Shown here in pieces: positions 1 to 33,747 of a stretch of 33,747 nucleotides of DNA. Both the position numbers and the translations under genes were made by a program. The notes under the pieces are model-generated. The model was not told the origin of the DNA. It saw only the letters and a program-made list of their open reading frames with translations, and made no database searches. Source of the stretch: a virus; IMG/VR virus record IMGVR_UViG_3300031862_000787, positions 1-33,747 of that record. One strand, written 5' to 3'. Numbering within the stretch: the first letter of the stretch is position 1; each line of letters opens with the position of its first letter.

Positions 1-192
1 TCATATGAGCGCGGCAAGGAAGCGGTCTGCAGAGATCAGGCGGATGCCGCGACGCACGATGTCGACGTCAGGAGTACGGATCACCTGGAAGGCATACGGG
101 ATGCTCAGACGATCCTGGAAATAGTCGAGGTGGTCCGAGAGGGCCTGATCGTGGTACTTGGCCTCCACGCAGAACCAGGGACGATTGTCCAC
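1..192 (-). pseudogene. C-terminal remnant of a DUF4143-type AAA ATPase
   Basis: This is a 63-codon reading frame that opens at a GTG. The translation (PWFCVEAK near the start, then HLDYFQDRLSIPYAFQVIR, then RLISADRFLAAL) reads like the last part of bacterial AAA+ ATPases of the DUF4143 family, whose C-terminal restriction-endonuclease-like domain has the pattern VE.K, a short helix, then a strand ending in xQVxR. Family members are usually around 400 residues, so the ATPase part is missing. Upstream sequence (193-474) does not continue the protein in any frame. I infer a truncated host or earlier mobile-element gene at the edge of the phage module. It could also be a short stand-alone gene. 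No ribosome binding site is convincing at the GTG. Confidence 0.5.
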
Positions 193-474
193 ATCTCATC
201 GGCTTGCCCACATGCAGGCCTGTGCATTATCGTGAAAATTTGCGTCAATGCAAAATTTTCGCCATGATTTTTGCCTTGTGTGGAAGATTTCGCAGATAAT
301 CGCGCAAGCTATAGAATTAGCGGGTCTTTCCGTGATAACGTCAAGACGCGCGAGAGGTCGTCGATCGTTGCTTGGATGGATTCTCGGTTGAAAAGTCAAC
401 ACAAGGCCAGCCATTTCTTAAATAGAAACGATCGATGTGCGACGCCACAAGGTTGGAAGGAGTGGGAAGTCAAA
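193..474. other. Non-coding AT-rich gap after the holin-like gene
   Basis: I see no convincing gene in these 282 bases. Small frames exist on both strands but have no recognisable protein pattern and no ribosome binding site. The stretch is richer in A and T than the rest of the window and holds an AT-rich inverted repeat (see 234-260). It separates the phage late genes from the ATPase remnant at the left end, so it may contain the end of the late operon or a junction with other DNA. Confidence 0.5.
234..260. promoter_or_regulatory. AT-rich inverted repeat, possible operator
   Basis: The arms GAAAATTTGC (234-243) and GCAAAATTTTC (250-260) face each other across a 6-base spacer, nearly perfect apart from one extra A. 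This size and symmetry fit a dimeric repressor operator. On the minus strand a loose promoter-like pair (TTGCAT, then TAATGC 18 bases on) overlaps it. There is no run of T after the stem on either strand that would make it a clear terminator. Function is not established. Confidence 0.3.
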
Positions 475-834
475 TCATCGCGTGTCTGGGCCGCCCTCGT
501 CGCGTTTGTATCTGGGATGCTGGCCCTGTACGCGGCAATCCAAAAGCAGATCAATCCGATCGTGCAGACGGACAATGGCCTGCTTGACCTCCCCAATGGC
601 GAGCATCACGGCGTCATGCCGTTCATCCAACTTGGCGGCAAAGTCGGCGTGGGCCGCACAGAGCCCCGGGGCTGATCGGTCTTTGCTGCCGTCGCCGCTA
701 CCCACTTGGGCCGAGAATCGAAATCCCCGCTTGATGAGTTGCTGCACAAGCCACAGGCCCAACCCACCGATCGTAACGCCGGCCGCGCCGGTCACTGCCG
801 TTTCTCCGACCCCTTGTGCCAGAATCTCAATCAT
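475..834 (-). CDS. Holin-like one-TM protein
   Basis: This 119-residue protein has a single hydrophobic stretch near the N-terminus (about residues 14-33, VTGAAGVTIGGLGLWLVQQL), followed by a charged, mostly helical region (DFAAKLDERHDAVMLAIGEV and on to about residue 100) and a basic tail. A short N-terminal membrane helix plus a helical charged tail is common in phage holins and in small phage membrane proteins of the late operon. It is the last gene of the run and begins 9 bases after the stop of the preceding fibre gene, so it is probably cotranscribed. No endolysin is next to it, so the lysis role is inferred from size, topology and position only. Confidence 0.5.
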   Translation of the reverse strand: MIEILAQGVGETAVTGAAGVTIGGLGLWLVQQLIKRGFRFSAQVGSGDGSKDRSAPGLCAAHADFAAKLDERHDAVMLAIGEVKQAIVRLHDRIDLLLDCRVQGQHPRYKRDEGGPDTR

Positions 835-843
835 GTGTTGCTC

Positions 844-1443
844 CTATACCGTCACGCGGATGCGGTAGGTTACCTTTAGGAACTCCGTGTTGTGCAGCGT
901 CACCCAGTCCGACTCCTGGAGAACGTCCCGGCAGATGAGAAAGACGTATTGCCCCAGGAACGCCTGCAAGCCCAGTTCCTTGATGGTGATGTCCCCGCCG
1001 CTTTGGTTTTCGAAGATGCGCATCATGTCGAACCAGGCATAGGGGGCCGAGACAACCGTGTCCTGAATGAGGCCGCCCCAGTGCAGAAGCTGCCCAGCAC
1101 CTGTCCCGTGCGCAATCAGACTGGCCATCGCGTAATTGTTATAGGCGACCGCCGTGGTCCCGGTGCCCAGAACGACGCCGAGTTTCTCCGACGCAATCCA
1201 ATAGCTGCTCAGACTGTAAGATCTCCCGCCGCCTCCTGCCATGTTCATGGCGCAGGAGGCATTGTCAGAAGTAAGCGACCGGGCTTGGCCGCCAATGTCC
1301 ATGAAAGAAAAGCTCGGGGTGTTCGCCGCCTGGAGGTAGTGCATGCAGATGAAGTTCTTGACAAAGCTCCGGCCTGCCCCGGCCCGGCAGAATGGTTTTC
1401 GCAGCGGATGGAGCTTCTTGATTTCCCAAAACGACTGAATCAT
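844..1443 (-). CDS. Tail-fibre/tip-like structural protein, paralogue of the gene upstream
   Basis: This is a 199-residue, glycine- and aromatic-rich protein with no recognised enzyme motif. It aligns by eye with the 341-residue product of the gene just upstream. Both have an early segment with a conserved RxF(V/I) stretch, a central G(T/A)GTTA motif followed by a short helix and HGT, and a shared C-terminal module: I(K/S)ELGL, then IRDV or CRDV, then a strand ending in VTYxIxV. It begins 12 bases after the upstream stop. Tandem paralogues late in a virion operon are usually fibre, tip or receptor-binding subunits; that role is inferred. The ATG at 1443 is the first in frame after the upstream gene. 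Confidence 0.55.
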   Translation of the reverse strand: MIQSFWEIKKLHPLRKPFCRAGAGRSFVKNFICMHYLQAANTPSFSFMDIGGQARSLTSDNASCAMNMAGGGGRSYSLSSYWIASEKLGVVLGTGTTAVAYNNYAMASLIAHGTGAGQLLHWGGLIQDTVVSAPYAWFDMMRIFENQSGGDITIKELGLQAFLGQYVFLICRDVLQESDWVTLHNTEFLKVTYRIRVTV

Positions 1444-1455
1444 GACAAACCGCCT

Positions 1456-2481
1456 TCAAGCGTTGACGATGATGTTGTAAGTGACGGTGAGAACCTGGGT
1501 GTTCTGTAGAACCACGCCGCCCGCAATTACGTCTCTTATCATCAGGTAGTTGTACCACGTCAAAGTACTGGTGCTGGGGTAATCGCGGTACGAGGTCAGG
1601 ACGGCCATCAGCCCCAATTCGCTGATGGTGAAGGCCCCACCCTGGTTGTTGGTGAAGTCCCGCGAAATCGAGAACTTGGATTGCAGGGCTCCATCATCGG
1701 AAGGCGTAGTGAAGGCAACGTTGCTGTGGAGAAGCTGACCATAGGTCTTCAGCACATAGTTGGCCGTGGCTCCGGGGTCAGCCGGAGGAAATGCGGTAGG
1801 ACAGTAAGGGTACTGGTCGAAGGACGATCCATAACTCTCGAAGGTGTAGACGGCATTGGTCCCGTTCCAGAAGATGGGGAACTCCAGGCCGTTGGCTGCT
1901 CCGGAGGTGAACTGTAGCAGGTAGCCGCGCCACTGGTTGCTCGTCCAGTTCTTGCCGCTGTGCGTGATGCTGAAGGTGTTGGGACCATAGGCGGTACCGT
2001 AATCCCTGCTTGTATATGTCCCCGTGGCGGCGCTGAGGTTCGCAGCGGCGGTGCCGTGGGGGACGGGTTTCTCCATCTGAAAGTCGTTGATCGTGGGAGC
2101 CGTCGTTCCTGCACCCACGACCGGTCCCAGCCACCATTGCGTTACTCCACTCCGTACCCCACCAGGGCAGTAGAAGTTGTAGCTTGTGTAAGGTGAATTG
2201 GTCCAACCGAAGACAGTACGGGTATTCCCAGCCCAGTCTTTGGCCGACGCAGTGCCCCCTCGCGATTGCACAAGCAGGTAGTCGATGAACTGCCGTGTGA
2301 AGCTGTGGCAGCGAAAACTGCTCCTTCCCTCGATCTTGCCGCTACTGTTGCGGACAGTCAGATCGCAGGTCAGGTCGATGGAGTGTCCATCTTCGGGATT
2401 CGATAGCCGCATAGCCTCATCAAGGTCGCGGAAGGTACGGAATTGGGGATGGATCAGTCTCTTTCTGGGGAGGAGAATCAT
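1456..2481 (-). CDS. Tail-fibre/tip-like structural protein
   Basis: The product is 341 residues, rich in Gly, Ser, Thr, Tyr and Trp, with a beta-rich look and no enzyme motif. The N-terminus has a basic strand (RKRLIHPQFRTFRDLDEA). The C-terminal 70 residues (ISELGLMAVL, then MIRDVI, then VVLQNTQVLTVTY) are shared with the shorter gene downstream. The extra middle part (about residues 140-240) is absent from the paralogue and may be a separate binding domain. Its ATG overlaps the stop codon of the 57-codon gene before it in an ATGA arrangement (2478-2481), which points to coupled translation. I infer a virion surface component such as a fibre or tip. Confidence 0.55.
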   Translation of the reverse strand: MILLPRKRLIHPQFRTFRDLDEAMRLSNPEDGHSIDLTCDLTVRNSSGKIEGRSSFRCHSFTRQFIDYLLVQSRGGTASAKDWAGNTRTVFGWTNSPYTSYNFYCPGGVRSGVTQWWLGPVVGAGTTAPTINDFQMEKPVPHGTAAANLSAATGTYTSRDYGTAYGPNTFSITHSGKNWTSNQWRGYLLQFTSGAANGLEFPIFWNGTNAVYTFESYGSSFDQYPYCPTAFPPADPGATANYVLKTYGQLLHSNVAFTTPSDDGALQSKFSISRDFTNNQGGAFTISELGLMAVLTSYRDYPSTSTLTWYNYLMIRDVIAGGVVLQNTQVLTVTYNIIVNA

Positions 2482-2651
2482 TGCTTTGCTCCATCAATGA
2501 CGATGGTGAATTGGGCTTCGATGACCGCGACACGTTCGGTAGCGGCAGGCTGCTCGTTCGACGCGATAGGTGAGATAGGCGGCATGGATGCCGGGGACGC
2601 GGAGGGGGCCGAACCCGAAGCAATCGTGTGGACAACCTCGATGGTCTTCAT
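2478..2651 (-). CDS. Small hypothetical protein between fibre genes
   Basis: A 57-codon frame from the ATG at 2651, which I prefer to the longer form opening at 2738, because the longer form overlaps the upstream fibre gene by about 70 bases. The product starts MKTIEVVHTIASG, has a Pro/Ala/Ser-rich middle, and ends with a predicted strand-like part (VAVIEAQFTIVIDGAKQ). It starts 13 bases after the upstream stop and ends in a 4-base ATGA overlap with the next gene. Family not recognised. Size and place would fit a fibre chaperone or a small structural part, but nothing in the sequence shows this. Confidence 0.5.
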   Translation of the reverse strand: MKTIEVVHTIASGSAPSASPASMPPISPIASNEQPAATERVAVIEAQFTIVIDGAKQ

Positions 2652-2664
2652 GTTCCGTGTTCCA

Positions 2665-3531
2665 CTACTGCACATTCGTGGTATAGCTCGTGGCGATATC
2701 TTTGGTGCCGGACCAACTCTTCTTCGTGGCATCTGCACCAGTGAAATCCAGCAATTCAGATGAGATCAGGACTCGCAGACCATCCGCCGGGGTAATCTCC
2801 TGGTGGTAGAGCGGCATCCCGCAGTCCGAGTCTAAGCCATCCACGATCTTCAGGAGCGATTGGTTGACTGTCAGCTTCGCGATCAATGCGGAGCTTGTGA
2901 CTTGGGCGTTGATGATCTTGTGGCCGCTATACGCAGCACCCGGCGATTGCCAGACCCAATCCCAGAACGGCGGCTGGTTGGCCCCTTGCGTCACCAGGAC
3001 CTGCCCGTAGGTGCCGGGTGAGAGCTTGACGATCTGCCGCTGACCTTGGATGTTTTGCCAGACGTAGAGCAGGCTGCCCAAGGGGGCACCGAGAATCACA
3101 CTGACCAGTTGATCCAGCAGAGCATTCCATGCCTGCACGTTCACGCCGATCTGCAACCCCAGGTTGGTCCGGGCGTCCGCCGGATTCGAGGCGCCCGTAC
3201 CGCCGTCGGCGACGGCGAGATCCGTGATGTTGCCGATGGAACCACCGGTGATGTTGACCCCATCGGCATTCTGCACAGCCATTGTGCCCAAGCCGAGATT
3301 CGTTCGAGCACTGGGGGCGTCGATAGCTCCTGTCCCACCATCTGTCACGGCCAAGGGCAGAGTAATCGAAGAACCCCCACCTCCAGCATGGTCCAGCAGC
3401 CAATTGATCCGGCGGACTTCTTCCTGGTTCTGCCTTTCGATGGCGGCCAGGAGTTGGCGCAGGTAGTTCGCCAGGTCTTGGTCCCGACCGTTGTAGCCGC
3501 CGTAGCGAACGGTTTCCTTGAGTTTGTCCAT
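2665..3531 (-). CDS. Tail fibre protein with GGTGA repeats
   Basis: This 288-residue protein has an N-terminal helical segment (about residues 1-48, LANYLRQLLAAIERQNQEEV) that could be the particle attachment part or a coiled coil. Two copies follow of the well-known phage fibre repeat: AVTDGGTGA...ARTNLGLG and AVADGGTGA...ARTNLGL (about residues 60-126). The rest is beta-like, without a recognised tip domain. The GGTGA/ARTNLGL pattern is typical of trimeric tail fibres and collar-type proteins of many tailed phages. It starts 8 bases after the stop of the giant gene. The fibre assignment rests on the repeats and is fairly secure; receptor and partner proteins cannot be told. Confidence 0.75.
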   Translation of the reverse strand: MDKLKETVRYGGYNGRDQDLANYLRQLLAAIERQNQEEVRRINWLLDHAGGGGSSITLPLAVTDGGTGAIDAPSARTNLGLGTMAVQNADGVNITGGSIGNITDLAVADGGTGASNPADARTNLGLQIGVNVQAWNALLDQLVSVILGAPLGSLLYVWQNIQGQRQIVKLSPGTYGQVLVTQGANQPPFWDWVWQSPGAAYSGHKIINAQVTSSALIAKLTVNQSLLKIVDGLDSDCGMPLYHQEITPADGLRVLISSELLDFTGADATKKSWSGTKDIATSYTTNVQ

Positions 3532-3539
3532 CGACGGCC

Positions 3540-6500
3540 CTATTTCCCGACCTTCTTGGCACGCAAGGCATCGTGAGCAGCTTGGCGTTGTCGCTGGTGT
3601 TCTGCTTGGAGTTCGTCGGCGATCGGTGCGTGTCCCGTGCGGCGCTCGTATTCCCGGGAGAGGATCGTCACGAGTCCTTCCGACCCCTCGTGAGGCTCGC
3701 CTCGGACGCGTTCCCGGCCTGCGGCATCGTGGCCGCTCGTTGCGTAGGTGTTCGCGGCGATCCGGGAAAGGATCTCGTCTTCATCCATTCCCGCCAGCTT
3801 CTTGGTCAACTGCTCGTTTGTCCTCTGTGCAGCCATCTCCTTGCGCGACTCTTCGAGGTCTTTGGCTGTCAACAAGCCTTCGGCGCGAACCTGCGTCTCC
3901 TGCCACTGAGCTTCTTTTCCGGCTTTGGCCTGGCCCGGACCTCTCCCCGTTACCTGTGACTTGGCTATCAGCGAAGTCCACGCATCCGTTTTCTTGATCT
4001 CGTCGATCAACGTGTCCACGTCCGTGGGCCGGCCAAACCATCCCGCGAAGTACGCATAGAGCGTATCTTCGAGTTTCCTCCTGCCGGTCGCAGTCTGATA
4101 GAACTTCTTGGCGTCTGCCCCAATCAGGCCGATGATGGCCTGCTCCAAAGACTTCATGCTTGCCGGCGTGGCCACGGGACGAGGCTCGAATACATTCGGG
4201 TAGGTCTCCATGCCCGTGATGGCAACCTGAGTCTGCTTGAGGAATGGCTGCAAGTCCTGGTAGAGCTTGTTGACCGGCCCCTGTGCCAGATCCTTGGCAG
4301 CTTCCAAGGCGGCCTCTTTGCTATCCACAAAGCCAGCCTCGTACCGCCACAGCACGCCGGACAACTGTTCCATCCCGAACCACTCTGCGAAATCCGACAG
4401 AGCCGTATCGCCCCACAGAGTGCAGTCGCCGACATTGACGTGTGGCTGAGACCGCAGCCAGAACGCCAAGTGCTCTTCTTTCTTGCGTGCCTCGTCGTTG
4501 CGATGGTTCCATAGCCATGCAAGTCCGTAGAGGGCCAGCACGCGGACAAGCCACTTCGCCACATTGGCGGCGACGACCCCGGCCATAGCCGACGCAGCTT
4601 CGTCCGTCGCGTCTTCCTTGGCGGCGTTCAAGAGCGCCCTCGGCCAGAAGGTCAGGTTCTTCTTCAGATAGGAATAGAACGGAATCAAGCCATTGCGGAG
4701 AACGTCATTCTCCCACGGCGTGAAAGCTCCGTAGTCTACCATCGTCTCCCGCGAGTGCTTCGCGGCCGCTCGGTACTTATCCGTCTTGGCGAGTTCCTGG
4801 ACATCCGCCACATTTCCGGCCCAGTGCCGCAAGGGCCTACCGTGCTTGATGTCGTCCAGCGTCCCCAGGAAAACCGCTGCCCGCAGGATGTCTTCGCGGA
4901 ACTGAGTCAGGTCCTGCTCTATCTGGCCGGCCCGTCCCAGGAGTTTCAGCGGAGCGGCGAATGTGGCTCTTACGGCAGACACAAAACCTTTCTGCGTGCC
5001 CAGATCCGCGAACCGCTCGAACTGCTGCATGGTCCGGGGATCGTTCATCTCGTTCCACAGGCTGGAGCCGACAGCGCCGTATCGCTGCATGGCCTCGTAG
5101 ACTTCGCCCTTTTTCTCGATCAGGAGTCTCATGGCCTGGGGGATGTATTTCACCTTGCTCGTTTGGCCCGAAGCGTTGAGCCGCTCAACATCACCGATCT
5201 GGTTGCGGGCGTTGTAGCGCAGCGGGTTGACCCGCAGATACCAGCGTTTGAGGAATTGAATGGCGGGCTTCGAAAAAGATGCCACGATCAGGTTGCTCCG
5301 CTTGTTGACGGGCAGGTCGTCCAACTGCTTCGCCAGCCAATCGGGGATCAGCATTCCCTTGCGTTTGCCGCCCATGACAAGGGCCTGCCGCATCATGTCG
5401 CGCGGGATGTGCAGGATGTCGCCAGCCTCCTCAGCGGAGTTCTCGACCAGGATTGCCATCTGGGCTTCCGTGAGCGTGTTGGCGAGATACATCAGATTCG
5501 GCCGCTTGTACCACCACTCGGTATAGCCGTCGGCCTGCGCCAATCGTTCCGGGGTGACGTACTTGTCGCCGAGCCTCTCCTTCATCATCCTCTCGCGTTC
5601 ATGGATGGCTTTGAAGATACCCCGCGCCGCGAGACCATCCGCGTCGTTCGGCCGCTCGCGGACAATCGTGCTCAGGAGGTTGAAGAAGCCTTCCGAGTCC
5701 TCATCGGGGAGTTCTCCGACGATCTTCCGGAGCTTGCTCTTGTGCATGGCGACGCGCTGGCGATAGGGGTGGGTCGGGTCCAGTTGCGTCAATTCCGCAA
5801 TCCACTCTTTGCGCCCCTCGTCCCCCGACTGAGACTGGGCGATCATCCGGCGCAGTTTCTTGATCCGCAGTACATTGTCCGGCCCGCCAACGAGGACCTC
5901 GAAGTTCCGCGACTTGGCGTTCGCCGCATACTGCCTACGCTTGTCGTAGCGGCGGCCGATCTCGGTTGCCATGTCCTCGATGGCATTGTCGCGATAGATG
6001 TCTGAGAGGGCTTTGATCTCGACGGCCAGGTAGTGCGTGGAGATGTCGCCGGTGTAGCCCTTACGTTCCTTGCCGTAGCCGCGATAGGGCTCGGAAAGTT
6101 TCTTCGGCTTTGCAGTTCCCTTGTGGGCAACCTCGGCGTACATCAGGACGAAATGACGGACATAGGCCCGGTTGTCTCTGGCCTCCTCGCTGATAACGCC
6201 TCGGTCGAATAGGTCATTGCTGACTTTCTCCCAAAGGGCTTGCCGCGCCTCGTAGGCCGCCTGCACCGATGGGACCTTGGCAATCAATGCGTCCAGTCGG
6301 GCATTCTCCGTTGCAAGTTGCTCCACGTCCAAGTCCCCAGCCACAGACCGGTCGATCTCGGCTTCTTTCAAGAGGTCCTGCACGAACACCTTGCGGCGCA
6401 GAAGATCGAGCCCAGCCACATCGAGGGTCTGCACCCCCTTGCCGCCATTGTTGACAATATCCTCAATATCCCGAATCGCCTGGTCGGTAGCCGCCCGCAG

Positions 6501-9500
6501 TTCCTCCGGCATCGTGCGGATCATATCCCGCGCCAGGGCCGCCTCTGTCGTCTTGGGCAGGTTGTGCAGGTAGATGAACCGCTCCCGCAAGCCTTCTTTG
6601 GCCGCCTCAAGCACCTTCGCTATCTTGGCCTGTACAGGCATGACGTAGGTGCGTGCGAAGAAATCCTCAATCGCATCATCGGGCGATTTGACCTTATCTT
6701 CCGTCAGCCACGGCTTGGCAACCTTGCCGGTCTTGGCATCCGGTCCGAAGCGAACGAAACCGCCTTCGCCTTTGCCCTCGCCCTCAACGGTGGGATCGGC
6801 ACGGAAACCGGAAGATGGTTCCTCTGCGGTATCGGACTCCGCCTGCTCGCCGGACGATTGCGGCTGCTCTTCCGCAATGATCGGCTGGGACTGGTCGTGT
6901 TTCTTGTCCAGCCCGATTTCATTCTGCAACTGTGTCAGCTTGGCCCGTTTGTCGGTCAGATCCTTGGCCTTGGCGAAGGGCTTACCGGCTATCTCTTCCA
7001 ATTCCGCCAAGCGCCGCCGGTCGCGCTCGAGAATCGCCGCCTGCTGCTTGTAGCGATCCTCGATGCCGGCGACCGCGTTCTCAATCCGGGTGATGTTGCC
7101 GGAGGGACTCTCGCCGAGGTCCACGTCGTAGGTGAGCTTCGAGCCGTGCAGGCGAAGCCGCCACCATCCATTTTGTCCCTCGAAGCCAGAGGCCCAGCGG
7201 GCAGCCATCTTGAAGCCGTAGGCACTGCCGACCTCGGTCGGTTCCTGGCTGAACCAGTTGACCTTTGCCAGTTGCTCGTTGAGAGCTTCCGCCGCCTCCT
7301 TGCGTTTGGTGTACCGTGTCCCCGCGATCGTGATGTCGATACCTTCACCGGCTGCTTCGATAGCGGCCGTGGCTTTCTCGGCGTCGGCCTTGAGATGAGC
7401 GACCAACTCCTCCCCAGACTTGATCTTGTTGGGAAGGACGGCTTGCCGCTCCTCTTGTATCCGGAACTGATCCGCCCGATGCGCCTTTTCCTCTGCCTGG
7501 AGTTGCTTGACTTCAGCATCAAGCCGGATGGCCTCGATGATCTTGGGATTGCCCGACGCCAGAGCCTTCACTTCTGCATAGGTCAACGAGTTCTTGCTGA
7601 TATCCTCAATCTCGCGGCCGCTGGTCTCGCCGGACATCACCTGCTCGATAAACTTGGCTTTGGTCTCCAGCGTCTGCCACATGTAGGCGTCGAACGTGCC
7701 CTTGGTGACATACTCGAATTTCTGCACCTCGCTGAACATGTTGCCCTGACGTTCCATGCGGCCGTCGCGTTGTTCGACTTCGGCGGGGACCCACGGCGCG
7801 GTCAAATGGTGGGCGGCGATCAGACGCTCCTGTACGTTGGCCCCGGTCCCCATCTTGCCGGTGGAAGCCAATAGAACCCGGATCTTGCCGGCGTTCGCTT
7901 TCAGATAGAGAGACGCCTGCTGCTTCTCGTCGGCCGCATCATGGATGAAGGCGATCTCGTCCTTCTTGACGCCCTTGGCAAGGAGCTTCTGTTTGAGATC
8001 GTCGTAGACCGACCATTTCCCTTTCTTCGGTGTGGACAGGTCGCACCAGATGACCTGCAGGGCCTTATCTTTGGCTGTCTCCTGATAGAGGCGGTAGACC
8101 TCATCAACGCAGCGGTTGATCTTGCTGCCGGGCGCATCTGGGGCGCCTTTGATGCGCAGCCGTGCATCGAGGGCAACGTGCCGGCCATCGTTGGTGACGG
8201 CGAGCATGTTGTCTTCCCACGGTTTGACGCGTCCGCTACGGATGTGCTCGGCCCGTTCGACCAGGCCCTCGATGTAATCCTCCACCTCGGGTATCGGCTC
8301 GCACTGAATCGTGGTCCTTTGGACCTTCGGCAACGGGATGTTCATTTGCTTCTTGGTGACGATATCCGTCACCGACCGGAACATCTGCATCAGTTCGGGC
8401 AGATTGGTGAACCGGGCAAAGCGGGTATTGACCCGAAAACCGCCGCCGGTGGGGTCCACTTCCACGTCAGTTACGGTGTCGCCAAACGTCTTGGCCCAGA
8501 AATCGAACGCCTGTAAACCCGCTTCTTTGAGGGCCTGGGGCTGCAAGTAGCGCTGGAGCGTGAACATCTCACCGATGGTATTGGTGATCGGCGTGCCGGT
8601 CGCGTAGACGATGCCGCGTTGCCGTGTCGTCGCGTTGAGATACTGGGCCTTCATGAACATGTCGAAAGACCGCTGGGTCTGCGCCACTTGCAGACCGGAC
8701 ACACGATCCATCTTCGTCACGAAGAACAGGTTCTTGTAAGCGTGCGATTCATCGACGAGCATCATGTCGATGCCAAGTTCATCGAAGTACGGGCCTTGAT
8801 CCTTCTTCCACTGGGCCTCTTGGCGCTTGAGCTTCTCCTCCAAAGCGGACTTGGCCTTCTCCAGCCGCTTGATGATGTTCTTATTCTCGCGGCCACGCTC
8901 GGCCTGCAAGGCGAGGATCTCTGTTTCCAGTTCGTCGATCTGCTCCTGGAAGAACGCCCGGATGCGCCCGGGCGACATGGGAATCTTTTCGAACGAGCTC
9001 ATCGGGACGATGATCCCATCCCAATCGCCGGTGGCGATCCGGTTCATCAGGGTCTGGCGTTTCTGGGGCGTGAAGTCGTCTTTCGTCGCCGCCAGGATGT
9101 TCGCGGACGGGTACAGCTTCATCCAGTCCACGCGCCAATCGTCGATCTTGTGGTTGGGGACGACGAAGATGGCTTTCTTGACCTGTCCGATCCGGCGGCC
9201 TTCCATCGCCATCGTGATGCCGGCAAAGGTCTTTCCTGCTCCCACCGCGTGCGCCATGAGCATGTTGCCGCCGGTGAGGAACCGGGCGACGGCGTTGGCC
9301 TGATGGGGCCTCAGTCTGCCGCCCGCCAGGGGCGTCGAGGATTGTCCGGGGCACCGCAGATACGAGCCGTCCCATTGGGGAAATACGGTGTGGTTGAAGG
9401 TGTCATTGTAGACACGGGCCAATCGTTTGGCTCGGTTCGCATCCGACCAGATCCACTGCTCGAATTCGTCCTTGATCTTCTGCTGCATGACGCGAGCGAT

Positions 9501-12500
9501 CGTGGTCGCGTCTTTATCCACGTAGCGATTGCCCTTCTCGTCCTTCCGCCATACGGTCGGCTCCTTGTAGTTCATCGTCTTGACGACCAGCTCCGCCGTC
9601 GGGAAGTCAGGCGTGTCCCACCGGCCGCTGGTCGCATTGCCGCTGATGACCCAGGAACCATCGTGCTCGAATTTCGTGAACTTGACGCCGTAGGTCCGGC
9701 CCGTGAGATGGCTGAGGAATTCCAGGTAGGTGTCGGCGTCGATCCAGGGGCTTCCCAATCGCACCGAGATATCAGTCGGCAGGATGTCTTCGGGCTGGAC
9801 CGCCTTCAAGGCGTCTGCGTTCGTCTGGTACTTCGAGTCGAGCTTGGCCGCCGCCTCGGCTGCCGCCAGTTTCCTGCGGACGTTACCGGAGAGGTAAAGG
9901 AAGGATGGTTCCCACTGGCCGGTCTCAGGATTGTCGAAGGCATGGCCGGCGATTTGCTTGGTCACGCCCTCCGGCTCCAATCCGAGTAGCTTGCCGATGT
10001 ACTCCAGGTCGATCCGGCCACGTTCGCTCATACTGACCGCGACGGCGTCTTGCGGGGAATCGGCCTTCTCGATGGCCTTGACGGAGAACTGCGTCCGTTC
10101 GGTGAAGATCTTGGTTTTGGTCGCTGTCTTGGTGTCGTTGTCCCAATTCTCCAGTGAAAGCAGGAGTGGAAGGTCTGGTTCGTTTTCAAACGTCCTGCGG
10201 TTATAGGGGGTGTGGAAGGCGTCGTACTTGGCCACGAACACGTCATAGGCTCTGTTGAGTTGTACACGGGCCTTCTCTACGGCGGCGCTTTCGGCGATGG
10301 GGTCGATCTGCAAGCTGATGAGCTTACGGGCTGCGCTCCGGACCTGGATCATCCCAGCGAAGCGTGGTCTTACTGCGCTGCCGACCTCAACGGGCACCAG
10401 AACGTCATCCCGCTTCTGAAAGACCTTGCCGTCCTCCATGACGTAGGCCCGGTCCTTGACATTCTCCGGGGCCATCTTCTGGAATTGGGGCTGGCGCATC
10501 TCGGTGTCCCGTTTGGTCTGGGCCGCATAGATGTCCTGGATCGGCTGGAACTGCCCCATCAGTTCAGCAATCTTGGCACGCAGGTCAATCCCGGTGGACT
10601 CCACCGTCATTTCGTTGGCCCGGTACATCGTGCCGCCGTAGCTGAGCTTGCCGAGGATGTTCTCGGGGTGATGGACGAAGTATTCATTGATGGCGAAGGT
10701 TTCCTCGCCCTGTTTGTACTTGCCGATGTCAATCCAGTTCTCGCCCTGGGCGGTTTCTCCGGCAGATCGTTTTTGCAGAACAAGGATATCGGTGACAACT
10801 TCCGTGTTGGCGATCTTGCCGAACGCTGTCTTGGGCAAACGAATCGCCCCCAGCAGGTCCGCCTCTTTCGCCAGATACTTGCGGACAGCGTTGTTGCCCT
10901 TGTCCATCGTCCCCTTGCTCGTGATGAAGGCAACGAGGCCGCCCGGGCGCGTCTTCTTCAGGGCCTTGGCGAAGTAGAAATCGTGGAGGGCAAACCGGAC
11001 GCTGCGCAAGTCCGAGTCCACCGGCTTGGTCTGCTCATCGAATGGCACGTTCGAGACGAACAGATCAAAGAAGCTGTCGGGATACCGCACGTCCTGAAAG
11101 CCGCTATTCTCGATGGACGCACTCTGATAGAGTTGCTTGGCGATGCGAGCCGAGAGGTTGTCAAGTTCCACGCCAAACAGGCGGCTTGCCGCGGCGATAT
11201 CGTCGGGCACCAAGCCGTAGAAGAGTCCCGTGCCGATGGCGGGCTCGTTGATCTTGCCGCCCTTGAATCCGAGCTTACCGAGTCCCTCCCAGATACCGCG
11301 CACGACATCCGGGCTGGTGTAGTGAGCATTCGGCGTGGACGCTCGGGCGGCCTGGTATTCCTCGTCCGACAGGAGCTCACGGAGTTCCTGGTACTCCTTG
11401 CTCCACTCGCTGTTGAAATTATCGAATGCCTGGACCAGTCCGCCCCAGCCGGCGTACTTGACGAGGATGGCCTGTTCCTCGGCGGTAGCAGTGCGCCCCT
11501 CAGCTTCGATCTGCTTGAGCAGACGGATGGCGGCGACATTATTGCGGAACTTGGTCTTTTGCCCGCCTGCCTCGATGGCGTCGGCGTCAGTTATTCGGTA
11601 GTCAAGCTGTCCGCCGAGGTGATCGTCGCGTCTTGGGGTTGGTCTACGTCCGGCAGGCTGATCCAGGTCTCGCGGATGATCTCCGATGTCTCCTCGACCG
11701 GGCGTCCGGCGGCGTCCGCCTGGTCCATGTAATTCTCCGCCTGCTCCTGGGCTTGCAGGACGTACTGCATCACTTGGCCTTTGCTCACCAGGTACTTGTA
11801 GAGGTTCGGCTGGTGCTTCTTGAGATGGTACAGCACTTCGCGGCCGATTGCCCTGATTTCCGAGACTGGAATGTTCGGTTGCTGGTTCATTGTTTTGTTC
11901 CTCTATTGGAGATTCTACCGCCGGGGCGGTATCTATGTCAACGGGCCTTGCTTCGGCCCCGACGAGCTGCTTACGTTCTGCTTCCAGGGCTTGAATCTTG
12001 GCCTCGACCTCACGCAACCTCGCGCCGCCATCGTTGACGGCCAGATCATAGGCGAAGTCCCTGCCCGGTCCCCGCAACTGCTTGAGTTCCTTGTCGATTT
12101 CCCTGAGTCGCTTTTCGCTCTGTTTGGATGGTTGACGAGCCTCGGGTTTCTGAGGTTCTGGCTTGGGCGTTTCCGCAGGTTTGGGTTGCTCCCCAATCCC
12201 TTCTTCCGGCGGCGGTTTCGCGACAGCAGCTTGCGGTTCCTGTAGAGGTGTCCCAGCACTGGTTTGTCGGTGCTGCCCGGTGCCTTCTATTTCGTTCGGC
12301 TGTGACTGGGTCTCACCGGCTTCCGACGGAGTGACCGCCTTTGCTTCCCTCTGTCCAAACAGGGGACGTTGGGGCTCACGCCCTATCCATTGTTCCCCAG
12401 CGTCCGGCAGTTCGGCTTGCTTTGACCCTGTGGCGGGCCGGAAGATTTCCTGACCGAAGATGCCCGCATCGAAAGAAGGGGACGGGGCCTGGGGGACGCG

Positions 12501-15500
12501 GGGCGGGGGAATTTGCCCCTCGGCCCTCGACCCTGTGGCCCCGCCCCTCGCGTCAGCGGTCCTCGCTTCTGGGGCCTGCGCAGGCGATTGCTCCTCAATG
12601 AGGCCTTCAAGAAAGTCGCCTATTTCGCCGGCGGAGTCTTCGGCCTGGATGGCGGCTCGTTCTTCGTCGGCTCCGGTCTCGGCTTCGGCTCCGGAACCAG
12701 AACGAACCGCTTGTTCCACTCCCTCTCGAACAGTCTCAGGAACTCTTTGGCTTGCTTGCTCATCGCGATATGCCTTTACGTACTTCTTCTGTGTATCACT
12801 CAAACGGTCCTCTGTCAAGCCCATGGCGCGGGCAGAGCCCAGGACCGCCTCACCGATTACGTGGTCGGGCACCTGCTGTCGCTTCGCAGAGTTGATGAGG
12901 TCGTTGAGTTTCTGCAAGGGCGACCGCTCGGGTTTCGGTCCCCGCTGGAAAGCCTCCGGTCCCAGCTCCTTCCGGACTTCTTCTGCGGCCCGCTTGGGCA
13001 CAAGCCAGTAGTCCTCTGCCCCGCGATTGTGGACCTTCCACACTTCGTCCGTCTTGGCCCGGAAGGCATCCATTGTGCTCTTGGGGAGTCGGGTCGGAAG
13101 CTGCTCGCACTCCGACTGCCAGACGAAGGTCTTGCGGCCTGCGATGGCCCGGTTGCCCTTGGAGCGCAGTCCCTTCTTGCCCCAACTGTACAGTTCATGT
13201 TCCTCTCGCCATTCGTCAGGGACAGAAGTGTAGATGACCTTTTGCCGCGCTTCGCTCGCAATGACATGGGTAGGCGGCCCGTTCGGAGTTCCGCGTTTAC
13301 GCGGTTCCGAGCCGCCGGAAGGCGGAACTGGGCTTCCAAACGCGGAATTTCGCGTTTGGGGACCCACTCCAAACGCTTCATCGCGCCACTGCCGCAGGTC
13401 GATCATGCGTTGGCTGCCGGACGGCTGGATCGCCTTGTTGAAGTCACTCTCCGTAGCGGCGCTCCATTCATCGAGCACGTATTCGTAGGCTCGGCCGCTT
13501 TGCTGGGCTGTCCCCGGCCTCTTGCCGCCTTCGTTGCCCGGATAGACGACGATGGGCCTATCGCCTTGCCAGTTGACGGCGCGGGCAATACCTCCATCGG
13601 AATCGACGACGAAAACCGGCTTCGCTTCTTCCTGCTCTGCGGCCGCCGGCTCGGCAGGGGCGACACCACCCTCCGGCACTTTCGGGCCTGTCTCAGTCGT
13701 ACTGGGGACCACAGACGGTACAGGTTCACGTTGTCCATAGGGAGCCTCCTTTTGCCGCGCTGCACTCGCAATGACATGCTGCGATCGCTGTTCAGCGTAC
13801 CGCTGGAATGCTTCCGCCGCCTCATCGCCGTAGATGTTCGCGTTGCTGTCGATGACGCCCTGTGCCATCTCGTCCGCACGTTCGGCTTCCTGGCGGGCCT
13901 GCTCGACGGCTTGTCTTGCCTTGTCCCCGGACAGCTTGCGGCCTGTCTCAGGATTGACGCCCGTGCGTTCCATCTCGTCGGCGATGTCTCTGGCAGCTTT
14001 GGAGGCGGTGCGGTAGCCGGCGTACTCCTTTGCCGATTCATCAAAGTGTGCTCTGACGGCTTCTGCATTCTCTGGGGCAGGGTAGTGCTGGTCGGGAACG
14101 AGTTCGCGCCGCGCTTCTTCCGTCGGCTCGGGGAAAGTCTTCTCGAAATCCCATTTCCCCGCTCCCGGCGTCGCCGGAGGAGTCTCTTGAGGTGCATTCG
14201 CCATTGGCTGGGATTGCCGCGCTTCGCTCGCAATGACATGCTTGGGCGATGCCTTCGCGGCAGCGGGCTGCTCGGCAGGTAGCGATGATTGCTGTTTCGG
14301 AGCGGCAAGGTCGGATTGGAGCTGCTCGACGAAATTCGGTTTTCCCTTCTGTTCGTCACGAGTCGTGTCCTTGGGGGATTTGCCCTGGGGCGTGCCTTGG
14401 GGTGCAGCAGATCGAGTGACAGGCTTTTGCTCTGCCTGCGTAGGCTCGACGATGGGCAGATCCTCAATCGGCAGGTTCTCGGTGGCTCTGGCAGCGATCT
14501 CACCTATCGTCCTGCGCTGTGGCGTGGCAGCCTGCGGCGTCTCGGGCTCATACGGCGGGGCGTTCGCGGGACGAGGCTCCGTCCTCGTTGTATCCGTAAT
14601 CGCCTGCGCTGCCCCGGCTGCGCCCGTCAGTCCGTAACCGGCAGTCAAACCACCGAGGCCCGCCTGGGCGATCCGCTTGCCCGAGGGACCCAACTCGATC
14701 TTCTCGCCATGAATCGTGGCGGCCCCGATCTGTACCCCTTCCTGCAAGGCTTCTTCCATGCCCTCGTTTACGGCCTTGCCGATATGTTTCAACTCGATCT
14801 GTCCGGCCTGCTTGGCGAGTTTGCCCCATGCCTTCTTGCGAACCGATTGGGCAAGTTGGCGCAGTGCATCCTTACCGACGCCCTTGCCAAGAGACAGAAT
14901 CTCATCAGCCTGCGAATGTTCGATGACGCCGTTGATCGTGCCGACGATCAGCCGTTCCAATTGCGCCTGATCTTCGGTGGCACCATTGCGCTTGGCCTCC
15001 TGGTACGCAGATTCTCCCTCTGCCATCGCTGCGGTAGCAAAAGCCCCAAGACCACCGGTGGATGCGGCCGCCATCGTGGAGACCGCCATCAAAGGCAGAG
15101 TCTCGAAGGTCGTATTGGCAATGTAGCCGAGAGCGCCCTTCTTCTGCGGCTGGATTTCCGCACGGAGAGAATCGTCATAGATGATCTTGGCGACAGTCTT
15201 GAGCTTATCCGCCGTCGGTTTCATTGACTCGCCCACAACAGGCTTGTCGGCATAGGACCCAAGTGTGCCCGGAATACCCCTCGCCCTTGCTTGCTTTTCC
15301 TTCTCGGCTGGCGATGTGGTGGGTGTCAGGATGGCCCCCAGTGTGCCTGGGACACTGGCAACAACTCGCAAGCCACCCCGTTCCAGGGCGTTATGGATCT
15401 CCTGCCGCCAGGTAACAGGACTGGGTTGCGACAGTTCGCCGTGGTCCGGCCCGGCCGGGTTCACAGCTTCACCCACGGTGCCCTCCCCAGCGGTCTGCAT

Positions 15501-15857
15501 CGCGTCCGGCTTCTGGGGTGCAGCGACCGACTCCGGTCTTCCCCAGATTTCTTGATACGCTTCGGCCATTCCCGGCTGCATCGTGGCGAAATCCTCGGGA
15601 CTGCCGGGCTCCGGCGTGAGCCAGCGTGTCGCCCTTTCTTCGAGCGAAAGGACCGGTGTTGCCTCCTGAGCGGCGGTTTGGGCCACGGCGGGCGTCTTGC
15701 CCGCCAGCAGAGCATCGAGCTTCGCAACGCGTGGCGATGGTGTCGGAGCGGCAGGGGTTTGTGTCGGTGCCGTGGCAGAAGCCTCCAGTCCTTCCCCGGC
15801 CGATTGGACCGGCTTGCCTTCCATCAGTGCATTCAACTTGTCCAGTCGCGTAGGCAT
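3540..15857 (-). CDS. Giant polyvalent internal virion protein with DarB-like methyltransferase and SNF2-type helicase
   Basis: 4105 residues. Domains seen: hydrophobic Gly/Ala segments (about 250-280 and 396-420) in an internal-virion-like N-terminus; Pro/Gln-rich linkers with three in-frame palindromic repeats (about 540, 694, 864); a coiled coil (about 1246-1300); an N6-adenine methyltransferase (about 1424-1705) with motif I NEPAIGTG (1537-1544) and the catalytic motif as NVPF (1603-1606) rather than NPPY; a helicase with Walker A GAGKT (about 2206-2210), DESH (2369-2372), ATGTPITN and QRDGRMERQG (about 2695); a coiled coil; then large helical regions resembling the large polyvalent protein-associated domains, with a hydrophobic helix near 3755-3782. 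Phage P1 DarB pairs the same two enzymes and is packaged to block type I restriction. Gene order (after two internal-virion candidates, before fibres) supports an ejected protein. The antirestriction role is inferred. A second gene lies in another frame at 11591-11890. Confidence 0.85.
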   Translation of the reverse strand: MPTRLDKLNALMEGKPVQSAGEGLEASATAPTQTPAAPTPSPRVAKLDALLAGKTPAVAQTAAQEATPVLSLEERATRWLTPEPGSPEDFATMQPGMAEAYQEIWGRPESVAAPQKPDAMQTAGEGTVGEAVNPAGPDHGELSQPSPVTWRQEIHNALERGGLRVVASVPGTLGAILTPTTSPAEKEKQARARGIPGTLGSYADKPVVGESMKPTADKLKTVAKIIYDDSLRAEIQPQKKGALGYIANTTFETLPLMAVSTMAAASTGGLGAFATAAMAEGESAYQEAKRNGATEDQAQLERLIVGTINGVIEHSQADEILSLGKGVGKDALRQLAQSVRKKAWGKLAKQAGQIELKHIGKAVNEGMEEALQEGVQIGAATIHGEKIELGPSGKRIAQAGLGGLTAGYGLTGAAGAAQAITDTTRTEPRPANAPPYEPETPQAATPQRRTIGEIAARATENLPIEDLPIVEPTQAEQKPVTRSAAPQGTPQGKSPKDTTRDEQKGKPNFVEQLQSDLAAPKQQSSLPAEQPAAAKASPKHVIASEARQSQPMANAPQETPPATPGAGKWDFEKTFPEPTEEARRELVPDQHYPAPENAEAVRAHFDESAKEYAGYRTASKAARDIADEMERTGVNPETGRKLSGDKARQAVEQARQEAERADEMAQGVIDSNANIYGDEAAEAFQRYAEQRSQHVIASAARQKEAPYGQREPVPSVVPSTTETGPKVPEGGVAPAEPAAAEQEEAKPVFVVDSDGGIARAVNWQGDRPIVVYPGNEGGKRPGTAQQSGRAYEYVLDEWSAATESDFNKAIQPSGSQRMIDLRQWRDEAFGVGPQTRNSAFGSPVPPSGGSEPRKRGTPNGPPTHVIASEARQKVIYTSVPDEWREEHELYSWGKKGLRSKGNRAIAGRKTFVWQSECEQLPTRLPKSTMDAFRAKTDEVWKVHNRGAEDYWLVPKRAAEEVRKELGPEAFQRGPKPERSPLQKLNDLINSAKRQQVPDHVIGEAVLGSARAMGLTEDRLSDTQKKYVKAYRDEQASQRVPETVREGVEQAVRSGSGAEAETGADEERAAIQAEDSAGEIGDFLEGLIEEQSPAQAPEARTADARGGATGSRAEGQIPPPRVPQAPSPSFDAGIFGQEIFRPATGSKQAELPDAGEQWIGREPQRPLFGQREAKAVTPSEAGETQSQPNEIEGTGQHRQTSAGTPLQEPQAAVAKPPPEEGIGEQPKPAETPKPEPQKPEARQPSKQSEKRLREIDKELKQLRGPGRDFAYDLAVNDGGARLREVEAKIQALEAERKQLVGAEARPVDIDTAPAVESPIEEQNNEPATEHSSLGNQGNRPRSAVPSQEAPAEPLQVPGEQRPSDAVRPASPGAGGELHGPGGRRRTPGRGDIGDHPRDLDQPAGRRPTPRRDDHLGGQLDYRITDADAIEAGGQKTKFRNNVAAIRLLKQIEAEGRTATAEEQAILVKYAGWGGLVQAFDNFNSEWSKEYQELRELLSDEEYQAARASTPNAHYTSPDVVRGIWEGLGKLGFKGGKINEPAIGTGLFYGLVPDDIAAASRLFGVELDNLSARIAKQLYQSASIENSGFQDVRYPDSFFDLFVSNVPFDEQTKPVDSDLRSVRFALHDFYFAKALKKTRPGGLVAFITSKGTMDKGNNAVRKYLAKEADLLGAIRLPKTAFGKIANTEVVTDILVLQKRSAGETAQGENWIDIGKYKQGEETFAINEYFVHHPENILGKLSYGGTMYRANEMTVESTGIDLRAKIAELMGQFQPIQDIYAAQTKRDTEMRQPQFQKMAPENVKDRAYVMEDGKVFQKRDDVLVPVEVGSAVRPRFAGMIQVRSAARKLISLQIDPIAESAAVEKARVQLNRAYDVFVAKYDAFHTPYNRRTFENEPDLPLLLSLENWDNDTKTATKTKIFTERTQFSVKAIEKADSPQDAVAVSMSERGRIDLEYIGKLLGLEPEGVTKQIAGHAFDNPETGQWEPSFLYLSGNVRRKLAAAEAAAKLDSKYQTNADALKAVQPEDILPTDISVRLGSPWIDADTYLEFLSHLTGRTYGVKFTKFEHDGSWVISGNATSGRWDTPDFPTAELVVKTMNYKEPTVWRKDEKGNRYVDKDATTIARVMQQKIKDEFEQWIWSDANRAKRLARVYNDTFNHTVFPQWDGSYLRCPGQSSTPLAGGRLRPHQANAVARFLTGGNMLMAHAVGAGKTFAGITMAMEGRRIGQVKKAIFVVPNHKIDDWRVDWMKLYPSANILAATKDDFTPQKRQTLMNRIATGDWDGIIVPMSSFEKIPMSPGRIRAFFQEQIDELETEILALQAERGRENKNIIKRLEKAKSALEEKLKRQEAQWKKDQGPYFDELGIDMMLVDESHAYKNLFFVTKMDRVSGLQVAQTQRSFDMFMKAQYLNATTRQRGIVYATGTPITNTIGEMFTLQRYLQPQALKEAGLQAFDFWAKTFGDTVTDVEVDPTGGGFRVNTRFARFTNLPELMQMFRSVTDIVTKKQMNIPLPKVQRTTIQCEPIPEVEDYIEGLVERAEHIRSGRVKPWEDNMLAVTNDGRHVALDARLRIKGAPDAPGSKINRCVDEVYRLYQETAKDKALQVIWCDLSTPKKGKWSVYDDLKQKLLAKGVKKDEIAFIHDAADEKQQASLYLKANAGKIRVLLASTGKMGTGANVQERLIAAHHLTAPWVPAEVEQRDGRMERQGNMFSEVQKFEYVTKGTFDAYMWQTLETKAKFIEQVMSGETSGREIEDISKNSLTYAEVKALASGNPKIIEAIRLDAEVKQLQAEEKAHRADQFRIQEERQAVLPNKIKSGEELVAHLKADAEKATAAIEAAGEGIDITIAGTRYTKRKEAAEALNEQLAKVNWFSQEPTEVGSAYGFKMAARWASGFEGQNGWWRLRLHGSKLTYDVDLGESPSGNITRIENAVAGIEDRYKQQAAILERDRRRLAELEEIAGKPFAKAKDLTDKRAKLTQLQNEIGLDKKHDQSQPIIAEEQPQSSGEQAESDTAEEPSSGFRADPTVEGEGKGEGGFVRFGPDAKTGKVAKPWLTEDKVKSPDDAIEDFFARTYVMPVQAKIAKVLEAAKEGLRERFIYLHNLPKTTEAALARDMIRTMPEELRAATDQAIRDIEDIVNNGGKGVQTLDVAGLDLLRRKVFVQDLLKEAEIDRSVAGDLDVEQLATENARLDALIAKVPSVQAAYEARQALWEKVSNDLFDRGVISEEARDNRAYVRHFVLMYAEVAHKGTAKPKKLSEPYRGYGKERKGYTGDISTHYLAVEIKALSDIYRDNAIEDMATEIGRRYDKRRQYAANAKSRNFEVLVGGPDNVLRIKKLRRMIAQSQSGDEGRKEWIAELTQLDPTHPYRQRVAMHKSKLRKIVGELPDEDSEGFFNLLSTIVRERPNDADGLAARGIFKAIHERERMMKERLGDKYVTPERLAQADGYTEWWYKRPNLMYLANTLTEAQMAILVENSAEEAGDILHIPRDMMRQALVMGGKRKGMLIPDWLAKQLDDLPVNKRSNLIVASFSKPAIQFLKRWYLRVNPLRYNARNQIGDVERLNASGQTSKVKYIPQAMRLLIEKKGEVYEAMQRYGAVGSSLWNEMNDPRTMQQFERFADLGTQKGFVSAVRATFAAPLKLLGRAGQIEQDLTQFREDILRAAVFLGTLDDIKHGRPLRHWAGNVADVQELAKTDKYRAAAKHSRETMVDYGAFTPWENDVLRNGLIPFYSYLKKNLTFWPRALLNAAKEDATDEAASAMAGVVAANVAKWLVRVLALYGLAWLWNHRNDEARKKEEHLAFWLRSQPHVNVGDCTLWGDTALSDFAEWFGMEQLSGVLWRYEAGFVDSKEAALEAAKDLAQGPVNKLYQDLQPFLKQTQVAITGMETYPNVFEPRPVATPASMKSLEQAIIGLIGADAKKFYQTATGRRKLEDTLYAYFAGWFGRPTDVDTLIDEIKKTDAWTSLIAKSQVTGRGPGQAKAGKEAQWQETQVRAEGLLTAKDLEESRKEMAAQRTNEQLTKKLAGMDEDEILSRIAANTYATSGHDAAGRERVRGEPHEGSEGLVTILSREYERRTGHAPIADELQAEHQRQRQAAHDALRAKKVGK
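11591..11890 (-). CDS. Nested 99-aa gene in the +1 frame of the giant gene
   Basis: Inside the giant gene, this frame has an ATG at 11890 preceded by a good ribosome binding site (AGAGGAA, 7 bases upstream) and ends in TAA at 11591. The product looks like a normal helical protein (IRAIGREVLYHLKKHQPNLY, then a Gln/Glu-rich helix, then ETWISLPDVDQ). The giant frame over the same bases reads as Arg/Gly/Pro-rich sequence (GGRRRTPGRGDIGDHPRD) typical of an out-of-frame reading. The conserved methyltransferase start (LDYRITDAD) begins exactly at this gene's stop. So the real coding frame seems to switch to this one for 300 bases. Possible explanations are a true overlapping gene, a programmed frameshift, or paired sequence errors. 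Family not recognised with certainty. Confidence 0.6.
   Translation of the reverse strand: MNQQPNIPVSEIRAIGREVLYHLKKHQPNLYKYLVSKGQVMQYVLQAQEQAENYMDQADAAGRPVEETSEIIRETWISLPDVDQPQDATITSADSLTTE
13242..13268 (-). repeat. Palindromic 27-bp repeat, copy 1 (in frame)
   Basis: The minus strand reads CATGTCATTGCGAGCGAAGC and continues GCGGCAA. It adds HVIASEARQ to the giant protein at about residue 864. This copy is identical to the one at 14214. It directly follows, in the plus direction precedes, a block of three hairpins of a second repeat family (13271-13375). The same sequence is open in all frames, giving SLRAKRGN or LPRFARNDM when read otherwise. Confidence 0.8.
13271..13375. repeat. Cluster of three hairpins inside the giant gene (second repeat family)
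   Basis: Three inverted repeats follow one another: CCGCG-TTTA-CGCGG, CCGCC-GGAA-GGCGG, and CCAAACGCG-GAATTT-CGCGTTTGG. In the giant protein they are read as a Gly/Pro/Ser/Arg-rich linker (FGSPVPPSGGSEPRKRGTPN). The third hairpin is shared with the end of the glycosyltransferase-like gene near 21417. The cluster abuts palindromic repeat copy 1, which suggests serial insertion of small elements at a tolerant linker. Confidence 0.65.
13752..13778 (-). repeat. Palindromic 27-bp repeat, copy 2 (in frame, diverged)
   Basis: Same element as at 13242 with two base changes in the centre (TGCACTCGC instead of TTCGCTCGC on the plus strand). It is read in frame as HVIASAARQ at about residue 694 of the giant protein, within a low-complexity linker. 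The divergence suggests an older insertion than copies 1 and 3. Confidence 0.75.
14214..14240 (-). repeat. Palindromic 27-bp repeat, copy 3 (in frame)
   Basis: Identical over 27 bases to the copy at 13242 and in the same orientation and frame, adding HVIASEARQ at about residue 540 of the giant protein. It lies between a Lys/Ala/Pro linker and a Pro/Thr-rich stretch. Confidence 0.8.
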
Positions 15858-15860
15858 TCA

Positions 15861-16940
15861 CTAACGTCCCGCAATGATGTCGATGATCTCTTTCGTGCTG
15901 AGTTTGCGGCGTTGGGCCGGGTTCTTCGGGTCGGGCACACCCTCCCTGATGGCCGTGAGCAGCTTTCGATAGAACTGCGGATCGCGAGCGAAGTCGGAGC
16001 GTAGATCAAATCCTTGGGGCAACCCTTTACCGACCATCGACTCCAGGGTCTGGAATTGCTCCGCCGTGTCCGTGTCCATGTGCATCTGCTTGAAGGTCTT
16101 GGGTGTAGTCGCGGCGGTGACGCCGCTTTCGGGAACATGACCACCGCTGGCGGCGTAAATGGCGTTTCCCCATTGCTGCCAGAAGGATGGCTTGGGCGCA
16201 GATGACTCCTGTTGAGGAATTGGCGTCGGTGTAGGTGATTCCGGCATCAGCCAATTCGCTGCTTTCGCGCCGAGTTCGCCGTAGTTGCGGACTTGTCCTA
16301 CCTGTTCCGGTGTCGGGGGAACCACTTGCGGGTCTGCACCGGCAACCAGATCAACCGGCGTTCGCCGTCTGGCAGTGACAACCTGTGTTTCCGGGACCAT
16401 GTCATTGCGAGCGGAGCGCGGCAATCCGCTCGCTGCTTGATTCGGACCCATCGGCAAGAGCTGCATCCCACCGGTAGGCCGATTCTCCAGAAAAAGCGAA
16501 CCCATCTGCGGGTTGGGCTGGGTCCTCTGGGAAGGCGACGAGCCGAAATCCTCGATTTCCGACGCGAGGCCCGGACTTGCGACTTTACCATATTCGGGTT
16601 GTCGCAGTCTGTTTATCTGCTCTGCCTGCCAGGTGAGTTGCTTTTGCTTCTGCAATTGCGCGTTGGCTTTGAGGGAGCGGAACTTCCCGCTCACCTCGGG
16701 CGCGATGCCGGCCTGGGATGCATAGGCGTCAAAGGCATCGGCATATTCCGATGTCCCAATCTCGCCGCGATCTTGGGCGAATCTGTCGGCCTGATCGAGC
16801 GTCTGCATCGTGGCCTTCGCCTTGTTGAGATCCAGCGACTGCCGCTGGGCTTCCATCTTCAGCCGGTCCTCCCGAATGGGCGGAAGCACGCTGAAAGCCA
16901 GGTCGCCGAAGAATTTGCCCACGTCCTGCATCGAAGCCAT
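15861..16940 (-). CDS. Putative internal virion protein
   Basis: This 359-residue protein has no recognised enzyme motif. The N-terminal half is helical and Gln/Lys-rich (KMEAQRQSLDLNKAKATMQT and LQKQKQLTWQAEQINRLRQP), the middle is a Pro/Gln/Thr-rich linker, and the C-terminal part is helical (FQTLESMVGKGLPQGF to STKEIIDIIAGR). An in-frame palindromic repeat in the opposite orientation adds LPRSARNDM at about residues 173-181. The gene sits between the 280-residue gene (18-base gap) and the giant gene (3-base gap), the place where podoviruses carry the proteins ejected before or with the DNA. The role is inferred from order and composition; the N-terminus could also form a short coiled coil. 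Confidence 0.55.
   Translation of the reverse strand: MASMQDVGKFFGDLAFSVLPPIREDRLKMEAQRQSLDLNKAKATMQTLDQADRFAQDRGEIGTSEYADAFDAYASQAGIAPEVSGKFRSLKANAQLQKQKQLTWQAEQINRLRQPEYGKVASPGLASEIEDFGSSPSQRTQPNPQMGSLFLENRPTGGMQLLPMGPNQAASGLPRSARNDMVPETQVVTARRRTPVDLVAGADPQVVPPTPEQVGQVRNYGELGAKAANWLMPESPTPTPIPQQESSAPKPSFWQQWGNAIYAASGGHVPESGVTAATTPKTFKQMHMDTDTAEQFQTLESMVGKGLPQGFDLRSDFARDPQFYRKLLTAIREGVPDPKNPAQRRKLSTKEIIDIIAGR
16398..16424 (+). repeat. Palindromic 27-bp repeat, copy 4 (inverted, in frame)
   Basis: This copy has the opposite orientation to the others: the plus strand carries CATGTCATTGCGAGCGGAGC then GCGGCAA, with one base change from the consensus. It is still open in frame, adding LPRSARNDM to the internal virion candidate. 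It shows that the element inserts in either direction without stopping the gene. Confidence 0.75.
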
Positions 16941-16958
16941 TGCTCAACTCCCAAGTGA

Positions 16959-17801
16959 TTAGGCGAAGCTCACGTTCGCATTCCATGCACTGGACTCACT
17001 GCTGCTCATCGTCTGGCCAATCAGGCTCAGGAGGATCGACAGATTCGTCGGATCGGTCAGTTGGTGTTCCTCGGCGAACTTGGCGATGGACGCTTCGATC
17101 TCTCTTTGCTCCTGCGTCTGTTCGGCCTGCCCGAGTCCGAATAGTCCGTTCATACCGGAGATCTGGGACGCGGCGATTCGCAGGTTGTTCAGGGTGTTCT
17201 CGGCCGGCTGGTTGCCGTACTGCATCGCTTGGGGGACTGCCGATAGCGCCCGGGCCGCTTTGGACTCGGCGACGCCCTGATTGTTTTGCAGGACGTTCCA
17301 GCTGAGATCGCTGCGGGCCTGCGTCAGATTGCGCCCGGTGTCCGCGAACGCCTTCTCGGCGGCCTTGGACCGGGCGGACCCGAAGAAATTGCCGCCCGCG
17401 TAGTTCTCGCTGATCGAGGGCAAGACATCTGTCTTGAGCGAAGACATCGTCGGATCGTAGATGCTCTCTTTGAAGTACTTCGCCGTCTGCTCGGGGGTAA
17501 TCAGGTCCGCGCCGTACTCCTGATTCAGCAGGCCTGTCAGAGTCTTGCCCGTCTGGGCCGATAAGGGTTGCGTGACTGTCTGCGGGGAGCCGAAAGCGTT
17601 CAGGAAGCTCGGGGCGGATTCCAGCACGCCCGTCTGCAAACCTGTGAACGGGGCCGCCCGCGTGCCCTCGTAGACGTTTTCATTCCTGCCCGCCTGCGGC
17701 CCGTACAACTGCAACAACCGATTGAGCCAGTTCGCCTGGGAATCCAGGTAGCTTTGGCTACTACTGCTGCTTGCGCCTCCGCCAATACCGCCAAGTGCCA
17801 T
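16959..17801 (-). CDS. Putative internal virion / ejection protein
   Basis: A 280-residue protein with a Gly/Ser-rich start (MALGGIGGGASSSSSQ) and a long helical, Ala/Gln-rich body (for example NYAGGNFFGSARSKAAEKAF, then helices to about 230) and a final hydrophobic helix (LTDPTNLSILLSLIGQTM). The GGNFFGSARSKA pattern and overall composition resemble the small ejection-type proteins of podovirus-like phages, encoded between tail-knob and large internal protein genes as here. A good ribosome binding site (GAAGGA) precedes the ATG at 17801. The assignment is inferred from order and composition, as I cannot name a precise family. Confidence 0.55.
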   Translation of the reverse strand: MALGGIGGGASSSSSQSYLDSQANWLNRLLQLYGPQAGRNENVYEGTRAAPFTGLQTGVLESAPSFLNAFGSPQTVTQPLSAQTGKTLTGLLNQEYGADLITPEQTAKYFKESIYDPTMSSLKTDVLPSISENYAGGNFFGSARSKAAEKAFADTGRNLTQARSDLSWNVLQNNQGVAESKAARALSAVPQAMQYGNQPAENTLNNLRIAASQISGMNGLFGLGQAEQTQEQREIEASIAKFAEEHQLTDPTNLSILLSLIGQTMSSSESSAWNANVSFA

Positions 17802-17903
17802 CGTGGTATTCCTTCTTCAAGTTTGATTTTTGATGTTTGATTGTTGATTGGGAGTTCGTGACTCTTCTTAAATCAAAAATCACACTTCCAACTTCACACT
17901 TCC
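17802..17903. repeat. Simple-repeat spacer of TTGATT-type units
   Basis: The 102-base gap between two virion genes is AT-rich and built of degenerate short units: on the plus strand TTTGATTTTTGATGTTTGA, TTGATTGTTGATT, and later AAATCAAAAATCACACTTCC with AACTTCACACTTCC. The last part resembles the spacer before the portal gene (GTGTGAAGT on the minus strand). Only the last 20 bases before 17801 (with GAAGGA) look like ordinary leader sequence. It has no gene. Confidence 0.6.
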
Positions 17904-19634
17904 TCAGTAGCTCTCCTGGAGGCTCGGCTCGCCCAGGATCAGCTTCTTCACGGCCAGACCACTGCCGGCGTCATTGGCGATGCGGAACTGGATCGCCTCG
18001 CTGGCAATGTCCTCCAGGCCGAATTCGCAGGTCGCGTAGCCATCCGTCAGTGTCGTAGCCTCGAACGCCGTCCAACCCTCGTCCTGGGTGTCGAAGTAGT
18101 CGATGCGGTAGCTGACCTGCATGGCACCGCCCTTGGCCGTGACGTTCAGGGTGGACCAGCCCTTGAGTTGGTCGGGTCGGCCCCAATCGAAGACCTTGGT
18201 GTCCGCGTGGCAGGGAATGCTCACGCCGTCGTCGGTCGAGAGGTCAGGATCGAACGCATAGATATTGCTCTCGCTGTCTCCGAGCAACAGGGCCTCATCG
18301 AGCAGCACAACCGTCAGAAGCTGGTCGTAGGTTCTGCCCTCGTCGATCGCGTCCTGGTAGGTGGCGCCCGTGTCGATATCCTGCTGATAGGTCCGGCCGA
18401 CCGTGTACCGTTGACCGCCCGCCAGGGTGATCGCCGTAACACCGCCCCCCGCCTCGTAGACGTGTTCGAAGTCCCGGACCATCCACGCGCCGGTCAGCGT
18501 GTCGATCAAATAAGCCCGCGTGGGATACTCATAGTCGCGACGCACGATCAAGATCCAGAGCCGGTCCCCGTTCTCGCCGACCGCCATCCGACAACGGTTC
18601 AGTTTCGTGGGGTCCATGTCCTCCTTGAGGGCCTCGAAGACGCTCGCGCCGATAGGCTGGAAACTCGATCCGCCCGCGTAGGAGTAAGGCTTGAAATCGT
18701 GTCCGACCAGGAAATGCTGGTTGCGCCACGCCACCAAGAGACCCGGCGCGAGCAGTCCCAGATTCGGATTCTGACACTTGGCCAGGAACACGTCATCGCC
18801 ACCGACGTGGTACATGTACCAGATGGAATGCGTCTGGTAGACGATCAAGAGGTCATCCATCAACTCGACCCGCACATTCTTGTCGCCCGTGTCCATCAAG
18901 GCCACGAAACCGGCCCCGCTTTCGGTCAGATCGAAGGCCCCTTTGCCGCCGGGATTGTCCGGGTCGGTCTCCAGGAGGCCCGCCTTGCCCCAGAAGATCG
19001 TCTGCGGGTTCTCGATGTAGGCGTTGGACGCCGCTTGCCAGGTCTTGGGACTGACGAGAATGACGTGGTTGTAGAAGGCACTGACCTGCTGGCAGTAATG
19101 GACGGTGGGTGTCGCCGGGTCGGCGCTGGCCTCGTGGTAGCCGTCCGCGCCCTGCAACGGGTAGAACTTGCCTTCGAACTTGCCTGCCCAGCGATGGATA
19201 GGACTATTACCCCCGTCGCAGGCGAGCAGATGGTAGTTACAGTCGATGCCCGCCCCGTCCGCCTTGATCGCATCCGTGTGCGGAAAGCCCACGAAGCTCG
19301 GCACATTGTCCGCTCCGGCCAGCAGCGCCGTATCCGGACCCAGGCTGGTCCACGAATCCAGCACGGCGTTGCGGAGGGCAAAACCGCTGCGGGTCATGGC
19401 CACGATATGGTCGGTAGGAGAGCCGCTCTGCTCGCGATAGTGGCACAGGTTCAGGATGGGAGCGCCGAGGGGCAGACTGCCGGCCCCCAGCCTGGCAAAG
19501 CCGTGCGGCGTCCGCAGTACGCCCCGCGTGAACACGACGTTCGACGCGCCGGCCATCTGCCCATCCGCGATCTCCGTCGCCGGATCGTGCAGATTGAGGC
19601 CCAAGCCCAGACTGCTGATAACGATGGGACTCAC
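17904..19634 (-). CDS. Tail knob / tail tubular B-like structural protein
   Basis: The product has 576 residues if it starts at the GTG at 19634, giving MSPIVISSLGLGLNLHDPAT. That GTG overlaps the TGA of the upstream gene (GTGA), so translation is probably coupled. Longer forms upstream only read the other gene out of frame. The sequence is beta-rich with many GxxY/W turns and repeated short units (TVGRTYQQDIDTGATYQDAI, then DEGRTYDQLL) and no enzyme motif. The opening (a short LNLxDPxTEIxDGQ segment, then NVVFTRGVLRTPHGFARLG) is common in beta-propeller-type phage proteins that form the tail nozzle, comparable in role to T7 gp12. I infer a tail nozzle/knob role; fold prediction would settle it. 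Confidence 0.6.
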   Translation of the reverse strand: MSPIVISSLGLGLNLHDPATEIADGQMAGASNVVFTRGVLRTPHGFARLGAGSLPLGAPILNLCHYREQSGSPTDHIVAMTRSGFALRNAVLDSWTSLGPDTALLAGADNVPSFVGFPHTDAIKADGAGIDCNYHLLACDGGNSPIHRWAGKFEGKFYPLQGADGYHEASADPATPTVHYCQQVSAFYNHVILVSPKTWQAASNAYIENPQTIFWGKAGLLETDPDNPGGKGAFDLTESGAGFVALMDTGDKNVRVELMDDLLIVYQTHSIWYMYHVGGDDVFLAKCQNPNLGLLAPGLLVAWRNQHFLVGHDFKPYSYAGGSSFQPIGASVFEALKEDMDPTKLNRCRMAVGENGDRLWILIVRRDYEYPTRAYLIDTLTGAWMVRDFEHVYEAGGGVTAITLAGGQRYTVGRTYQQDIDTGATYQDAIDEGRTYDQLLTVVLLDEALLLGDSESNIYAFDPDLSTDDGVSIPCHADTKVFDWGRPDQLKGWSTLNVTAKGGAMQVSYRIDYFDTQDEGWTAFEATTLTDGYATCEFGLEDIASEAIQFRIANDAGSGLAVKKLILGEPSLQESY

Positions 19635-20677
19635 TTGATGTACCCCACGATCTTGACCGTGATGGCAGAACTGGTCTGTGACGCGGCGTGTTGGATCACT
19701 CCGTTGGCGTCGGTCATCACCGTGAAGAACTGCGGGTGCAGAGGGCCGCCGAAGAATACGGCGCTCGGACCGCCGTAGTTGTTTGGTGTCACCCCGATGT
19801 CGCCCCAACCTTTGGGTTTGGCACCATAGTACGTTTGGCTGGCAACGCTCACCTCCAGGTGTACCAGCGCCAAGTTGTGGCCGACGACGCTTGACAGGTC
19901 CAGGTCTTGCCAGATGTAGACGCCGCTCATCGTCCCATTGAACACAGGCGTCTGGCTGCCGGCGAACAGACGGCCCACTCTCGCATCGACGTAAGCCTTG
20001 ATGCTCTGCTGCGTCGCGATCTTCGTGGCGCTGTTCGAGGCCAAATCGTCTTCGTCCAGCACAGCGCTGCCGGTCACCTGCGTGTTGAGGACGGGACTGG
20101 TGAGAGTCTTATTGGTCATCGTGACCGCGCCTGACTCCACGAAGGCTTTGACACTCTGCTCGCTCGGGCTCCTGGTGGCGGAGTTGCTCGTCATATCATC
20201 TTCGTCGATCAGACCGGCGAGGAACTTCTCGATGCCATCGGCTCCCTTGAAGTAGAGTTCGTTTCCTTTCATGTAGAGGCCGTTGCCGGGTTCGCTTCCC
20301 GGCGTATACAGGCCGAGCAGCAGTGCCCCGGCCGGCGTCCAGGTGTTCGGCGTCCCCACGGCGGTGAGAACCTTGATTGCCTTGTTCGCCGTATCAACCC
20401 AGATGCGACCCAGGTCGGCACTGGTCAGGGCGGTCTCGCCATCGGGCCGGGTCGTCGGCTCCGTTGCCTGAATCCAGGCGACGGCGGAGCCCTGCTTGTG
20501 TTCCCCACCGGCGGAGTTGGCGGCCAAGGCGACATGTTCTTTGCTCAGGCGGATGCGCAGACCCTTGCGGAGGTCGCGAATCTCGTAGCAGGCATTACCA
20601 TGCGGATCGGTATTGGCTACCGGGGCGTCTTCGTCCCAGCCGGTGCCTGTGGGGGGTGGGCCAATCGTATTCGCCAT
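19631..20677 (-). CDS. Repeat-containing tail/fibre structural protein
   Basis: 348 residues. The middle carries two copies of a fibre-type repeat: IDEDDMTSNSATRSPSEQSV ending in KAFVESGA, and LDEDDLASNSATKIATQQSI ending in KAYVDA, separated by MTNKTLTSPVLNTQVTG. Repeats of this DED(D/N)xxSNSAT...QQSIKAYVD kind are widespread in phage tail fibre and tailspike stalks. The N-terminal 110 residues form a mixed domain (RKGLRIRLSKEHVALAA, then a Trp-rich part) and the last 110 are beta-like (VVGHNLALVHLEVSVASQTY). It starts 10 bases after the connector gene and overlaps the next gene by 4 bases. I judge it a fibre or tail appendage protein; the attachment point is unknown. Confidence 0.65.
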   Translation of the reverse strand: MANTIGPPPTGTGWDEDAPVANTDPHGNACYEIRDLRKGLRIRLSKEHVALAANSAGGEHKQGSAVAWIQATEPTTRPDGETALTSADLGRIWVDTANKAIKVLTAVGTPNTWTPAGALLLGLYTPGSEPGNGLYMKGNELYFKGADGIEKFLAGLIDEDDMTSNSATRSPSEQSVKAFVESGAVTMTNKTLTSPVLNTQVTGSAVLDEDDLASNSATKIATQQSIKAYVDARVGRLFAGSQTPVFNGTMSGVYIWQDLDLSSVVGHNLALVHLEVSVASQTYYGAKPKGWGDIGVTPNNYGGPSAVFFGGPLHPQFFTVMTDANGVIQHAASQTSSAITVKIVGYIK

Positions 20678-20687
20678 AACTTATCCT

Positions 20688-21395
20688 CTATATGCCCCAA
20701 TCCTCGTACAGGATGGACTGGGGGTAATCGTCGGGATTCGCTTCGGTTTCGAGGTCCTGGTCGGCCTCATAGTCGATCAGCCACTGGTTCCAGCGCCGCT
20801 CACAGTCCAGGGCGGTTTGCATGGCGGCGGGGCTGGCCTTACCGATGGCCCGCAGGGCTTGGACCTGGCCCCAGAGGATCAGGCCGTCATCCGCGTCCTC
20901 GAAATCGCAGGTTTGCGTACTGGTGGTAGAGGTGAAAACCGTGGGCTTCTTCGCGTAGTCGATGCGGAGAGCCTTGCCGTTGTAGTTGCTCTCCCAGGGA
21001 CAGGAGAACACTAATGTGTTACTCCGCCGCGTCCAGTAGGCGGGAAAACCCGCCGTCAACGCTGAGACTACGGGGAAGTTGCGGTCAAACCAGTCGCGCG
21101 GCTTAAAGAGAATCTCCTGCGAGGAAAGTCCATCCAACAGAAATACCCGATGGATGTGGCTGACTGGGGGGTTCAAGGTAGCCAAGTCGCACTCGGATTG
21201 ATTCGTCACCGCGTCAAAGGTGGTCTCGTCCTTGACTTCCAGTGCGAGCGCGGCCGGAATCCGCTGGGCGATCTTACGCTGTGCTTCGTTCAGGGCATCC
21301 AGGATAATCGAAGACAGAGGAAGCAGACTGGTCGTGTGCTTGCGACCGGCCAGTTCGAGTACCCGGTCAATCATCTGGGCACAGGTCTTCGCCAT
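20688..21395 (-). CDS. Putative head-tail connector / tail tubular A-like protein
   Basis: 235 residues from the ATG at 21395 (MAKTCAQMIDRVLELAGR). An upstream in-frame start exists but would overlap the previous gene by 150 bases. The N-terminal helical part (CAQMIDRVLELAG, then LDALNEAQRKIAQRIPA) followed by a beta section (FKPRDWFDRNFP, then GFPAYWTRRSNTLVFSCPWE) and a C-terminal helical part (ALDCERRWNQWLIDYEADQD) is the layout of the podovirus adaptor proteins that dock under the portal. It follows the upstream gene by 2 bases and sits between head and tail genes. The role is inferred from layout and order. Confidence 0.6.
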   Translation of the reverse strand: MAKTCAQMIDRVLELAGRKHTTSLLPLSSIILDALNEAQRKIAQRIPAALALEVKDETTFDAVTNQSECDLATLNPPVSHIHRVFLLDGLSSQEILFKPRDWFDRNFPVVSALTAGFPAYWTRRSNTLVFSCPWESNYNGKALRIDYAKKPTVFTSTTSTQTCDFEDADDGLILWGQVQALRAIGKASPAAMQTALDCERRWNQWLIDYEADQDLETEANPDDYPQSILYEDWGI

Positions 21396-21397
21396 CG

Positions 21398-22714
21398 TCA
21401 CACCGCTTTCTTGGGTTCCCAAACGCGACTCATCGCGTTTGGGGTCCCTTTCATCGCACCCACGATCATCTTCCGCAGCGTCAGGCCGCAGTAGGGGCAC
21501 AAGGTCCACGTCGCCGTCTCCTTGAGACCGAAGACGCCCTTGCAGCCGACGCACATGACGCGGATGTAGCCTTTGCCACCTGTGAGGTTCGTCTGGTCGC
21601 TCGGATACAGATGCTCATGCGGCCACGTGGCGGGCGTCGTAAGGGTCGCTTTCTTGCCGCGAGCGCTCGCCGCCTTGTGAATCGCCGCCGCTGCCCGCTC
21701 GCAGGCGTGGCCGTCCACTTGGCCGTAGAGATGGTTCACCAGCCACTGATAGCCGGTCGGGTCGATATTGCTGTAGCCCCAGTGCAACCGGCCCAGTGCC
21801 TCGCTCAACTGCGAGAAGTCGTCGCACATGGGCACAACCGCTGCCAGACGCGGGTCCGGATTTGCATTGCAGTAATTGATGGATGGGACTCCCATCAGGT
21901 GAGCCTCAATCGCCATCGTGCTGCCCGCGTGAATCACGCAGTCGCTCATCGCGATGGCGTCTGCGCTGGGGAAGTCGTAGGGCAAGACTCTGACAAAGGA
22001 GCCGAGCTTCTCGATGTACTCGGCCGTCCGCTCACCGGGCCGGACTTTGAGCAGGAAATCGTACTTGTGGCCCTTGGTCAGATAGAGGTTCTTGATGGCC
22101 CGAATCCATTCATCCCGGCCACGGCGATGAATGGCATATAGTTGCCTTTGCAGAGGACTGTCGGTTGCGACACCGCACTCGGTATAGGCCGGGTCATCAT
22201 CAGCCGCGCTCCATGCCGTTGCAAACAGCAGTACCTTCTTGCCGATGTTGTGGGCCTTGGATTTGTTGAAGCAGCCATCGAGCGTAAACGCTCCGCAGGA
22301 TACTACTTTATCCTTGGAGATTCGGCCCCTCTCGACGAGCATGTCTGTGAACTCATGTCCCCAGGTCAATTCCAGGTCCACGTAGGGGGCATAGTCGTAA
22401 TCCCCGACAATGACCTTCTGCCGCTCAGGGTCGAGGGATTCGAGGACTTCTCGGGCCGCCCCCGCTTCTCCGCGCCGCACGACCACCGTCAGAGCCCAGT
22501 TATGGCAATGCTTTACAAGGTCCAGTTTCTGGAGCGACCCTACCATCGGCACAACAACCACGTCCGGCCGCTCGTAGCACACGCACTCTTGTCCGGCCAT
22601 CGCGAAATGCCGCACGAGAACTTCGTGGCCTCTGGCCCGTAGCCGCTGGGCAATCCGTTCGTCCACCACTTTGTCCCGCTGCTCCGTCAACGTCAGAATC
22701 GCTATTCTTGCCAT
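21398..22714 (-). CDS. GT-B glycosyltransferase-like protein with C-terminal zinc ribbon
   Basis: 438 residues. The N-terminus has a Rossmann-like start (MARIAILTLT, then RLRARGHEVLVRH and PDVVVVPMVGS). The C-terminal half of the fold has KVRPGE (about 224-229) and the nucleotide-sugar-site pattern HAGSTMAIEAHLMGVPSI (262-279, with Glu270), as in GT-B enzymes and the surface-carbohydrate/glycerophosphotransferase-like families. A zinc ribbon follows: Cys388, Cys391, Cys406, Cys409. The last 18 residues are read from a hairpin repeat shared with the giant gene. It lies between the small head proteins and the connector gene, so it is probably made with the virion proteins. Substrate is unknown: capsid or fibre glycosylation, host surface change, or DNA-base modification are all possible. 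The fold call is fairly good; the activity is not shown. Confidence 0.65.
   Translation of the reverse strand: MARIAILTLTEQRDKVVDERIAQRLRARGHEVLVRHFAMAGQECVCYERPDVVVVPMVGSLQKLDLVKHCHNWALTVVVRRGEAGAAREVLESLDPERQKVIVGDYDYAPYVDLELTWGHEFTDMLVERGRISKDKVVSCGAFTLDGCFNKSKAHNIGKKVLLFATAWSAADDDPAYTECGVATDSPLQRQLYAIHRRGRDEWIRAIKNLYLTKGHKYDFLLKVRPGERTAEYIEKLGSFVRVLPYDFPSADAIAMSDCVIHAGSTMAIEAHLMGVPSINYCNANPDPRLAAVVPMCDDFSQLSEALGRLHWGYSNIDPTGYQWLVNHLYGQVDGHACERAAAAIHKAASARGKKATLTTPATWPHEHLYPSDQTNLTGGKGYIRVMCVGCKGVFGLKETATWTLCPYCGLTLRKMIVGAMKGTPNAMSRVWEPKKAV
21413..21447. repeat. Hairpin repeat at the end of the glycosyltransferase-like gene
   Basis: The plus strand reads CCCAAACGCGA-CTCA-TCGCGTTTGGG, an 11-bp stem with a 4-base loop. 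The arms are the same as in the third hairpin of the cluster at 13271-13375. It is read as the C-terminal tail of the glycosyltransferase-like protein (PNAMSRVWEP) and lies just before the stop codon and the ribosome binding region of the connector gene. Confidence 0.6.
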
Positions 22715-22731
22715 GTTTCGCCTGTCGTTGG

Positions 22732-22765
22732 GATCAGGGGAGCGCCCGAAAGCGCTCCCCTGGTC
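22732..22765. repeat. Strong GC hairpin in the gap before the glycosyltransferase-like gene
   Basis: The plus strand arms CAGGGGAGCGC and GCGCTCCCCTG pair perfectly over 11 bp across a CCGAAA loop, and three more outer pairs (one G-U) extend it. There is no T run on the minus-strand side, so it is not a standard intrinsic terminator. It may slow transcription or protect the 3' end of the capsid/decoration message, lowering expression of the gene after it. Confidence 0.6.
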
Positions 22766-22776
22766 GGTTTCGATCC

Positions 22777-23058
22777 TCAGTAGCCGTACAGCGTGTAGTA
22801 GATGGTCGGCGTGTCCGTCAGCGGCGTGCCGTGTCGCGCGAACACGACGACGCCGTTGGACGTCAGGCCCAGCGCCGGCGTGCAGGGCAAACCATCGCTG
22901 GTAATGCCATGCCCGCCCCGAATCCGCGTGAGCTTCGTCGGGATGCTGAGAGAACCGGCATCGACTTCACCGGCGGACAAGGCGTAGCTGCCGCACTCGA
23001 CACACACGCCAGCGGCGGCAGGCGTCGGACCGAATTGGGTATCCGTGTTCCATGCCAT
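22777..23058 (-). CDS. Small head protein candidate
   Basis: 93 residues, beta-rich, with no TM segment or enzyme motif. It starts MAWNTDTQFGPTPAAAGVCVECG and ends LTDTPTIYYTLYGY. Three cysteines include a CxxC pair (VCVECG). The gene lies 18 bases after the 190-residue gene and is followed by a GC hairpin, so it ends the capsid block. A position straight after the major capsid protein and a beta-rich small size fit a head decoration or stabilising protein; this is inferred. Family not recognised. Confidence 0.5.
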   Translation of the reverse strand: MAWNTDTQFGPTPAAAGVCVECGSYALSAGEVDAGSLSIPTKLTRIRGGHGITSDGLPCTPALGLTSNGVVVFARHGTPLTDTPTIYYTLYGY

Positions 23059-23076
23059 AGCCAGTCACCTCCTTGC

Positions 23077-23649
23077 TTAGCTCGTGGTGTCCGCGGCAAA
23101 GGCTGCTCCGCACGGGATGAACATGGCGGCCGCGTCATTCATCGCAATCACGCCCAGTTTGCAGACGGAGGCGCTGTCCACGGTGGTCATAACAGTTCCT
23201 TGCGTAATGCTGCCGTCGCTGGCAATGATCCCATCGAGGCCAGGCACGGTATCCACCGGACAGACGCCGCCCACCCAGAACCAAGCCCGGTCGCCATCGG
23301 CGAGCGTGCACAGGGCGACTGCGACCATGCCACAGGCGTGATTCGACTCGCCGCCATCGTTGGTCACGATGTACTGTGCGCCGGCCGCAGCGCATTCGGT
23401 GGTATCGGGGCAGCAGATGCTTTTGATCCCCGCCGCCTCTGCCGTGCCTTTCTCATACTGCAAGAGCATGAACGTGGCGAAGCCGTTGTTCGTCGGCTGG
23501 TAGATGCGAACCTTCGTCCCGATGGGACAGGGCAACTCCTCGCCGGCGGCATACTTGGTGGTCAGATCGGCCGGATACGTAGTCATCGGATTGGCGTCCG
23601 GCCAGTTGTCTTTGAGGAGGAATTTCCCGTCGTCGATTCCCACTGTCAT
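23077..23649 (-). CDS. Cysteine-rich head decoration candidate
   Basis: 190 residues with a beta-rich composition and about nine cysteines (for example SICCPDTTECA, HACGMVAVALC, GGVCPVD, SVCKLG, IPCGAA). The ATG at 23649 lies 27 bases after the major capsid stop and has an AGGAGT-like site before it. The Gly/Ala/Thr/Asp-rich sequence without enzyme motifs, directly after the capsid gene, is typical for capsid decoration or minor head proteins. The cysteines could form disulfides between or within subunits once outside the cell, or bind metal. Role inferred from place only. Confidence 0.5.
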   Translation of the reverse strand: MTVGIDDGKFLLKDNWPDANPMTTYPADLTTKYAAGEELPCPIGTKVRIYQPTNNGFATFMLLQYEKGTAEAAGIKSICCPDTTECAAAGAQYIVTNDGGESNHACGMVAVALCTLADGDRAWFWVGGVCPVDTVPGLDGIIASDGSITQGTVMTTVDSASVCKLGVIAMNDAAAMFIPCGAAFAADTTS

Positions 23650-23676
23650 TTGTGAGACTCCTTTCGTGCGTGCCGA

Positions 23677-24726
23677 TTACGGCACGATGTTGCTGAAGTA
23701 GATGCTCCGGTTCGGGTGCTTACAGATGATGTTGCCGCTGAGGAAGATGCGGGCGAGCTTGAAGTCCGCCCCGCCGGCAATCTGCGCCTGGTCGAAGAAG
23801 GGGAGCATCTTGAAGTTGCGAGCCGGATGGATCAGGAAGTACCAGTCCGGGACATTGAGGCCGTACACGCGGCGTTCGAGAGCGCCGGCCGTGCCGCTGG
23901 TCAATCCCAGGCGGCTGTTGTACTTCGTCTGAAGGAACGGGTCCTTGATAACCCGCTGCCCGCCGACCTCGATTTCTTCGATGTTGAACTTGGCCAGTCC
24001 GCGCGGATCACGCTGAACAGGCTGCGACCGGGCCTCCGCCTCGGCGATCAAGGCCAGATACAGAGCGTTGCCCATGATCCAGACAAAGCGGCCGTTGCCG
24101 TTTTCCAGGTCTTGGAGCGGGTCGCCCCACTGGCGCAGGGCGGTCAGGCTGATCGTCCGCTCCGTCGCCTGCTGGACGGCGGAGTAGCGGTTGTCGCCGG
24201 GCTGCCACCAGTCGCGCATGCTGGTGGATTGCGTCCGCGTCAACGTGCCGTAAGTCGTGTCCACGACCAGGGCACTGTTAAGGCCCTGCAACTGCTTCGC
24301 CGTATCGCTGGCATTGCCGTAGATCAGCTTACGCAGGTGGAGGCGCATGCCTTCCTGGGCCTTCTTCACTTTGAACTTCGCGAGGTTGTGGAGCTGCGTC
24401 TGATCTTCCGTCTCATACGCATTCTCCAGGTCTTCCTCGAAGTCCAGCGTGATGGGCAATTGGGTGCTCTTACGCCGGAAGAAGGCGTCGTCGGTGACAT
24501 CCTTCGTCCCGTGCGTCAGTTCCTCGTTGACATCGTAGTCTTGCGCGAGGTCCTCTACGGTGTCGGTGTCCATGTTGAACCAATAGCGTTTGCCGCCCTT
24601 GAACTTCATGTTCTTCTGTTCGAGAATGAGGTTCAGGAGCGGGGTCTTCTGCATGTACTCGACCTCCATCGACGCGTCGTGCATGTCACGCGTCAGATTG
24701 TCGAGGTCTTGATGAAAAGAACCCAT
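23677..24726 (-). CDS. Major capsid protein
   Basis: 349 residues. The N-terminal helix (FHQDLDNLTRDMHDASMEVE, then YMQKTPLLNLILEQKNMKF) and the following extended loop, helical spine (TQLHNLAKFKVKKAQEGMRL) and C-terminal strand-rich part (NVPDWYFLIHPARNFKMLPF, then ARIFLSGNIICKHPNRSIYF) fit the HK97-type fold of tailed-phage capsids in length and order. The gene follows a scaffold-like gene by 42 bases and precedes small head proteins. A short ribosome binding site (GGAGATC) stands before the ATG. No protease or N-terminal delta domain is visible, consistent with a separate scaffold. I rate this assignment secure from context and composition. Confidence 0.8.
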   Translation of the reverse strand: MGSFHQDLDNLTRDMHDASMEVEYMQKTPLLNLILEQKNMKFKGGKRYWFNMDTDTVEDLAQDYDVNEELTHGTKDVTDDAFFRRKSTQLPITLDFEEDLENAYETEDQTQLHNLAKFKVKKAQEGMRLHLRKLIYGNASDTAKQLQGLNSALVVDTTYGTLTRTQSTSMRDWWQPGDNRYSAVQQATERTISLTALRQWGDPLQDLENGNGRFVWIMGNALYLALIAEAEARSQPVQRDPRGLAKFNIEEIEVGGQRVIKDPFLQTKYNSRLGLTSGTAGALERRVYGLNVPDWYFLIHPARNFKMLPFFDQAQIAGGADFKLARIFLSGNIICKHPNRSIYFSNIVP

Positions 24727-24768
24727 GAATGATCTCCTTTACAATCCTTGGGGCAAATGTGCGGGCTC

Positions 24769-25566
24769 TCACCCGCTGGCAGTCATCGCGCGTTCCACTT
24801 GCGCGGCCACGTCGTCCAGCGAGCCTTTCTTGATCTCGACATTGCGGAATGTGGGTCGGCCGCCGCCGCCCGTATCGGTGGGCGTCTCGGACCTCTTGCG
24901 AGAGGGCTTGTCTTTCTCTTTCGTCTTGGCCTCTTCCTTGGCCTGGGCGAAGCACTCATCGAGCATGAGCGTCGCTTCCGCTTGCGTGGCGGGCTCGCCC
25001 TCGGTCTCAATCCGTTTCTCCATCACTTCGATGGCCCGGTTGCGTAGACCGGCTCCGTGCTTACCCTCCAAGCGGGTACAGACTTTTTGAAAGATGGCGT
25101 TCTTCTGCTTCTCGGCTTCGGATTGTTGGCGCTGCTGCTGACGTTCGGTGTCCGATCGCTCGGCCTTGGTCTTCAGGGTTGCCAACTCCTTGTTCAGATC
25201 GCGAATCACTTTGGCAATCTGAGGCAGAGCCTTGGCGATTTCGTCCCCGGTCATGTTCTCCGGGTCGAATTCGGGCAGCAGTTGCGTCACCTGGTCCTCG
25301 GCGGCTTTGCCGGCCGTGAGTTCGGCGACCTTCTGGGACAATTCCGTGTGCTTCGCCTGCATCTCGGCAAGCTGCGCACCGAGTTGTTCCTTTTCCTGCC
25401 GGGCCTTGCGCAGATTGGCTTCGGCCTGGTCAGCGCGCTGGCGGTCTTTGTCGAATTGCCGCGCTTCGCTCGCAATGACAAGCTCCCTGGCGGCGGCTTC
25501 GTCGTCTTTGGTCTGGTCTACCACCTCTTGGTCCTTGGTTTCGGTGTCCTTCGTTGGTTCCGTCAT
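24769..25566 (-). CDS. Scaffold protein
   Basis: 265 residues from the ATG at 25566, which has a strong ribosome binding site (AAGGAG, 9 bases upstream). A longer form starting with TTG at 25701 lies against the upstream terminator and lacks one. The protein is highly charged and helical: acidic start (TEPTKDTETKDQEVVDQTKD), long coiled coil (ANLRKARQEKEQLGAQLAEM and on to about residue 165), then a Lys/Glu-rich tail and a short C-terminal helix (GSLDDVAAQVERAMTASG). This is the classic look of a scaffold that guides capsid assembly, with the C-terminus binding the coat. It is directly before the major capsid gene. A palindromic repeat adds IASEARQ at residues 31-37, before the coiled coil. 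Confidence 0.8.
   Translation of the reverse strand: MTEPTKDTETKDQEVVDQTKDDEAAARELVIASEARQFDKDRQRADQAEANLRKARQEKEQLGAQLAEMQAKHTELSQKVAELTAGKAAEDQVTQLLPEFDPENMTGDEIAKALPQIAKVIRDLNKELATLKTKAERSDTERQQQRQQSEAEKQKNAIFQKVCTRLEGKHGAGLRNRAIEVMEKRIETEGEPATQAEATLMLDECFAQAKEEAKTKEKDKPSRKRSETPTDTGGGGRPTFRNVEIKKGSLDDVAAQVERAMTASG
25456..25480 (-). repeat. Palindromic repeat, copy 5 (in frame in scaffold)
   Basis: Twenty-five bases match the consensus exactly (minus strand TGTCATTGCGAGCGAAGCGC then GGCAA); the last two bases differ. It is in the same orientation relative to transcription as copies 1-3 and adds VIASEARQ before the coiled coil of the scaffold protein. Confidence 0.8.
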
Positions 25567-25699
25567 GTCTTTGTCTCCTTGCGTTTGAGCACTTGTCTCT
25601 TTCCGGATTGGCCTTATCCCCTTGGCTGGCTGTTTGGCTCGTGTCCCTTTAGCTGCCGCAGGCACGAACAGCCCGGATGGGCTGGGTATCCTTCGCGCC
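25567..25699. other. Leader between portal terminator and scaffold gene
   Basis: About 130 bases between the terminator and the scaffold start hold no gene with support. A short hairpin (CAGCCC-GGAT-GGGCTG on the plus strand, about 25669-25684) is present. A promoter for the capsid block is expected here, as it follows a terminator, but I see no convincing -35/-10 pair. The last bases carry the scaffold ribosome binding site. Confidence 0.4.
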
Positions 25700-25743
25700 A
25701 AAAGAAAAAGGGCCTGAATCGGTGAATCTCCGACTCAGGCCCC
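25700..25743 (-). terminator. Intrinsic terminator after the portal gene
   Basis: On the minus strand a 13-bp stem (GGGCCTGAGTCGG pairing CCGATTCAGGCCC with one G-U pair, 7-base loop) is followed at once by TTTTTCTTTT. This is a textbook rho-independent terminator. It is the last part of a longer structured element (25744-25816) shared with the terminase 3' end. Confidence 0.85.
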
Positions 25744-25842
25744 TGTAACGAGCCTTTCGTGGTTACAGCACTAAGCGACTCGCGACTGTCGCCTACTGCT
25801 CGTCTTCTTCTGGCGAGTATTGGTTATGTCACTTATCTGGCA
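25743..25842 (-). ncRNA. Structured 3' element, copy P (after portal)
   Basis: Between the portal stop and the terminator: stem GCGAC/GTCGC with 8-base loop (25775-25792), stem CTGTAAC/GTTACAG with 12-base loop (25743-25768), and an alternative partner GGCGA (25812-25816) for TCGCC (25789-25793). The same three parts in the same order occur after the large terminase gene, with a shared segment (CGTGGT, then AGCACT, on the plus strand) and different but still pairing stem bases. It is probably a transcribed 3' untranslated structure. Strand is taken from the terminator. Family not recognised. Confidence 0.6.
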
Positions 25843-27936
25843 TCAGGCTGCCCCTTTCATCTGTTGTTGCGGCTGCTGCCCGATCTGGCCTGCCTGGGCG
25901 ATCAAAGCCATCACCTGCTGCACGATCTTCTGCTGCACCAGCAGGGCTTGCTGCGGATCAGCCTGCTCACCGTTCGGCCCGACCGCCTGAGCTTGCTGCT
26001 GCACCTGCTTCATCATGCCGGACAGTGCCAGGAACCTGCGGAAGAGCTGAATCTGGGCGTGCCGCAAGAGGATCTTCTCGCGGTTGGCGATATTGAGTTT
26101 CCGCAGCACCTCTTCGAGCATCGGATTGAGGTTGGGATCGCCGCAGAGCTTGTACGCCAACAGATAATCCTGCTTCTGCCGTTCCTCATCGAACGGCAAG
26201 GTCGTGCCGGGCTCGATCTCCAAATCGAACTCGACCCGTTTCATGGCATCGCTCATGCGAGCGGGCTTGACCTCGCCCGTCCAGCCGACAATACGAATCC
26301 GCCGGCCTTCGTCGTAGTTCTCCTGAATGATTTGGGCGATATTGATGCCCGTGCCCTCGATCCATCGTTCCAGCAGCAGCGACCGCAAAGCGATCAGGTC
26401 ATTCGAGTTCGTGTCCAACCGGGCCGCCTCTGTCGCCGACATGCCGGACCGGACCTGCTTGCCCTGGGCGACCGCGTGCATGAACTGCTGCGTCTCCAAG
26501 TCCTGCATCAGGTACTGCACAAGCGTCCAGATCGTGGGGTCCAGCCGGTTGCCTTCCAGATGGCGGATACCGCTGAGTTTGCCTTGGTTGACCAGGATGA
26601 TTTCGCCCGCCTTGCCTTTGATGATCCGGGGCTTGCCCTTCTTGTCCTTGGCCAGGGTGCCGGTCTCCATCACGATTTGCGGGTCGGCCGTCGTCTTGAG
26701 ATGCTGCAAGAGGTAGGACACGGAGACATTGAGCATGTCCTGCGAACTGCGGGACATCTCGATAGCGTTCGATCCTTGCCACATGTGGGGCAGGATATGG
26801 TACGGCAGGATCGTGAACGGCCAGCGGCTCCGTCGATAGACTTGCTGCTGGGGTTCGGGGTTGACGATCACCTTGCCGACCCGGACCACGCACCGGCCAC
26901 GCGGGAACTTGGCTCTGTCGTATTCCTCTCGGACCACTTGGGGCCAATCCTCCTGCTGGACGGGTTCGCCCGTCTGGCACCATCGCACCAGTTGCATCGG
27001 GTCGTTCGGGTCGATGAAGAGCGTCCCATCATTGAGCAGAGCCTCCGTAGAGGCATTGTCCTCGATCTTGATGTGATCCATCGAATCGTCACGGAAGTAC
27101 GTTTCGCGCACCCAGACCTGCTCCACGGCAGACTTGTCGCCTTCGTTCGCCGTGATCGTGTTCGTCGCGGTCGAGTCCTGGCCGAGTATGAGAGAGACGA
27201 AGCGCGACCAGTACCCGCGCATCCGCCCGCTCCCCGCCCGCTGGTTCTGGTAGACGGGGATTGCGTTGACACCGCTGCCATAGCCCGGCCAACCGTCCGC
27301 ATACTCGTATTCGCGGAGTTCGTCCGCATCGCCCGCGTGTGCACGGATCTCTTCCTCGAATTTGGGCCACTGGTGGATGGCCCATTCCAGGGAGACCTTG
27401 CGGACCGTCCCGCAGCACTCAGCCTCGCCAATCCGCTCGGCACGCGGGTCCACCCAGAAGCCGCACGGATGAATCAGGCGGTGTCGGACTTCCCCAACGT
27501 ATCCAGTGTTCTGCGGGTTTCTGTCGAATTTGGGGTCCCAGTAGGTCTTGCCGACCGCGTAGCCGTAGACGGCACTGTCGAGCATGGCCCGCACTACGTC
27601 CTCGCGCATGTTGAGGACCTGCTCCCAGACGTACTGCAAGAGGCCCTGCCAGTGCTCTGCCCACTCGGTATCTTCCTCGTTCCAGGCCCGCGCCAGCAGC
27701 TTCGGCGAATTCTTGGAGAGTTTGGCGATCCCCTGCATGACGAGGGGATAGATGTAGTTGATGACGATGTAATCCCAGTCCGGATTGCGCCGGACACCCT
27801 GAAGCTGTTCGCCCCACATGTATGCCACGGCCGAACTCCACAGGCCGTACCATTGACGGGTCACAGTCATGCCGGCTCGCTCGATCCCGTCGAGGTACTC
27901 GGTGAGTTCATCGCCTTGGAGGAACTTGTCGGGCAT
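25843..27936 (-). CDS. Portal protein (P22-like)
   Basis: 697 residues, the usual size for P22-type portals (about 700). The N-terminal part (LDGIERAGMTVTRQWYGLWS, then WDYIVINYIYPLVMQGIAKL) and the middle (HPCGFWVDPRAERIGEAECC; YRRSRWPFTILPYHILPHMW; MSRSSQDMLNVSVSYLLQHL) match the pattern of this family, including the PYxxxPHMWQGSN stretch and the following long helix. The C-terminus is Gln-rich and helical (VQQQAQAVGPNGEQADPQQA), as in the barrel/C-terminal part of such portals. It forms the dodecameric ring for packaging and ejection. The start codon at 27936 lies against a simple-repeat spacer and has only a weak GGGAAC ribosome binding site. The gene is followed by a structured element and terminator. 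Confidence 0.85.
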   Translation of the reverse strand: MPDKFLQGDELTEYLDGIERAGMTVTRQWYGLWSSAVAYMWGEQLQGVRRNPDWDYIVINYIYPLVMQGIAKLSKNSPKLLARAWNEEDTEWAEHWQGLLQYVWEQVLNMREDVVRAMLDSAVYGYAVGKTYWDPKFDRNPQNTGYVGEVRHRLIHPCGFWVDPRAERIGEAECCGTVRKVSLEWAIHQWPKFEEEIRAHAGDADELREYEYADGWPGYGSGVNAIPVYQNQRAGSGRMRGYWSRFVSLILGQDSTATNTITANEGDKSAVEQVWVRETYFRDDSMDHIKIEDNASTEALLNDGTLFIDPNDPMQLVRWCQTGEPVQQEDWPQVVREEYDRAKFPRGRCVVRVGKVIVNPEPQQQVYRRSRWPFTILPYHILPHMWQGSNAIEMSRSSQDMLNVSVSYLLQHLKTTADPQIVMETGTLAKDKKGKPRIIKGKAGEIILVNQGKLSGIRHLEGNRLDPTIWTLVQYLMQDLETQQFMHAVAQGKQVRSGMSATEAARLDTNSNDLIALRSLLLERWIEGTGINIAQIIQENYDEGRRIRIVGWTGEVKPARMSDAMKRVEFDLEIEPGTTLPFDEERQKQDYLLAYKLCGDPNLNPMLEEVLRKLNIANREKILLRHAQIQLFRRFLALSGMMKQVQQQAQAVGPNGEQADPQQALLVQQKIVQQVMALIAQAGQIGQQPQQQMKGAA

Positions 27937-28010
27937 TTGTCAGTTCCCAGTTCTCAGTTCGCGGTTCTCAGTTGCTGCCAACTGACAACTGCCCACTGTC
28001 AACTTCATAC
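27937..28010. repeat. AACTG-type degenerate repeat before the portal gene
   Basis: The minus strand is made of units such as AGTTGTCAGTTGGCAGCAAC, TGAGAACCGCGAACTGAGAA and CTGGGAACTGACAA. It starts with GTGTGAAGTATGAAGTTGAC, similar to the spacer at 17802-17903, and overlaps the last codons of the upstream gene. It reaches to the portal start codon and so provides its weak ribosome binding region. Confidence 0.65.
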
Positions 28011-28544
28011 TTCACACCCGCTGATGATAGCGTTGACTTCCGTCATGGGTGTCCCACCGCCGCCGTCGAGATCGAACTCGACGTAATAGTCACGCAGACC
28101 CTCGTTTCGGCCCCGCAGTAGCGCGATCCGGTTGTTGCCGGAATCGACGACGAGAGGAGCCAGATCGAACCACAAGCCGCCGGTGATCGTGATCGTGTCG
28201 GCCCACAGGCAAGCGCTGGCGACCTTGGTGATGGGGTCGTTCGTCACCGCCAGTGTCCCCAGTGTGAGGACACCCTCGGCCAAGAGCAGAATGGGGCCAT
28301 TCGTCCGCCGACGGGTGTAGAGCCTGTAGGCACAAGTTGCATCCGCCTGGGCCTTGCCGTAGAAGGCGAGCCACAGGCGTCGTGCATCGAGCAGATGGTG
28401 AACGTTGCTGTCCGCAAGCTGTTGCGACGAGACCTCGATGGCACCGGCGACTGGCCAAGCAGCGTAGTCGAACGCGGCCAAGACCGCATCATCCGCAATC
28501 ACGCCGGCTCGCAAGGATACCCAGGGCAGTTGCAGTTGATTCAT
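28005..28544 (-). CDS. Hypothetical virion-associated protein
   Basis: 179 residues, beta-rich, ending in a strand-rich part (YYVEFDLDGGGGTPMTEVNA). No TM segment, no enzyme motif and no family that I recognise. The ATG at 28544 has a very good ribosome binding site (GGGAGG) inside the last codons of the preceding gene, 2 bases from its stop. The last codons overlap a simple repeat. It belongs to a group of small genes between terminase and portal. The TITITGGLWFDLAPL and IALLRGRNE stretches suggest a beta-sandwich, perhaps part of a fibre or adaptor, but this is a guess. Confidence 0.5.
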   Translation of the reverse strand: MNQLQLPWVSLRAGVIADDAVLAAFDYAAWPVAGAIEVSSQQLADSNVHHLLDARRLWLAFYGKAQADATCAYRLYTRRRTNGPILLLAEGVLTLGTLAVTNDPITKVASACLWADTITITGGLWFDLAPLVVDSGNNRIALLRGRNEGLRDYYVEFDLDGGGGTPMTEVNAIISGCEV

Positions 28545-28546
28545 CG

Positions 28547-28954
28547 TTACAAACCTCCCAAGAGGCTTCTGAGGATTTGGCCGACCGTCTTGCCCGGTCC
28601 CGGCACCACGGCATTGAGGAGGCCGGAGGCGTCTGCTACCGGCACAAGAGGATCGCCCACACTCGTGCGGATCAGGACCACCTGCGTCTTGGCCCTCGGC
28701 GTCGAGCTGGTCGTCCGGACCACCAGGTAGTCCGCGTTCATTTCCCCGGCCGTGAGGGCCAGGGCATACAGGCCCGTCGAGCCAATCTCGGCCGCCTGGT
28801 TGGTGCAGGCCGCCAGGGACTGGGGAGCAGCGTCATCTGCGAAGGTCCCGATCTGGCTACTGAGATCGAGCGCCCCGCTCACCGGATCACCCCCGTCGTC
28901 GATGATCGGAAAGACGATCACAGTCGCCGCGTTCTTCTGCCGCACCAGTTCCAT
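28547..28954 (-). CDS. Hypothetical small structural protein
   Basis: 135 residues, beginning MELVRQKNAATVIVFPIIDD, with a beta-rich body (STGLYALALTAGEMNADYLV, then AKTQVVLIRTSVGDPL) and a short C-terminal helix (TVGQILRSLLGGL). The pattern of a small domain that lists a value, then GLYxLxLTAxE, is like N-terminal domains of phage baseplate or fibre-associated proteins such as BppU-like ones, but I cannot assign a family. It starts 3 bases after the LamG-like gene and is followed at 2 bases by the next gene, so the three are one translational unit. Confidence 0.45.
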   Translation of the reverse strand: MELVRQKNAATVIVFPIIDDGGDPVSGALDLSSQIGTFADDAAPQSLAACTNQAAEIGSTGLYALALTAGEMNADYLVVRTTSSTPRAKTQVVLIRTSVGDPLVPVADASGLLNAVVPGPGKTVGQILRSLLGGL

Positions 28955-28957
28955 GCG

Positions 28958-29740
28958 CTATCTCCTCATGACTCCCAAACCAATCCCCAGGGCAATCCCG
29001 GCCCCGATTCCCCCGGCCGCCGGACCGGATGGTGAACTCACGGGCGGATGCGTATTGGCGTCTGCCACCACGTTGTTGCCGTTGTTCACAATCGACAGTC
29101 CGCCGACCTCGCAGGCAAAGCCGTCATACATCGGGACGTACCAGTCCAAGCCGGTCTGGTCGATATCTGCGGGCCGTACCGCTGCAAAACCACCGACCCC
29201 CGCGAGCTGCTGTTTCTCCGTGGCGGTCAAGGCCCGGCTCCACTTGGCCCACTCTGCCAGATACCCACCGAAACACCGGTCGGCATTGAGATCGCTACGA
29301 ACGCCGAGAGACAGACCTCCGGCCACGTCCACCGCCCCGAAGTTCGCCACTGACCGGGCGGCAAAAGAGACCCCATCGAGGGACATGACCAGCGTGTTCC
29401 CCTGCCGTGCGATGATTACATGCTGCCAGGCTGTGGACGCACCCGGAGTCGTCTCGCTCAGCCACTCGTCGATATTCATCAGACCGTTACCCAGAGCGTC
29501 CCGACAGACACCCTTGAGCTTGTTGGGGGCAACCCCCGCACTCGCTTCGAGGAGATACAGGTTGAGATCCGGGGTAGCATCAACCACGCCCCAGGACAGA
29601 AAATACTGGTAGAGGCTACCCTCGTTGTCCGTCAGCTTAAGCCAGCCCGCGACAGTCCAGTCGCCGGCGGGCAGGGATAGCGCCGCCGCATCCCCCAGCA
29701 TCACGTAGCACGTCGGTGTCTCAGTGAATAGCCAGCCCAT
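28958..29740 (-). CDS. LamG/concanavalin-like protein with C-terminal glycine-rich helix
   Basis: 260 residues. The main part (about 1-195) has the LamG/ConA-like jelly-roll signature: DWTVAGWLKLTDNEGS, then the strand pair STAWQHVIIARQGNTLVMSL followed by DGV, then FGGYLAEWAKWSRALTATEK, the last being the very typical end of LamG-3-like domains. Such domains bind sugars or act as fibre heads. The C-terminal 30 residues are Gly/Pro/Ser-rich and end in a hydrophobic Gly/Ala helix (AAGGIGAGIALGIGLGVMRR), possibly membrane-active or a capsid anchor. In phages LamG domains occur on head or tail decoration and receptor-binding proteins. Position between terminase and portal is unusual for a fibre gene. 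Confidence 0.7.
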   Translation of the reverse strand: MGWLFTETPTCYVMLGDAAALSLPAGDWTVAGWLKLTDNEGSLYQYFLSWGVVDATPDLNLYLLEASAGVAPNKLKGVCRDALGNGLMNIDEWLSETTPGASTAWQHVIIARQGNTLVMSLDGVSFAARSVANFGAVDVAGGLSLGVRSDLNADRCFGGYLAEWAKWSRALTATEKQQLAGVGGFAAVRPADIDQTGLDWYVPMYDGFACEVGGLSIVNNGNNVVADANTHPPVSSPSGPAAGGIGAGIALGIGLGVMRR

Positions 29741-29776
29741 GTCTTGATTCTCTATTCATGATCGTTGACTGATGAA

Positions 29777-30031
29777 TCACTCTTCCAACTCCTCATCGGA
29801 ATCGGTTCTCGGGTCGTCGTCCACAGGCCCCAGCGTCGCATTGAACCGTCTTTCCCGTTCGTCGATCACGTCGAACTCGGCTGCCGAGCCCGGCTGTGCC
29901 GGTCGGTCGATCTGCTCGTGCCATCCCATCCGGTAGCCCATGCGAATCGTGTGCAGGCACAGAAGCCACCCGCCGATAAAAGCAGCGAATGCCGCCACGA
30001 TCAGGACCATCTTGACCACAAGTTCACTCAC
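29777..30031 (-). CDS. Small one-TM protein
   Basis: 84 residues from the GTG at 30031, which overlaps the TGA of the upstream gene (GTGA). The start has one hydrophobic helix (about residues 6-27, VKMVLIVAAFAAFIGGWLLC), then a basic and then a strongly acidic tail (DDDPRTDSDEELEE). The topology fits an inner-membrane protein with the C-terminus in the cytoplasm or periplasm, such as a holin, antiholin, or inner-membrane spanin part, but no such family is recognised. It is part of the small-gene group between terminase and portal. Confidence 0.55.
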   Translation of the reverse strand: MSELVVKMVLIVAAFAAFIGGWLLCLHTIRMGYRMGWHEQIDRPAQPGSAAEFDVIDERERRFNATLGPVDDDPRTDSDEELEE

Positions 30032-30324
30032 AATGTCTGCACCTCCTCGTCCGGCTTGACAGGCCGGACGGCCGGCTCCTCACTGCGGAAAGGAGCCATG
30101 AACCACACGCACTCGTGTTCCTCGCACCGCACCGGGCAAGGGTCCGGCGGCGGCAGTTTCTTGTTGTGCTTGTCCGGTAGCGGCCGCATCGTGCTTCCAC
30201 ACCGGGGGCACTGCGGTCCCTTGCCGTCTTCCACGCTGAACTCGCTGACGGTCGTACTGATGGCCTCACCCTCGGTCAGACGGATCGACTTCTTGGACAC
30301 CGGGATTAGGTCGATCAGCTTCAT
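30028..30324 (-). CDS. Small zinc-ribbon-like protein
   Basis: 98 residues from the ATG at 30324, chosen for its AAGAGG ribosome binding site; the longer frame upstream reads the neighbouring gene out of frame. It begins MKLIDLIPVSKKSIRLTEGE and carries a CxxC pair (CPRCGSTM) and a later pair of cysteines (CPVRCEEHEC), likely a zinc site or two. The tail is acidic and Pro-rich. It starts 23 bases after the preceding small gene and its stop overlaps the next start by 4 bases. Such small metal-binding proteins in phages often bind nucleic acids or protein partners; the role here is unknown. Confidence 0.55.
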   Translation of the reverse strand: MKLIDLIPVSKKSIRLTEGEAISTTVSEFSVEDGKGPQCPRCGSTMRPLPDKHNKKLPPPDPCPVRCEEHECVWFMAPFRSEEPAVRPVKPDEEVQTL

Positions 30325-30347
30325 GTTGTTGCCTCTTGACTCTGGCC

Positions 30348-30569
30348 TCACATCACCAGTCCGATCGGCAGGACAGGCCGATCTCGCATCTCGCTGTGCA
30401 TGTGCCCGTAGATGTCCCAATGGTCTGGGCTGTCTGGGTCGCAGCAATTGCACAGGTGAGCGCTGCCGCGTGCGCGCCGACATGCGACCCTGAATTCTCG
30501 ACCACACACGCAACAGGTGCGGAGGGTGTAGCCTCTGTCCATCTGTCTTGTTGTCTTACTTCTTCCCAT
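30348..30569 (-). CDS. Small Cys4-type protein
   Basis: 73 residues from the ATG at 30569; the ATG at 30542 is an alternative with a better GGAAG-type site and would give 64 residues. It is basic, with CCVCGREFRVACRR and HLCNCCDPDSPDHWD, so two cysteine pairs about 18 residues apart fit a treble-clef or zinc-ribbon. It is the first gene after the terminase terminator, with only about 20 bases between the T tract and the start, so it depends on read-through or on a promoter inside the structured element. Function unknown. Confidence 0.45.
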   Translation of the reverse strand: MGRSKTTRQMDRGYTLRTCCVCGREFRVACRRARGSAHLCNCCDPDSPDHWDIYGHMHSEMRDRPVLPIGLVM

Positions 30570-30587
30570 GCGTCGTACCCTGAGCCA

Positions 30588-30645
30588 AACGCAAAAGGGG
30601 CTGAAAATGGTCCGAGACTCGTGTCTCAGATCCACTCTCAGCCCC
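30588..30645 (-). terminator. Intrinsic terminator after the large terminase gene
   Basis: On the minus strand a 14-bp stem (GGGGCTGAGAGTGG with CCATTTTCAGCCCC, two G-U pairs) encloses an inner hairpin (GAGAC-ACGA-GTCTC) and is followed by TTTTGCGTTT. It is a long intrinsic terminator and the last part of a structured element shared with the portal 3' end. Confidence 0.75.
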
Positions 30646-30723
30646 TTGTACAGGCTGCGTGGTACAAGCACTCGGCGGTAGCTACTCCGCCTATGCCTGG
30701 CGTTTGGCGGTTATTGCGTTACA
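30646..30723 (-). ncRNA. Structured 3' element, copy T (after large terminase)
   Basis: Parts in the same order as in copy P: stem GGCGG/CCGCC with an 8-base loop (30674-30691), stem TTGTAC/GTACAA with a 10-base loop (30646-30667), and an alternative partner GGCGG (30706-30710) for CCGCC (30687-30691). The plus-strand segment CGTGGTACAAGCACT corresponds to CGTGGTTACAGCACT in copy P. The stems differ in sequence but pair in both copies. It begins at the terminase stop codon. Confidence 0.6.
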
Positions 30724-32511
30724 TCATGCTCCAAAAGACTCCACATCTTCTTCGCTGTCGATGTCGTCATCATCCTCCCATCCATCCGTGGCTCCGGCGA
30801 CACTGGCCCGCGCGAATCCTCCTGACCTCTGTCCCGGCCGATCGGCCGTGTCGGTCTGCTGAATGTCAGCCCGGCCCATCGAGCACTGCTGGTGCAACTG
30901 CACCAGGCCCACGAGCATCATCACGAAATCGTCATGGTGTCCTGTGGCCGCCTGCCACTTGCCGCCCTTGTTCACGAAAGCCCGCAGCTCCGCAATGATC
31001 TCGGCGTCCTTGATGGTCAGTTGCCCGGCCTTCAGGACCGTGCGCAGGGCTTCGATGTAGGGCTTACGATTGAGCGGCCCGATCTTGAGGCCCAGCTTGT
31101 CCGTGGGTTGCTCGGCATACTCGTCCTGGCCGTTCTTCCGCTGGTAGATGTGCGGGTAACTCGCCCGCTTGAACTCGTCGAGGACTGCCAGACCGCAGGA
31201 ATTGACTTCGGGGCTCGCCCAAGCGTTGTTGTAGTACATCGCGGCCCACAGAAGCTGCCGGGCGTATTCCACCGTGTCCTGCTGGCTGTGATAGGTCGCG
31301 ACCACTTCCCCGGTCTGGCGGCAGAGAATCCCGCCGGCGTGGAAGTCGGTGCCTTTCTCCGGCTGATCGGGGTCGGCCAGAAGGCCCTCCATGACATCGC
31401 CGTAGACCACGTAGTCGCGGTTGACCTGCGGCCACTCCCAGATCTTCCAGACGCTCAGGCGGCGGTCCACCCGCACGGGGATCGGCCGGCCGCGAGCATC
31501 GTCCATCGCGAACTGCACGGTACTGAGCGGCTCGCAGCAACGCGTCTGCATAACGTCCAGCACAGCCGCATCGAAGATCGAGAAATTCGTCGCCTGGAAC
31601 GCCTCGCGCGGCAGAGAGGGGTACTCCCGAAGCATGTCCGGGCCGAGAGTCGCACGCTTCTTGACGTACCAGGTCCGCTGCTGGGGCGATAAAGAAACGT
31701 TCGCCTCGCGTTCCACGACAGCGAAATAGGCGTCATCTGCCCCGGTGAGTTGGGCGAACTGCGGGTCCAGCACGTAGGCCGGGTTGCGATACCAGGGCAC
31801 GAAATGGAACCGGTAGTCAAACCGGCTGAGCGGCCCTACATGCTTGCGGGCCGCCTCACACATCTCGAAGAAGTCCCCGCTGGCACCCTCGGCCGTAGAC
31901 TCGATGAACACAATTGCTTCCTCGTGAGCGGCTTCGAGCGTCCCCGTTTTGACCTCACGGGCCTTGTCCGGGTAGTGGGCACACATGGCCCCGTACTCGC
32001 TCACGTGCAGCAGTTGCAGCGTCCCCGACCGCATCGAGGTATCGACGCGAAGGCCGCTATTGTTCGAGAGCAGCAGCTCGCCCCCATCCCGCTTGATCGC
32101 CGTCACCCACCGGCGGATCGAGGCCGGCAGGTGGTCGTAGGCGTACAGGATCTTGTCCCGGTAGATCACCTGGGCGGCTTCCAGCTTGTGCGCCACAATC
32201 CCGGCCCGCAGGTCGGAAGTGAAGAGGCACGAGTCGAGGAAATAGATTGCGATGAAGGTCGTAAAGCCCAGTTGCCGGGCCTTGAGGATGATGTTTCGCC
32301 AGTGGAGTTCGGCCAAGAGGTCCCGGATCGCCGGCCGCAAGGTGAACCTCTGTGGATGTCCGTCGTCATCGACCACCCAGTACAGGTGTTCCAACCGCCA
32401 GTACGGGTCCGCCATCGCCAAGCGAATCGGCTCCGATTCCGTTTGCCGCGCTTCGCTCGCAATTGTCTGATCCCGCGTGGGACTGTTAAGATGGGATGAT
32501 ACGGCTACCAT
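30724..32511 (-). CDS. terL: Terminase large subunit
   Basis: 595 residues. The ATPase part has a Walker A-like KARQLGFTT (77-85), a Walker B LLHVSEYG (167-174, ending in the usual acidic residue) and a coupling motif ESTAEGA (204-210). The nuclease part has Asp372 in YGDVMEG and a C-terminal HHDDFVMML stretch, as expected for the RNase H-like fold that cuts concatemers. It packages DNA through the portal. The start at 32511 overlaps the small-subunit gene by 26 bases and has GGAGATCA before it. A palindromic repeat adds TIASEARQ at residues 16-23, ahead of the ATPase domain. A terminator follows. This is a secure assignment. Confidence 0.9.
   Translation of the reverse strand: MVAVSSHLNSPTRDQTIASEARQTESEPIRLAMADPYWRLEHLYWVVDDDGHPQRFTLRPAIRDLLAELHWRNIILKARQLGFTTFIAIYFLDSCLFTSDLRAGIVAHKLEAAQVIYRDKILYAYDHLPASIRRWVTAIKRDGGELLLSNNSGLRVDTSMRSGTLQLLHVSEYGAMCAHYPDKAREVKTGTLEAAHEEAIVFIESTAEGASGDFFEMCEAARKHVGPLSRFDYRFHFVPWYRNPAYVLDPQFAQLTGADDAYFAVVEREANVSLSPQQRTWYVKKRATLGPDMLREYPSLPREAFQATNFSIFDAAVLDVMQTRCCEPLSTVQFAMDDARGRPIPVRVDRRLSVWKIWEWPQVNRDYVVYGDVMEGLLADPDQPEKGTDFHAGGILCRQTGEVVATYHSQQDTVEYARQLLWAAMYYNNAWASPEVNSCGLAVLDEFKRASYPHIYQRKNGQDEYAEQPTDKLGLKIGPLNRKPYIEALRTVLKAGQLTIKDAEIIAELRAFVNKGGKWQAATGHHDDFVMMLVGLVQLHQQCSMGRADIQQTDTADRPGQRSGGFARASVAGATDGWEDDDDIDSEEDVESFGA
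32443..32467 (-). repeat. Palindromic repeat, copy 6 (in frame in terL)
   Basis: Minus strand ATTGCGAGCGAAGCGCGGCA and the next A match the consensus; the outer part (CATGTC) is diverged to AGACA. It adds IASEARQ near the N-terminus of the large terminase, before the ATPase domain. Confidence 0.75.
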
Positions 32512-32872
32512 TGATCTCCCGCAGCAAATCGGCTAATTCGTCCGTCACGCCATGCTGCACTTGCTGTTCATCCTTCCACCCCAACTGCTTGAGGGCGAAG
32601 ATATCCTTTGCGGTCTTGCCGTTGCCCTGGGTCTCATAATAGGCTTCGATCCGCAGTCTGGCCTGTTTTATAATGTCAGAAAACTCATCCTTGGCGGCGT
32701 AGTCCAGGAACGACTGCCGGCTCTTGAACCCCAGGAAACAAGCTAGGTCGCAGATGCCCTTGCCGCCTTCGCGCTCGAAGTAGCGGTCCACCGCCTCCTG
32801 CATCTGCTCGGGGGTCTCGAAGATGGGCGGTCGACCGCCCGGATGCTTTGCCTTGTTCTCTGTCGGCGTCAT
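32486..32872 (-). CDS. terS: Terminase small subunit
   Basis: 128 residues. It begins with a basic Gly/Arg/Pro stretch and the typical GGRPPIFETPEQM segment, then a helix-turn-helix-like part (AVDRYFEREGGKGICDLACF, then SRQSFLDYAAKDEFSDIIKQ, then a helix with EAYYETQGNG). This is the pattern of phage DNA-packaging proteins that bind the packaging site and start the motor. It lies just before terL with a 26-base overlap and 3 bases after the 114-residue gene. Length fits the family (about 120-180). Confidence 0.85.
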   Translation of the reverse strand: MTPTENKAKHPGGRPPIFETPEQMQEAVDRYFEREGGKGICDLACFLGFKSRQSFLDYAAKDEFSDIIKQARLRIEAYYETQGNGKTAKDIFALKQLGWKDEQQVQHGVTDELADLLREINGSRIIPS

Positions 32873-32875
32873 ACC

Positions 32876-33220
32876 TCAAATCCCGTGAAACCCTTCGGCC
32901 ACAACCACCCGGTCCGCCCCCGTGAGAATGGCCTTGCGGGCCTGCTCCCGGTCCAATGTGCTACCGGTCAGGAAGATCTCCACGTCTCGGCTCTGGAGCA
33001 GGTCCTTGAGGTAGAGACCTACCGGGTCATCCACCTTCACCACCTTGCGCCAGCCGGTGTCTTTCTTCTCGATGAAGGCCAGCGCCAGCCGTTCCAAGCG
33101 TCGCCGGTCCCGTTTCGCCATTTCCGGCGACAGCCGCGCGATGCCTTTGGCCTCGTATTCTTTCTGGAATTGCCGCAGGGCAGACAACACTGACCACGCC
33201 GCTTTGATGTACTGCAACAT
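32876..33220 (-). CDS. Hypothetical protein upstream of the terminase genes
   Basis: 114 residues from the ATG at 33220 with a clear GGGAGG ribosome binding site; a longer form would overlap the upstream gene. A helical, basic first half (MLQYIKAAWSVLSALRQFQK, then KRDRRRLERLALAFIEKK) is followed by a part with VDDPVGLYLKDLLQSRDVEI and DRVVVAEGFHG. No family recognised. It lies 11 bases after the upstream secreted-protein gene and 3 bases before terS, so it is likely one transcription unit with the terminase. Role unknown. Confidence 0.5.
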   Translation of the reverse strand: MLQYIKAAWSVLSALRQFQKEYEAKGIARLSPEMAKRDRRRLERLALAFIEKKDTGWRKVVKVDDPVGLYLKDLLQSRDVEIFLTGSTLDREQARKAILTGADRVVVAEGFHGI

Positions 33221-33231
33221 GGAGCCTCCCG

Positions 33232-33747
33232 TTACTTCTTGCCGCCGAACTCGTAGGCAATCGTGCCGAGCACCCGGTGCTCGCCGTTCTGCGCGCCGGA
33301 CCACATCAGGTCCGTCATGACGTACTCGTACATGACGCCGAGCCGTACCGGCCCATCCCCGAACACAAATCCCGTCCGGATATCCGCGATATCGTCCAGA
33401 TCCTTATCCTTGGCCGCTTCCCCGCCCAGGCCCAAACCCACATAGGCGCTCGTGTCGACCGTGGCGATCATCAGGTTGAGTGGCTGACTGTCCAGGGCGA
33501 AGTACTTGGCGACCACTTCGAAGCTGACCGCCTGGTGCTGTCCCTCCTTGAGCCCGTCCCAGTACGACACTTCGGCACCGACCTGAACACGGGACGCGGG
33601 CTTATAGTAGGCCGCGACGCCGAACACATCCGGATTGCCCTTGACCTCCGCAATCCACCCCGGCACAAAATCTTGCCCGCTCGCCGAGACTCCCAAGCCG
33701 CACGCCATCCCTAGCACTGCCAGCGCCAAAACCTGCGCCCGCATCAT
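33232..33747 (-). CDS. Secreted beta-barrel-like outer-membrane protein
   Basis: 171 residues, starting MMRAQVLALAVLGMACGLGV and continuing SASGQD, a standard Sec signal peptide with probable cleavage after ASG. The rest alternates polar and hydrophobic residues in strands (GVAAYYKPASRVQVGAEVSY, HQAVSFEVVAKYFAL, VRLGVMYEYVMTDLMW) and ends AYEFGGKK, typical of small outer-membrane barrels with a strand-ending aromatic residue. Such proteins can change the host surface, for example to block later phage, or it may be a host gene beside the prophage. It is first in the run that includes the terminase genes, 11 bases from the next gene. The barrel call is moderate; the role is a guess. Confidence 0.55.
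   Translation of the reverse strand: MMRAQVLALAVLGMACGLGVSASGQDFVPGWIAEVKGNPDVFGVAAYYKPASRVQVGAEVSYWDGLKEGQHQAVSFEVVAKYFALDSQPLNLMIATVDTSAYVGLGLGGEAAKDKDLDDIADIRTGFVFGDGPVRLGVMYEYVMTDLMWSGAQNGEHRVLGTIAYEFGGKK

Follow-up and report, generated by a model that had tools for sequence, protein, structure and literature searches.

The window analysed here, that is, the whole stretch of 33,747 nt of viral DNA under IMG/VR virus record IMGVR_UViG_3300031862_000787, contains a giant DarB-like polyvalent gene on the minus strand (3540..15857, 4105 codons). The gene matches phrog_10089 (DarB-like antirestriction, E=0) and has the DarB-like fusion of an LPD36-methylase to an SNF2-type helicase. The LPD36 plus N6-adenine methylase region occupies 10458..11609 on the minus strand and shows 40-50% identity to DarB-like phage proteins in tblastn; the LPD36 domain has been described previously (PMC5512222). 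The SNF2/SF2 helicase region lies at 7638..9317 on the same strand, approximately residues 2181-2740, with ResIII, SNF2-rel_dom and Helicase_C matches. Located entirely inside this gene is a second open reading frame (ORF) of 99 codons (11591..11890, minus strand), which runs from ATG to TAA in the +1 frame of the giant gene (nested start minus giant start is 1 mod 3) and would encode a small helical protein, P0002. The ORF is preceded by the Shine-Dalgarno (SD) sequence AGAGGAA at 11904..11898 (minus strand), 7 nt before the ATG, and this SD is conserved among relatives. The first-pass annotation had described a 99-codon ORF in this frame with its own SD, ATG and TAA, and all of these features are present.

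The giant frame stays open throughout the nested ORF, and its reading across the nested gene (11594..11891, minus strand), the second coding of those bases, is a Gly/Pro/Arg-rich inter-domain linker. Gly, Pro, Ser, Arg and Gln make up 57% of giant-frame residues over the nested ORF versus 30% in the nested frame, which bears out the earlier remark on an Arg/Gly/Pro-rich giant frame; it is rich in Gly, Arg and Pro because out-of-frame reading of purine-rich coding sequence gives such a composition. The GC contents at giant codon positions 1/2/3 are 0.80/0.61/0.34 within the nested ORF versus 0.61/0.40/0.78 downstream. When the nested ORF is re-read in its own frame, the values become 0.61/0.34/0.80, the usual coding pattern, in agreement with the claim that the protein-like signal moves to the +1 frame. 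The LPD36/methylase homology begins at ~11609 and overlaps the nested stop, where the methyltransferase domain had been said to start. We note that ORF length was rejected as evidence for a nested gene: the giant gene contains 13 stop-free stretches of at least 80 codons in the +1 frame and 16 in the +2 frame, the nested ORF counted, which leaves 28 others. The nested ORF is regarded as beyond chance because of the comparative evidence and not because of its length.

Several further features of the window were recorded. The methylase motif of the giant gene reads SNVPFDEQ, with NVPF in place of NPP(Y/F); NVPF is also found in P1 DarB, and NPPF in Erwinia phage Pavtok and Pseudomonas phage Itty13. 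A dispersed repeat, GTCATTGCGAGCGAAGC..., has 7 matches in the window versus 0.38 expected, within coding sequence, with copies at 13238-13285, 13748-13795, 14210-14257, 25452-25499, 32439-32463 and 16401-16417 (+). It reads HVIASEARQ or similar at three giant-gene sites and also in other phage proteins, and it looks like an interspersed repeat spreading inside ORFs. No RNA family was found by Rfam within 9000-16500 of the window.

When the nested protein of the window was used as a lone query, no relative was found in IMG/VR, because the protein is too divergent. Weak tblastn matches were obtained in Pavtok and Itty13, and in both phages the match is a complete small +1 ORF that lies immediately before the methylase and is crossed by an open giant frame. 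Using the methylase region as bait, we gathered 46 DarB-like loci, the window included together with a few duplicates of one phage. An iterated profile detected a homologue of the nested ORF in 36 of the 46 loci, always in the +1 frame, although the matches in two Burkholderia phages (L037 and L040) are weak, with E-values of ~0.01. The check proposed earlier, whether homologues of the methyltransferase/helicase have a small gene just upstream of the methylase, is thus answered by these 36 loci, where the gene takes the form of a +1-nested ORF. The distance between the nested ORF and the methylase start is mostly no more than ~130 nt, with 350-560 nt in L013, L036 and L039. The hosts of these phages include Erwinia, Pseudomonas, Burkholderia, Klebsiella, Vibrio, Agrobacterium, Ochrobactrum, Sinorhizobium and Microcystis, and the set also includes IMG/VR contigs. 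Phage SopranoGao is, like Pavtok and Itty13, one of the phages with this nesting. The nested protein of the window is among the more divergent members, with 16-28% identity to its relatives.

In six of the ten loci without a profile match, the slot before the methylase is occupied by a +1 ORF: L009 (5711-5986), L019 (5735-6004), L032 (5675-5944), L043 (4465-4758), L044 (~5585-5914) and L047 (up to 6010). Good SD and ATG signals are found on the slot ORFs of at least L009, L019, L032 and L043. As candidate homologues of TnpV or of the phage family, the slot ORFs of L009, L019, L032, L043 and L044 gave no significant profile comparison, and their homology is unproven. Three more of the ten loci, L005, L045 and L046, contain a genuine TnpV nested elsewhere than the slot; the one in L005 (PF14198, E 2e-30) lies in the +1 frame of the giant gene. 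The remaining locus, L042 from Streptococcus, is the sole one among the 46 DarB-like loci in which no nested ORF was found. None of the annotated giant-gene records examined lists the small nested gene, whereas free-standing TnpV copies do carry annotation.

Individual phage loci showed peculiarities of their own. At 4869-16127 of Itty13 (L004), the deposited annotation places three large ORFs on one strand, whereas the real DarB-like gene is on the other. Sinorhizobium phage PBC5 (L039, 4903-5476) has a split giant gene, in which the N-terminal ORF33 shares the frame of the nested domain and is fused to it, and the methylase frame opens separately. Either the fusion is natural or this early sequence contains an indel; the arrangement is the likely source of the phrog_938 'endolysin' with a TnpV-like tail. 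No relative of the PBC5 nested protein was found among PLSDB plasmids. Two contigs, L006 and L007, have unrelated DNA upstream of the nested start and are near-identical from the nested start onward, which makes this start the recombination boundary of an N-terminal module. In that case, therefore, recombination appears to have moved the nested gene together with the methylase-helicase as a unit.

The AlphaFold2 model of the window nested protein contains four helices, consistent with the helical product foreseen by the first-pass annotation, and the block-mean pLDDT is 82-91 over residues 11-70. Against the Pfam TnpV family (PF14198), the protein scores 24.2 bits (E 3.5e-5), below the gathering cut-off of 27 bits, and we therefore term it TnpV-like and not TnpV. 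Among the nested phage proteins, 16 of 20 match Pfam TnpV at E<=1. Comparison of the nested phage family with TnpV by hhalign gave probabilities of 60-72 and E-values of 3e-5 to 9e-5 over 48-49 columns only, the best being E 3.4e-5 with a probability of 72 over 49 columns. Membership of the window protein in the TnpV family is no more than probable. In the models, the two share the same order of helices in the aligned core, but the TnpV model adds an N-terminal beta hairpin and a longer final helix. Foldseek returned no informative hit for the window protein and no confident DNA-binding match, and the viral library gave nothing; PADLOC and NCBIfam contained no match to the nested protein. A weak PDB lead was 2apl (Porphyromonas gingivalis PG0816; probability 0.97, TM 0.53, E 0.58), which we take to be DUF1896. 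As a structural neighbour it was rejected, as the TnpV model lacks that match and a DUF1896 search matched no genome searched.

TnpV itself was found nested in DarB-like giant genes of Firmicutes elements. A scan of one genome per species yielded at least 571 methylase relatives, of which the best 80 were taken; these are titled Firmicutes or unplaced bacteria except for two metagenome bins (L089 and L094). In these best 80 of at least 571 relatives together with eight phage or gut loci, there are 72 TnpV hits nested at +1 in the methylase giant ORF. The other TnpV matches in these 88 loci comprise 5 at +1 in another long ORF, 8 standalone and none at +2. No TnpV was found in ten of the 88 loci, and in nine of these the upstream sequence is shorter than ~2.9 kb. 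Where TnpV is nested, it mostly occupies a different linker, at a distance of ~1.5-3.5 kb upstream of the methylase. Searching 15 genomes for TnpV gave 30 loci, 18 standalone and 12 nested. On a tree of 95 rows, which is weak as it is built from few columns, the nested or free state changes 5 times (3-5 in bootstraps) versus a mean of 20 after shuffling, and the state therefore seems to be inherited. Several Clostridia elements (L062, L065, L072, L086, L091, L054 and L064) have a second, standalone TnpV after the end of the giant gene. The genomes of L065 (G004) and L071 (G005) contain 34 and 26 TnpV matches, respectively, pointing to heavy loads of such mobile elements.

The start signals of the nested genes are conserved. 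An SD core precedes 64 of the 72 nested TnpV starts versus 13.5% of the other +1-frame ATGs in the same genes, and the near-invariant sequence GAAAGGAG is found at nested TnpV starts. In the phage set, the nested start codon is ATG in 33 of 34 loci, often as ATGAAC, and 10 of the 34 have an in-frame stop 2-5 codons 5' of it. The upstream in-frame stops, together with the conserved SD and ATG, support internal initiation over frameshifting as the probable mechanism for the nested gene.

Substitution-phase tests were run on relatives of the window; no close relative of the window itself usable for this test was found. In three gapless phage pairs, the substitutions at giant positions 1/2/3 are 29/10/9 over the nested ORF versus 41/20/166 over the methylase (L018-L033), 9/2/2 versus 1/1/28 (L015-L016) and 8/1/6 versus 9/4/25 (L037-L040). 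Giant position 1 is the third position of the nested frame, and it is there that substitutions over the nested ORF concentrate; in these pairs, the phase switch is located at the limits of the nested ORF. For 30 non-overlapping Clostridia pairs, all of equal nested length and not fully independent, the sums are 963/600/421 over the nested ORF versus 1170/672/3330 over the methylase (chi-square 1073). Identity in the nested frame is greater than in the giant frame in every pair. These observations show that the nested frame is under purifying selection in the relatives.

The giant frame is also kept open by selection in the relatives. It contains no stop in any of 74 nested TnpV genes, whereas the corresponding frame of standalone TnpV contains 1-10 stops (mean 4.9) in 21 of 21 genes, a contrast that is partly by definition, as open copies were classed as nested. 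In simulations of the Firmicutes set, the median probability that the giant frame is open, conditional on the protein and on local codon usage, is 5e-4, and the product of such probabilities over the 34 phage-set loci, which are related sequences, is ~1e-50. The third frame was almost never openable in simulations of the phage set. The offset is always +1 because the frame composed of nested positions 3, 1 and 2 is the only one readily kept stop-free by synonymous choice. The nested ORF thus has the properties of a fully nested overlapping gene, namely a complete ORF, its own ribosome-binding site and start, selection in the nested frame, as seen in the relatives, and an open outer frame.

Several other explanations of the locus were considered. 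The window is one viral contig, and two compensating indels in sequencing or assembly could in principle have disrupted one continuous giant protein, an artefact that had been raised as an alternative from the beginning. However, the same +1 shift, with the same limits and with SD and ATG, is present in finished phage genomes and many bacterial assemblies, and the phase switch is seen between relatives. The recurrence of this arrangement in dozens of independent genomes refutes the artefact, to which we give virtually no weight. A programmed +1 frameshift into the nested frame, stopping at the TAA, would produce a shortened N-terminal product ending in the small domain, while the remaining ribosomes would read through to the full giant protein. 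ORF33 of PBC5, which runs in the frame of the nested domain and stops where that domain does, is such a fusion, but it is a single old sequence that may carry an indel. In 10 of 34 loci an in-frame stop stands only 2-5 codons ahead of the nested start, so that a ribosome would have hardly any space in which to shift. The SD and ATG are conserved with the spacing expected of them, and free-standing homologues show that the domain is autonomous. We therefore consider frameshifting, another option of the first-pass annotation, very unlikely. The nested ORF might also be a passive relic, a middle gene trapped by gene fusion that is unexpressed and whose sequence persists through chance or simply because of how the linker is composed. 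Conservation of the linker sequence itself is poor, and the existence of free-standing TnpV genes makes trapping by fusion a plausible origin. For the same reason, the earlier suggestion that three ancestral genes became fused with the middle one trapped inside is a good evolutionary account. A relic, however, would be free to decay, and what is found instead is a retained SD and purifying selection in the nested frame, where changes fall preferentially at third positions; survival as an unexpressed relic is even more improbable than frameshifting.

These comparisons favour a complete, independently initiated small gene nested at +1 in a DarB-like gene, both frames being coding and the product being a small helical protein, probably an accessory one; we hold this reading with high confidence. 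On the comparative sequence evidence, the nested arrangement is a real conserved gene and not a sequencing error, because phages and mobile elements from widely differing bacteria have relatives of the giant gene with the same nesting. The 300 bases would be dual-coding, with the small gene using its own SD and ATG in the +1 frame and the giant frame reading a flexible inter-domain linker. The most likely mode of expression is independent initiation at the internal ATG of the giant-gene mRNA, and the four-helix protein would thus be produced whenever the giant protein is. That the nested protein is translated is something we infer from the sequences. The first-pass annotation had proposed a dual-coding gene making a small partner of the helicase/methyltransferase. 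Dual coding is upheld by the conserved ORF, the selection, the SD and ATG and the open giant frame, while what suggests the partner role is association only.

The function of the nested protein is a separate question. It may be an accessory of the methylase-helicase, that is, a partner, chaperone or regulator, delivered with the phage or element DNA, a proposal on which we are evenly divided. This role is favoured because phages and Firmicutes elements alike encode the small gene together with the methylase-helicase, on the same DNA. By analogy with Ulx and DarB of phage P1, the role could be in assembly, in packaging, or in holding the giant protein inactive before transfer. Alternatively, the small protein may be real but act as a DNA-binding or excision factor that rides in the giant gene without partnering the methylase-helicase. 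Serine recombinases are neighbours of standalone TnpV, for example in phiNJ3 and in Clostridioides difficile Tn6104-Tn6106 (PMC3158075), and the excision role of Tn4451 TnpV is only postulated, from its likeness to lambda Xis (PMC3158075). Nested copies, by contrast, go with the methylase-helicase gene in phages and Firmicutes elements of many hosts, the fold models match no DNA-binding protein with confidence, and the TnpV membership of the window protein is itself only probable. We regard an excision or DNA-binding factor as rather unlikely, though it deserves serious consideration beside the accessory role.

A broader and more tentative proposal, in which we have somewhat less than even confidence, is that DarB-like genes hold a conserved 'hidden slot' in a linker for a small +1-nested gene. 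In Firmicutes elements the occupant would be of TnpV type and in proteobacterial phages a distant relative; a few other loci would have small proteins that look unrelated. The nested protein would be a partner that the injected methylase-helicase always requires and from which it is genetically inseparable, and nesting would prevent the two from being separated when modular giant genes recombine.

What is new here is a widespread family that is annotated when free-standing and hidden inside the giant genes examined. In phages and mobile elements of at least two phyla, nested members of this protein family seem to have escaped notice, as annotation does not usually call one gene within another. 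The nested gene adds a conserved component to DarB-type systems. It also makes available many natural sequences of long-standing dual coding, together with free-standing controls, suitable for studies of two-frame co-evolution.

Neither nested TnpV nor a nested gene in DarB was found to be reported in a search of open-access literature, and a text search of PMC5512222 found no mention of an out-of-frame gene. The TnpV genes in the published descriptions that we found are free-standing, unlike the nested gene of the window, although TnpV in Firmicutes resembles it in being +1-nested in DarB-like giant genes. P1 DarB, one of the polyvalent proteins (Iyer et al. 2017, PMC5512222), shares the LPD36-methylase-SNF2 helicase core with the giant gene of the window. 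Unlike the latter, it starts directly at the methylase, without a nested gene there. P1 DarB is packaged in the virion and guards the injected DNA (PMC5512222), and the giant protein of the window may likewise be virion-packaged and DNA-protecting. Entry of P1 DarB into the head is aided by small Dar proteins, Ulx among them (PMC9024508). Ulx resembles the nested protein in being small and DarB-linked, and is possibly a functional analogue; it differs in being encoded by an ordinary gene downstream of darB and in having no sequence similarity to the nested protein. As candidate homologues, Ulx and the other P1 dar-operon genes were rejected, given this lack of similarity and the absence of a gene before the methylase in P1 darB. 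Nested genes are known in phages, for example lambda Rz1 in Rz, a lysis pair. As in the window, a small gene lies wholly nested at +1 in a larger gene and each has its own start, but the Rz and Rz1 proteins are unrelated to those of the window. The window pair is further distinguished by placing a gene of ~100 codons in a linker of a gene 20-40 times longer, and by belonging to a family that also occurs free-standing.

Follow-up and report, generated by a model that had tools for sequence, protein, structure and literature searches.

A covarying pseudoknot RNA family with a terminator-like hairpin ahead of structural genes in uncultured phages

We analyzed a 33,747-base virus record (the window), whose structural genes lie on the minus strand, and found that it carries two copies of a genuine RNA family that appears not to have been described before. 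This family comprises 26 distinct copies in 23 uncultured phages. The element is about 120 nt long and is built from an outer stem (P0), two hairpins (P2 and P3), a pseudoknot (P1), a GC-rich hairpin (P4) and a U-tract. We propose, with a probability of about 0.5, that this is a cis-acting RNA that places a structured intrinsic terminator at the boundary preceding phage structural genes, and that its core would set how frequently transcription stops there.

In the window, copy 1 (the TerL copy, positions 30584 to 30708) lies directly 3′ of the stop of the terminase large subunit gene (TerL) at 30724, and copy 2 (the portal copy, 25696 to 25815) directly 3′ of the portal stop at 25843. The RNA sense of both is the minus strand, which is also the gene strand. 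The upstream genes were assigned by matches to phrog_2 (TerL, 30724 to 32511, minus strand; E 4e-24) and to phrog_156 and Pfam P22_portal (portal, 25843 to 27936, minus strand; E 5e-29 for the former). Downstream of copy 2 is a putative scaffold gene (24769 to 25566, minus strand), followed by the MCP gene (23677 to 24726). The scaffold name is inferred from gene position; homologues adjoin MCPs in L004, L009, L013 and L076. A preliminary description had recognized the same element in both regions. A covariance model, R1, run with filters off, bore this out, scoring 79.0 bits (E 2e-15) for copy 1 and 55.1 bits (E 4e-10) for copy 2. The stems and the terminator-like hairpin were present as described, but the element is on the minus strand, is longer and includes P0 and P1, which had been missed. 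By RNA folding, both regions were predicted to be more stable than all 200 dinucleotide shuffles (z = -7.4 for copy 1 and -5.0 for copy 2). A full-model scan of the window for a third copy returned only a chance-level match of 15.8 bits at 24929 to 24986, and ARAGORN detected no tRNA or tmRNA.

All parts of the two copies are read on the minus strand. In copy 1, the P0 5′ strand GCCAAACGC (30700 to 30708) pairs with the 3′ strand GCGTTTGGC (30584 to 30592), located 4 to 12 nt past P4. The P1 5′ strand CAGGC (30695 to 30699) has its pseudoknot partner GCCTG (30651 to 30655) inside the loop of the P3 hairpin CTTGTAC/GTACAAG (30645 to 30668). The P2 hairpin GGCGG-AGTAGCTA-CCGCC spans 30674 to 30691, and the conserved stretch AGTGCTTGTACCACG (30658 to 30672) contains the linker, the P3 5′ strand and CCACG. 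P4 (30596 to 30646) has a basal stem of 15 bp followed by a U-rich tail, and P0, which differs in sequence (GCCAAACGC/GCGUUUGGC), is still separated from P4 by UUU. In copy 2, the P0 5′ strand CGCCAGAAGAAG (25804 to 25815) pairs with positions 25696 to 25707, where TTTCTTTTGGCG provides the U-tract and the P0 3′ strand. Its P1, CGAGC (25798 to 25802) with GCTCG (25749 to 25753), is compensatory to that of copy 1. The P2 hairpin GCGAC-AGTCGCGA-GTCGC (25775 to 25792) is followed by the P3 hairpin CTGTAAC/GTTACAG (25743 to 25768), the loop of which consists of CACGAAAG and the P1 3′ strand. The intrinsic-terminator-like P4 of copy 2 (15 bp, 25708 to 25744), followed by TTTCTTTTGG, was called by a terminator scan.

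The resemblance of two copies alone is weak proof, and a generic alignment of both copies slips. This doubt is removed by the existence of a family of 26 copies. As the preliminary description had recommended, we searched phages with a covariance model, combining it with pattern scans of IMG/VR on the shared letters. R1 covers 61 positions (61 nt), was built from 13 sequences and was given only P2 and P3 as structure. Half of the copies (13 of 26) are outside its training set and were detected at E values of 2e-7 or better. Among portal relatives in IMG/VR, L007/L008 and L009 had further copies, also downstream of portal. Two copies per phage were seen in the window, in G007 (with its near-identical relative G010) and in L117. 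The scans selected AGTGC, CACG and GCC-type letters, so the conservation of those letters is inflated. Conversely, P0, P4 and the gene context were not selected by the searches, and P2 was selected in one scan only.

From 5′ to 3′, the first half of the element consists of the P0 5′ strand (typically GCCAAAAGAA), the P1 5′ strand (CAGGC), P2 (GCGG-8-CCGC), AGUGC and the P3 5′ strand (CUGUAAC). The second half contains CACGAA, the P1 3′ strand (GCCUG), the P3 3′ strand (GUUACAG), P4 (7 to 20 bp), the U-tract and the P0 3′ strand (UUCUUUUGGC). P1 joins its 5′ strand to the P3 loop and thus crosses P3, which makes the core a pseudoknot. P1 had no part in R1, whose structure was limited to P2 and P3, and thus tests the fold from outside. 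Of the P1 cells, 99% pair, with six double-change cells compared to 1.4 in shuffles, and A-U/G-C and G-C/A-U pairs are exchanged (CAGGC/GCCUG, CGAGC/GCUCG and CGGGC/GCCCG). Taken over the 15 core pairs of P1, P2 and P3, 97.7% are paired and 31 cells are double changes, compared to 4.5 when shuffled; none of 500 shuffles was as high, and the signal was lost when the partners were slid. The preliminary description had argued from the two window copies that pairing is kept by compensatory change (GCGAC/GTCGC against GGCGG/CCGCC in P2 and CTGTAAC/GTTACAG against TTGTAC/GTACAA in P3). Parsimony agreed, with 27 compensatory double changes in P1, P2 and P3 on trees from which the tested columns were left out, and covariation across all 26 copies upheld its view that the RNA structure is selected. 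P0 strands pair better with their own partner than with the partners from other copies. The first pair outside the CC/GG clamp of P0 covaries (21 of 26 paired, compared to 14.6 when shuffled; none of 20,000 shuffles reached 21). A few rows are given the wrong clamp by the automatic finder, an error that works against this result.

Several alternative pairings were considered. The P1 5′ strand can form another helix, P1′, in which GGCA pairs with UGCY of the linker between P2 and P3. P1′ is compatible with all 26 copies and is favored by nested folding, and it shows no double change among them. It had been suggested that competing pairings could form a switch that decides termination, the candidate being a second P2 partner (TCGCC/CCGCC, upstream of P2). 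Other copies do not conserve that partner, which overlaps P0 in the window. P1 and P1′ are mutually exclusive, but neither excludes or competes with P4, so a termination switch is at most possible. Helix D, a GUG/CAC pairing across the P3 5′ strand, is 95% paired, and covariation is absent from it in the alignment; only the second copy of L117 (GAUG/CAUC) suggests it. An antiterminator formed by the P1 3′ strand and the P4 5′ arm appears compatible by eye but was set aside, as it would have only about 4 bp, compared to 7 to 20 bp for P4.

The 3′ part of the element has the anatomy of an intrinsic terminator. In all 26 copies, a GC-rich P4 stem of 7 to 20 bp is followed directly by a U-tract, with 5 to 8 T within the first eight tail bases. 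Tail position 3 is T in 26 of 26 copies, and positions 1 and 2 are T in 25 of 26. Among tail bases that do not pair in P0, 29 of 32 are T, and therefore the U's are kept beyond what P0 needs. Four relatives (L004, L010, L012 and L013) have TerL, portal, scaffold and MCP in common with the window, with MCPs 52 to 74% identical to that of the window, and lack the element. In all four, plain hairpin-plus-T-run terminators are found upstream of the same scaffold gene, which provides the best evidence that P4 would terminate transcription. P0 pairing extends about 10 to 13 nt beyond P4, farther than the point at which transcripts are usually released. Since a covarying pair lies past this point, the selected RNA would include read-through transcripts.

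All copies are located between genes of the same strand. In HK97-type phages, the element separates the maturation protease from the MCP (both neighbors were called in L027, L032, L060, L081 and L110, and the MCP in L029 and L074). A second group carries it between TerL and the portal or connector gene, with both sides called in L018, L108 and L092 and the portal or connector called in L095, L062 and L091. In the window group (the window, L009, L021 and L076), the order is portal, element, scaffold and MCP. The element also precedes TerL (L020 and L026) and a head morphogenesis gene (L115), lies between the tail terminator and a tail protein (L025) and is found near tail genes (L028). Its position is kept while MCP identity drops to 30 to 67% in the window group and to 45 to 76% in the HK97 group. 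In most copies, the next start codon is about 10 to 40 nt past P0, which leaves too little room for a separate promoter. In the window clade, the portal copy is followed by about 130 nt with another conserved leader, so a promoter is possible there. The statement that the element ends the terminase and portal genes holds only in part: in other phages the neighbors differ, and in G007 and G010 the element is shared together with the downstream gene. These two phages are 94% identical from just outside P0, some 22 nt before the core, into the portal gene, and have different upstream genes. The element therefore goes with the downstream gene in these phages. In L062, a left half-copy and a small gene precede the full copy.

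The element is probably a structured intrinsic terminator of late operons that is leaky or regulated. A polymerase arriving from upstream would transcribe the core first, allowing P2, P3 and the pseudoknot P1 to form. P4 and the U-tract would be made next, and a share of the transcripts would end there. The transcripts that read through would also form P0 and enter the next gene. The core probably sets the stopping frequency of the polymerase, either by its own fold near the exit channel or by a bound factor, and this frequency would tune how much capsid, portal or tail protein is made, or when. The family with its fold and terminator anatomy, its positions and the plain terminators of the element-less relatives are established; from these we infer that transcription terminates in the cell, that some of it reads through and that the core exerts control. 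Some observations count against this proposal. We found no conserved pairing incompatible with P4, leaving the control step with no visible platform. A strong terminator before the MCP would be unexpected if it were neither leaky nor regulated, and the possible promoter after the portal copy of the window clade also argues against it. More tentatively, the pseudoknot RNA, spread among unrelated phage groups, might sense a cell or phage signal or directly bind RNA polymerase and so gate the capsid, portal and tail genes. If this were true, the element would represent an RNA checkpoint for virion assembly. An RNA family with strong covariation and a pseudoknot, absent from Rfam and placed before structural genes in at least three different gene arrangements, points to RNA structure as a means by which phages control late genes from within the operon.

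We then compared the family to known RNAs and genomes. The preliminary description knew of no named family that fits, in agreement with Rfam 15, which gave no match on the window and none up to E 0.05 on 20 loci with copies; the gathering threshold was never reached. Permissive Rfam scans of three copies produced only far-below-threshold matches, mostly on the P4 hairpin. In the full-text literature, we found no earlier description of phage RNA motifs with a pseudoknot, capsid or terminase; structured-RNA surveys were covered through Rfam. Novelty thus holds against Rfam 15, and an earlier sighting in other surveys is possible. Published candidate structured RNAs from metagenome comparative genomics (for example PMC8040213 and PMC2864571) were reportedly found by covariation in metagenomic DNA, as was this family; Rfam 15, through which the comparison was made, has no matching member. 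No copy was found by blastn over 50,697 records of isolated phages, and the nearest isolates are too remote to hint at a host. No copies turned up in the cellular genomes scanned. In a strict pattern search across about 85,000 species, with a pattern that covers part of the known copies, there were eight chance matches, none with the fold. Model scans of 68 Hydrogenedentota genomes and of 52 genomes from the class of a Deltaproteobacteria MAG found none and, run without a positive control, are weak negatives.

Like an intrinsic (Rho-independent) terminator, the element ends in a GC-rich hairpin and an immediate U-tract; unlike one, it also has a covarying pseudoknot core of 60 nt and an outer stem, which pairs with the U-tract and with bases past it. 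These additions could instead serve to define mRNA ends, with P4 ending the upstream mRNA (or the RNA being cut) and the knot and P0 shielding its 3′ end, or the new 5′ end of the downstream mRNA, from RNases, which would give a long-lived structural-gene mRNA. The U-tail is buried by P0, the strands of P3, P4 and P0 are contiguous and able to stack, and the element is often just upstream of the RBS of MCP and other virion genes. We nevertheless consider this explanation rather unlikely, as P0 covariation reaches past the normal release point and 3′ protection usually needs only simple hairpins. A ligand-sensing riboswitch, in which the P1/P2/P3 pseudoknot with its invariant AGUGC and CCACG would be the aptamer and P4 the expression platform, seems less likely still. 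Its conserved and covarying aptamer-like domain, with a strongly conserved unpaired core within the helices, precedes a terminator and a gene on one strand, as in terminator-type riboswitches and attenuators, and P1 and P1′ overlap. Against this, no antiterminator helix was found, Rfam offers no match, the letter conservation is inflated by the search, and head, portal, terminase and tail genes share no metabolic theme.

Antitermination was considered as well. The put RNAs of HK022 are about 70 nt long, form two stem-loops in the early region downstream of early promoters and act without a dedicated protein (PMC9378689). The element could similarly act on RNA polymerase so that late transcription passes P4 and later terminators: it is also a structured phage-borne cis RNA, it adjoins terminators and some phages carry two copies. 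Its length of about 120 nt, its pseudoknot, its own terminator and its location among structural genes differ from put and make such a role improbable. A catalytic RNA closed by P0, such as a self-cleaving ribozyme, is very unlikely; the closed pseudoknotted core, variable closing stem and variable peripheral hairpin would suit one, but no Rfam ribozyme family matched and the conserved U-tract is better explained by a terminator. We regard it as equally unlikely that the element lacks a local function and is instead a mobile or recombination-promoting DNA unit or a small RNA acting in trans. The presence of the element at different places in unrelated phages, the half-copy in L062 and the homology boundary at the element in G007 and G010 are in keeping with mobility, but the local position is constant despite the low MCP identities and the helices display RNA-type compensatory changes.

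Alignment of the element copies (alignment A4) revealed two subtypes whose features seem to be linked. The first combines a CACAA linker with CCGCCGAGUGC and a short loop in hairpin P3, and the second a GCAGUAG-like linker with UUAGUGC and a longer, A-rich P3 loop. One copy of each subtype is found in the window, as is also the case in the IMG/VR phage G007. In another of these phages, L062, positions 2743-2798 (minus strand) hold only the left half of the element, comprising the 5' strands of the outer stem P0 and of the pseudoknot P1, together with hairpin P2. This half-element is followed by a short gene (about 60 codons), a full element and the connector gene, an arrangement that looks like a gene cassette put in between element copies.

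Between the element, or the terminator, and the scaffold gene, we observed a second conserved leader (...CCGGAAAGAGACAAGTGCTCAAACGnAAGG; window 25575-25660, minus strand). The leader also precedes the scaffold gene in the phages L004, L007, L009, L010, L013 and L076. It contains a possible small stem in which both sides are changed (GAG/CTC versus GAAC/GTTC), and it could represent a further RNA element; alternatively, it could be a promoter/ribosome-binding region.

A pair of similar palindromes, CCAAACGCG...CGCGTTTGG, lies at window positions 13336-13366 and 21412-21442, with arms similar to those of stem P0 in the TerL copy. In addition, a dispersed repeat, TTGCCGCGCTTCGCTCGCAATGACATG, occurs in both orientations (window 13242, 13752, 14214, 16393, 25452 and 32439), mostly within protein genes, including TerL and a 4105-aa ORF. 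The latter is a single ORF of 4105 codons (window 3540-15857, minus strand) that occupies more than one-third of the record.
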